DNA of 64,000 nt from Siphonodentalium dalli. Taxonomy: Eukaryota > Mollusca > Scaphopoda > Gadilida > Siphonodentaliidae. Below are positions 1 through 64,000 of this stretch, in pieces (the stretch's first letter is position 1; the number at the start of each line of letters is the position of its first letter). The stretch spans positions 47,672,443 to 47,736,442 of the forward strand of contig CP136068.1 in the NCBI GenBank assembly GCA_032622095.1, given 5' to 3'. The translations under genes and the position numbers were made by a program. Below the pieces are notes generated by a model, which was given only the letters and a program-made list of their open reading frames with translations, made no database searches and was not told the DNA's origin.

Positions 1-2926
1 GTTTTACAAACGGTATATTGTATCGGCGGTATAACGTTGACGGTATGATACCGTTGGTTTTCCGTTATTACAGTGTGTGTTCGCAACTAAAGATTACCTC
101 GGGTAATAGGAAATTGCTCCCTCAAAGTTGTTGCCGCTATTGACGTTGGCAGGACCTAATAGTCCGAACATGTACAAAACATCCATAGAACGCAGTCACG
201 AGATTATAAGACAAATTGAAATATATGGTAACTCGTTTAGTCACCCTCCAACCAACAAAAGCTAATAGTTGAACTGCAGATCAACACACTAGAGTCAATG
301 TTTGAAGGAATTTGACATCGAACATTGCAACCACTCTGGAACATATATATATATATATATAACACTCACCACCCCAATGAAGTGTTGCCAATTCACAGCA
401 TAGTGTCATTGGGCTCGGCGTGTGGCGTTAAGTTCGGGCTTGTAAGGGGTCTGATCAATATAAAATAAGTACACTGTCAGTAAAATGCCCGTCGTTTTAA
501 CGATGTCATACCGCGAAACATCACTGCCAACCTTGGACCGTTATACATACGGTCAGGCTGTAGCATGTTCCACGGTACAAAACCGTTAAAGTAGCAGGCA
601 GACTGTAACCAGTAACTGTCAGACCTTTGTATTTTTTACGGTTCAATGCCGTTTAAGTAATATCAAGACAATACTAGTAATGGTATTTGTAATGGGTCAA
701 CACCAATGTTTTGCTCTTAATTTGCTAATTTACCATAGAATTAGCCAAGTTCCCGTGGTAACAAAATGATTTCCCGGTAGGTATTACGATTCATGTTTTA
801 GGATTGTTGAAATGAGTATTATTCGTAACATATTAGTTCTTATATTACGAGCATAGTTTTTATGAATCTTAAATCCTCAATGCATATAGTAACAGAAAAT
901 ACTTATGAAACTTTGAACGTTGAAGATAATCAAATTTGTTATTTACCTCGTGGAGTTTAATGCGGAAAAGGCTGTGCGCGCGTGACGTGTTAAACTTTCA
1001 CTGTCTACTGTATACATAATGGCTGTAAATAAAACACGATAGCAGCTGAAAAGCCGACCCATCAGTTACGAGCAATACTAATGTCAACCATTCTAAAAGA
1101 TATAAATCGGGCAAGCCCTTTTAAGACATACAGGAATAAAGCTACATGTATCACAGTTAAAACTCAAATTTATGTACATGTAAAAGTAAAATATCTTAAT
1201 AGCATACATGTCCTTTTTGTTAACATGTAAGGCGTGAAATTGTTTTTAATTTTTGATTGTGAAATATACTCAACAATCACCAACAGATTAGTGGTCTGTG
1301 CCCCATGTTCCTACATTGTTTTAACAGGTGAATGTGTACATCGCGACAATATATCAGTAACATTCACAGCTAGTTGGGATTGAAACCTTCATGACAATAG
1401 CAGATCCCGTGATAATTGTGCGAGATGACTTGGTGACAACGTTCTCCTATAGTCGCACATCTTTAAATGAAATTTGATAGCACAATGCATCCAACTGTGT
1501 ATAGTGAATTAGTATCACGACATGTTGTATCCATATCAGTGAGTCAGCCAACGATTGTACGATAAGAACATTCTAAACAATATTGGACTACCGGTCTGTA
1601 AATTGTTGTAATAACTGTGCGATAACATGGCGATTGACGACAATTTATCATATCCACAAGTTTCAATGAAAATTGATGAACATTGGATGAACCGATCCAT
1701 GTAATTGTAATAGTTGGAATTGGAATACTTGGAATTGTATAGCTTTGTGATCATCCGTCTCTGAGCGGCGTCAGTTCGTTTGTTACAGTTGTTGTTGTTG
1801 TTGTTGACATCGACGCTCTTGCGTATATCCTCTTGATTGGCTTTAAAACAATCAGAACACTGTCAACTGGGAGTGGATTTAGCATATCAAGTTCAAAAGC
1901 TGACAAAACTGTCAACATTCTAATAGCTTAAGTTAAGCTATGATGTTGTTGTTGATATTATTGTCACTAGTGGTTGACATCGAAGCTCTATAGAATTATT
2001 CTAGTGCTTGCTTCTTCTTGTGTCAGAAATGTATCTGTGTTTTGATAGTCACAGCACTGTCCATTTCAACATCAGCTCTGAGTCGAATGAAGACAAGCCA
2101 GGGCCAACTGCTCCGTCTCATCGAAGACGAACTGGAACACAACCCAGCAGTCAAAATTTAGCGAGAAATGTCAATGATTAAGCCGGTTTTCGAAGATTTA
2201 GAACCTGTCTGTTTCATGCAGTAATCTCAGTGAGACAGCCTTAATATTAGTCCACCACTATATAGCTCACATTTTCACCAAAGAACAGTTTTACAGCGGC
2301 CACGATCAGATTTGACAGAATGACAAAACAAGAATTCGTGAGTGATAAATCACCGGTAGCTGAGAATAACGTAATTTAATTACGGACGCAAGACAAGCCG
2401 GGTATCGGAATGCGTTGCACACAATGAACATACCCGATCATTGCACTGAATAAAGACAATTAATAAATATAAATTAAATATCAACAAAGTGATATTCAGT
2501 CGTTGCCGTATATAATTTGGTCGCCGATAAAGATGCTGTTGAAATTTGACGGGATGAACTTGGAATCACGAACAATGTTATAACTTGGACCATTTTCAGG
2601 TATAGGACCGTCGTATAACTCAGTTACAGTCATTTGTTTACACCTGCCATTTATGTCAAATATAAACAATTCGTTATGTGACCTATTCCAAAGATAATGG
2701 TTCAGCATAAATGTGCAATACAGTACCTTCTACCTCACAGGTTGGCCAAAGTGCTGGGAATTGTGCATTGCTAACAAAGATAAGATACATTTTAAGGCTT
2801 AGGTAAACTATATATATGTGGAACGTTTAATAGTAATACGTTTATTCTCTGATCAAAAGATCTTGAGATACAAGTAGAAGATATATACAAAAGATTGAGA
2901 ATGTTGTAGTATATGTACCCATCATC
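1..2926. other. 5' flank or upstream intron, no gene recognised
   Basis: AT-rich sequence with an (AT)n run at 342-361 and a (TTG)n run near 1786-1806. No exon of the receptor could be placed here with confidence, although its upstream Ig and signal-peptide exons may lie here or further left. A short open - strand segment is listed separately. Confidence 0.5.
2496..2708 (-). CDS. Unrecognised short C-terminal coding-like segment
   Basis: Seventy codons on the - strand ending in a stop. They read like real protein (NELFIFDINGRCKQM..., ending FIGDQIIYGND) with no low-complexity bias. No family is recognised. It lies about 220 bp beyond the 3' end of the LINE simple-sequence tail and could be a last exon, a pseudogene scrap or chance. 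An in-frame stop lies 19-21 bases upstream of the first ATG, with possible AG acceptors around it. Confidence 0.2.
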   Translation of the reverse strand: MLNHYLWNRSHNELFIFDINGRCKQMTVTELYDGPIPENGPSYNIVRDSKFIPSNFNSIFIGDQIIYGND

Positions 2927-3120
2927 ATCATTATCAACATCATGGTAGTCGTTTTCGTCGTCTTCGTCGTCCAGACATCATCACCGTAACCTCGTCATCA
3001 GTATCACCGTCTTCGTTGTCATCACGTTATCGTCTTCGTCTACTCGTCGTCACAATCGCCAGTATCATTATCATCATTATCTCCAACAACAACAACAACA
3101 ACAACAACCACAGCAACAAC
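2927..3120. repeat. Trinucleotide simple-sequence tract (GAY/GTT) at LINE 3' end
   Basis: Impure runs of CATCAT, TCGTCGTC and ACAACAACA on the + strand. They read as GAT/GAC- and TTG-rich on the - strand, directly after the LINE 3' region. This is most simply the degenerate simple-sequence tail of the - strand LINE. Confidence 0.6.
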
Positions 3121-3246
3121 AAACTGCATATTATTCAATATAATTTAACTTAAGGTTTATCAGTCGGATGAATGAACATAGTCTGCGCAGGCAATCCACA
3201 TCTTCCAAATTCAGAATGTCATCTAACATATCAATAGTTGCATGTT

Positions 3247-3837
3247 CTATGCTGGTATATTTGTTAGGCAAGAAGCGATGTCTGGCATCACAGCGCATTC
3301 TAATAAATATTGCAGTTCATCTCCGATATGTCTTTTAGTGCACAGCGGACATAGTCTATGGAATAAGTTGGTGTCATTACATCGACTTTTCTCTATTAGC
3401 AAGCGATGATTACAAGTACGGAATTTACAAGGAGTTATTACGTTCCTAGTATCCAAATGGTCCAAGTATTTTTCGAAATGTATATCATGTTTGAATATTT
3501 TATAAGTACTGCCTCGACAAGAGTTTTCAATGTTCGATAACCAGATGCCACGGAATTGACTATTCAGACTACATTTAAAATAAAGTGACATTTGTTCTGA
3601 GCAAGTGATATATCCCACATTTAACAGTTGAATCTGTCCAGATTTTGTCAGAATATCTTTCACGTTCTCTATCCATTTGAACTTTACGGGCACAGCTTCA
3701 CAAACCTTAAGGGCCAATTGATACAAAATATCACATAATCGACCTTGGTTCATATTCATAACTTTTATCCAGTATTTCACAATTCGCAGGTTGACTGTGT
3801 ACTCTATTGGCAGTCTGCCGCTCTCACCATATAACAT
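3247..3837 (-). pseudogene. LINE ORF2 C-terminal Cys/His domain
   Basis: A 196-codon open segment after the RT thumb (LYGESGRLPIEYTVNLRIVKYW...) ends in NHRLLIEKSRC, HRLCPLC and IGDELQYLLEC. The pattern HRLCPLC...LLEC is the usual C-terminal tail of CR1/Jockey-type ORF2 proteins. This is the longest undamaged part of the element. Confidence 0.8.
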
Positions 3838-3886
3838 ATAATTTTGGGTGGATGATTTAAGATGGAGAACATATTTCAGAAATTTT

Positions 3887-5416
3887 CTATGGATTTTTCA
3901 AAAATCTCATTATTTCCTGGCCCCCACAACAGTACAACATAATCGGTAAAACTTGTGCATCAAACAATTCGAACATGTTTTTAACTGATACACAGTGAAT
4001 TCTCGACTGAGAAATGATAGAATACATTGCTTTATTTGCTTTATTTGCCAGAGTCTTATTTGCAGTACTGTATGAACCTGATTTAGTATGTACAATACCA
4101 AGATAGTTAAAATTCTTTACTACTTCAATTTCTATACCGTTATATAAAAATGCTCTATTCTTTGGCAAGCTTTTTTTGGATATCAACAGTATTTTCGTTT
4201 TCTCGATATTGACATGCAATTTCCATTTTTTGCAATACCTGTGAAAACTGTTCAGTGCATTCTGCAATTTTAATGGCGTTTCAGTCATGAGAACGGTGTC
4301 GTCTGCGTACAAAATAATGAATAATTTGACGTACATCTTCAAGTAAGTATCAATATCTCGTGACATTTTAATTAGTCCTCCACCACCTTCTGACTAGAGA
4401 AAATCTTCTAGATCGTTCAGATAAAGCGAGATAGGTTCACCTTGTCTTACCCCAGATAAGCATGGGAAACAATCGGATGTTTGATCGCCCAATCTAACTT
4501 TCGACTTAATGTTAGTGTACATGTTTTTTTTAAATTGTGAGCAATTTACCATTTATGTTAATACTCGAAAGTTTGTACCAAAGTCCATGTCTCCATACCT
4601 TGTCGAATGCTTTCTCGAAGTCTATAAAAGCGCAATACAAATTCCTATTGAACGCCTTTGTGATTTCCGATAATAAGTGTAAAACAAACATGTTATCAGT
4701 CGTGGAGTAGCCTTTTCTGAAACCTGGCTGGTTCTCATGGATAACTTCATTTTCTTCAATATAAGAATATAATCTATTTGATAAAATCTTTGTAAATAGT
4801 TTCCCTAAGCAGCTCAAAGGGGTAATGAGTCTATAATTCTTTGGATTTCCCTTATCACCTTTATTCTTATAAAGCGGGATGATAGTTCCGATACCCCATA
4901 TCTCTGGAACACAACCTGATTCAAAAACTAAATTAAATGTATTACAATAAATATCTATGAGGGCATCAGAGGATGCCTTGATATATTCATTGAGACTTCC
5001 ATCTTCGCCTGGGGATTTCTTATTTTTTAAACTCGTAATAGCGGTCGTTACTTCTTCTCAAGTTATCGGTCTATTTAATTGATCGTTCGTATTGATTACC
5101 TCATTGTTCATATATAAGTCTCCAGTAATTGTTTCAGAATTTAGTACTCGAAAATGTTCTTCCCGTGAATATATTTTTATTACGTTGTGCGTGTTTTTAT
5201 CTTGTTTATTAAGTATGGACCAAAATTTTCTCGAATTTTATTTTTTAAGTTCGAAATTTCAATCGTGATATTTTCTCTATGCAATGTTATTGCATTGTCC
5301 ATTGCGTGTTTGTATTTAATAGACATTTCGCGTACAATTCGTCGTGTGCTGTCGTTTTGCTGTTGCTTATGACATCACACGGCTTTACGATATTCTGTGC
5401 GCACTTTGTGGCATAT
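3887..5416 (-). pseudogene. LINE reverse transcriptase
   Basis: Conserved RT blocks appear in order across frames: SLKNKKSPGEDGSLNEYI near 5000, IIPLYKNKGD...NPKNYRLITPL near 4850, NQPGFRKGYSTTDN and AFIDFEKAFDKVW near 4600-4720, SGVRQGEP near 4440, and LYADDTVLM with the catalytic YADD near 4300. Stops and frameshifts interrupt it. The thumb (NFNYLGIVHTKSGS) follows. Confidence 0.9.
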
Positions 5417-6475
5417 TTAATTAAACCAAGGTTTATTTTCATTTCTTCGTTTTTTTGGCTTTCTAATGTTATGCCCAAATGTGTCGTACGACGACTTAAT
5501 GAGTATATGAGATATCCTGCCAACTATTTCATTTACTTGTATATGACTAGCGGTAGAGGGGGGACAACTATTTAACAAACATCGCTGTTCAGAAATTTCT
5601 ACCGGGTCCATGTTCCATATATACTCAGTTGATTTTGAGGAATCCCATTTAGGGGTAGAAATATTATAAAATTTGTCCTCTCGTTTATCAGTAGGGGTAT
5701 TTATATGCACTGATATTTTGGTTGAGATACGTTTGTGTACATCTGAGAATAATTTATTTGTCTCACCAACTGCGAAATCTAAGATCAGAGGCAATGAATT
5801 TAAAGAACAATTCATGTAGTCCACAACGGAGAGGTCGCGACAAGTATAAGTTCCTATTTCTCGGTCAGTTCCTAATCGTCCGTTTAAAATTACTAGTTTA
5901 TTGTTATGACAAACAGTCAGTAATTCGCGACCAAAATTATTAGTCACTCTGTCCATACTATGTCTCTTTGGGGGTAGACCACACTCCTCGAGCACTGCTT
6001 CGGTAGTCATATCACTGTAGTATGTAACAATATAATTTTCTTCATCGGGAATGTAGTCTAAATTCTGAGACGTACGAGCATTAAAATCACCAGTTATAAA
6101 AATGTTATCATACAGTTCCCTTGTCTGCAATATATCCCCATCAAGATCACTAATTGCTGAATTTGATGAATATTTAGTACCTTCTGGAGGGACATAGACT
6201 TCTCCCAAAATAATTTTAATATCGTGCTGACATATTTGCAACTAATGAATGTATGGACAATTTGTATGCAATATGCGCGTTGATGCATCTAGTTCAGAAT
6301 TTACGCCAATAATAATACCGCCAGATTTGACACGCGACAGTTTTGTTCGATTTTTCATATGCAAAATAAAGCCCGGAAGAAAAAGTTGGTCACAATCATC
6401 TGTCTTTGTCTCTGACAGGCAGAGAATATCGTGATTCAGACACCATTCTTGGAATTCATGATCAGGGTAATTCAA
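5417..6475 (-). pseudogene. LINE APE-type endonuclease
   Basis: Two overlapping frames cover the domain: LNYPDHEFQEW, ILCLSETKTDD and KSGGIIIGV in 6242-6475, then VYVPPEG, IFITGDFNART, NGRLGTD with SVVDY, and LFSDVHKRIS in 5417-6241. These are the catalytic GDFN, SxxDY and SD(V)H motifs. The frame breaks near 6245, and a deletion removed a few codons after LALNV. Confidence 0.88.
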
Positions 6476-7574
6476 ACATTTAAAGCTAGTACTGTAATGT
6501 CATGATCACCATCACTATTTTCAAAATCATCATCATAATCACTACCATTATCCACAACTAAATCATCATCACCATCATCTTCATCGTCATCACCATCACA
6601 ATCACCACCACCACCACCATCACCATCATCATCATCATCATCATCATCATCATTATCATCACTTTCTCCTATGAATTGGGTGCACTCGGTGTGCCCCTTT
6701 AAAGACCTTGATATAATTGGTAGAAATGCGACATTGTTTGGTAAATTTAAAATTCGATCCCTGGTATCGTTATAAATATTATATTCGTCATCTAAATGGC
6801 ATGTCGGTAAGCATGTATGTAAAGAGCGTCCGCTAGCTCCATCGGATATTTTAAAATTGATCGCATCATCGAGCATCTTTCACGAATGAGCACTCTGTTG
6901 GTGTGCGTATTCTGAGTTACGGTCTCTTAAGAAATGAGTGACATCGTCGCGTTCATTGGAGTGTTCATTAGTGTATGCCGGAATACAACCACCTGACAAA
7001 TAAGGGACCTCATCGCATCACTTCGGTTAACATTAGTTCCGGTGTGTAAATCATATGGTAAAGCTGCTAAATAATCGGACCAAGGGCGATCATCGAAACC
7101 TACACAAGCAGTTCCGTTATTATCAAGTCCGTAACAACCTCGCGGCACACATTGTGATTTCAGCGTTTGATTGGTAATCGTCATACTTTTTACAAATGCG
7201 TCGTTGCGGCTTTGTCGAGTATTGTGTAACAGAGACGGTCATTTTGTATTTCTCCCCACTCTTTGCCCACGAATACATTGAACACAATCATTTATCAATG
7301 CGCAATCGTGTATGACACAGTGATCATCACTCAAGTCACCACTTCTATCACTAACTGTATAACAATTGGGGGTGTTATTAACAAATACGTGTTGCGCTAA
7401 TTCCGTATCACCACGCAGACGGGCTGAGTGACCACGTGTCCCATGGACAGGTGTTTGTAAACAGTCATGGCTTAGAAAACACGTGGGTTCAAGTTGTGAA
7501 TTGTTAATATTTTCAGTAGGGGTTTGCGATGCATTAACTTGGAGTTCTATAATATGTTGACCATGGTACGTCAT
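6472..7574 (-). pseudogene. LINE ORF2 N-terminal region with poly-Asp tract
   Basis: Three open stretches (7239-7574, 6927-7184, 6472-6876) precede the endonuclease. They are Cys-rich (SHDCLQTP, SQCVPRGCYG) and separated by stops. The last contains a long Asp run encoded by a (GAT)n expansion at about 6600-6660. It then ends DITVLALNV, the canonical start of an APE endonuclease. The expansion looks secondary. Confidence 0.6.
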
Positions 7575-7732
7575 TTTATTTTGTAATTGGTCAAATGATT
7601 GCTCAATTGCAATTATAATTTGATCAGAATCGACATGATTGGCGAATTTATGATTGTGTGCATGTATTTACGAGTTTCGAGAAGAAAATAAATTGGAGGG
7701 TGAGGGGTTGTTTACATGTGGGTAATGTGTTT

Positions 7733-8454
7733 TCATTTTGGCGTTTTATCATCACGCACCCTCCTGAGTGGGTTTCCCATTGGTTCACAGTCATCGTCAT
7801 CTGGGATATATCTGTTTAGAACATCAGATAACTTCTCGGATCCCTTGGGGCTGAAGTGAACATCAGAGCTGTCGCTTTCCTTAAACAAAGTTTTCACAAT
7901 ATTTCCATCCTTCGTGAACATGGGATCATTGTCAACGAAAGTGTGTTTATTGTATTTGTCGCAGAATATACTGATGTGAGCGTTTACGTCAGCAGCAGCA
8001 GAATTATTTCTTGGTGGTATGCTGCACATAGCTATATTGGCATTGGCAAATGTCTCAGAGAGTTTCTGGTAAGCTAGATGAAACCACATGATGATTCGCG
8101 AAACACTAGCATTGGTATTTGTCAAGTCATTTGTTCCCAGATGAAGAGTGATGTGAACGATTTTGTCAGTATCAACGTCACGGTATGACTTGGCCTTCCC
8201 ATCAGCTTATCAATTTGTTCATATCAGGCTCCAGATATGTGCAGCACCCGACCATTCGCCCTGTCAATCTTAATATATCTGCAGTTACTTGCACCGAATA
8301 TCAAAGTATCGATAATAGGCGGGCGTGTTTCGTTTCTGTCACTCTGTTTGTCCGATGTTTGTTTTGGCTTTGTCTCGTGAACCTGATTTGTGTTTTTGAG
8401 ATTGGTGGGCGGAGCCTGTGGTTTATTCACATTATCATCGGTCGAATTATTCAT
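7733..8454 (-). pseudogene. LINE ORF1: SGNH/GDSL esterase domain
   Basis: Block I is at about 8290 as LIFGASNCRYI, where Ser is kept but the usual GDS aspartate is Ala. Block III HLGTNDLTN is near 8120-8150. Block V SSDVHFSPKG is near 7845 with the DxxH dyad. Frame changes occur around 8165-8225. The spacing of the three blocks matches the esterase domain carried by CR1 and ZfL2-type LINEs. Confidence 0.8.
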
Positions 8455-9199
8455 GAAGTTGGCACGTCTGTCATCAGAATATCGCGAGATTGTTGTTGCT
8501 GTGGGCAGGGATTGTCAGATGCCAGCATTGCAGCACACGTTACTGAACCTGTCTTGTGTCCTTCACCTTTGCATTTACGGCAAACTACTTGATTAGTGCA
8601 CTGTCTAGTGGTATTTGAGTTCTGAAGGCAATTTCCACACCTACGATTGGCTGATTTCCTCTCTTCACAAATAACTGTGGGAACGTGTGGGTTCTCACAA
8701 TACGTGCAATGTATCTGGGTCATGTCGGAGAATACACCCAATGCATAGCCATACACATGAAAAGTATTTGGAATTTCGGTACAGTCTTTTATTTGTATAA
8801 ATCTGGTACCATTGTCGATTGAATATTGCCTGACTTTTCCATTTCTTACTGTTCCATTTACCACATCGCCATACTGGGTAAGCTGCTCAACGATGGCGGA
8901 ATCAGCCAATTCAAATTGGGCGTCTGTAATGGTGACCACAGTGACTTTGTTTTCTACATCAAATGGCCTGACACAGTTTCCAAAAAAATTCAGTCCCATT
9001 TCCATGAGATCAGATTTTGTTTCACTATTACCCACGGTGATGAAACAGTTCTCCATAGTAATTTGAATTGCTTGCACGTTGTCCAACTGAATAATTCGTT
9101 CTCAACACTCCGAGCTACTTCCGTCTCGTTAATCCGTCCGAACATTCTAGTGTCGAAGCCAACTGTCAAATCGCGGTTTAATTTGAAATCCATTGTCAT
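8451..9199 (-). pseudogene. LINE ORF1: nucleic-acid-binding protein with zinc knuckles
   Basis: The reading frame opens at 9199 (MTMDFKLNRDLT), shifts frame near 9085 and continues to 8451. The middle resembles an RNA-binding fold (VTVVTITDAQFELADSAIV). The C-terminal part has Cys/His arrays CTYC, RRCGNC and CRKCKGEGH of the zinc-knuckle type. The stop codon overlaps the ATG of the esterase segment as ATGA. That is either a remnant of stop-restart coupling or a frameshift. Confidence 0.75.
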
Positions 9200-9667
9200 T
9201 GTGAATACAACTGGTATTTAGAATAACTTGGAATAACTATCACAGTAACAACTTCATATAGAGAGTCCAGAATAATATTCAAATAGGTAAATTAGATCGT
9301 AATATCCACCGGAGAAATCAAATATCGCGTTTAGTCGCCATCTTAACCGGAAGTTTAACCGACTAGAACAACAACTCTTTAGTTGGGGTAGCAATTCCTA
9401 GGATTTGTATTTGCATTATGGAGTCACTATAAGTCTATTTATTATAATAAACTCGCTTGGTGTATTGTTCAATACCATTCGGAAATGTTCACATAATAAG
9501 TTCGTGAGTCATAGGGCGTTTGTTGAACTTATTACCTAAACTATTCCCACAAAAGAATAGAACTACTTCTGCACTTGATCAGTCGTCGGATTTCATTACC
9601 TGAAAATTCACCAGATAATAATAGGTTATTATAATGTTTTAATACGAGAATTTGACCATATTTGCAG

Positions 9668-9813
9668 TGCGGGGACAAAAACAATATCATTGGATTGGTA
9701 CAGCATGAGACAGACCCTCTACACCCGCAGCACTGCCTTATCTCTTGAGGGCCAGTTTACATGCCGGGCAACCAATGCAAACGGGGCCAGGGAAGTTTCA
9801 TTTGCAATAACAG
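9668..9813 (+). CDS. RTK exon A: C-terminal half of an Ig domain
   Basis: The acceptor is ATATTTGCAG and the donor CAG|GTAAGT. The exon enters in phase 2 and leaves in phase 1. The peptide has the Ig core Trp (LDWYS), an F-strand cysteine in GQFTCRATNANG and the G-strand ending FAITG. The distance from Trp to Cys is only about 22 residues, shorter than a normal Ig domain, so strands D/E are abbreviated or part of the domain is missing. Its N-terminal partner exon, which should end in phase 2 like exon F, was not found upstream. A LINE occupies about 3085-9360 just upstream. Confidence 0.8.
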
Positions 9814-9929
9814 GTAAGTTGAAATAATTTGTTTTTCAATTCGTGCCAGATGGATCACACCACACCATGCTGTGTCATTGCCATCTAAACATTTTGATTG
9901 GACCAAACTCAACATAGGAAAGCACAGTT

Positions 9930-10112
9930 CGTCTCATTGTATGGTTTGGTTTTGTTTATCGGTATATATTGTCTGGTCAGTATCTCTGCGGTACCTTGAC
10001 ATTGTTCGATATACGAATGGACGTCTCATTGTATGGTATGGTTTCGTTTATCGGTATATATTGTCTGGTCAGTATCTATGCGGTACCTTGACATTGTTCG
10101 ATATACGAATGG
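9930..10112. repeat. 92-bp tandem duplication
   Basis: Two adjacent copies beginning CGTCTCATTGTATGGT (9930-10021 and 10022-10112), differing at only a few positions. Recent local duplication within the intron. Confidence 0.93.
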
Positions 10113-10677
10113 GCGATAGACCGCGAAAATGGTTAATGTCGTTGATTAGGCCCATTGTTTTTGCTGAAAATATATGATGCGTTGTGCATCATTTTATCTT
10201 GAGAATTACACTTTGAACCATGTTTAAGGTGTGGTTCTTGTTGGCAACAAGACCAATTGGACGTCCTCGAATAATTATAATTTCACAAAACAAGTAAATC
10301 ACCAGCATGTTATATTGTTACGCTATATATGTGTCAGAACTTTAATTTATATTTTTGTTACATGATTTAACATCATACCACATATATTACAATGCATAAT
10401 AAACAGCCATAAATATTTCGGCCCAACACTTTTGTATACAGTCAATGACCATTTATTCAACTTGTCACTGTGTTAAAGGTAGCGTCCGTATTACATATTT
10501 AAGATATGGACCTGTTCTCATTCTAATTTTTCATCGATCGACAGGCATGACATGTACATTTTCAAGCGCTTACATACACTTTATGTGTGGCTTTCCTCTT
10601 AAATGTGAATAGTTTTGAACTTTCAAGAGAAATAAAGTCATCTCATAATCTTCAATGTATGCTACATCTACCATGGA

Positions 10678-10869
10678 CATACAGTAATGCTCTAATTAAT
10701 CGACTTCTTAACCACAGCAGAATTATGGGTAACTTTTCAGGATTTAGTCGGAAATATGGCTTTTTGCCATTCATCAATGGCAACGAGCCATATTTCCGAC
10801 TAAATCCTGAAAAGTTACCAATAATGCTGCTGTGGTTAAGAAGTCGATTAATTAGAGCATTACAGTATG
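10678..10869. repeat. 190-bp hairpin (MITE-like)
   Basis: Arms of about 80 bp (10678-10760 and 10787-10869) are inverted copies with a few mismatches. The outer ends are CATACAGTAATGC / GCATTACAGTATG. The loop is itself a small hairpin (TTGCCATT...AATGGCAA). No target-site duplication was identified with certainty. Confidence 0.88.
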
Positions 10870-12860
10870 TAAACTGCATATGCGAAACACTTTAATGTTA
10901 CAGTTCTTTGTTCCTAAACAGGGTAAATTTAATGATATACCATGCCATAAACGTGGAGAAAGTGTGCTTATAATTCCAACTGATTGCTGATTCTTAACGT
11001 GTGAGTCTACACTAAATCCGGCCATTTATGCAACCACCTCCTATTATATTCAACAGAATATATGTAACACATGAATGAATTTTAGCGACGGATGGGTCAT
11101 TAAATCATTGTCATTGTACATCGTTTGGGTATTTTGCACTCGTCTGTGATTCAAATTCGTTCATTTGTTACATACGTTATGTTGAGTATTATAGGAGATG
11201 GTCCCATAAATGGTCGGATTTAGTGGACAGTACACATAATTGGACAAACTATTGTCTTACAAACAAAAACGTCCATAAAAACTGAAAAGGCCAACAACTA
11301 ACCCCTTTAACTGTTTGTACCAGTTATAACATATAGCACATATCAAAAACTTCTCCTAACGGATTTTGAGAAAGTCACTTTTTACATGTCATGAATGTTA
11401 AATACAATGTCCATGGAGGCCTTACAACACAATATTCACCTTCGTAGTATCTGCCCGACTGTCCAGAAAGGAACACTAACTAGGCTCCGAATTAAAATAT
11501 ATAAGTATTCGTTAGAGAAAATTATATGCATACGAGTAAAGCACAAATTTGCACTTTTCTGTCAGCTTAGAACTGTCCCCATGAACAATACTCTGCGTTG
11601 TCACGATATTAGTTACATTGACAACGTTAACGTCGCTACCAACAGAATATGGTGACATAACGGCTTCGTAGTAGACGCTGACTTGTCGATGGATAAGAAA
11701 CTTGGGGCTCTTTGATGGACAGATGGAAAATATATAATGATAGTGAATACAATTCGTTTATCCAACAACAGAACAACAAAAACATTTAGAAATTAGAGAC
11801 CGAGTAAAGATTGCATGATATTGATGAATGATGTTGAATCATTCAGTGATGTTATTGATGACTATTTGTCTTGATTCGATTTCCGTGATCGATTACTAGT
11901 TGTGCTAGTAGGCCTACTGAATATTGTAAATTATTCTTCAAACTTGAAATAATCATTCTTTGTTTAGGCAATTTTACATCATATCGATTGGTGTCATTTT
12001 GGGTGGGGAATATCCGGGATCATTTTCCGTGCGAATGCTTGTTTCAAAAGAGAATTAATATAGCACTAGCAGTGAGTTGTCGGTAGGCGCCGATCAGCTG
12101 ATTGACCAAAACAAGGGGTTCATGGGCTGAATGTCTACGTAATTATAATTCTGGTACTTTTGCGTGGCTAATTTGTCGAGCAGATACTAAATAAAATGCA
12201 CCGCTGGCGGGAATAGTTATATTCCACTGTGGCCACGAATGAGGTAATTCCAGTATTCACTCGAGAACCGCAGGTGTCCTCTATATATAGAAGACAACTT
12301 AACGTTTGACTCGATTACGCGCAGTGCAGTGACGTATTTTTCGCGCGTTGTCAATGACACCGTGATCCATATTAAACTATGTGCAGTTCAGTATGGTATG
12401 CTATGTTCAATAGAGATACACTACGTGCACGTAATAATATTATCTAATCGGTCCATCAAAAGAGTACTATCATATGGCCGCCTAAATTACATTTATAATG
12501 TCCACATACAGTATTTATGTCTACGTCAATCTAGGGATTACCGCATAGATCACTGATCTCCCTGATTAAAGCAACAGTTTACAATCGCATTTCGTAGTCA
12601 ATCAGACACCGCGTCCGTGACCATGCAGTATTTTCACGTACGATGACCAACTGCAATCAACACTTTCAATGTGTGTCTTTGAAAAATTACTCTGGTAGAC
12701 TTTGATTATTTTTCAATTGATTATGTCGACGAATAGTTAATTATTAAACTGTGTTAATTGTAAGCGATTATTAAATGGCCGATTCAACTTTAGGAAAGGT
12801 AACTAACCGAAGAGGGTTGAATAAATAATGACAGTTAAGAATATTCTACCTGTTTTGTAG

Positions 12861-12976
12861 TAAAGGGAAGGTCACCCACAGTTCAAGTGCCGAATGATCA
12901 GAGTATTGTTGCAGGAGACACTAATCTGGACACGACGTGCTCTACGTCATATATACCACGAGGTGTGCGGTATCAG
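12861..12976 (+). CDS. RTK exon B: N-terminal half of an Ig domain
   Basis: The acceptor is CTGTTTTGTAG and the donor CAG|GTAAAT. The exon is 116 nt, phase 1 in and phase 0 out. It reads as an A/B-strand segment (SPTVQVPNDQSIVAGD) followed by the first Ig cysteine (TTCSTS). Its length and phases match exon D exactly, so the two look like duplicates of one ancestral half-domain exon. It joins exon C across a 4.3-kb intron that carries the large minisatellite. Confidence 0.85.
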
Positions 12977-13917
12977 GTAAATTAGTTAAGGTTCAGCCCC
13001 ATGATCTAACTTGCATGCAATGGGATTGCGTCGCCCCCTGTAATACTCCTTAACCATTAACTTTTTACCCAATTGAACAAATGCCTCTCCGAATCCTCAG
13101 TTGACATAAACAAAATCGATTTAAGTATATCCAAATATACATGTGTGTCACAAGATATTCCGAAATCAGTGTTAAGTACTTTAATTATAGCATGATTAGA
13201 TATCAACACAAACACGTGGTTGGGGTGATTAAGTCAATAGCAATCGCATGGAATTAGTTAGTGTTTGGGTTCTTAAGTTTTTAAAGATATATATATCGTG
13301 AGGTTGCTTTGTTTATATAGCTTGTTGTTACGCCTAACGGGAATTCCCAGTTCGAGCAGAATGCGGAATACCCCAGCCATGTATAACCATAAACAGAAAC
13401 TAGTGGAATATATGATAAATGATAAAAGTAGTTTTGTTTGAAGAATGAATAATCATTTCATGCTTCACCTTTGGGCATGGTATCATATAATGTCCACACA
13501 CAACATATAGTTTTTGACCACGGACATTATTACTTGCGGACTGCCAACCCATTTGTCATTGTCCCCAAAATGCCACTCATATGTGTACATAATGTAGGGG
13601 AGGCAATGTTAACAATGTCAGATATGCACTGAATATGTGTATTACATGAACCGATCATTACTCCATTCATTAAAACCCATTGCATAATAATGACTTACAA
13701 CGGTAACTGCATAACAAGAAATATTGCCAGATGTACCCAAATGTACTATCGTTAAGCAAACGTGATTCAAAATCGGGTAGGAAGAATGAAGCAGAATTAA
13801 TTAAATTGGTGTATGGGACTGATATTGATATGAGAATATGTCTGTACACGGTCAAAAGCGCATAGTTATGTGAAATGTCATCGTACACCTTAAGGAAGCC
13901 GTTTCACGTCCCATTTA
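12977..13917. other. Intron B-C, unique part
   Basis: 940 bp of AT-rich intron before the minisatellite array. No gene or element recognised. Confidence 0.5.
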
Positions 13918-16843
13918 TTAATTTGGGTATGTTTTATTGAGGTTTTGGTATGTTTTATGGAGGTTTTGGTATGTTTTATTGAGGTCTTGGTATGTTTCAT
14001 TGAGGTCTTGGTATGCTTTATTGATGTATTTGTATGTTTTATGTTTTATTGAGGTCTTGGTATGTTTTATTGAGATCTTGGTATGTTTTATTGAGTTCTT
14101 GGTATGTTTTATTGAGGACTTGGTATGTATTATTGAGTTCTTGGTATGTTTCATTGATGTCCCTTGGTATGTTTTATGTTTTATTGAGGTCTTGGTATGT
14201 TTTATTGAGGTCTTGGTATGTTTTATGTTTGATTGAGGTCTTCGTATGTGTTATTGAGGTCTTTGTATGTGTTATGTTTTATTGAGGTCTTGGTATGTTT
14301 TATTGAGGTCGTGGTATGTTTGTTGATGCTTTGGTATGTTTTATCGAGGTCTTGGTATGTTTTATTGAGGTATTGGTGAGTGTATTGGGTCTTGGTATGT
14401 TTTATTTAGGTCTTGGTATGTTTTATTGAGGTATTGGTATGTTTTATTGAGGTATTGGTATGTTTATTGGGTCATTGGTATGTTTTATTGAGGTCTTGTT
14501 ATGTTTTATTGAGGTCTTGGTATGTTTTATTGAGGTCTTGGTATGATTTATTGGGGCTTGGTCTGTTTTATTGAGGTCTTGGTATGTTTTATTGAGGTAT
14601 TGGTTTGTTTTATTGAGGTCTTGGTATGTTTTATTGAGTTCTTGGTATGTTTTATTGAGGTCTTGGTGTGTTTTATAGAGGTCTTGGTATGTTTATTGAG
14701 GTCTTGATATGTTTTATGTAGGTGTTGGTATGTGTATTGGGTCTTGGTGTGTTTTTTGAGGTCTTGGTATGTTTTATTGAGGCCTTGGTATGTTTTATTG
14801 AGGTCTTGGAATGTTTTATGGAGGTATTGGTATGTTTTATTGAGGTCTTTGTATGTTTATTGAGGTACTGGTATCTGTATTGGGTCTTGGTATGTTTTAT
14901 TTAGGTATTGGTATGTTTTATTGAGGTATTAGTATGTTTTATTGAGGTCTTTGTATGTTTATGGAGGTCTTGGTATGTTTTATTGAGGTCTTGGTATGTT
15001 TTATGGAGGTCTTGGTATGTTTTATTGAGGTCTTGGTATGTGTGTTGGGTCTTGGTATGTTTTATCGATGTAATGGTATGTGTTATTGAGGTTTTGGTAT
15101 GTTTTATTGAGGTCTTGGTATGTTTTAGTGAGGTCTTGGTATGTTTTATGGAGGTATTGGTATGTTTTATTGATGTCTTGATATGTTTTATTGAGGTCTT
15201 GTTATGTGTATTGGGTCTTGGTATGTTTTATGGATGTATTGGTATATTTTATGGATGTATTGGTATGTTTTATTGAGGTCTTTGTATGTTTTATTGAGGT
15301 ATTGGTATGTTTTATTGAGGTCTTTGTATGTTTTAATGATGTCTTGGTATGTGTGTTGGGTCTTGGTATGTTTTATTGAGGTCTTGGTATGTGTTATTGA
15401 GGTCTTGGTATGTTCTATTGAGGTCTTGGTATGTGTATTGGGTCTTGTTATGTTTTATTGAGGTCCTGGTATGTTTTATTGAGGTCTTTGTATGTTTTAT
15501 TGAGGTCTTGGTCTGTTTTATTGAGGTCTTGGTCTGTTTTATTGAGGTCTTGGTATGTTTTATGGAGGTATTGGTATGTTTTATTAAGGTCTTGGTATGT
15601 TTTATTGAGGTCTTGGTGTGTTTTATGGAGGTCTTGGTATGTTTTATTGAGGTATTGGTATGTTTTATTGAGGTCTTGGTATGTGTATTGGGTCTTGGTA
15701 TGTTTTATTGAGGTCCTGGTATGTTTTATTGAGGTATTGGTTTGTTTTATTGAGGTCTTGGTATGTGTATTGGGTCTTGGTGTGTTTTTTGAGGTCTTGG
15801 TATGTTTTATTGAGGTCTTGGTATGTTTTATTGAGGTCTTGGAATGTTTTATGGAGGTATTGGTATGTTTTATTGAGGTCTTGGTATGTTTTATTGAGGT
15901 CTTGGTATGTTTTATTGAGGTCTTGGCATGTTTTATTGAGGGCTTGGTATGTTTTATTGAGGTCTTGGTCTGTGTATTGGGGCTTGGTATGTTTTATTGA
16001 GGTCTTGGTATGTTTTATGGAGGTATTGGCATGTTTTATTGAGATCTTGGTATGTTTTATGAAGGTATTGGTATGTGTTATTGAGGTATTGATATGTGTA
16101 TTGGGTCTTGGTATGTTGTATTGAGCTCGCGGTATGTTTTATTGAGGTCTTGTTATGTTTTATTGAGGTCTTGGTATGTGTATTGGGTGTTGATGTGTTT
16201 TATTGAGGTCTTGGTATGTTTTATTGAGGTCTTGGTGTGTGTATTGTGTCATGGTATGTTTTATTGAGGTCTTGGCATGTTTTATTGAGGTATTGATATG
16301 TTTTATGGAGGTATTGGTATGTTTTATGGAGGTATTGGTATGTTTTATTGAGGTATTGGTATTTGTATTGGTCTTGGTGTGTTTTATTGAGGTCTTGGTA
16401 TGTTTTATGGAGGGATTGGTATGTTTTATTGAGGTCTTGGTGTGTGTATTGGGTCTTGGTGTGTTTTATTGAGGTCTTGGTATGCTTTATTGAGGTCTTG
16501 GTATGTGTATTGGGTCTTGGTATGTTTTATTGAGGTCTTGTCGTGTTTTATGGATGTATTGGTATGTTTTATTGAGGTCTTGGTATGTTTTATTGAGGTC
16601 TTGATATGTTTTATTGAGGTCTTGGTATGTTTTTTTAATGTCTTGGTATGTGTATTGGGTCTTGGTATGTTTATTGAGGTCTTGGTATGTTTTATGGAGG
16701 TATTGGTATGTTTTATTGAGGTCTTGGTATGTGTTATGGAGGTATTGGTATGTTTTATTGAGGTCTTGGTATGTTTTATTGAGGTTTTGGTATGTGTATT
16801 GAGGTCTGTATATGTTTTATTGAGGCCTTGGATCAAGTATTAA
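13918..16843. repeat. 2.9-kb minisatellite, 21-bp unit, about 140 copies
   Basis: The unit is TTTTATTGAGGTCTTGG plus GTAT. Variants carry TGGAGGTATTGG, and a 19-bp variant (GTGTATTGGGTCTTGG core) recurs irregularly, most often every 60-250 bp. Because 21 is a multiple of 3 and the unit has no stop in several frames, both strands show long spurious reading frames: heptads CFIEVLV and YVLLRSW on +, HTKTSIK on -. The 19-bp variant shifts the frame. The array lies within the intron that splits one Ig domain. Confidence 0.97.
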
Positions 16844-17299
16844 CTAGAATCCGCGACTCTTCCCCATTTTATAGCGAAACTCGTCCAGTAAATTAGGTCT
16901 GGACCTCGCCAAAATCTCAGATCAGACCTAATTTACTGGACTCTATTTATCATGGGACAGTTTTGACGCGAATGTAATTTTCACTTTTCCTGGAAGGAGT
17001 ATCTTGACTTGTTGGTATCGTATACATAAAATAATAATATCTTAGAGATTTGAATGCTCGAAAATTGATATATGGAAAATCATAGACTGGAAAATTTGTT
17101 GAAATATGTCTAACCTTTACGCATACGACCATTTCAAGTACATTATACGTATGTTTATCTTTCATTATTTCGGAGCTTTCGGAATAAGACAAACATTTTT
17201 AGTAGGTGTACATGTATACGGGTACCTGTCCAGCTCATAAATGGTACTCGGTAAATTTGTGCGACCACACCGTTGAATACAACTGGTTTATATTTTCAG
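16844..17299. other. Intron B-C, 3' part with a 19-bp inverted repeat
   Basis: Unique intron sequence after the array. A perfect 19-bp inverted repeat (GTCCAGTAAATTAGGTCTG at 16883-16901, its complement at 16923-16941) with a 21-bp loop lies just past the array edge. Confidence 0.75.
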
Positions 17300-17474
17300 A
17301 AAAATTGGTACCGTGGAATCCAGAATCCAGACCTAACATACACGTATGAGCAGATGAGTACATTTAGTACAGATATGCATATAGAAAACTCTGGGCCATA
17401 CCAGTGCCGAGTGTATGGATATGTGGACCCATATATCGTATCAGCAGACATGGTTATCGTGGTAACCGGTGCAG
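17300..17474 (+). CDS. RTK exon C: C-terminal half of an Ig domain
   Basis: The acceptor is TTATATTTTCAG and the donor GCAG|GTGAGT. The exon is 175 nt, phase 0 in and phase 1 out. The core Trp is at the start (KNWYRG), an STDMHIENSGPYQC segment supplies the F-strand cysteine, and the domain ends MVIVVTGAG. Together with exon B it forms one complete Ig domain of roughly 97 residues. Confidence 0.88.
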
Positions 17475-18609
17475 GTGAGTACAGCTAAATTATTATTAGT
17501 TATCTTCGGCAACATCAGGGGTATATAGAGATTTAATACCTGGACATCCCGGTATTAAATTTTCATGTACCCCACGATGTTTCCGGATATGACGATTATG
17601 TCCCCACATTAATAGCCACTCTCCTTAACTTAAGTGTGTTTTGCATAGGTTCTCCGAATAATTCACAGCAATAAGAAAAATTCTGTATCCGACCTAAGGA
17701 TCCGGCGTTACGTGACGCCAATCTCGGCGCGCGAGAGCCGCATTACGATTGGTGGACACTGCCAGGGTCATTCACAAACGCCCTATGTTTCACGTGTTCA
17801 TATACCCCCGATGCTTCGCGCACGTTCTCTTATACCCCGCTGTCATGGGTGACGGGGATGGTGATTTAAACGTGGCGTCGTAGCCAATCATATTGCTAGT
17901 TACAACCGGATGTGGGGATCAATTTAACAATCTTCGAATACTAAATATTATATATAAACACAAGAGTATATAAAGAACATAATACAAACGGTTATACATG
18001 TACGCAGGCTCACTTCATGCACCTTTGGTATTCATTTACACTTTTCTTTTTAAGTAAGTTATGGTGAATTGGATTATCTCCATTCGATCAGATTCATCTA
18101 GTATATAGTTATTATCGAACTACAATAGTGATAGCTGGCAATGTGTACAGTTAACACACTGTAGTCATATTACAATTTTGTATTTGAACAAGTGTTCCGC
18201 TTACGTCTTCCTCTGTTGCACAAATGACCAAAACTAATATAAACGGTTTTGTGTTGGTCCTTTGTGAACCAGATGAAGGTAACAACTTGTTCAAATAAAA
18301 TGTAAATGTAACTTATCTTTAGGGTGTTATCAATAGCATACATATCATGTAGGTATACATATATCCATCTATATTCCCAGACCTATACGGCTGCTATCTG
18401 ATTTATGGAGGCACTGGCTCATTATGAGTGTTCATTGCTTTAAATGTGCTTGCGTCAGTGAGCGTGAACACAGTGTCATGTATAATCTATGTACTTATTA
18501 CGGATGGAATTTGCAAGCCCTGCTAAACGCATGTGTTATACGTCTATGTCAACCTTTCAATATAAGCGTGTACACGTAAGTGACCTGTGGTCTGTCTAAT
18601 ATATTACAG
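17475..18609. other. Intron C-D
   Basis: 1.1 kb of intron. A GC-richer patch at 17690-17880 contrasts with AT-rich surroundings. No feature could be named. Confidence 0.5.
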
Positions 18610-18725
18610 GGAAGATGGATCTGCCTTCGGTCACTGTACTTCCCAAACCGGCCAGAGTTTCACACGGAGAAGAATTAGTAATAACCTGCGGGACATCCAA
18701 TATTGGCCACAATCTGAACGTTGAG
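18610..18725 (+). CDS. RTK exon D: N-terminal half of an Ig domain
   Basis: The acceptor is ATATTACAG and the donor GAG|GTTAGT. The exon is 116 nt, phase 1 in and phase 0 out. It encodes LPSVTVLPKPARVSHGEE followed by LVITCGTS, a classic A/B-strand with the first Ig cysteine. Length and phase are identical to exon B. A 47-bp tandem repeat starts 15 bp past the donor. Confidence 0.88.
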
Positions 18726-18740
18726 GTTAGTAATATATTC

Positions 18741-19035
18741 GGGTGTCAACCCTTACCGCCATGAATCATGAATACCGGTTAACAGAGAGGGTGTCAACCT
18801 TACCCCCATGAATCATGAATACCGCTTACCATAGAGGGCGTCGCCCCTTACCACCACGAATCCTAAAAACCTGATAACATAGCGGGTGTCACCCTTAGCC
18901 CAACGAATCCTGAATATCTGTTAGCATAGTGTGTCACCCTTACCCCTCTGAATCCTGAATACCGGTTAACACTGTGTGTCACCCCTTACCGCATGAATAA
19001 TCAATACCCGTTAACAAAGATGGTGTCACCCCATC
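18741..19035. repeat. 47-bp tandem array, about six diverged copies
   Basis: Units begin GGGTGTCA(A/C)CC and contain CCTTACC, ATGAATC and TGAATACC plus GGTTAACA; starts are near 18741, 18789, 18836, 18884, 18929, 18974 and a partial at 19021. The array begins 15 bp after the exon D donor. Confidence 0.85.
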
Positions 19036-22000
19036 ATGCCTGCTGATCAATGACAGATTGGGCTGAGATGAGTTCTGGATCCACACGGCATGTAAACACT
19101 TGTGTTAATTGGGCTGGAATATGTGTGAAATTCCAGATTTTTTCGCCAGATAGATCCTGAGAAATTCTTTGTTGAAAATATATTGTCATTTTTGGCTGGA
19201 TTTATGCAAAACGTGCGTCTCCCATTTAACCCCAAGATGATTGTATTCATGTGAATGGACGCAACTAAATAAGTTCCATAAAACTTCTACGAGTCGAGCA
19301 GAAAGGCAACTATATGTCACTGTATTAAAAGATGGCTATGACGTCACTGCTTTGTTCATCGAGTCAAGTTGATAAGATAATGGATGGTTATTGTCGAGAT
19401 CGTACATTATTTTACAAACAACGATCCATTATTTTAATAACGGACGCTCGATATCCAATTTATTTTACTGTGGACGATTTCATTTTATATGAATTGCATG
19501 TATGATACCATAATGTATCTATAGACAACGCTTTTCAAGAATATTATCGCTCTTATTGATTGCTAGAACATGACAGAATGGTTGATGTGAGGGGGTGTAT
19601 AACTTCAAATTCCAGGCATGTCGTTTCACGAATAGACATTTAATTTTCAACTGTTCAAATTTCTCGAGTTTAATTTCGTTCTCGGTGGCATGTTGTAGCA
19701 CCCCTCACGATAACACCTAAACTAATATAGTAATTTACATGTAGATGTAGTCCTTCCGTCGATCCTCAGTATTACCCAAATATCCGCTTATGCATACCGC
19801 TCGCACCAATCTGCCATTCAATGTATATTCTCCGCAAAATCCAAAATATGACGAATAAATATTTTAATACAAATCCGAAATGTAAGGGTAAAATTCCCGA
19901 TGATATTCGTAAATCTATCGTAGAAGGAGCTCATTGTCCGTACGTCATGTTCCTGCAACGGTCGGAAATGCAATGAGGTACTGCCTGTCCATTAAGTTGA
20001 AATGGGTCAAGATGTGACGCCATCCGTGCAGCCAATGAGCGAGTGGACAGGGTCGAACACATGGTACAACTCATGTGTATTGACCCAATTGTCGGGTTAA
20101 TCCATTCTGATAAGATGTGACACATAAAACAAATGTACTCGGCCATGTTTTAAGTCAGATAATAACTTCAAACTGATCATTATTTGAGCGAATGGAACGA
20201 TCGCGGCCTACGGCCTACTGTTTTCAGCCATTATCCTATACTTAATATGTTATTTGCATATACTGTTATATAAAACAAAAAACCTCTTTTGTAAGTTCAA
20301 GTAGTTTAAATCCCCAAAAACCAAAATATTGAGTCCGTGAGTTGGACAGTTCCGCGACCATGGGGTCATCGTTGTGGTGTCAGCTTGGGAATTCTGATTT
20401 ACAAAACGCGATTGAACCCGACTGAAATGTGCACAGCTCAGGTTTAATTTCACAAATATGTTGGAGAAATTTCAATTAAAACACCCGCACTAGTTGGAAA
20501 ACTCCAAGTGATGGCTATTTAATTATATTAAATTTACCCAAAACACATAAATACAGTCTACCGGTGGACAACAGACTGCAAGACTAAAATGGTTTTAAAT
20601 AGAAACTATTATAAAAAGTTGACCCGCCCCCTCGAAATTTCCAAATAATGACCTGTCGGGCTCAAATTGCAATATCCTTACTATTGAATGTCATTAAACA
20701 GATTGTGGAGTTGAGATGAGTATGTATCCCCATACTCAGTCCACTCATTGCCGCGTCTATGAGGAATTTTCTATCATACACCACTACTCTGGTGCATAAT
20801 GTTATATGCAGATTGCAAGCAAATCAAAATAAACTATGATGTGTAATAATCATTATCTATGAATAGTAACAATGTCAGTAGTGATGTTCTTTGAATGTTT
20901 AATTTGTTATGTAAATCGGGTTTTATAAAATAAAAGGTGTAGTAATTGTGGTCCGGAAGAGGTAGACAATCTTTAACAAACAAATACAACACTTCCTTAT
21001 TATGTATCACTGAACAAATGTCAAAATTTGAGCTAATGTGTATTTGACACTCGATGTACTCTTATGGTACCTAATTGTCGTTGCTTAATCGGACCCGAAA
21101 CAGCTGATCAAAGGTCAATCACGTGCGTTCAAAATAGAAACTGGAAAAACCAAGATTGATAACTATTTTTTTAACAGCAGAATATATTGAGTAACACATG
21201 GGTGTTTATTGATATATTTGGATGTTCTGCTCGGACTTTTGTTAACAACATGGTAGGTGACATCTCCCCTTGACACAGGCACCATTTAATTACAAAAAAA
21301 TATAGTTCTCATTTCTAATTACTCAGAGACATAGGACGCCAACTGCGGTGTGCATCTGATACCGTACCATATGATGTAGCAACGTCATTAGAGGGGCCAA
21401 TATAGTTTCACGTGCGATGACAAATTTATGTCAAAGCATGCATGCATTTATCTGTATAGTCTAATATTTACGGTTAGTGTCTATATAATCAGCCGAAATT
21501 GTTATAATTTCTTTTTATTTCAAACATTAGCATGCATTGCACGTGTGTATTATGTAAACCAAACATTCCATCTATCAATTGTCGATTGATTCCATTGGGG
21601 CATAACACATTTGACCCAATTGGCAGTTAACCAATCAATATATATGATATAGTGTAACACGCGTGCTTACATATATTGTATCTCTCCCGGGCCACAATTA
21701 CAACTTAATTTTATAAAACCCGATGTTTTTTTAATTAAACACCGATAAACTGAAGATTGGGTATATCATTATTAATTACACGACATTTGTGTCCAGAACG
21801 GCCTGTTGTCGAACTATGTGACTATCGCTTCATTATTTCCTTAAACCGAATAATATCATTTTACGACATCACTAATCCGAGTAATATGGTTTTACGAAAT
21901 GCCGTAATCTACTTTACGCTCATACCCGATAAGAAAGCAGCCATGGAGAGCAGATAAATATTCAGATGTCATATCATAGTATCGTTATGAAAGAGCCGAG

Positions 22001-23330
22001 GTTATCCCGAAAAATCAACATATCCTGCCATAACATCAATGTGAGACATTCCTGTTTTATTGCATTGCTGTTGAACTATGACGTCGGTGACGTCGGTGAC
22101 GTCATCATGTCATCACATCCCTGGAAGTCAACATGGGGAGGGGTGTCCAATGTCAATCATGGATATAAACTCATCGAGTAGTGTAAACTGAATCATTGAA
22201 GTTTTTAACATATTAATATGGTAATGATATGCTATTTTGTCCCAGTCGGTTTGCAAAGCTGTATTTCTTAAAAGGGTGATACCCCATCATTAATGGTATA
22301 TGCATATGTAGAAAAGCTGAACTCGTAACATATTATAAGCATGTTATTAGTACACAATAATGCAGACTTACATGTTTGGGGTTCTTTTGTCTTCTTCTTG
22401 ACAACAGTTTTGGCACAGAATCATTCCACACCATAATATATAAGCTATTTTATGAATATAGGACGGTTCCTGTTCGCGGTTATCACAAATCGTTTCCATG
22501 GAAACCATATTTTATTAGAAATAAACTCGAAAATTCGATCACAGAAATATGTAAGGATATAGATATATTGGCTAGATACTTGAAGCGGGTCGATATTATT
22601 TAATTCAGATGGGTTTTGATATTATATTGATATTTGTTTTATTTTGGAGGACAAAAATCACAAATTTCACCGATTTTTTTTAGCAAAAAACGTCGATTTT
22701 ACACCAAAAAAATTATTTGTGGACAAAGAGATGAAAATTTCATTGTAGCAACCATCAAAACAACCAATTTATTTCAACTAGTTATTTCAATAAAGTAACA
22801 ACCACAAAAATGTACCAAAATGAACGATTTTAAGGTCGATTCCAGTTTTCACCATTTTTATTTAGAAAAGGGGAGATTCTACCCCAAAAATAGAAAATCG
22901 TACAACCTAACCCGGAAAGGCAACACTGGTATGGCATCGGCTGTATCAAGATGAACATTTTGATATGTCTTTCAGTTTGTTACTCTCCGACATGGTTGGA
23001 CCGAATTTTTTTCGGTCTCTGCTGCTCTACTATCAATAATGTGTAGATATAGATGTTTGTGATGTCACTCATTTGACAGAGTTGTCAGTTACTAAGTGGC
23101 GATCTAATTACTAAATATGGTATTACTTGGTCGGTGTGATAGTATAAGCCTGACATCAGCCCCCCGGTAACATATCAGCTTATCAGCATACCATCATATT
23201 AGGCTGATATGAGGTTACCTCTAGCTGTTATCGGGCCTAATATCAAACCAATCAAGTAATATCATCTACTTGTAACCTAGAAGCTACATAATGCTTACTA
23301 GGATTAGATAGACTACATTTAATATTTTAG
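19036..23330. other. Intron D-E
   Basis: 4.3 kb of AT-rich intron. A hairpin element at 23119-23264 is listed separately. Small reading frames at 19931-20146 (-), 21757-21957 (+) and 22376-22603 (+) have no recognisable homology. GTGACGTCG triplets repeat at 22081-22106. Confidence 0.5.
23119..23264. repeat. 146-bp imperfect hairpin (MITE-like)
   Basis: Inverted ends GGTATTACTTGGTCGGTGTG / CAAACCAATCAAGTAATATC pair over about 30 bp. The inner segments (TATCAGC...GCTGATA) also pair. It sits 67 bp upstream of exon E. Confidence 0.75.
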
Positions 23331-23559
23331 TTTGAATGGGCTCGTCGGTCGTCCAGTGGATTCTTTATGCGTGTGCAATGGACGGCAATTCTACCATGTA
23401 CCAAATGCAGAAGGGAAATCACAGAATACCTAGATTCCTCCGGTCACCACAGCACGCTTGTCATATCGAACATGACGTTCGATGATGCTGGGCAGTACAT
23501 GTGCTATGCGCGAGTTTATGGGATTCTCCGATCATCCTACACTTCCGTGACTGTCACAG
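23331..23559 (+). CDS. RTK exon E: C-terminal half of an Ig domain with extra CxxC
   Basis: The acceptor is AATATTTTAG and the donor CACAG|GTAATT. The exon is 229 nt, phase 0 in and phase 1 out. It starts with the core Trp (FEWARRSS) and has the DDAGQYMCYAR F-strand motif and a VTVTG end. It is 54 nt longer than exon C. The extra residues include a PCTKC pair, a possible second disulphide in the C-D region. The start was placed upstream of the first ATG because the phase-0 acceptor at 23330 keeps the frame open and joins exon D. Confidence 0.87.
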
Positions 23560-24574
23560 GTAATTTGCGTAGCCCGTAACTGATGCGTTGTTCTAGCCCA
23601 TGGTTGAATGGTCACGAGGCCTTCTCATTGAATAAATGTGCAAAATTGTATAAAAACCTGTAAAACATCACCACCTAGATGAAGATGGAGAAATATATAA
23701 ACTTTGTTCTTATTGTTATACTGAAAGTTCTCCAAACAAACACAATATATCGTATGTTGAACCGCTGCTATGTAAATAAAACTGTTACAGTGATTATTCC
23801 TTTTCAATAAAGCTCACCAATTGCGTAATACGTTAAAATAGTTAACGGTTAAATAGTTAAATAGTCTAAATATTATTTTTAAAATATTGTTCAATGCTTT
23901 GAACCTCTCCAATGTTTAATGTCAATACTGTTTTTGTTAAACTTTGGTATCTTATTGTACTAAAAGCTAAACGATGGTACTATTGACATTACAATTGACT
24001 ACATCTAAAAAGGCTCGATTGCATACTAACATGTCAAAATTAGTAAATAAATCATGTGCTGAAGATGACGAAGTGCCGAAACGTCCATGTGCGTTGGGTG
24101 GAAACAACAGAGTGTACAAACCCACGATCCTAAACGTCATGAACTTTAGGTCCAGACAGGTCCATATGTCGAACACTCCGCTCCACGTTAGACACTGGGA
24201 GCTATACCAACAACCATATGATGCATGCACTCGTCTGACGTACTCGCATGTCGAACACGATGGATCAGATTTATCTGTAAACGATTATCAGTGTGGCGAT
24301 GGAGTCAATCAGGTGGCCATGTAAAGGTAGATAACTCTGCCGGTAGTTTGGAGTGATACGTGTTCGATATAAACCTGTGTGCATGATTTATATAAGACAA
24401 TAACGACTGAAGTGAAATAGTTATCATCGATTAAAACTTGTATGACCAACTATTTCCTAGCACGAGCTGACTTTATGCCCCGCCCCCCTTACCGAATGTA
24501 CAAGCAAAATGGCCGTGCCAAATTGTGCTGCGACTGTCAACGAATTTGATAAAAAAAAAAACTGAAGTTATAAC
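23560..24574. other. Intron E-F, left of the palindrome
   Basis: About 1 kb. An unexplained open segment at 23974-24324 (116 codons, + strand) has varied composition but no recognised family, and the complement is also partly open. The 3' end contains copy 1 of a 155-bp duplication (24406-24560). Confidence 0.45.
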
Positions 24575-24580
24575 AATAGC
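24406..24580 (+). repeat. Copy 1 of an old 155-bp duplication, plus start of copy 2
   Basis: Copy 1 runs ACTGAAGTGAAATAG...CATCGATTAAAACTTG...ATGACCAACTATTTCC to about 24560. Copy 2 begins ACTGAAGTTATAACAATAGC (24561-24580). It is interrupted by the palindrome and resumes at 38528 with ATCGACTAAAACTTAT and ATGACCCACTATTTC. The copies are diverged by roughly 20% with small gaps, so they predate the insertion. Confidence 0.75.
24575..24580. repeat. Left 6-bp putative target-site duplication (AATAGC)
   Basis: AATAGC directly abuts the left end of the palindrome (TGATGATACCCC). The same six bases abut the right end at 38522-38527. Confidence 0.7.
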
Positions 24581-24769
24581 TGATGATACCCCGCCTGTTT
24601 GGGGTCATTTCAGGAACGATAACTCTATTCTCTGCAGTACACGGTGTTTGACCTATATTCTCCGCCCACGCATTGCATCATGGTCTATTTGTATGCCGGT
24701 TGTGCATGTCCGGACATGACCCGTTGGTTATATCCAATGGGATAATGTTAAAGTGACACTCGCATTGAA

Positions 24770-25050
24770 AACTTACAAAAAATTCAAAAATTCAAAAACT
24801 TCAAAAATTTCAAAAACTTCAAAAACGTCAAAAACTTCAAAAACTTCAAAAACTTCAAAAATCGCAAAAAATTTCAAAAAAGTTTAAAAACTTCAAAATA
24901 CTCAAAAATTTCAAAAAACTTAAAAAACTTTTCAAAAAGAAACAAAAATGAAAAACAGAAAAAAATTCATAAATATATGAAAAACTTAAAAAACTTCAAC
25001 TTTTTCTAAAATTCAAAAATACTTTAAAATTAAATTAAAATTAACTGTCT
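24770..25050. repeat. 9-bp CTTCAAAAA array in left arm
   Basis: Degenerate runs of AAAAACTTCAAAAA-type units. Mirror copy at about 38045-38330. The core has three perfect units here and four in the mirror, the largest arm difference found. Confidence 0.85.
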
Positions 25051-25179
25051 TTTAATATATCTAACCCACTGCCACTTCTAAGGGTTCCACACTACACCTG
25101 AGGGGATATTGAGTGGTCTACACACGTCTCCTAAACCCTAGAATAAGATCCAGCCCATAAGAAACACCGCCTCCTGCAA

Positions 25180-25296
25180 TGCCTGTCATTCGAATCTGAC
25201 GCAATCCCTACTTCTGGCGCAATGCCTGAGTCATTCGAATCTGGCGCAATCCCTACTTCCGGCGCAACGCCTGAGTCATTGGAATCTGACGCAATC
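25180..25296. repeat. 52-bp tandem repeat in left arm
   Basis: About 2.3 copies of a unit with CATTCGAATCTGACGCAATC and CCTACTTC(T/C)GGCGCAA. Mirror at 37797-37913. Confidence 0.85.
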
Positions 25297-26103
25297 CCTC
25301 GCGAAACCTACCGGCTGACTCCACACCCATCGGCTAAACGTTGTATCACATGCTTATTATTTGATCATATCGTGGAAATTCAATGTTTTGTCATCACTCA
25401 TGAGATATAACCCATATCCACTGAAAAAGGGTGGATATCCTCTATTTATTTATAATTTTTTCTTTGTTATCTTTTTTTTATCCCTCTTTTTTATCTACCA
25501 CTTCCTGTTTTTATTCGCTCTTCTTTTTCTTACAACTTCTAATCCCTCATAATCTTCGAATATCCACTTTCATCTCCAAGTTTTTGAAAAAATTCCTTGT
25601 TTAGTAGCACCTCCAGATGGGCTCTATAGAATTTGAACGAGGCATCCATCTTGGATATTACTCTTTCTATGACTAAATCCGTTAGCACGCTCTACAGATA
25701 TCATATAGGTAGCACGCTCTACAGATGTCATATAGGCCTCTTCACATCTTGTTTTCCATAATTTATTCATTCCTAATCGCTCCATTGACTGTAACAAATT
25801 AAATTACCCCCTCCCCCTGTATTTAGAATACATCCTTGATTATTAATATTTCCTCCTTTCATGGTGTGCATGTTCCTTGGGACATCTTTGCTAATGTGAA
25901 GCCACACCTATTATATATATATATATATACAACTTTAAAAGCCCGCGAAAATATTACTCATATTATAGACTTCCCTTTGAAGACCTTTGTATGTGACAAT
26001 GATCCGTAATATTGTTTCTAAGTGACACTGGCCAGTGAAACTGATACTACGGGTATGAACTAGCCAACTTCACATCGTAACAATAATAAAAGGGACACTT
26101 CAT

Positions 26104-26409
26104 CTATATCAGTCTCAAAACGTGTTGGTACACATCTGTGTGGAAACTAAAACCAATCACTCTTCGTCCGTCATCCGTACATAATTGTAATATAATTTTC
26201 TCAGAAACCACGGGATCCCTTTGGCTGAAATTTGGTCTCAACATGGGATAAGAAATTATCCATGGAAGACAACAGTGTCCGTGTGGGGGAGAAGCTTCGT
26301 AGTGTTTCGCTGTCGCCATGGTGTTTGTTTGGGTATAGGCATGGGTGGTGAGTGTGGTTCTCATATGGTATGAACTAGCCTTTACTGACTGAGGTAATTT
26401 AGTGCACAT
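26104..26409 (-). CDS. Hypothetical distal ORF, left arm
   Basis: 101 codons reading away from the centre, including an ATG at about codon 31 (MATAKHYEASPPHGHCC) and a varied C-terminus ending VYQHVLRLI. No family recognised. An identical copy is at 36684-36989. Confidence 0.2.
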   Translation of the reverse strand: MCTKLPQSVKASSYHMRTTLTTHAYTQTNTMATAKHYEASPPHGHCCLPWIISYPMLRPNFSQRDPVVSEKIILQLCTDDGRRVIGFSFHTDVYQHVLRLI

Positions 26410-27369
26410 GTCATCACTTCACTGATAACCATTATATGGTCAAATCCCTACACTATCAAACGCAATGTTTCAATAATGGGTTTTCTTAAAATTTTGACTA
26501 AATATTGGTTATATTATACGCATCAGCGATCCTTCTTAATAACGCTCTGTATATTTTCAAACGCATTGCACTAAATGGGTTTGGAATAGCCATACAGGAA
26601 AGGAGAAACTGAGGTCCTGGGTAGGTCGACTGCATATAGCAGTATATATGGGGTACAGACATGGACAGCAATGGGTTCCTCGTGGCTTCTGGTCTACACA
26701 TGACATATTAAAGTTAACCACACCCATCGGCGCGCCTTTATTGGGCTATGAAGCGCCATACAGGCTCGAATCATGGCCTTCGCCATGTGTTTCTATTTGA
26801 ACCCACATTAGTAACTAAATAAAATCTTTCTCTCCAGGTTGTTTCACGCCATAACCTTGATTTGGAAAGCTTGAAGGGCTAATTAAGCTTCAATTTAAAT
26901 CCCAACATTTTCTTATTTGAAGAACGTATCTGGTTAAACATGTCCACCATAGTAAGCTCATTTAATTCAAAGAGCTTCACACATAGTCCCACTAGTAATG
27001 ATGTGTCGTTATTTACTACAGAAATGGTCATATAGAATACAATACAACACATTTTGGTCACATACCTTAAAGGTGCACGTCACTTTCGCAAGATATCGAA
27101 CTGACCATGTATAGAGTGGAATGACATGTCGGGTATCAAATGTATAATCAGTTCCAGTATTTCGTCCATAAGGCAGTTTTGGTTGTAACATCATTGTGTA
27201 TGACGGTTCATTCATATGATATCTTAGCGGTTGCACACGATACTGTCTGTTGTATTTTATGTCTTATATCATGTATATTAATTGCTCCATGGATGGTAGG
27301 AGTATGGCATTGGTGTCTGGTTCTTCGATGTATTCTAGTCATAGTTCATTCATATTATTACTCTAAAAT

Positions 27370-28560
27370 CTCCATTAAATGGAGAAACTAAAGAGCCCAT
27401 ATTATGTAGACTAGTGTATAAATACTTACTTCATGCATTATTTTTATCAATTATATGTATTATAACTCCCATCAAGATAGGCTGTTATACAGAGGAAACA
27501 AAGCATGTACCAAGTGACAGTCTGTACCAAGTGACAGTCTCATGTCACGAAAGGCCTACTATGTGGACACATTTTCTTATCAAAACGCTCTATTATGTAG
27601 GGGGTTATCAACCATTGGTCTGGAAAAGGCATACGAGCGGAAGGCGTGTATACACATTTATTCGATGTACTCTTTAATCGTCGATTTCTCTTTATTGTCG
27701 TTAATTTATAGCATTATTAGTAGGAATCTAAACTCGCCGTTATATTGAGAAAATAATGCGTCAATACCAGTCAATACTGCTTTATTGGCGGTAAATGAAA
27801 TTATTGAATCATGTATCGCAGCTAAACAAGCGAGACAACTGATCACAACACAAAAATTAGTAATATTTCTGAAGCCTTGAGTGGGTTGTAATACACAGTG
27901 TAAATTTTCATTATTGCTACCATTTAAGGAAACATGCCCCCGATAGGGCTACTATGCGAACACATGTCTATATTAATTTCACATATTCCTTACCGTTCAT
28001 TCATATATACTCCAAGCTCTCTGTTAATACAGAGGCATCAAAACATTGGTCTGGAAGAGACCTACTATGTGGATGCGTGTATACATATTTACTTGATGTA
28101 TTCTTTAATCGTTCATTTCTCTTTATTATCGTTCATTTATAGCATTATTAGAAGAAATTTAGTCTAAAATCTCCATTACATGGAGACAATAAAGAGCCCA
28201 TATGGTGTAGACTAATGCATAAATACTTACTTCATGTATTCTTTTCACCAATTATATGTATTGTACATCCTATACATTTAGTCCGTTATACAGAGGAAAC
28301 AAAGCATGTACTACGTGGCAGTTTCATATGACGATAAGACCTACTATGTGAACACATGTGCATATTAATTTCACATATTCTTCTCAAAACGCTCTATTTT
28401 ATACGGGGGGGTATCAAACATTGGTCTGGAAAAGGCATGCTATGTGGACGCGTGTATACATATTGACTTCATATATGCATTCATAGTTCATTTCTCTTAA
28501 TTGTCGTTCATTTAATAGCATTATTAGTAGAAATATAGTCTAAAACCGTCGGTATATGGA
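27370..28560. repeat. Roughly 400-bp interspersed-tandem repeats in left arm
   Basis: Blocks recur: CAAACATTGGTCTGGAA at about 27610, 28040 and 28410; AGAGCCCATAT and GTAGACTA near 27393 and 28193; CGTTATACAGAGGAAAC near 28280 and a variant near 27485. Copies are 70-85% similar. The mirror lies at about 34530-35720. Confidence 0.75.
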
Positions 28561-29929
28561 GAATATATAGCGTCAATACTGTTTTATTGTTGGTAACTCA
28601 AATTATTGCATTATGTATCGCAACTAAACAAGCGAGATAACTCATAAATTCTTAATAGTTCTGATGTCTATGGCAGTTCACACAGTGTATATTTTCATTG
28701 TTGTTACCATTTTAGTGCATACATTACTGATTTCTGTGTAAGAACGCCGGTCTCCATTGTTGTTATGATTGTGCCTATAACTGTCCATATTCTTAAAGCA
28801 AGTACGGTACCTCTATGTGATATGATCTATAAAAATTTCCATTTTCACAGGTAAATCACGTATAAACGCTCTTTAATGTATAGTTAAACTGAGTTTTCAC
28901 ATGCAGGGCTATGTCTTTGTGGACTATATACGTGGTATACTTCAGTATATACACGAAGTGAATGTGTTCTAAGTATACGTATCTGATTTATGTATACGTC
29001 CGTGTTTCTTAAAGCAAATCCAATACATATTAGTGCGTTATATTATGATGTACATTAAGTGCCCTTTTCACTGTTAAATCAAGTAAAAAGGCCCTCTACT
29101 ATAGTTAACTATTCAGTTCCACGTACGCTATAAGATCTATGGTGGTCCGGTGTGTCTTATCAATATGCCATTATATGCACGAATGTAATGTGTTCAAATA
29201 TGTGGGTTATGATGTATACTTTAATGTTAAAGTATATAAGCACTCTTTAAGATATGCATATGCAGAATGTTGCCTCTTTACACTGACAGAAAAAAAAGGA
29301 ATATATAATTTTGAGTACTACTCTTCATAAAACGTTAGAAAACCATAATCTAACAACGAATATCGAAGAACAATGTAATTACTTGATAAGCATTGTAAAT
29401 ATTTCGTCTGTTTTAAATAAAATGGAAATATTTCGTCTATTTGAAATACAGTTGGAAGCAACAATCAAGTATTTAAATGAAATTTGGACCAAAATCTTAT
29501 AATTTGAGAAAACGTATATAATTTCTATCGAAGTCTTATAATAAAGGAAGGCTTTGTGCGAATCCATTCGGTCTAATGTGTGAATGTGTTCATCATCGCA
29601 AATATAATGATGCAGAAATGAATATTTCCTAGAATAATGTTAACATAGCTTGTATTTAACCGAAATAATATAGCATTTGAGTTAAAATGTTTCATATTAG
29701 GACCATAACGAACCAATGCATAAAAATACAATATTTTGTTTTTCATTCTCGATCAAAATAATGCAGGGTTGTCAATTATCAACAAAAAACAAATACTTTG
29801 AAACAAAAACGATGACATAAGAAGGAATATCCAAGAGCTAGTGTGAAAATAACCCTCACATTTATAAAAAAAAAACAATAAAATTAAAGTTTTCGAGTAA
29901 GTCCTTCAAATTTATTGAATTTTTTCGTC

Positions 29930-31170
29930 TATGTTGGATCAAATTTGACACAAAAATCAATTAGCTCACTAACAGTTCGCGCAATATCTCATATTTTGAG
30001 AAAACGTTTGCAATTTTAGACAACAATATTGCTAGTGAAGGTGAATATTTCATCCTGGAACTCATGAAATATGATAAAAATAGATGTAAAGACACTTCAC
30101 GAGCCCTCATATATTTGAGTTATGAACATAAAGTCATCTCATAGTGCCATTGTACCCCATAATTTGGTCAGGAGAAATATGTATTTCATATTTGACCCTT
30201 CATCTGTGGTAAAAAATGAATTAAGGGACATGGGAGTGGTGTCCCTGGACATTAACCTAGAGCATAAATTGACTCAATTATGCAATTTTAGGCAACATTC
30301 TTGCCAGGGAAAGTGTATATTTCATGTTGGAACTCATCCAATGTGATAAACATGCATCATAAGACACTTAATGAGCTCTGATGACTTTGAGTTATGACAA
30401 CAACGGCATCTCATACTAGATTGTAAGCCATAATTTGGTCAGGAAAAGTGTAAATTTCATATTTTATCCTACATGTTTTTTAACAATCAATGTAATTACA
30501 CCCCATCGGTCGCCTAGACACAGCGTAAATGTTCTCAAGTTTTCAATTGTAGGCCACAATGTCGGCAGTGAAGGTAAACATTTCATGTTGGAACCCATGA
30601 AATGTGATAAAATGGATAAAAAGACACTTCCTGAGTCCTTATGACTGAGTTATGAACATAAAGGGAACTCATAGTGTATTGTAGGTCATAATTTGGTCAG
30701 GAAAATTGTAAATTTCATGTCTTAAGCTCCATGTGTTTTTAAAATATATGTAATTACAACCATTGGGTCCCTAGAGATCAATCCACAGTCCATGTGTAGT
30801 CCATATGCAATTTTAGGGAACAGTTTTGCTAGTGAAGGTGAACATTCCATGCTGGAACTCATGAAATATGATAAAAATAGATGAAAAGACACTTTCTGAG
30901 GCCTTGGTCGGGAGAAATGTGTATTGTATTTTGACCCTTGATGCGTGGTAGCAATCAATGAAATTACACCCCATGGTATCCTCAGATATGAAGCAACATC
31001 ATAAATGCACTCAGTTTTGGCAATTTAGACAACATTGTTGATGGGGAAGTTGTACATGTCATGTTGGAACTGGTGAAATGTGATAATAATTGATCAAAAG
31101 ACACTCGATGAGCCCTGATGGGTTTCAATTATGGTCATAAAGGCATCTGATAGTGTCATTATACAACGGG
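29930..31170. repeat. Roughly 265-bp tandem repeats in left arm, about five copies
   Basis: The marker AAGACACT recurs near 30090, 30360, 30622, 30888 and 31100, each followed by a GAG(C/T)CCT-like block, TGAGTTATGA-like text and CATAATTTGGTCAGGA. Spacing is about 268, 262, 267 and 213 bp. The mirror lies at about 31920-33160. Confidence 0.85.
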
Positions 31171-31378
31171 GAAATTTGTGAAGCGCTAACAAAGCGTATC
31201 TACACGGTGTTATACGATCCAAAATGATCCTGATATAAGAAATGCAATCTAGATCATACTCAGTATCTTCGTATCGACTGAATATATCGTTATTCGATGG
31301 TGTTTCCGACATACCTCCGTCTTTACTTTTCTTATGCCTTTGTGAATTGTAGTTCGTCGATAATATATTTCTGCACAA
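31094..31378 (-). CDS. Hypothetical centre-proximal ORF, left arm
   Basis: 94 codons reading outward from the palindrome centre. An inner ATG with a fair start context gives MSETPSNNDIFSRYEDTEYD. The middle (SYIRIILDRITPCRYALLAL) looks protein-like. The tail reads into the 265-bp repeat. No family recognised. An identical copy is at 31715-31999. Confidence 0.3.
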   Translation of the reverse strand: MCRNILSTNYNSQRHKKSKDGGMSETPSNNDIFSRYEDTEYDLDCISYIRIILDRITPCRYALLALHKFPRCIMTLSDAFMTIIETHQGSSSVF

Positions 31379-31530
31379 ATGGCACCCGTGTATTGTCTCG
31401 AATCATGGGAAGAACTATCGTCCTTATACCAGCGAAAAGATGAGCGAATATGGTGTGGTATTATAAACTCGCCGCCTTCGTACCTCTATTTATCGTTTAG
31501 AGTTAATGTTCTTAGATAAAAAATAGGCGC

Positions 31531-31560
31531 GCGTGCGGCCCCCTCATCCCCACTGCCGCC
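31531..31560. other. Palindrome centre spacer, GC-rich
   Basis: About 30 bp, strongly GC-rich (CGGCCCCCTCATCCCCACTG core), flanked by GGCGC/GCGCC. This is sharply different from the AT-rich arms. The flanking 75 bp hold most of the arm-to-arm mismatches I found. Confidence 0.85.
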
Positions 31561-31714
31561 GCGCCTATTTTTTTTATCTAAGAACAATTACTCTAAACGA
31601 TAAATAGAGGTACGAACGCGGCGAGTTTATAATACCACACCATATTCGCTCATCTTTTCGCTGGTATAAGGACGATAGTTCTTCCCATGATTCGAGACAA
31701 TACACGGGTGCCAT

Positions 31715-31999
31715 TTGTGCAGAAATATATTATCGACGAACTACAATTCACAAAGGCATAAGAAAAGTAAAGACGGAGGTATGTCGGAAACACCATCGAA
31801 TAACGATATATTCAGTCGATACGAAGATACTGAGTATGATCTAGATTGCATTTCTTATATCAGGATCATTTTGGATCGTATAACACCGTGTAGATACGCT
31901 TTGTTAGCGCTTCACAAATTTCCCCGTTGTATAATGACACTATCAGATGCCTTTATGACCATAATTGAAACCCATCAGGGCTCATCGAGTGTCTTTTGA
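31715..31999 (+). CDS. Hypothetical centre-proximal ORF, right arm
   Basis: Mirror of 31094-31378 with the same translation, also reading outward from the centre. The two ORFs diverge from a shared centre of about 340 bp that could serve as a bidirectional promoter if the element is real. Function unknown. Confidence 0.3.
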   Translation: MCRNILSTNYNSQRHKKSKDGGMSETPSNNDIFSRYEDTEYDLDCISYIRIILDRITPCRYALLALHKFPRCIMTLSDAFMTIIETHQGSSSVF

Positions 32000-34900
32000 T
32001 CAATTATTATCACATTTCACCAGTTCCAACATGACATGTACAACTTCCCCATCAACAATGTTGTCTAAATTGCCAAAACTGAGTGCATTTATGATGTTGC
32101 TTCATATCTGAGGATACCATGGGGTGTAATTTCATTGATTGCTACCACGCATCAAGGGTCAAAATACAATACACATTTCTCCCGACCAAGGCCTCAGAAA
32201 GTGTCTTTTCATCTATTTTTATCATATTTCATGAGTTCCAGCATGGAATGTTCACCTTCACTAGCAAAACTGTTCCCTAAAATTGCATATGGACTACACA
32301 TGGACTGTGGATTGATCTCTAGGGACCCAATGGTTGTAATTACATATATTTTAAAAACACATGGAGCTTAAGACATGAAATTTACAATTTTCCTGACCAA
32401 ATTATGACCTACAATACACTATGAGTTCCCTTTATGTTCATAACTCAGTCATAAGGACTCAGGAAGTGTCTTTTTATCCATTTTATCACATTTCATGGGT
32501 TCCAACATGAAATGTTTACCTTCACTGCCGACATTGTGGCCTACAATTGAAAACTTGAGAACATTTACGCTGTGTCTAGGCGACCGATGGGGTGTAATTA
32601 CATTGATTGTTAAAACACATGTAGGATAAAATATGAAATTTACACTTTTCCTGACCAAATTATGGCTTACAATCTAGTATGAGATGCCGTTGTTGTCATA
32701 ACTCAAAGTCATCAGAGCTCATTAAGTGTCTTATGATGCATGTTTATCACATTGGATGAGTTCCAACATGAAATATACACTTTCCCTGGCAAGAATGTTG
32801 CCTAAAATTGCATAATTGAGTCAATTTATGCTCTAGGTTAATGTCCAGGGACACCACTCCCATGTCCCTTAATTCATTTTTTACCACAGATGAAGGGTCA
32901 AATATGAAATACATATTTCTCCTGACCAAATTATGGGGTACAATGGCACTATGAGATGACTTTATGTTCATAACTCAAATATATGAGGGCTCGTGAAGTG
33001 TCTTTACATCTATTTTTATCATATTTCATGAGTTCCAGGATGAAATATTCACCTTCACTAGCAATATTGTTGTCTAAAATTGCAAACGTTTTCTCAAAAT
33101 ATGAGATATTGCGCGAACTGTTAGTGAGCTAATTGATTTTTGTGTCAAATTTGATCCAACATAGACGAAAAAATTCAATAAATTTGAAGGACTTACTCGA
33201 AAACTTTAATTTTATTGTTTTTTTTTTATAAATGTGAGGGTTATTTTCACACTAGCTCTTGGATATTCCTTCTTATGTCATCGTTTTTGTTTCAAAGTAT
33301 TTGTTTTTTGTTGATAATTGACAACCCTGCATTATTTTGATCGAGAATGAAAAACAAAATATTGTATTTTTATGCATTGGTTCGTTATGGTCCTAATATG
33401 AAACATTTTAACTCAAATGCTATATTATTTCGGTTAAATACAAGCTATGTTAACATTATTCTAGGAAATATTCATTTCTGCATCATTATATTTGCGATGA
33501 TGAACACATTCACACATTAGACCGAATGGATTCGCACAAAGCCTTCCTTTATTATAAGACTTCGATAGAAATTATATACGTTTTCTCAAATTATAAGATT
33601 TTGGTCCAAATTTCATTTAAATACTTGATTGTTGCTTCCAACTGTATTTCAAATAGACGAAATATTTCCATTTTATTTAAAACAGACGAAATATTTACAA
33701 TGCTTATCAAGTAATTACATTGTTCTTCGATATTCGTTGTTAGATTATGGTTTTCTAACGTTTTATGAAGAGTAGTACTCAAAATTATATATTCCTTTTT
33801 TTTCTGTCAGTGTAAAGAGGCAACATTCTGCATATGCATATCTTAAAGAGTGCTTATATACTTTAACATTAAAGTATACATCATAACCCACATATTTGAA
33901 CACATTACATTCGTGCATATAATGGCATATTGATAAGACACACCGGACCACCATAGATCTTATAGCGTACGTGGAACTGAATAGTTAACTATAGTAGAGG
34001 GCCTTTTTACTTGATTTAACAGTGAAAAGGGCACTTAATGTACATCATAATATAACGCACTAATATGTATTGGATTTGCTTTAAGAAACACGGACGTATA
34101 CATAAATCAGATACGTATACTTAGAACACATTCACTTCGTGTATATACTGAAGTATACCACGTATATAGTCCACAAAGACATAGCCCTGCATGTGAAAAC
34201 TCAGTTTAACTATACATTAAAGAGCGTTTATACGTGATTTACCTGTGAAAATGGAAATTTTTATAGATCATATCACATAGAGGTACCGTACTTGCTTTAA
34301 GAATATGGACAGTTATAGGCACAATCATAACAACAATGGAGACCGGCGTTCTTACACAGAAATCAGTAATGTATGCACTAAAATGGTAACAACAATGAAA
34401 ATATACACTGTGTGAACTGCCATAGACATCAGAACTATTAAGAATTTATGAGTTATCTCGCTTGTTTAGTTGCGATACATAATGCAATAATTTGAGTTAC
34501 CAACAATAAAACAGTATTGACGCTATATATTCTCCATATACCGACGGTTTTAGACTATATTTCTACTAATAATGCTATTAAATGAACGACAATTAAGAGA
34601 AATGAACTATGAATGCATATATGAAGTCAATATGTATACACGCGTCCACATAGCATGCCTTTTCCAGACCAATGTTTGATACCCCCCCGTATAAAATAGA
34701 GCGTTTTGAGAAGAATATGTGAAATTAATATGCACATGTGTTCACATAGTAGGTCTTATCGTCATATGAAACTGCCACGTAGTACATGCTTTGTTTCCTC
34801 TGTATAACGGACTAAATGTATAGGATGTACAATACATATAATTGGTGAAAAGAATACATGAAGTAAGTATTTATGCATTAGTCTACACCATATGGGCTCT

Positions 34901-36683
34901 TTATTGTCTCCATGTAATGGAGATTTTAGACTAAATTTCTTCTAATAATGCTATAAATGAACGATAATAAAGAGAAATGAACGATTAAAGAATACATCAA
35001 GTAAATATGTATACACGCATCCACATAGTAGGTCTCTTCCAGACCAATGTTTTGATGCCTCTGTATTAACAGAGAGCTTGGAGTATATATGAATGAACGG
35101 TAAGGAATATGTGAAATTAATATAGACATGTGTTCGCATAGTAGCCCTATCGGGGGCATGTTTCCTTAAATGGTAGCAATAATGAAAATTTACACTGTGT
35201 ATTACAACCCACTCAAGGCTTCAGAAATATTACTAATTTTTGTGTTGTGATCAGTTGTCTCGCTTGTTTAGCTGCGATACATGATTCAATAATTTCATTT
35301 ACCGCCAATAAAGCAGTATTGACTGGTATTGACGCATTATTTTCTCAATATAACGGCGAGTTTAGATTCCTACTAATAATGCTATAAATTAACGACAATA
35401 AAGAGAAATCGACGATTAAAGAGTACATCGAATAAATGTGTATACACGCCTTCCGCTCGTATGCCTTTTCCAGACCAATGGTTGATAACCCCCTACATAA
35501 TAGAGCGTTTTGATAAGAAAATGTGTCCACATAGTAGGCCTTTCGTCACATGAGACTGTCACTTGGTACAGACTGTCACTTGGTACATGCTTTGTTTCCT
35601 CTGTATAACAGCCTATCTTGATGGGAGTTATAATACATATAATTGATAAAAATAATGCATGAAGTAAGTATTTATACACTAGTCTACATAATATGGGCTC
35701 TTTAGTTTCTCCATTTAATGGAGATTTTAGAGTAATAATATGAATGAACTATGACTAGAATACATCGAAGAACCAGACACCAATGCCATACTCCTACCAT
35801 CCATGGAGCAATTAATATACATGATATAAGACATAAAATACAACAGACAGTATCGTGTGCAACCGCTAAGATATCATATGAATGAACCGTCATACACAAT
35901 GATGTTACAACCAAAACTGCCTTATGGACGAAATACTGGAACTGATTATACATTTGATACCCGACATGTCATTCCACTCTATACATGGTCAGTTCGATAT
36001 CTTGCGAAAGTGACGTGCACCTTTAAGGTATGTGACCAAAATGTGTTGTATTGTATTCTATATGACCATTTCTGTAGTAAATAACGACACATCATTACTA
36101 GTGGGACTATGTGTGAAGCTCTTTGAATTAAATGAGCTTACTATGGTGGACATGTTTAACCAGATACGTTCTTCAAATAAGAAAATGTTGGGATTTAAAT
36201 TGAAGCTTAATTAGCCCTTCAAGCTTTCCAAATCAAGGTTATGGCGTGAAACAACCTGGAGAGAAAGATTTTATTTAGTTACTAATGTGGGTTCAAATAG
36301 AAACACATGGCGAAGGCCATGATTCGAGCCTGTATGGCGCTTCATAGCCCAATAAAGGCGCGCCGATGGGTGTGGTTAACTTTAATATGTCATGTGTAGA
36401 CCAGAAGCCACGAGGAACCCATTGCTGTCCATGTCTGTACCCCATATATACTGCTATATGCAGTCGACCTACCCAGGACCTCAGTTTCTCCTTTCCTGTA
36501 TGGCTATTCCAAACCCATTTAGTGCAATGCGTTTGAAAATATACAGAGCGTTATTAAGAAGGATCGCTGATGCGTATAATATAACCAATATTTAGTCAAA
36601 ATTTTAAGAAAACCCATTATTGAAACATTGCGTTTGATAGTGTAGGGATTTGACCATATAATGGTTATCAGTGAAGTGATGAC

Positions 36684-36989
36684 ATGTGCACTAAATTACC
36701 TCAGTCAGTAAAGGCTAGTTCATACCATATGAGAACCACACTCACCACCCATGCCTATACCCAAACAAACACCATGGCGACAGCGAAACACTACGAAGCT
36801 TCTCCCCCACACGGACACTGTTGTCTTCCATGGATAATTTCTTATCCCATGTTGAGACCAAATTTCAGCCAAAGGGATCCCGTGGTTTCTGAGAAAATTA
36901 TATTACAATTATGTACGGATGACGGACGAAGAGTGATTGGTTTTAGTTTCCACACAGATGTGTACCAACACGTTTTGAGACTGATATAG
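36684..36989 (+). CDS. Hypothetical distal ORF, right arm
   Basis: Mirror of 26104-26409 with an identical translation. It could equally be a chance open frame, since the arms as a whole are not coding-like. Confidence 0.2.
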   Translation: MCTKLPQSVKASSYHMRTTLTTHAYTQTNTMATAKHYEASPPHGHCCLPWIISYPMLRPNFSQRDPVVSEKIILQLCTDDGRRVIGFSFHTDVYQHVLRLI

Positions 36990-38521
36990 ATGAAGTGTCC
37001 CTTTTATTATTGTTACGATGTGAAGTTGGCTAGTTCATACCCGTAGTATCAGTTTCACTGGCCAGTGTCACTTAGAAACAATATTACGGATCATTGTCAC
37101 ATACAAAGGTCTTCAAAGGGAAGTCTATAATATGAGTAATATTTTCGCGGGCTTTTAAAGTTGTATATATATATATATATAATAGGTGTGGCTTCACATT
37201 AGCAAAGATGTCCCAAGGAACATGCACACCATGAAAGGAGGAAATATTAATAATCAAGGATGTATTCTAAATACAGGGGGAGGGGGTAATTTAATTTGTT
37301 ACAGTCAATGGAGCGATTAGGAATGAATAAATTATGGAAAACAAGATGTGAAGAGGCCTATATGACATCTGTAGAGCGTGCTACCTATATGATATCTGTA
37401 GAGCGTGCTAACGGATTTAGTCATAGAAAGAGTAATATCCAAGATGGATGCCTCGTTCAAATTCTATAGAGCCCATCTGGAGGTGCTACTAAACAAGGAA
37501 TTTTTTCAAAAACTTGGAGATGAAAGTGGATATTCGAAGATTATGAGGGATTAGAAGTTGTAAGAAAAAGAAGAGCGAATAAAAACAGGAAGTGGTAGAT
37601 AAAAAAGAGGGATAAAAAAAAGATAACAAAGAAAAAATTATAAATAAATAGAGGATATCCACCCTTTTTCAGTGGATATGGGTTATATCTCATGAGTGAT
37701 GACAAAACATTGAATTTCCACGATATGATCAAATAATAAGCATGTGATACAACGTTTAGCCGATGGGTGTGGAGTCAGCCGGTAGGTTTCGCGAGGGATT
37801 GCGTCAGATTCCAATGACTCAGGCGTTGCGCCGGAAGTAGGGATTGCGCCAGATTCGAATGACTCAGGCATTGCGCCAGAAGTAGGGATTGCGTCAGATT
37901 CGAATGACAGGCATTGCAGGAGGCGGTGTTTCTTATGGGCTGGATCTTATTCTAGGGTTTAGGAGACGTGTGTAGACCACTCAATATCCCCTCAGGTGTA
38001 GTGTGGAACCCTTAGAAGTGGCAGTGGGTTAGATATATTAAAAGACAGTTAATTTTAATTTAATTTTAAAGTATTTTTGAATTTTAGAAAAAGTTGAAGT
38101 TTTTTAAGTTTTTCATATATTTATGAATTTTTTTCTGTTTTTCATTTTTGTTTCTTTTTGAAAAGTTTTTTAAGTTTTTTGAAATTTTTGAGTATTTTGA
38201 AGTTTTTAAACTTTTTTGAAATTTTTTGCGATTTTTGAAGTTTTTGAAGTTTTTGAAGTTTTTGAAGTTTTTGACGTTTTTGAAGTTTTTGAAATTTTTG
38301 AAGTTTTTGAATTTTTGAATTTTTTGTAAGTTTTCAATGCGAGTGTCACTTTAACATTATCCCATTGGATATAACCAACGGGTCATGTCCGGACATGCAC
38401 AACCGGCATACAAATAGACCATGATGCAATGCGTGGGCGGAGAATATAGGTCAAACACCGTGTACTGCAGAGAATAGAGTTATCGTTCCTGAAATGACCC
38501 CAAACAGGCGGGGTATCATCA

Positions 38522-38527
38522 AATAGC
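38522..38527. repeat. Right 6-bp putative target-site duplication (AATAGC)
   Basis: AATAGC follows the last base of the right arm. Removing the palindrome and one copy gives a continuous sequence that aligns with the upstream 155-bp duplicate at 24406-24560. Confidence 0.7.
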
Positions 38528-38666
38528 ATCGACTAAAACTTATATGACCCACTATTTCTCCAGACGAAGTGACAGTACGCCTCCTTGACGAATGTTCATG
38601 TGAGTAAAATGCCCATTCCAAAGTTTTTCGACTTGAATATCCATATAGGCAATGTTTATTTTCCAG

Positions 38667-38817
38667 ATCCGCCGGTGATAAATATCGTCAACGCATACGG
38701 GGGTGTATCTCAGATCGGGGATGTTATCGAGATGACATGCATGGCCGCATCCGGAGTAGCGATGACGGAAGATACCCAGTGGTTCCGAAATAACGTTCCC
38801 GTGGCTGATATCACACA
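38667..38817 (+). CDS. RTK exon F: N-terminal part of an Ig domain
   Basis: The acceptor is TTATTTTCCAG. The phase-1 entry reads DPPVINIVNAYGGVSQIGD, then IEMTCMAAS with the first Ig cysteine, then DTQWFRNN with the core Trp. The frame meets a stop at about 38825, so the exon must end before it. The donor ACACA|GTTAGC (phase 2) is the one that joins exon G in frame, but it is weak. Unlike exons B and D, the intron lies past the Trp, so this Ig belongs to a second split type. A possible 36-nt phase 1-1 mini-exon lies at 38562-38597. Confidence 0.8.
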
Positions 38818-41246
38818 GTTAGCATAATAGTTTTTATACATGAAATGGCGCTTGTGCACACGTCCTCTTGAAAATGGTGGCATTTTTAGTCGTGACCTTT
38901 TTAGAAACGAAAATAAGATTATAGGGACAACCATTTAATTAAACTTTGCTTCCAAGTTGCATATATTGCTAAAACGCTAGCGAGCACATTATCGTAACCC
39001 GTTTATATATAACCGTGGGTATATGCGAGAAATACACAAGGACAACACACTCCACATTTTGGAGCGAACAAATATGCCAAATGCAAAAACTTTAAAAAGT
39101 CGCGAGGGGCATCATTGATTGAGTCTGGGATATTTGGCTCTAGGTAAGGTTTGCGTTGTGGGTGGGGTCTCCATGTTGGAGTTTCCAACTGCTTCCCCAC
39201 CCCTTGAACCACACCAATCTCACAAGTTTGCGTAACCCATTTTGCACCCCCTCTGGGGCTTTGATTTTCCCCAACTGTTCCCCTCAGACCACTATATGGT
39301 AGCGCTATTTTGAATGAGTCATTAGTATTTTGGCAACTAGCCATGCAGGGGGGTGGAATGGATGGTTCGGCCCAGTATGATAATTTGTTTTACAAACATT
39401 AACATTAGAAAATACTAACATCTAGTGGTCTAATGCCTGGCACATTCACACCCCGATTTGTTTTTCTTAACTTAATTAGAAGTTTTTGACTGGCCACTGA
39501 GAAGGGATCAGGACACGGGTTGGTGATTTTCAAACTGACACCACCCTAAGGTTGGATAATTGCCAACTGATGACCATTTCAGTCCAAAATTTTGCAAATG
39601 AAAGGAAAGAATTTTAACCTATTTTGGGTGTGAATTTCCGACTAATGTTGCATCATGTGAGACACCCGCATAACCACCCATGTCGTCGCCACGTCCCTGC
39701 TTGGCATTCGGTCTTGCATTCACCGAAGACGAGAAGTAATCGATATTAGATTTTGCTGGAAAACAGGGGTGGCACACGGGGAGGGCAGGGGGCTACAGCC
39801 CCTGTCGATGAGAGTTATCACCCCTCCGTCTGGGAGGTATGCAATGGTCAGCCGAGTAGCTATAACCCTCCCCTGTCAATTAATATTGTAGCCCCTGCGT
39901 CTGTGATATACTGGAGCCACCCCTGTTGGAAATTTTAAAGAGCACATGCAGAGTAGAAATGAGGGGGGAATAACAAGGAAAGCCTGTGCTCACGTAACCT
40001 CAAAACTTCATGAAAGACATCACAATTAGCCCAAATTGGATGCAGTCCCATGTGTTATATATGTATGGTTTCGTCCTGTTGGCCTCACTGTATCATATAT
40101 ATTCGGTCTCCAAAAAACCATTAAGCCCACTCGATTTGCGGTTTCATTGGGCTCCTGTTTCGCAAAATCCAGTATAAAAAGTGCGTCTATGTCAGACAAA
40201 GTTCAAATATAAAATCTGACCAGACATAGAAACAGCTAATCCCATTACCAATCTAACAACACAATTCGAACATCTTTACCATTCAAAACAATAACACCCG
40301 GCACCAGCTTATGGTTATCAACAGACACACTCACCATGGTCAACTACACGGTCAAAAGCACTATGCTTTTTACGGTTATATCTCGTTATATATAAACGGG
40401 CTTTGAGCATCTGGCCGCTAGTCTTATTTTATTACATGCTAGGATAATTAGTAACTTCTAAGTCTAAAATGAGCGTATTGCTATTACAAATTATTTGATC
40501 ATATCAACATTCAAGTTGTATTTCCAAGTGATCAATCCACATACTAAATATGAAAGCATCTATCGTAGGTTTCGGTATAATCCGGAACACAAACCAATTT
40601 TAAGTCGAAACGGGTCAGAAATGTCAACTAGTTTTCAAGTTATCGCCCTGACAGCAAATGTTTCGGACGAATGGAATATCTGTGGCGGGACGTGTTAACA
40701 ACCAGACGGACGGACAGACACCGATAATTAATACCAGTCTTTGTGTGGGTATAGCAATATTTGAATTATCGTAAAATTTTATCCTAAATGTGGACTTAAT
40801 ACTAAAAAATGAAGCTAAAATAGCGTGAAATGTTAAAATGGTAAATAATGTAATATATCAACATGCATGTATATGTATGTTTGTTACACAATGAACCTAC
40901 AAATTCATTTTGGTTCATATTGGACTTATTTGATTCTTGAATGAGCTCATAGTGGACCTATACATGTTATTCCGTTTGTGGCGCGGGCCACAGTGAAAAC
41001 ACATTATAGAGAGCGCTCATCTGATTTAGGTTCATATAGACCGTTATTCCGATTCAAATAATGCCGATATTGGCTTATTTGTGTTTTGGAAATAAGTTTA
41101 ATATTGAATATGTCCGACAGCGAGATGTAAACCGTCGACAATTACGCGGTGCAAATATAAATTACAAGTGCATGGATACCCGCTGCGAAAACCATCGTGT
41201 CACGTTTCTGACCATTTATAAACCGCAACATTGTGTTTCGTTCCAG
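38818..41246. other. Intron F-G
   Basis: 2.4 kb. It contains a 186-bp TIR element at 39751-39936 and a GC-richer open - strand segment at 39003-39344 with no recognised protein. The segment 40979-41033 shares CGCGGGCCACAGTGAAAACAC with the repeat family near 51960 and 54350, in inverted orientation. Confidence 0.5.
39751..39936. mobile_element. Short TIR element (MITE-like)
   Basis: Inverted ends ACAGGGGTGGC (39762-39772) and GCCACCCCTGT (39916-39926), with looser pairing outward (TTTTGCTGGAAA / GGAAATTTT). The interior is C-rich (CTACAGCCCCTGTC), unlike the surrounding intron. Confidence 0.6.
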
Positions 41247-41416
41247 CACTGGGTTGTATCAAGATAAACTTGAAGGAAAGACACTACTGAATCCTCCTGT
41301 TTACTATCATAATCGCACGATACACGTGACAGTTAACAGTGTAGATGACGGCGGAGAATATAACTGCTCAGCACGGAATAGCTACGGTCAAAGTCACGCA
41401 GTTGTTGAAATTACAG
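41247..41416 (+). CDS. RTK exon G: C-terminal part of an Ig domain
   Basis: The acceptor is TTTCGTTCCAG and the donor TTACAG|GTAAGA. The exon is 170 nt, phase 2 in and phase 1 out. It carries an E-strand (TIHVTVNSVDDGGEYNC) with the second Ig cysteine, then SARNSYGQSHAVVEITG. There is no Trp because that residue is in exon F. Two potential N-glycosylation sites (NRT, NCS) are visible. This is the membrane-proximal Ig domain, and the next coding exon found is the EGF module 8.1 kb away. Confidence 0.88.
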
Positions 41417-44159
41417 GTAAGAAATAGTTATGTAATGATAAAATTGAACGCGCTGTATGCGGTTTCCGATACAATGAACAGACATAACTTGGCCTTATAA
41501 TTTAATTCCTCACGAAACAACTCATTTGTAGTCTATACTTGATAGTGTATTAATATAGAGCATTTAATTAATTTTGCGAGAAAACAATTAAAACAGATGG
41601 AACATTGCAATGACTTTCAGCATATATACTGTTGATAGATCCGTATTTCGTGTACATGCATGTAGCCACCTATATTGTCCAGCTACCAAATGATGTAGAC
41701 ATGTTAGGTTCAAATGAATCGATCACAGCAGTGCCACCCGGTCAACCGCGTACTGTGTGGTGTCTGTTCATATATTATCTGACAGTCCAAGCTTGCGGAG
41801 GACAAATATTTCCAAAGTATACTTTCAGAATTGACGTATCATAGGTTTGAAGTAGGGGTGGGAGTATTCCAGGTATATCAGCAGGGGTGAAAGGCTGGAA
41901 GCTGAAAATGTTATATGGTATGCAATCCATTTTTATCAATATATGTTGTCAATTTGATACAGAAAATGATAAACGATATGTACTGCAACTGGATGCATAT
42001 AGCAGATTCTATTAGATTGACGATCCAGTTTTGAACACTCCTGATATTTACGTGCGCTCGCGCAACAGTATGGCGATCAGACAGATTCGTAGCTTGGTAG
42101 CTTGGTGTCACACTCCATGACGTCACCAAAAACGACGTAAAATCTCGTGGCGTTCTGACATTTTTACTGTGCCGCGTTTTTGCTATGTTTATTTTATGTG
42201 TTGTTTTCGATTATTTGTTTGTCGCCGATATCGCCATTTGTCAGGATTCCCTGTTTCTATATTTAAAACTGGCATGCTCGTAGTGAGCCTCGATTACGAT
42301 TTTTTCTCCCAGGTCAAAATACGTCAGAGTTATGACAAAAATAGATCGACCTACATTTTCTCCATCAGAGCTCTACATCAAAGAGTCTATAGACTCCTTC
42401 GGGACCTACATAGACTCCTTCATTTGGGTATTTTTACTTATAATTGGGAAGTTTTATAATTTTTGGTTCGTGCGAAGACCTCTTATTATCGTGCGGGAAA
42501 AGAGAGACATTCAAAACGCGATTTCGTAATTCGACGCAATAGGCTGAATAGCCTAACATTCAGCCGAGTTCCGGGTCAAATACGACGAATGACGTAACAC
42601 AAAACAAAACGCATTTATTGACACAAACACCGTTTGAAGAGTTTATTAATACATAAAATGATCATTATTGATTAATTATTGATTATTTATTGATATTTAT
42701 TGTTGCATATTGGCTGCTATCAATATTTACACAAATTGTATTAATTATTTCTTATAATTGCCCCTTTGGTCAACTTTGACTATCGGAAAATGAAAATGAA
42801 AATATGCCGCTGAAAAAAATGTAATCGATATTAAAGTCTCATCATTTCGGCAACATGGAATTGGTTTTAATTACTTAAATGATTAATATAGTAATTTGCC
42901 TTTTATCTGTGATGAAATGAGAAATGAGAAATGGTAATTGTCTTTTTTTGCTAACATTAAATTAAATTAAATAAATTAAGTAAAATACAGTGAAATTATT
43001 TTTTAAATTATTGTTTATAACATTTTTGCGCACGTTGGCATCTCTCTGAGTGCATTCTAGTTAATTATGTGCAGTCGATCGCACTCGCACTCGCTGAATT
43101 CATCTAGTGTGTCGATGTAGTGCTTTTTATAATGCTTTGATTTGTTATGGAAAATGTTATGAGTTATGAGTCTGAGCAAACAATTTTAATTGAAGATGGA
43201 CATATACATAACCGTGTTCGACTGCCCATGCCAACCAGAAGCTATTTGCCTTCACCGGAAATTGTCCTTGGCATGTGTGTGAATCTTAGGAGAAAAACGT
43301 CAAATTATGCATAGGTTAAAAAAATTTATGTTGATAATTGTGTAAGTATCAAAGAATCGCTGTAGATGCTTGTGAGAGTACCGATCGTCGCGGTTGAAAG
43401 TAATGATGATAAGGTTATTTTCAAATGTCCAAATCGTTTTCCTTATCGAATGGGTGTTGTTTTTTCTCCGCTTCAACATAAAAACAACAACAACAACCAC
43501 AGCAACAACAGCCACTACAATACCAACAACCGCACCACCAATATATAAATCGATATATAATGGCAGCGGCTCCACAAATTTGTCTGACGACTCCGACATA
43601 TTAGTTTGAACCAGAAATATGTACAACATATACAGCAGGTGACATGATAGTTTAAGCACACATGCATACGTTGCATTGCCATGCAGCGGTACAGCTAATG
43701 CAAATTAACAGCGGTAATATGCACCACTGTCCCCATATATTGTAGATATTGTATTTTAAAAAAAATCATTTCACTATTTATTTTTGATGTGAGTACGTGC
43801 GAATATAATCCCATAGCGTTCGCTCTGATTTCACATACGCTGGTATCCGTTGTTTCTTGTTGTAAGATCCAAAGCTCGTTTCACATAATTAATGTAATCA
43901 CTTTTATAATGTTTAATGATGTGGTCGACTGATATATGTAAGGCGTTAAAGAACACTGCCCACATCCAAGCGGTTTCTGCAAATGGCCGGCCATGTCATG
44001 TCTGGTAAATAATTGAACAATAATGTTAACTGACATAACATCGAATCTCGAAACTGAACTTTCATCAAATGCCATAAATAATTTCGTTGTACGACCTGTC
44101 ATATTCCAGGGTTATACTCTGTCGGTTGTGTCTCACCGCATTTCATGGTAAACTATTGT

Positions 44160-44430
44160 TTACATAAACTGCAAGTATTTGTACATGTACTTATCACCGA
44201 TGTATTGACACTTTCCTCAGTGGACCTATTTTAACAGGTAGTCTTTGTGAGATACAGCTGTCCACTATGTTTTGGGGCATACATTCGATAATCTTGTATG
44301 GCCATTATGATCGTTTCGGCAACAGTTTTCGTTAGTGAGTATACGAGCGATCGAAACTGTTATATCCGATTTCGTTGTAGTCATCACTGAACATAACGAT
44401 ATTCTTCCCACAAGGCAATCTATATATATA
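44160..44430. repeat. Diverged intronic duplicate, copy 1
   Basis: Aligns with 48985-49225 through AAACTGCA(A/G)GTA, TTTCGTTGTA and CACTGA(A/G)CATAACGATATTC, ending CCCACAAGG. Moderate identity with gaps. Confidence 0.65.
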
Positions 44431-44431
44431 T

Positions 44432-45224
44432 AACTAGAAGGTGAACCGACTTCGTCCGGGCTTTGACCTTGAATTGACCATTTTGAAGGTCAAGGTCAGG
44501 TGGGGTCAAACACCAACACCCCAAAAATGGTGGAAATCGGCCCAGCGGATACCGGGAAATTGGCCCAGCGGATACCGAGATATCCTTTGCATCAAATTTC
44601 GTCCGTAAAAATCCGCCAGTTTAACCCGATTTGATTTCCACTCAAGTATGTAAACCCGCCTCATATACACACGCTCATTAATTATCAAGTTTCAACGTAA
44701 AGATAAATTACCATCGGTGCCCGAGATATCGCCAAGACGTCTGAAACAGTCAAATGCATCGGCCGGTTAAGCGTTAACGTGATCTAACGTTATGACCTCT
44801 AACGATGTCATAGAAGTTACGCATTGTTTTTATCCTGATGGAAGATAGTACAACTTCTTCTTGATAATTGAGACAGATAACTAAAACGGATACATACGCA
44901 TTATATATCGTTGGAAAGAGGAAACACGAAAGATTCTCACAGTGTCATTATTATGACTGGAATTTTATTATTCGCGCTGCTTCGAATCGATTTGTAAGCA
45001 CCGAACTCAAATGAAAGTCCAGTAACACGGCGTAAAAACAGATTTGACCTCGGCACGTGAAAAGTTGACCTCGGATCTGAAAATCAATAGGCCCATGTTC
45101 GTTCCCGGGTCGAATTACGTGTCCGTACCAAGTTTGGTCGAAATCGGTCCAGCCGTGTTCGAGTCCATCGCGAACACACACACACACACACACAGATCTT
45201 CCAAAATATATAATAGATAAATGC
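44432..45224. mobile_element. RTE/SINE-like nonautonomous element
   Basis: Starts CTAGAAGGTGAACCGACTTC with a GGTCAAGGTCAGGTGGGGTC segment. It ends GTACCAAGTTTGGTCGAAAT followed by CGGTCCAGCCGTGTTCGAG, then a (CA)n run (45173-45196) and AAATATATAATAGATAAA. The 3' block is the sequence type seen at RTE-clade and related SINE tails in many animals. No coding capacity. Confidence 0.65.
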
Positions 45225-45551
45225 TCCCAAATGGAGTCTGTTTCAGTTAGTAAATATAGTAATAAAGTAACATGTTGATTTTGTTGCGTTCCAAATGTGC
45301 ATGCATATATATATGTGGGGTAGGGTGGGGTACAAAATAACGTTTTAGTTCAAAAAGTGTTGCCACGCGCCTCAAGTGAAAGAGAAGTATGACCAATCCA
45401 TTGCTAATATATAAATGATCATGTGCTCATAAACGCGGAGACCAGAAAGTAACAAAGAACATTTACATACCCGTCATGTTGACGGGCAATCCCCTAGTCA
45501 TATTATATTACCCAATGAACATTCATAGTGAGCCAGTGCCTCCATAAATCT

Positions 45552-45555
<4 letters not shown>

Positions 45556-45602
<47 letters not shown>
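45556..45602. repeat. (AT)n microsatellite
   Basis: About 23 uninterrupted AT units. Confidence 0.97.
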
Positions 45603-45604
<2 letters not shown>

Positions 45605-45687
45605 TGTATATAAAGTGGTGTATGTATACCAAATTATCCGCCGTTGACTAGTGGTAACGTTCGTTCCACGTGATGCCCGACACTGCT

Positions 45688-45755
45688 TTGTATATAAAGT
45701 GGTATATGTATACCCAACCACCGGTTGGGTATACATACACCACTTTATATACAAA
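45688..45755. repeat. 68-bp near-perfect palindrome
   Basis: TTTGTATATAAAGTGG and its complement CCACTTTATATACAAA bracket GTATACCCAACC / GGTTGGGTATAC with almost no loop. One arm is repeated directly at 45603-45632, beside the AT run. Confidence 0.9.
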
Positions 45756-46240
45756 TATACAAATCTGACAATTCCAAAATCACAATGTTGACACGCGAAA
45801 CAACAGCGCACGTGCAATTGACAAATCTAGTCCGCGGTCATGGACATAGGAACAGTGTTCCTTGCTGGTGACGGACAAGCAATTTATACCAAATAGCTTG
45901 CAATGAGGCACCCATGTGCAAATATTCCAATTATTTATGTGAATATTTCCACAGTAATAACAGGCAGTATATATATACTGTCCGTAGCTGCGGTTCTCTG
46001 TTGGTTTGTTATATACTGCTCGTAAAGTTTTTGACTCCTGAACCGTCGTTATGGTTGGGTATGAAAATAAGGGTGGGGTAAATCTGAAGTTATATATAGG
46101 GGTATATAACCTATACATAGCTTTTTGCAAATTTGTGTGCAGATAATGGGAAATATGACTGCCCGTTTCAGGATTATACCTGGATTGAGATTAGGGCGAC
46201 AATATGCGGAAGTGTTGATACGCATGCGTAATTTATGACA

Positions 46241-46288
46241 GTTATTTAGTAAATATGACCTCCGAAATTTAAATATTTACTAAATAAC
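46241..46288. repeat. 16-bp inverted repeat
   Basis: GTTATTTAGTAAATAT at 46241 and its exact complement ATATTTACTAAATAAC at 46273. Looser pairing extends outward (TAATTTATGAC / GTCATAATGTA). Confidence 0.85.
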
Positions 46289-47105
46289 GGGAAGTCATAA
46301 TGTACGTTATTTCTTTCGGTTGTCGCCTTAATTACCGATTTAGTTATAAATATATATGTTTAGAATAACATCTGCACAGTAATATATATGGTCCAAGATT
46401 GATATAAGACATGTCTATAGAAAATAATTCATTTAAATAAAGAGTCTATCGACCTTCCGTGGCCTTGCCACTTTTCAATAGAAGATAATGATGGTGACGT
46501 CATATCGTCAAGGGAAATAACTCAATTTAGAGAAAACGCCATTTCCTGAGTGCATTAAATTTGCACTTGAAATGTTTCATATAAAAGTCTTCTCTTTGAT
46601 TTCTGAGTATTTTGCTGTCTGACTGTAGTTTTTGGAACGGGAAAATCTAAAATTACCCACCCCGCATCCATCCAAGTGTCCACAGCGATATTCTGGTTGT
46701 TTAATTTGCAGCTTATGAATTATCGGTCTTTCTCTCAGTGTATTGCCCGTTTCGCCGATGTAACTTTCTGAACAGGCATGGCAGACGATACAGCAAATTA
46801 AATTTATTGTCCATAGAAATATTCGGATAAATTTTCATCCCATTTTTTAGTGTTATGTTTCACCGTCCTATATCGTTTGACTCCACATTTATCAACTAAA
46901 TTTAGTTTCCCACCAGTTGTGAATCTTGCTTTAGTCAGAATCTTTTTCAATTTTTTGGCTGAGGTTTGCTCGGTAATATATCATGTGATTTCATTACGGC
47001 ATTCATTATTTCACTTTTGTGTAGGATGGGAAATAATTGTTTTGCAACAATGGCCATATTAGGATGATGTGGGTTATGTGTGGAAACTAATGGAGTTGGA
47101 TCGGA

Positions 47106-47594
47106 TTATATTGGTTTTGGTGACTTTTCTGCGCGTAGATTCGCGATGGGAATGGATCTTGCGCGTTGTATGCCATCATGTATCAGTTTTTTGGGATAGC
47201 GTTGTTTTTCTAGAAAACCCTTTAGATCAGAAGGTCTATGGTTACGTTGTTTGTCTGGTTTGACGATTGTGCACACCTGTCTTGTCAGACAATAGGGGAT
47301 GTTACGCTTAGTGTGCGATGGGTGGCACGAACGGAAATCCATATATTGGCGTGTGTCTGTTAGTTTGTAGAATATATCCGTTTGTAATTTATTTTGGTCA
47401 GCCAAAACAAGCACATCCAGAAATGGTAATTGTTCACGGCTCCATTCTGATGTAAGATACATTTTCCATGTAGATATAATATGTTCACTGATGTTGGTCT
47501 GGAATGATTCTTTCACTTTCATATACAGTTGATGTTCGAGATAACCAATTACTAAATTTGCGTAGGTTGAGGCCATCTTTGTACCCATAGGCAT
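47106..47594 (-). pseudogene. Penelope RT C-terminal part
   Basis: 162 open codons from MGTKMASTYANL through LPFLDV, TDTRQYMDF and HPSHTKRNIPY to LEKQRYPKKLIHDGIQRA. These are Penelope-specific RT/thumb motifs rather than LTR- or LINE-type ones. An upstream overlapping open frame (47552-47878) supplies the N-terminus in a different frame. Confidence 0.85.
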
Positions 47595-47878
47595 ATTCTT
47601 CCAAACTCCAGGACATCTGTTTCAAGTTCTCTTGTGTCCTTTCTAGGTGTCGGTGTAAATTTAAAGCCAATTTCAAGAACTTTAATTCCAACTTCTGAAG
47701 TTAAAACTTGTTTAACGTTCACCGATATTACAGCTTGCCTGCTAAACGGACATATTATATACATTGGAAAGAAATGATCAGGCATTTGTAAGCTCAGATC
47801 AAATTCATCAAAAAGTCTAATGAAATACCGATATCTCAACAAGTCTCGTCTCAGATTGACCGTATCGCCAGGCAGCAT
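47552..47878 (-). pseudogene. Penelope N-terminal part
   Basis: 108 open codons. VLEIGFKFTPTPRKDTRELE is the conserved N-terminal motif upstream of the RT. The frame then runs into the MGTKMAS region out of phase, which marks the junction of an internal deletion. Confidence 0.75.
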
Positions 47879-48395
47879 TCCGATTGCGCCAAATAGTAGG
47901 CGAGTAGGAATCCTACTGGGGTACTATCATACAATATTTTATCTCACGTGACTATCTAATTCTTATCCACACGTGTGGTTGGTTGCTTGGCATTCACTAT
48001 TATCGATAGTGTCCTCCACGACACAATAGTGGGCCTCCTAATTTTAGCACACCCACTATCGCTTGTTTTTCTAAACGAAACCTTCAGTTTGTTTTCGGTA
48101 AAAAAGATAGGTATTGTTTTGATCTGACGGCATTGTTGAACAACTACGATGCCTGCTTTCCATTGCTTTCGAAATAAGTCGAAATGGTAACAATACCTCA
48201 TGAAGTAGAAGATTTAAAGTTGCACAGTTAGAAGCAGGACAATTTATTGAAGCGAATTTGACCATGCAGCAAAAAATACGGAGACAACAAAATTCACACT
48301 GGAAATTCTAAAATCTTTCTAAGATGAAAAGGACATACGTGAAATATGAAATATGTGATCTGGCCCATGAAGAACGTTCTATAAAATATAATAAA

Positions 48396-48529
48396 TATTG
48401 CACGGCTTGTCGGCGACTATGCCAAAATAGTGGTCCTCGGTGGAGGAATAGTCCCCTTGCCTCCGACTCGGGTACTATTCCTCCCCTCGGACAACTATGT
48501 TGGCATAGTCACCTCCAAGCCGTGCAATA
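48396..48529. repeat. 134-bp hairpin (MITE-like)
   Basis: Ends TATTGCACGGCTTG / CAAGCCGTGCAATA, with inner pairing of GACTATGCCAAAATAGT to ACTATGTTGGCATAGTC and GAGGAATAGT to ACTATTCCTC. Arms are about 60 bp. It lies 500 bp beyond the Penelope element. Confidence 0.85.
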
Positions 48530-48984
48530 ATTATATAATAGTATAGCAGTATGCAGCCAATCGGAATGCGAGGATGTCACGTGATATATAATATGCACCG
48601 ATAACGGGAGCGCCACAACAAACTTAATTATTTGTGCATTTTTGACTTTTCGGTCGCCTCTTTGCCTACCGGACTCAACTTCTAATCAATTTATTGACTG
48701 TGACGGTGGATAATGCTTGATAAAATTGAGTGCGTTGACTATGTATTGTCATGAGTGCAATTGCCGTTCATTCTCAAAGCTGCTTCACTTGAATAAAGCA
48801 CTACTACTGATACAGGACATTGGACACGCATATTGGATAAAACGCTGGAACTTTATGAAAACGGACTCATTGGTGAACATATTTATGTGTCCTAAATTTA
48901 CGAAAACATACATATTTGGAGAAATTTTCAGACTGCATAATTATTCTAGCTGGTACTCAAATCGTATCTTACCCAAACTGCAGG

Positions 48985-49225
48985 TACTTGTACTAATCAC
49001 GGATGTGTCGAAACTTTGTTCTCAGTCGATTAAAGAGCTGTTTTTTGTTTGTTATATAGCTGTTGACTATTTTTCGTGTGCATACATTCAAGAGTCTATT
49101 ATGGTCACTGTAATCGGTTCGACACCATTTGTTATTTGCGAATAAGATCAACTAATATTGTTTCGTTGTAATTGTCACTGAGCATAACGATATTCGTCCC
49201 ATTGGACCCACAAGGTAACCATATC
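48985..49225. repeat. Diverged intronic duplicate, copy 2
   Basis: Partner of 44160-44430. A further matching patch, CCTCCATAAATCTGA(T/C)ATATA, occurs at about 49470 and 45540. The copy-1 side is split by the RTE/SINE-like element. Confidence 0.65.
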
Positions 49226-49564
49226 AGATTATATACATGGACGAACATTCGGTTGGATGTTTAATAATAAACACACTGGATATCTTGATATGAAAACAGT
49301 CACCAGACGAATGGAAGTCCGTCCGTGTCAATCGCTATAAACGCGATGACGGGTGGTCTACGGACGTAAAGTTTGTGAGACTCAGATGAACACAACCCTG
49401 TATGGGGCATCATTTTTGGATATTACGTACAATTCGTTTGAAGCAATGAACACTCATGCTGAGTCCGGGCCTCCATAAATCTGATATATATAATGCATTT
49501 GAATTTGTGATTCTATAATTATGCACAATCAGTTTGTGTTGAAACTTGAACGTTTCCATCTCAG

Positions 49565-49714
49565 TGCTGGATGAATGCAATGACGAATGCAGCCATATAT
49601 GTGAACTGGACGCCGGTGGAGACACATGGGTGTGCTCATGCCCCGAGAACATGGAGCTATCCCCTGATAAAGTCACGTGTACAGGAGACACTACGCCAGC
49701 GACCAGTACTCAAG
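49565..49714 (+). CDS. RTK exon H: EGF-like module
   Basis: The acceptor is CATCTCAG and the donor CAAG|GTCTGT. The exon is 150 nt, phase 1-1, the usual cassette for an extracellular module. Six cysteines occur in the order C-x3-C-x3-C-x11-C-x-C-x12-C, starting LDECNDEC and ending LSPDKVTC. This is an EGF-like fold of the LDL-receptor type, and the leading DEC hints at calcium binding. A short Thr/Ser-rich linker (GDTTPATSTQG) follows. The module lies between the last Ig domain and the membrane. Confidence 0.92.
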
Positions 49715-49906
49715 GTCTGTATAATGTATCAGTTATCTTATGTTTGCTTTTAAAGATTCCCAAAACCAACTTTAAACATGCCCAGCGAATATAAGATGAT
49801 AATTGTTCACGATCATTATAGAACGAGAATGAGCATTAAATATTCCATGAACGTAATTTAAGAGGGTTTCAGTAACTTACGAGGTGACATGTTCCTTTCT
49901 CAATAG

Positions 49907-50052
49907 GCGTAACAGTGTATGGTGTCACAAATAGTCCTCAACAAAGTAACAGCACACCTCTTATTGTGGGAGCTGTTGTTGGAGGTGTCATCGCTGTGGC
50001 TGTCGTGGGCATATTGGTCGCGGTTGTCATCACACGGAAGAGAAAGTCTAGG
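49907..50052 (+). CDS. RTK exon I: transmembrane helix
   Basis: The acceptor is TTTCTCAATAG and the donor AGG|GTAAGT. The exon is 146 nt, phase 1 in and phase 0 out. A short extracellular stalk with NST leads into about 24 hydrophobic residues rich in Gly, Ala and Val (from PLIVGAVVGG to LVAVVI). The basic stop-transfer TRKRKSR follows and fixes type I topology with the kinase inside the cell. Confidence 0.93.
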
Positions 50053-51043
50053 GTAAGTCTGTTATAATAACATAACACATTACAGTCTGTTTATGTCTGT
50101 TTATGTGGGTGTCTGTCTCATTGTGTGCCAAGGACGTCAAACAGACACAAGTAACACATACTTGTATAGATGTAATAGTGGTGGCCGTGGTGGGGTTAAC
50201 ATACACTGATATACGTAGGGTAAACTTGAATAAAGGACTTCTTACGTTTTTGGATATTTTCAAATAGCCGGGACTTAGACTGTGATTTAACTATAAGTAG
50301 GACAATGTCCGATGTTTTGTATAACAAAAATATCATACATCAATACAGTCAATGTTTGTTTCTAACTTGAAGTAATGTCGCACACTCCTCTGTGGTGATC
50401 AATTGGTGTTTGAGAATCAACTAGTTGTTCCCGATAAATGTTCATCATAACTATTTGAACTCAATTATGCTATCGTCCCTATATATATATATATATATAT
50501 GATGCTGGTCCATTTGAAATTTTTCAATGAATATGTGGCTCCAAAGAAAGGCAAAATATTCACACTTTTGAGTAGTTAAAATATGCTATTTCCCGAAATA
50601 GTCACAATTGAATGTTACATTCAGCAACATTTCATTTTTAACCCCTTCATTGCTAATGACGCTACATTACGCTGCGTGTTGGGCCGTTGACGTTATGACC
50701 ATTTCTAGCGATAAAATATAACGGGAATATCACGAAAACCATCAAACCGACTCAGGTTAATGACTATTATCATTCACAATCTTGGAACATCATACACTGT
50801 TTGAAACTTTGATATACAGTTGTTATGATGATTCAATCTCTGAGTTCCATTTCTAAATCATGGCCGAGTGCTAGTGTGCTGAAGTAGGTCCGTACTTAGT
50901 ACTGGTGTCACAGCATGACAATTTACGTCCGTAATCAGTACTGACGTATAGCAGCCAAGAGTTTAAACCTTGAAACTCTGGAGTATTAGCATACATGCAT
51001 CACTAATTAATACATTTTGTACAATCATATGTAAATGTTGCAG
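50053..51043. other. Intron I-J
   Basis: 990 bp with an (AT)n run at about 50481-50500. A short inverted pair around GTCCGTACTTAGTACTG / CAGTACTGACGTA lies near 50890-50945. Nothing coding. Confidence 0.5.
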
Positions 51044-51112
51044 AGAGAAGATCGATCCCATCTCAAATATTCGACAGCACATACACCACATGGAGCTAGC
51101 CCCTTTGTAAAT
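51044..51112 (+). CDS. RTK exon J: juxtamembrane segment
   Basis: The acceptor is AAATGTTGCAG and the donor AAT|GTAAGT. The exon is 69 nt (23 codons), phase 0-0. The peptide REDRSHLKYSTAHTPHG is followed by ASPFVN. It is polar with one tyrosine, as expected of a cytoplasmic juxtamembrane linker. Support comes from splice signals, phase fit and position rather than from a conserved motif. Confidence 0.78.
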
Positions 51113-51794
51113 GTAAGTACCGTAGAATCAGTCTCTTTAAAAACTCGAGAAACTGTTACAATATTTACGACTCTATAACTCTAATTTACTTGTCGTTTAT
51201 CTAATAATGGGATTTCGACTTGGTTAGTGAAGTAACAGTTCGTTGCATGGCGGAGTCAGTGAGTGGTTGCATTTAAATGAGAGGTAACTGGTGTGTTGAC
51301 ATTTTCCACGTAGAGCGAAGTATAATACAGAATACCGGTGATATATTAATAATTGAATGCGCTAAAGTTACTCATCGCGATTTAGTAGACATTTGAGTAT
51401 TTTTTTCAGCCGATAATACTTATTACTGACAATTTGTTCGGATATCCTGCTGTATTTATAATTAATGCTGAAAACTACGATTCTCACAAATATTTTCACA
51501 CCAGACGTGTGCTCCATATTTGCATCGAAAGCATATATCACGTAATATTGGGAACGCCGCATCATCCTATAAATATTGTATGTACACATGTAGGACTGTT
51601 CGAGATATACATCTCGCAAATATTTTAAAGAGACATGTATAGCATGTGCTCGTCTCTCAATGTAAGTTAATCCCAAACAATATCATTATAAGTGAGTCCA
51701 TTATATTCAGAACAACAAGAATGTGTAGCTGTTCGATCAGCCTGTTCTCCGAAAAACCAGCACATTATATGCGTGTAATAGAACTTGTTTCGTT

Positions 51795-51901
51795 AGATCA
51801 TCTGCGTAAAATCGCCTCATTTTGCGTCGATAATGAGCTGAACATGAGAACATTTTAATCACACTATCGACTTATAATAAGGTGATTCTTAGCCGATTAT
51901 G
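51795..51901. repeat. Hairpin family copy 1
   Basis: Inverted ends AGATCATCTGCGTAAAATCG / GATTCTTAGCCGATTAT around GTCGATAATGAG ... CTATCGACTTATAATA. More diverged than copies 2 and 3. Confidence 0.75.
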
Positions 51902-52209
51902 TGCGAACAATGGCACAAATAAGCCAACTCATGATTTTCAAGTTCACGCTCTTTAAATGTGTTTTCACTGTGGCCCTCGCTATAAAACGAAATAACGGAT
52001 AAGAGTCCTGTATCTGCTTATTTCACAATCAAATAATCGCATTATGTACATACTTCACATTACAGGTCGAGTATGTGCGTATTTTTGCGAGGATATGCTG
52101 GTTCAACAGTCGCAGCCGTTATTTCGTTTTTTGGTCCGGGCCACACTCATTTTAAAGAGCGTACACCAGACAAGTCGTGGGTTGCTTATCTATGTCATTG
52201 TCAGCACAT

Positions 52210-52310
52210 AATCTGCTTAGAATCGCCTCATTATGTGTCGATAATGCGGCTAAATGTATCTCATTTCCACCACAGTATCGACTCAGAATGAGTGGATTCT
52301 AAGCAGATTA
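52210..52310. repeat. Hairpin family copy 2
   Basis: AATCTGCTTAGAATCGCCTC at the left and GGATTCTAAGCAGATT at the right, with GTCGATAATG / AGTATCGACTCAGAATG inside. It follows an inverted version of the module at 51905-52060 (GTTATTTCGTTTTTTGGTCC, GGGCCACACTCATTTTAAAG). Confidence 0.82.
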
Positions 52311-52434
52311 ACTACATAAATAAGTTCTATTAAAAGCAGATAACGTGCTGGTTTTCGGGCGAACAGGCTGGCTGGTTTGATATGGGATGTGGACACACTT
52401 GGGGTGCATCCCCACTACTGATCGCGTGTGCCAA

Positions 52435-52538
52435 CTTTGTGTTTATATAGGCTATTTCCACTTGCGGTTTATATAGACTGTTTTCACTTTGTGTTTATAT
52501 AGGCTATTTCCACTTGCGGTTTATATAGACTGTTTTCA
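52435..52538. repeat. 52-bp tandem duplication (2 copies)
   Basis: CTTTGTGTTTATATAGGC ... TATAGACTGTTTTCA repeated exactly. Each copy is itself two related 26-bp halves containing TTTATATAG. Confidence 0.92.
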
Positions 52539-52915
52539 CTTAGGTGTTTATAAAAGAGTGCCTAGGGCATATGTCCATCATCGGTCGCGCGTGTGTCTAC
52601 TACGTTCAGTCGCGGCAAGTTTAAAGTTCGAACAGCTTTATAAATATGACTGACTTCGTTAGCTAATGTCTAGAACACTGGCATTGCATCATGAATTGTT
52701 AAGTGTGTTTGGCAGTTGATACTGAGAACAAACTCGGAAATGGCTGACTCTATATCTGCATCGTTTAGAGAAATACGCCATCAAATCTGAGATGACTTCA
52801 TATGTGTAGTGCATTTATCCGAACATATTTTGACAATCCTCTGACCGGCTGGTTTTGAAAACACGTGGAATTGTACATGGTGAACAGCTTATTAATGATC
52901 CAATTTCTTTACCAG

Positions 52916-53093
52916 ATGGACAACGTCCACAATCAACTATATAGGAACCGAGATGAGTTCCCACGGGGACGACTAACTTTAGGGGCGACAATCGGTGAGG
53001 GGAAGTTCGGGCGAGTAGTCAAAGGGAGAGCACTCGATATCACTGGTGAGCATGCTGGTCGCTGGGAAGATGTTGCCGTCAAAATGTCCAAAG
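52916..53093 (+). CDS. RTK exon K: kinase N-lobe, glycine loop and VAVK lysine
   Basis: The acceptor is TTTCTTTACCAG and the donor AAAG|GTACGT. The exon is 178 nt, phase 0 in and phase 1 out. After a juxtamembrane stretch with NQLYRNRDEF it reads RLTLGATIGEGKFGRVVKG, the GxGxFG nucleotide-binding loop, then DVAVKMSK with the beta-3 lysine. The spacing from the glycine loop to VAVK includes an insert (ALDITGEHAGRWE), as in several receptor kinases. Confidence 0.96.
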
Positions 53094-53750
53094 GTACGTT
53101 AACATCGATATGTATTTTTGAAGAGGTATTCAGGACTGCAAACCAATTTTATGGAATAAACATATTTCAGATACGTGTGTATAGTTACACACATTTATAT
53201 TCTGTAGTATTATTTCATTAGATTCCTATCAGCTAATTTATTCAAATAGGTAATTACATTAGATCGGAAATGAACTTTGAGCGTTGGAATTTTGCCAGGA
53301 CAACGTGTGACGTCACGACAACGTCATTATACAGTTACTACCATTTAATGGATGAGCAGCTGCAAGACGACCAACATGGGCACGCTGTCCATGTGCAATA
53401 AATACAATTCGCTGTATCACTTGGCATGTTGTTCATTGTATTGTTGTGCATATCAATTTAAATGTTCAAATGTTCAATATAAAATATAAAACACATTAAT
53501 TTTGCTGAATCGGTCATTCTCATCTTTTCATAAATGTACCGAGGTGCCCACAACTGAAGTTACGATCATATGGCAAACATGGACGTTGTATATTTCCCTT
53601 AGTAATTTTTAATCCCGTCTATGTTGTAGAATTAGATTAACCTGGATCGCTTAATCACAATTTTCCACAACCTGGGAAATATCACAAAAACACAATGAGT
53701 GTCGCAAATTCAGCATTAATAATTGTTCAAAATTCCGCGTATCGTTGTAG
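53094..53750. other. Intron K-L
   Basis: 657 bp of unique AT-rich intron. Nothing recognised. Confidence 0.5.
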
Positions 53751-53861
53751 ATAGTCCATCGGAACTGGCGACTCAAGATGTTCTTAAAGAGATCAAAGTC
53801 CTAAGCTCCTTCACGCATCATGTCAATATAGTGAAGTATCTCGGCAGCTGTACGCTAACAG
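53751..53861 (+). CDS. RTK exon L: kinase alpha-C helix
   Basis: The acceptor is TATCGTTGTAG and the donor AACAG|GTGAGC. The exon is 111 nt, phase 1-1. The peptide DVLKEIKVLSSFTHHVNIVK carries the alpha-C glutamate that pairs with the beta-3 lysine, then the HxNIV motif and the beta-4 strand YLGSCTLTG. Confidence 0.95.
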
Positions 53862-54179
53862 GTGAGCTTGTCGATTGAATCAATATCATGACAACTACAC
53901 CAATTGGATCATTACAGATTATCTATATCTTAATGGCACTTCTTCCGACAGCAAGATTAAAATGTCTAAAAAACCAACTTGCAATATAGACGTATATGTA
54001 TAAGTCCATAAATAGCAAATGAAACATGTCCTGTTGCACAATGTCACTTAGAAGGTTGTTTTTATGTTTCAAAACACAAACCGGATGCTCAGACGGAGTA
54101 AATTGGCTTACAACTGTTAAGCCTATTCTCCCGAAAATTCGCACGTTATTTGCTTACAATCGAACTTGATGTAGGTAGA

Positions 54180-54281
54180 TAATCTGCTTAGAATCGCATA
54201 ATTTCTGGCCAATAATGTGCTGGAAATGCGAGCGTTTTATTCACATTATCGACTCATAATGAGGCCATTCTAAGCAGATTA
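54180..54281. repeat. Hairpin family copy 3
   Basis: AATCTGCTTAGAATCGCATA / GCCATTCTAAGCAGATT ends and ATTATCGACTCATAATGAGG inside. It is followed at 54296-54430 by AATAAGCAAACTC, GCTCTTTAA and CACTGTGGCC text shared with 51920-52060. Confidence 0.82.
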
Positions 54282-55767
54282 TCTGCAGACAATGACAGAA
54301 ATAAGCAAACTCGCGATTTTTCAGGTGAACGCTCTTTAACATGTGTATTCACTGTGGCCGCCCGCGATATAACGGCGGTGACTCCATTGTCTGCTTATTT
54401 CGTAATCAGATAATCACATTATGTACCTACGTGGCACTCGATGTATACAGTCAAAGACTACACTGCATGAGTACGCTGATGTGCAGTCAAGTCTACCAAA
54501 TATTGACTTTATGTTTGTCTGTATTGCCGAACACGTGCCACACACGTTAAGAAAATCGTTTTGTATTCATGATGTATCTTTCTTTTATATTCTCCGGTTG
54601 ACTGGTCTCTTCGACACGAAAGTTTTATGTCATAACATGAATCTATACAGTAATTTGAATCAATTGGATATTCGGCTTTTGGGATATTTTATTTTGAATT
54701 CATACACCGGAAATAATGTCCATTCGAAAATAATGTGTATTGTTTCCGAGTGGCTTTCTTTTTTCGGAAAATAAACTAAGACTGGCATCAATCTAAACAT
54801 ATTAGCCACCGCTTGGGTAGCCTGTGCAATGATACCCTGGACTGGGTCATTGTGCATCACTTAAACGCTTCCTATTTTACAGTTGTCGCCTGATGTACGT
54901 TGTGGGGGCTGCACTGGCATGTAGTTCAGAGCGGGTGTAGGTGCACTATATACACGTCACTTAAGTGCTCCCATCAGCGTACTTACAATTAATGTGGTGG
55001 AATCATGACTGGTTCAATTCAATAGTTTTTTACTCCGTCCATGACTTATGGAACTGGATGATACCACATATATAATGAATTACAAATTAAACAACAGCTA
55101 CATGTAAATATTATATATACTTAGTTGCCCAAAAAAAGAAGAAGGTAAATATGGATTTGAAGTAGTATTAATTGATCGTAGAGATGGGTAACAGCCAAAT
55201 GGTTTCGTATCGATGGTTTTGACGGATGAGTGAGTGAGTCTGTATATGTACATGTATGTACATAAAAGTTTTCAAACTGATGCAATATTTAAGATCTCTT
55301 TGGCAAATGTAGCCAAATGCACTAGCTCAGTCTTGTTCGTAGTGTTCATTAGTGCTGCCAATTTCGTGTGGCTTAGAAACATTTGGTAGTAGTCCTGCGG
55401 GCAGAGTTTACTACGCTATAAGTACAAATGTAATGGTACTCATCGCCGGTCTCATCTGAGTCGCAGAGCGTGCATTGGGGTTAAGAAATATTTGAACTTT
55501 TCCAGGAAGAAACATCAACCGGTAAGCGGGAGTTTCTTGTTCTAAGTCGCGTCATATTTACCATGAACTCTCCGGGTAATTCAGTTTAATATTTCTCCAT
55601 GCCAAATGATTCCTTCACGTTGTGATATATGACACATTTAGCCTCTGTTTGGAGTTATATAGTCCATTCGACAAGGAACAGGTCCTTACGGTTTTGTTCC
55701 ACATATCTAGTTAGGTATTCTCCTTCTACAGCTTTGTCATTCCAAACATAAGCCAGCCAACATTTAT

Positions 55768-56166
55768 TTAGAATATCTCGGATGCACACCATCCATGGGC
55801 TTCGGAATTCATCACGACAAAATTCAAGTAGATAAGTCTATAGACTGCCGCGGACATCGATCTCGAGGTGGGATCAACAAGTTTGGGCCAGTGCCGGATC
55901 ATAGATATTTCTATTTTCATGGATAATGGACAGTCTCCCGTCTCTCTATATACCATGCAGTTTGGTGTCGAGCGTTTAGCTTTAATAATAGATTTTAGAA
56001 ATTTTAGGTGCAGCCTTTCTAGCATTACAGTATTTGCATAGCCCAGTATATTAGATCCATATAAGAGAATTGGTACTACCATTCTCTCAAATGGCTCAAG
56101 TTGGCAATCGAATGTCAAATTATTCTCCCGTATTTGCGGCTTTCTGCCCTTTTTGCCAAATAGCAT
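55768..56166 (-). pseudogene. LINE 2 RT thumb and C-terminal region
   Basis: 132 open codons: FERMVVPILLYGSNILGYAN, LHLKFLKSIIKAKRSTPNCM and VYRETGDCPLSMKIEISMIR, typical of the region downstream of the YADD block in CR1-like ORF2. Confidence 0.8.
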
Positions 56167-56675
56167 CTAGTTTTATAGAAGGTACCGGAGTGGGAGAATG
56201 GGATACCTAGGTATTTGTATTTGTTGAGTATTTCTAGTTCAATGTCCACAACTTAAATTTGTATTTGGGTTGGTGTTGATGCGATTTCGCGAATATCACT
56301 ATATTAGTTTATTCACTATATTCAGGGCATGCTGCACATCAGATGTTAGGGGGATTCGTTTGCACGTTTCTGTTTTTTGTTAAGTGTCCTCCAGTAATCA
56401 CGAGGGTATCTAGCCTTCATATGCCGAAGTTTCAAGGATACATTTACTGAGTGGTTATTAATGCTGGAATTCATCACGCGTTTGTAATGTTTACTTGCTT
56501 GTCTCAGAGCTATCGAAGTCATACTGGAATTGATTTTGTTATGTGATTTTCTTGCATTTCTAAATGCTTATCTAGCTTCCCTGCATGTTTTGCCAAACCA
56601 CAGTTTGTTTTTATTATTCCGATTTCTAGTGTGCGGGGCTATTTTCTCGCCTAACGACTCGCGAGCTGCTTTTTT

Positions 56676-57041
56676 TCAATTGTCGCATATCCTCTTTTCT
56701 ACAAGTTCGATTTGTATGTCATTTTCGCCCTGTGTCATTTCCGCCAAATCACATAGTATAGTTTTGTCAAGGTTTTCAGCGAATACGTCTGCGCGATTTT
56801 CATGCCATAGTTTGACTCCCTGTGGCGCTTTGGTTATGTATTTGTTGGTAATCGATGGTGTGCTAGTTCCTGGAGACTTCAGTGCCAAACATAATGGGGA
56901 GCGGCAGTCGGATTTGAGTGGGCAAAAATCAGGTACTTCGAACTCATTTTCCGGGTCCATCAATACTGCTTCTGATTTGACATAACATACCAGGCTTCGG
57001 TCCTTACACGTTAACTTTCCTATGCCCTTGTCGGCACACAT
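56676..57041 (-). pseudogene. LINE 2 endonuclease C-terminal part
   Basis: 121 open codons covering the late endonuclease motifs (KLTCKDRSLV in place of SxxDY-type text, then FEVPDFCPLKSDCRSPLCLA) and the start of the linker to the RT. The GDFNART motif is in a different frame near 57260. Confidence 0.75.
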
Positions 57042-58651
57042 TCTGCCATTCCATATTGGGGTTCCATTTTGTTTGCAGAATACTATGAGTTTAGGACCGA
57101 GACTATTTTTTCGAGGGTCACATGATGCTCTTTCGAGAGGTATACCTTTTAAAGATAAAGCCTCAATAATGTCTGTGTTGAGATCTGTAAATGAACTTGG
57201 GGATCCTTCTCTGTTTCGTCAGACACGTTTAGATCAAGATCCGGTATCGACTGTGTACGGGCATTGAAGTCTCCAGCAAATAGTAATATGAACGTTTTGT
57301 TTTCGCTAATAAACATAATTTCATCACCAAGTACATCATGGCTGTTTAACCAATGATAATCATAACGCAGTAGTCAAGCAATCTAAAATTCGAATAAACG
57401 AAATTACAGCTATATTATTATGAATTTATTGAAAATCTGGAGAATACGTAGCAAGTCTAAGCAAATGGTCTATTTTCTCATATACTATTTGTGTCATTTG
57501 GCGCATTTCCGACTCACACGGATGGTTTTGATCTAACAACCCAGTTAGTGTAATTAGCAAACAGATCAATTAGTTAGAAATATTTGCTCGTCTTTCGCCT
57601 TATGTTTTGTCATGAACTATCACCGTGTGAACTTAAATTACACGACAGACCAATAACAGTGAAGAAGTTCAAGCCTGAATATTCGATTTTAGTACTCAAT
57701 ATCAGGAGAGTCTCAGTTTTGTTAGAAATCCTGATGTTGATGGTGTATTTAGAGTTCCACGCTAATGTTTACGAAACAGAATTAATCATGAGATTTATTT
57801 CATTAATGTCTCTATAGAAAAATAGTTACAATACTGTTATGTGTTGGAATTAATGTGTCTAGTTACATCGTATCGTTTTTTAAATGTTTTAACTTAACAT
57901 TGCAGATAATGATCTCAAATTCGATATGTTTATGTCAGCAAAAATGCAGAGTAAAAAACATATTTTAACATTAATTGAGTACAACATAAACTAAATTAAA
58001 CCCAGACACCCTGTCCATCGATTTGTTTCTGTCTGAAATTGATGCGAGATACTGCTTGGAGAAGTATACCTCACTGAAGACAGATAATTTTAACCAATTA
58101 CAAATATAATGGGATGATATACAATGTATATGTAACCGTGTCAAGACATATGGGCAACAAAATTAAACGACAACACCAAGTACGCATGCCGAATAGATGC
58201 AACAGTTCAACAAATGAAACTATTATTGTATTCATATTTCCATTTTTCTTTTAATTTTTGGTGTGCAACATGTCTACATGTGAATGGTATGTCAATATAA
58301 TGAGTGCAAAGTATTCGTGTGTTCTGCGAGTAAGAGAACTCCAACAACCCATGTCATTAAAGACAGTATTGTTACTGTGTGGTGTATATGGAAAGTCACA
58401 ATGTTCTATTATGTGCATGTTCATAGTGTTAGATAATGGAAACTTATGTGTTTATGTTGCTATTGTAACTGGAGGTTAACTCAGCATAAGCGATGACTCG
58501 CTTGTTGTTAGATCCTCTTTACCCTGATCTATTTTCAATCATGTTCTAAACATTTATAAAACATATTCTATACTTATATGTTCGTTGAGGGTAGAACTAA
58601 ATATGGTTTAAACCAACCCGGAATACATCTTCAAATCTCGCACCTTTTCAG

Positions 58652-58827
58652 ATCCAATGATGATTATACTTGAGTACGTATGTGGGCTGAGCCTTCAGAC
58701 GTACCTACGGAAATGTCGACCAGAAGATTACGAAGTGCCTTATCAGAGGATACCCCCATCTCAAGATACATTCATGTGCATGGCGTTAAACATAGCTTCG
58801 GGGATGAACCATATAGCATCGTTCAAA
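58652..58827 (+). CDS. RTK exon M: hinge, short kinase insert and alpha-E
   Basis: The acceptor is CACCTTTTCAG and the donor AAA|GTAAGT. The exon is 176 nt, phase 1 in and phase 0 out. MMIILEYVCG gives the beta-5 strand and hinge, with isoleucine at the probable gatekeeper position. SLQTYLRKC is alpha-D. A short insert (RPEDYEVPYQRIPPSQ) with two tyrosines follows, then MALNIASGMNHI of alpha-E. The insert is about FGFR/Ret size and far shorter than that of PDGFR or VEGFR. Confidence 0.95.
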
Positions 58828-60426
58828 GTAAGTTAAAGGAACCCAAGTCACTCACGCGTGGTTGATGTACATAACATATAGAAGTCTGTAAAACAACACC
58901 GCTAAGACTAAGTTGGAGAAATATATAAGATTTGATCTTAAATTCATAATTGATATTATCCAATAGTGACAGTTAGCGTGTTGAAAACTGTCTTATGTAA
59001 CAAAACTTGTCAAAAACATTTCTAGTCGTGTAGTAAATTCAAATATTTTAGTCTGAATATGATTTTCAGAAAATAGTTGCATGATTTGACCTTTTCCAAA
59101 ATATCAACTTTTTATTAACTTCGATATTTTATTGGACTAATGGCACTTGTGTCGGAAAACGAGCACATAGCAATTATATTCACATGCGACATATCGTTAT
59201 TGCAGAGTTATTAATAATGAAAATAAGAAACAAGACAACCTACATGTACATGTATGTGTTCGTTGATAATGGTCGCTTTACAGACATGTATATTATTTCA
59301 CATGAAACCACTTCGAATGAGGTAGTAATGAGGTAGTAATGAGGTAGTAATGAGTTAGTAATGAGGTAGTAATGAGGTAGTAATGAGGTAGTAATCTGTT
59401 TTTTGTTTAAACTTATCATCTGACAATTTCCCATCCATAACTATAAATCCTTTTGTACTGATGTTGACGTTGACCGTTGGTCTGGTTACATTTACTGACT
59501 CTCCCGAATGAATAGTAGATTACAACATGCATACCTGTATAACTGGATTCCCAGAACATTATGTTTGGCCAATGCCTCATACGAATGTATGTGGTATGTT
59601 TATTTGTTATTTTTCCAACTCGTTTTAGCCATAAGATTTTATCACAGCAGAATGTCTCCAGTTCACGACTTTAAAATGTGATTTAATTCCTAGCATAAAT
59701 GGGCTCATGTGATTATTAATCGTCGAGCATCAATTTATGCATATGTGTTAGCAATTACTTCGTCTTATCATGTTCCAATACCATAATAAGTTGATCTTTA
59801 TATAAAGTTATATTATGTATGCATACATAGGAACACATAACCCTATCTTAGGACTAACACACCAGAACAGAAAAAAATAACCATATTTGCAGCATGTGAC
59901 TATGTAGACAATTAATTGTTCTAGTTGTTAAGAATTAGCCATGGTAACTAAAGAGCGTTCTTGTAGCAAGGTGAACACTTCTACTGACGTCAACCGGTAA
60001 ACCTTTTTGAGTCCATGTGTAAGTAACAATGTACATATCGGCATATTTTCATCACCCAAATGTGACAAAAGTGAGCAGTTGCTATTTTTATTATGTCTGA
60101 AACTTCCGATTACGACAATTCGATCTCGTTTGGTAGAAGCACATAGAAACATACCACCCACGACATGAATTGTAATTTACTGTTTTCGGCCACACTAATG
60201 GACCAGAACACCGAGGCCCCTCTTCCATTGTGTGCATTTCGACCATTCATAACGACTGAAAAATAAAAACAACTGCATAAAATGTGTGATGTCCTGGGTA
60301 ATTGAGTCAACGTATTGAGACCCGCGATTCCCATTTCAACAAAACGCCACGGCCACCCATGAAAGACACAGAAAATATGTATTATGTGAGCGGATGGAAG
60401 TATAGTGTATACTGTTTCTATTTCAG
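58828..60426. other. Intron M-N
   Basis: 1.6 kb. It contains the 11-bp array at 59319-59394. Nothing else recognised. Confidence 0.5.
59319..59394. repeat. 11-bp tandem repeat, seven copies
   Basis: GAGGTAGTAAT repeated seven times, with one G-to-T variant (GAGTTAGTAAT). Confidence 0.95.
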
Positions 60427-60549
60427 ATAGTCCATCGCGATCTAGCAGCGAGAAACGTTATTGTTGATCACAAGGATGTGTGTAAAATATGTGACTTCGG
60501 TCTCGCAAGATTCGTGGACGACGACGATGTGTATACAATTACGACCAAA
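60427..60549 (+). CDS. RTK exon N: catalytic loop and DFG
   Basis: The acceptor is TCTATTTCAG and the donor AAA|GTAAGT. The exon is 123 nt (41 codons), phase 0-0. [12 protein letters not shown] is the tyrosine-kinase catalytic loop with intact Asp and Asn. CDFGLARF binds magnesium and starts the activation loop. The loop has a run of four aspartates and a single tyrosine ([11 protein letters not shown]). Confidence 0.97.
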
Positions 60550-61998
60550 GTAAGTCCCATTCAACGGAGATTGACAAAAATGAATGCTAGGACCTATATT
60601 TAAATGATAATAGGCCGTCAATACATGATATACTGTAAAATAATTTTGGTTATCGATTAATTAACCATTACAATTGTGCGTCAGTAATGTTAATCGATGC
60701 CTGTAACTTTTCTAATATAAGTGCACAAACTAATTATTTGACAGCTGATCCGCTCGTGTCTGTATCACATATATGAATTTATCAGCCTTGTTGATTTCAA
60801 TTCACTGACCAATGCAAATGATAAAAATGAAGTTTCTCTACAACTGTTTGCGTGATTGACAAGACTGGTACGGCTTATTCCTGAGATTCATGCCTTGATT
60901 CAGGACAAATTTACTTTAACGAGCTTCACACTTTTCGGCTATAGATATAACTGCCTAATCATAATGGAAAATGCGCTATTTATCCCATGTATTTGCTAAA
61001 GGTCACGACAATGTATATTCGGGATTATAATATGATGAAACTGTGTGGCCGTTTAGCCACTTTGATAACCAGAATTCAAAATGATACAGGTGATGTGTTC
61101 TTATCTAATAACATGAGGTTTGTGAATCTGTTTTCTTCTTATTTATATTATCAATAGAAATATAGAGAAGTGAACACTCTTTGTTGAAGATGTGTGTCCA
61201 ACACCGAATTTCTAACGTTACCCATTTTGAATACAAAAATTCGCACCTCGAATAAAATTCATATCCAAGCTTTCCCTGAACTGGAGTGCACAAGACGGTC
61301 CAGAATTGCAATCAAATCAAACCAATAGCGCCATACTTGGTACAACCTTTGTTGACAAACTGACGTATTATGTGCATAAGTTTCTGCACAAAGTATGTTA
61401 TTTTCAATGAAAGAGGAATAACTATACATTTATATATAGTTATTCCCCTTCCATTGATAATAAACTATAGTTTGAATTATGTTGCATTTTGTAAACCATA
61501 ACGGGGGAAACTATTTTATGATTTCAGCTATTTTCTATTACTCTTTGGACACCTGAGACGCAAACGTTCCAAATGGTGATGGCCTATATCATTTTAATGG
61601 CATAGCTTGTAATTACTACCGTATATCAAGGCACTATAAAGAAATCGGTGACTCGAAAATTAAGTTGGCCTTTAAATAAGTAGACAACTAACTTGGTATA
61701 CTATTTCAGTCTACAGAGTCGACATGTTCACATTTAATATTGCTCGGAATATCTAAATAACAGGGGAATTTTAACCTTAATATAGTTTCCGTCTGGACGT
61801 TGTAAAGTGATAACCGTTTTGTGTTCGAGATATAAGCAGGATAAATGCAAGGGGACAAATGAAATTTCACCGAGTTTGACATTTTAACAGTTGATGTTGG
61901 CATGTGTTTGACATGGGATAAAAAATATGGAGATCACAATATCAATTTGGCGTGTGAGGCCTGTATTTATTAAACAAGCGTGTGGTGTATAATTTTAG
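60550..61998. other. Intron N-O
   Basis: 1.45 kb of AT-rich intron with a short inverted repeat near 61418-61447 (GAATAACTATA...TATAGTTATTC). No gene recognised. Confidence 0.5.
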
Positions 61999-62579
<581 letters not shown>

Positions 62580-62676
62580 GATCGACGCCGTATCCTGGCA
62601 TGTCAATTCGTGGCGTCATGACGATGGTGTCTGGGACCGAAAGACTAAGTAAGCCACCACAGTGTTCAGATGATCT
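62580..62676 (+). CDS. RTK exon P: kinase C-lobe, alpha-G region
   Basis: The acceptor is TTATTATTACAG and the donor GATCT|GTGAGT. The exon is 97 nt, phase 1 in and phase 2 out. STPYPGMSIRGVM leads into VSGTERLSKPPQCSDDL, the standard PYPGM...RL..P..C pattern before the CW motif of tyrosine kinases. The next exon should begin with the last base of a split leucine codon. I did not find it before 64000. Confidence 0.94.
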
Positions 62677-64000
62677 GTGAGTATTCTCGGAGAAATCCTT
62701 ATCAATTATAACACTTTCTAAACTGTTTGGATGCTCCCATCAAGTATACACGTATATTCGAGTGGTCGGCGTTTCATATTCGAGGGATGGTCAGGTAATG
62801 TAAGCAGAATGACTTATATTCCTTGGTGGGAAAGGTTTAGAAATTAATATCAGAACTACTGTGAGAACTACTCGTTAATGGGGATTTGTTAAAGAAAGGG
62901 TTATATTTGTGTCGGCATCCTCAAACTAGACCCAATGTTCCAATTCCGGGAACTTTCATTTGCAGTTCCCCATTTGGTCATATTTTTTCAACAGCTACCT
63001 AAATATGTCCGAGAGTTTTCGAACATAACACCCCACGCGGCCAACGTGTAGCCATTCAAGTGCAAACATTGAGCAAAAACGTTGAAAAATATACCAATGT
63101 TTTGTCTAAAACAACAAATGTCACAGTAAACGGCGGTTACCCTTCCATGACTGGAGTTTCCTGGAATTTTGCAAAAACCCTGTGTCAATGCATTCTCTTT
63201 TATTGATCATAGCGTATATAAGAGAATTATATAATCCATTGGCCAAACAATATTCACCTTAACCTCTTAAGCCATAGCATTATGTTATATATGTGAGGCT
63301 CCCCGTTGGAGAGTATGTACTGGTACATGATATTTAATACTACACCGGCGCAGCTCCCGCCATGAAAGGGTTAAACCCCAAACAATCAGAACACTTTAAA
63401 CATATCTTGTGTCTGCAATTTCCAACCGATTTTGTATCCGACGACGTGAACTTTTCAACTTTCCAGCAGTGGCGAAATCAGTTCTATCCAGACTAGCCTG
63501 GATTTGTGATCTAGGAAAATCGAAGAATATAACCGTGCTATTGTATCTGAATCTGTTTGTCAGTAAAACATACTGTCGCTTGGCTGGCAGGGGTGATCTG
63601 TTATTTCTACGTGTCATGAAGTGATTTGCAGTGGCAATGTCACTGTATAAATATGGTAATTATTTCACCTGTAAAATTGTCAACGCGACAGATACTCCAC
63701 AAAAAATAATAAAAATAATGTCCGATGGGGTCCTACATTCCTAAAACTATTAATTGTATTATCAGTGTTCATTGTCGAAGGTAGGGACCGCCTGGTTACA
63801 TGGATATTGATACGATTGGACATCGATATGTGCTAGCTATATGAGAATAGCGGTGCCGGAGGTGGTGTGTGATGGTAAGGGTGAAAGGTTGGCGGGAGAA
63901 AGTATGTGGATGATACATGTGGGTACGACAGATGGGTAGGATTACAAAACAATAAACGCAAAAACAATAAACGCAGCGGTTGGCGTTCTAATATGTTTTA
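62677..64000. other. Downstream intron to window end
   Basis: I looked for the final kinase exon (CW and RP motifs) and found no convincing match. AT-rich sequence with a G-rich stretch at 63845-63945 and a 14-bp direct repeat (AAAACAATAAACGC) at the end. Confidence 0.5.

Follow-up and report, generated by a model that had tools for sequence, protein, structure and literature searches.

A near-perfect palindrome of 14 kb

Can a near-perfect palindrome of almost 14 kb be a genuine resident of an animal genome and, if so, what kind of element is it? Long perfect palindromes are regarded as unstable, and the window studied here, a stretch of 64,000 nucleotides from the mollusk Siphonodentalium dalli, raises both questions. 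Comparison of the window with itself gave a single inverted match, at positions 24581-38521, with 99.6% identity. This bears out the giant palindrome with few arm differences that had been described in the initial annotation of the sequence. The left arm (24581-31532, + strand) has 6,952 bp and the right arm (31557-38521, - strand), its inverted match, has 6,965 bp. Between them lies an asymmetric loop of 24 nt, GTGCGGCCCCCTCATCCCCACTGC (31533-31556, + strand). Mirrored positions had been claimed to sum to 63093, which holds inward of a 9-bp indel, the sum being 63102 at the outer ends. At this indel, the arms differ by one 9-bp unit of a tandem array (24827/38266-38274). They also differ at single bases (27546/35547, 30477/32616, 31476/31617, 31504/31589, and 31506/31587), and the remaining differences are one of 2 bases in an A-run and the loop edge.

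The outermost portion of the left arm (24581-24927, + strand) comprises the tip TGATGATACCCC and most of the CAAAAACTT-type array of 9-bp units, and is the portion in common with the terminus of a Polinton (see below). Further inward, we found repeats of ~800-bp units that are 78% alike (27358-28645, + strand) and repeats with units mostly ~265 bp apart (29965-31152, + strand), both mirrored in the right arm, and the arms also contain a 45-bp array. The innermost part of the left arm (31080-31532, + strand) is the zone where the count of arm asymmetries (see below) points to differences inherited between copies. The search of the arms in six frames with Pfam gave nothing above the cut-off, its sole row being a weak FAD_binding-like match (0.03), and it revealed no hidden transposase. 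Scans of the window for Rfam families and tRNAs gave no matches.

The element starts with TGATGATACCCC, terminates with GGGGTATCATCA, and has on either side the same target-site duplication (TSD) AATAGC (24575-24580 and 38522-38527, both on the + strand). An exact 6-mer at this fixed offset in the window has a chance of 0.0004. The element splits the second copy of a host tandem duplication, whose right part lies at 38528-38632 (+ strand), while the first copy (24378-24535, + strand) is a paralogous empty site. The alignment of this first copy spans the joined flanks, with a score of 119 with the left flank versus 99 without it, a level reached by 0.6% of random left flanks. The first copy can thus be used as an empty site, and its alignment lends moderate support to an insertion at this locus.

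A dispersed family of palindromes

We searched the 2.23-Gb assembly, which has nine contigs and includes the window, for relatives of the palindrome. The 24-mer of the loop has 109 exact occurrences genome-wide, two of them just 125 bp apart, whereas its reversed control has none. Most of these 109 sites are coordinates only; both arms were read through in the window, in 10 copies fetched whole, and in one further copy. The loop is present in the window and in all 10 copies fetched whole, in either orientation. The central 1.1 kb matches on both strands, and is thus palindromic, at 40 of 40 scored places (window included; 596 first-look candidates). A 901-bp piece of the arm has at least 40 scored full matches at 23 loci (1,270 candidates), and among the scored matches 17 of these 23 loci are inverted pairs 8-10 kb apart. 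By these counts, there are roughly a hundred relatives of the palindrome in the host genome.

The ends were examined in 21 palindromes: the window, the 10 copies fetched whole, and 10 fetched by their ends. Both TGATGATA on the two arms and identical 6-bp target duplications were found in 19 of them. The two exceptions are L052, in which one side is truncated, and L068, whose left tip is outside the fetched stretch. Two copies, L058 and L060, have a common duplication and common flanks (370 of 370 bases on the right; no mismatch and 5 gap positions on the left), which indicates a single insertion duplicated together with its surroundings. Hence, L060 was taken as a segmental duplicate of L058 and not counted as independent, which leaves 18 independent insertions. 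This number of sites rules out chance as the source of the target duplications. The total length of the 19 palindromes is 13,941-14,578 bp, with a mean of 14,139 bp (the length of L050 was derived by hand). At the level of sequence, the 6-bp duplications at 18 independent sites show that the palindrome is a mobile element, which transposes.

We also considered a prokaryotic or phage origin. The 17-mer of the tip has 31 matches in GTDB contigs (257 Gb), where ~30 were estimated by chance, and BLAST of these 31 loci against the arm gave no match. A 24-mer had no match in IMG/VR. This origin was rejected.

A Polinton with the same ends

The right arm of one copy, L050, is interrupted by a second element that carries the same tip. 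This nested element (C8:44948470-44962898) has 14,429 bp, the TSD AATATG on both sides, and tips of 109 bp that are 97% alike. Its open reading frames (ORFs) include a retroviral-type DDE integrase (rve integrase core, 5.8e-11) and a family B DNA polymerase (DNA_pol_B_2, 6.9e-9, on a 253-aa ORF at L082:641-1399, - strand), the latter adjoined by a 562-aa ORF with no match. Further ORFs match TBP (8.5e-15) and PC4 (3.6e-13), and a chromo domain (0.0051) and a weak packaging-ATPase match (Pox_A32, 0.013) were below the cut-off. Its terminal inverted repeats and its TSD of 6 bp agree with the Polinton class. Judging from these genes and ends, the nested element is a Polinton/Maverick. At the place of the major capsid protein (MCP) it has a 426-aa MCP-like ORF, with no Pfam or PDB match, no confirmed relative in IMG/VR, and a single weak PHROG of unknown function (0.0062). 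This ORF has at least 49 full-length matches in the genome at 95% identity or more, 47 of them without stops (98 scored of 1,958 candidates).

One Polinton copy, of which both ends were read, is the basis for the partnership between palindromes and Polinton. The tip of palindrome L070 has no mismatch to that of the Polinton over 32 bp, and the end of the window's arm aligns with the left end of the Polinton at 73% over 355 columns and with its right end at 80% over 97. Beyond the outer ~350 bp, the arms have no homology to the Polinton pieces read, and against 12 Polinton ORFs they gave no alignment better than E 0.049. We thus dropped the idea that the arms derive from Polinton genes, given the lack of homology past the tip in the pieces read. 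The palindromes have the termini of the partner, its 6-bp TSD length, and no transposition genes of their own, as non-autonomous Polintons do. Given that the nested Polinton shares their tip and has a duplication of 6 bp, the palindromes resemble non-autonomous Polintons of nearly equal length (13.9-14.6 kb).

Palindromes of the Polinton left end

The matches of the MCP-like ORF form at least seven convergent pairs within 12 kb and at least one divergent pair. The three closest convergent pairs are all palindromes of the left end of the Polinton. One of them, L084, whose two arms account for 2 of the 49 full-length matches, has 9,021 bp, the TSD AATATA, a loop of 487 nt, and arms that differ at 1 of 4,267 bases. 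Another, L085, has 7,757 bp, a loop of 247 nt, and arms that differ at 1 of 3,755 bases, and its flanks have no target duplication (AACTTT versus TCTGTG). Both have inverted microhomologies of 7 nt at their fold junctions, and the chance that a random junction has a microhomology of at least 7 nt is 0.0007. As far as their sequences tell, L084 and L085 capture the folding event fresh. The third, L086, has 8,277 bp, the TSD CATCAC, coding arms of 3.7 kb, and a palindromic middle of ~860 bp that has no match to the Polinton pieces read.

These coding palindromes share tips with the non-coding ones. Over 32 bp, L084 has one mismatch to L048, L086 has none to L070, and the tip of L085 is identical to those of palindromes L042, L046, L054, L062, and L064 (0/32 mismatches). 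Such matches suggest that terminal tips circulate between coding and non-coding elements.

Arm symmetry across copies

The divergence between the arms of one copy is 0.03-0.38%, as against 0.10-0.87% to the closest arm in any other copy. Each of 11 copies has 2-15 bases that differ between its own arms, and 9 of the 10 copies listed have private arm differences, found in no other copy. In L042, where the inter-arm differences are mostly near the loop, one arm is 0.10% away from L046 but 0.17% from the other arm of its own copy. The two distances are about equal in L046 (0.09% versus 0.10%) and L050 (0.38% versus 0.38%).

To study how these differences are distributed, we counted asymmetric sites in 10 copies, using 5,000 columns without gaps from the outer arm (arm positions 1482-6500) and the inner 452 columns. 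The count left out L050 (whose right arm is interrupted), gapped columns, and positions below 1482 (where L052 is truncated). The outer 5,000 columns contain 42 asymmetric sites, each confined to one copy, and none is shared. In contrast, the inner 452 columns have 7 asymmetric sites in two or more copies (one of them the loop edge) and 13 in one copy. The minor alleles follow the same division. In the outer arm, 66 of the 67 that occur in at least two copies are present on both arms in all their carriers, the other one being mixed, and 73 further ones are private yet on both arms. In the inner zone, there are no symmetric shared minor alleles and 11 mixed ones. Since the outer asymmetries are all private and some inner ones are shared, outer differences would arise after insertion and are not seen to be passed on, whereas those near the loop are. 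Hence, among the copies compared, insertions seem to begin mirror-symmetric, save for the inner ~450 bp with its inherited asymmetries.

The comparison of L058 with L080/L081, which are segmental duplicates, bears on what happens to the arms once in place. The columns of the loop edge were left out of it, as was a TA repeat variable in each of the four arms. Eleven substitutions and one indel between the arms predate the duplication, and all 12 were kept in both duplicates. Four more differences are each present in one of the four arms. They may be younger than the duplication, or old ones lost in one duplicate, and thus some conversion in place is possible. These results suggest that the likeness of the arms does not come mainly from ongoing conversion. 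A possible bias in mismatch type among the first few arm differences was considered and dropped; all six types are present in the 10 copies.

Mechanism and alternatives

Considering these observations, we think that the palindrome is probably a non-autonomous Polinton/Maverick, made by snap-back. It would be a full-length satellite free of coding sequence, with one arm the mirror copy of the other. In this scheme, the element would be replicated through protein-primed strand displacement by the PolB of the Polinton. A single strand would then snap back and anneal to the opposite arm by short inverted homology, its 3' end being located a few hundred bases beyond the loop. From there, the 3' end would copy the opposite arm out to the tip, so that old arm differences would be erased. 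A second round would give a duplex palindrome, and the integrase of the Polinton would insert the product. The conserved length of 14 kb might reflect, with less certainty than the preceding steps, packaging in the Polinton capsid. Snap-back of this kind would account for the fold junctions, for the size of the loops, for symmetry in the outer arm, and for the inner zone of inherited asymmetries, which with a width of ~450 bp is comparable in size to the loops of the coding palindromes (487 and 247 nt).

The initial annotation had left the choice between a new giant fold-back element and an artefact of assembly or read fold-back. Perfect palindromes are what missed-adapter reads typically give. 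However, the loop occurs 109 times against none for its control, all 40 scored places are palindromic, and matching 6-bp TSDs lie at both outer junctions in 19 of 21 copies. Own arms that differ at 2-15 bases in 11 copies, with private differences in 9 of 10, also argue against it. We consider an artefact extremely improbable, and for the family, with 109 loops and 18 independent target duplications among 21 copies, only the giant fold-back element stands. What that annotation did not have is that this element is part of a dispersed family with Polinton/Maverick ends, and that the symmetry of its arms seems to be restored when it moves. It could still be an ordinary cut-and-paste fold-back transposon, of Mutator, P, or hAT type, in which slow gene conversion acting on the resident arms keeps the two long arms alike. 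Its long, internally repetitive inverted arms and near-absent middle recall Foldback, Galileo, and Tetris, as portrayed in the excerpts available for these elements, and the duplicate pair leaves room for some conversion in place. But a resident Polinton has the same tips and the same TSD length of 6 bp, the 12 old arm differences survived in both segmental duplicates, and no outer-arm asymmetry occurs in more than one of the 10 copies. Moreover, Foldback-type elements go with a partner that has a transposase of Mutator, P, or hAT type and with TSDs of 7-10 bp, whereas we found a Polinton as the partner here and a TSD of 6 bp. Such a transposon is very unlikely.

A closer competitor accepts the non-autonomous Polinton and differs on the source of symmetry, which would come from mismatch repair of a full-length single-stranded hairpin and not from snap-back resynthesis of the outer arm. 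A displaced strand of the element would indeed form a hairpin of 7 kb, the arms are seen to be reset symmetrically, and the inner zone is patchy in some copies, all of which fit this explanation. Yet repair of a hairpin should extend to the loop, whereas the inner 452 columns retain 7 shared asymmetric sites and the outer 5,000 have none. In addition, two coding palindromes have microhomology at their fold junctions, the mark expected of priming. We therefore see hairpin repair as unlikely, if less so than cut-and-paste transposition, and favor snap-back. A broader reading of the snap-back satellite, which we put forward tentatively and with slightly more doubt than belief, is that of a virus-satellite system. 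A coding-free palindrome of viral length would live on an endogenous polintovirus, replicate as a hairpin with the second arm resynthesised at each cycle, be limited in size by what the capsid can take up, and trade terminal cassettes with its helper.

Comparison with known systems

Despite the instability expected of long perfect palindromes, about a hundred relatives of this 14-kb palindrome are found within one genome. Some viruses carry defective palindromic satellites, and our results suggest that endogenous polintoviruses do so as well. If the virus-satellite reading is true, the replication intermediate of the Polinton would have left a record that can be read in the genome. In the excerpts available to us, an earlier model for Polintons proposed a single-stranded intermediate, an idea that was carried over, with a panhandle, to the related casposons (PMC4046053). 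Polinton-type copying is only a proposed model there, on which the shared and private arm differences are evidence from sequence. Among the matches listed from the open-access literature, no title or start of an abstract concerned palindromic Polintons or their satellites, and none of those on protein-primed replication concerned such integrated palindromes.

The same excerpts describe Polintons of 15-20 kb with a protein-primed PolB (PMC4046053), slightly longer than the partner and the palindromes (14 kb), and the Polinton TSD is given as 6 bp in those of PMC10045372. Our palindromes resemble Polinton/Maverick elements (polintoviruses, adintovirus-like) in the 6-bp TSD, the tip sequence, a similar length, and the DDE integrase and PolB of the partner. 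They are unlike them in that no coding capacity was found and that the inverted repeat extends over the whole length. Polinton ends are generally AG..TC, whereas those of the partner and the palindromes are TG..CA. The available excerpts of PMC10045372 report termini that are occasionally TG..CA in GingerRoot and a 6-bp TSD in GingerRoot and IS3EU. The TSD length is thus shared with these elements, but the tips here flank a Polinton, and an identity as IS3EU or GingerRoot was set aside when the nested Polinton was found between the same tips.

With the Foldback type (FB, Galileo, Tetris, and Tm1, of which Galileo is placed in the P superfamily and Tm1 in Mutator in the excerpts available), the palindromes share long, internally repetitive inverted arms and a tiny or absent middle. 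They differ from it in having arms of 7 kb, a TSD of 6 bp, the tips of a Polinton, and a symmetry that is reset from one copy to another. Adenoviruses, which are protein-primed replicons, produce palindromic defective genomes via a snap-back intermediate. These genomes are the same kind of product, an inverted duplication of the left end made by snap-back on a strand-displacement replicon, whereas the palindromes described here are integrated, most of them with target duplications, and one kind is a high-copy family.

Tips, folds and centres of the palindromes

We compared the tips of the fetched copies and ends of the coding-free palindrome family (L040-L079) and found that a small set of interchangeable cassettes makes up the outermost ~200 bp as a mosaic. 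In each of the 19 copies in which both tips were read, the terminal 22 nt of one arm match those of the other. The pattern looks as if tips were swapped during copying. One copy, L044, carries an extra ~300 bp close to the tip, the same on both arms, which amounts to a symmetric insertion.

Comparison of the loop sequences of two coding palindromes of the Polinton left end, L084 and L085, revealed the motif AATATCC after the fold junction in both. Because it follows both junctions, the putative 3' ends would each lie 7 nt beyond GGATATT on the Polinton + strand. This shared position may reflect a nick site, a stop site, or chance. A third coding palindrome, L086, has at its fold ~430 bp per arm without match to the Polinton pieces, and this centre is possibly a step towards a coding-free palindrome. 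The exact loop search of the genome also uncovered an unusual centre, in which two exact loops lie 125 bp apart (G000:C8:130701367 and 130701492).

Surroundings of the palindrome in the window

A putative Ig-domain-like exon, read from one frame, is found ~140 bp to the right of the palindrome (38660-38830), and a kinase-like exon, whose Pfam match of 0.0005 is below the cut-off, at 52865-53221. Given these two exons, the palindrome may lie inside a receptor kinase gene, within one of its introns. The window also comprises a reverse transcriptase fragment on the minus strand (3887-4366; RVT_1, 9.7e-12), a 2.9-kb satellite of about 139 copies of a 21-bp unit (13926-16831), and a separate 194-bp hairpin with arms 94% complementary and ends ACATACAGTAATG (10677-10870), perhaps a small MITE.

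Polinton-encoded proteins and lineages

Domain matches of ORFs in pieces of the nested Polinton identified TBP-like and PC4-like proteins (L051:4807-5340 and L082:4361-4879), which could be transcription factors of the Polinton's own. A search of the whole assembly with the capsid-like protein returned, among the best 98 of 1,958 candidates, diverged matches at 47-55% identity with many open copies. This group is a second, diverged lineage of the protein, and the genome may therefore harbour at least two Polinton lineages.
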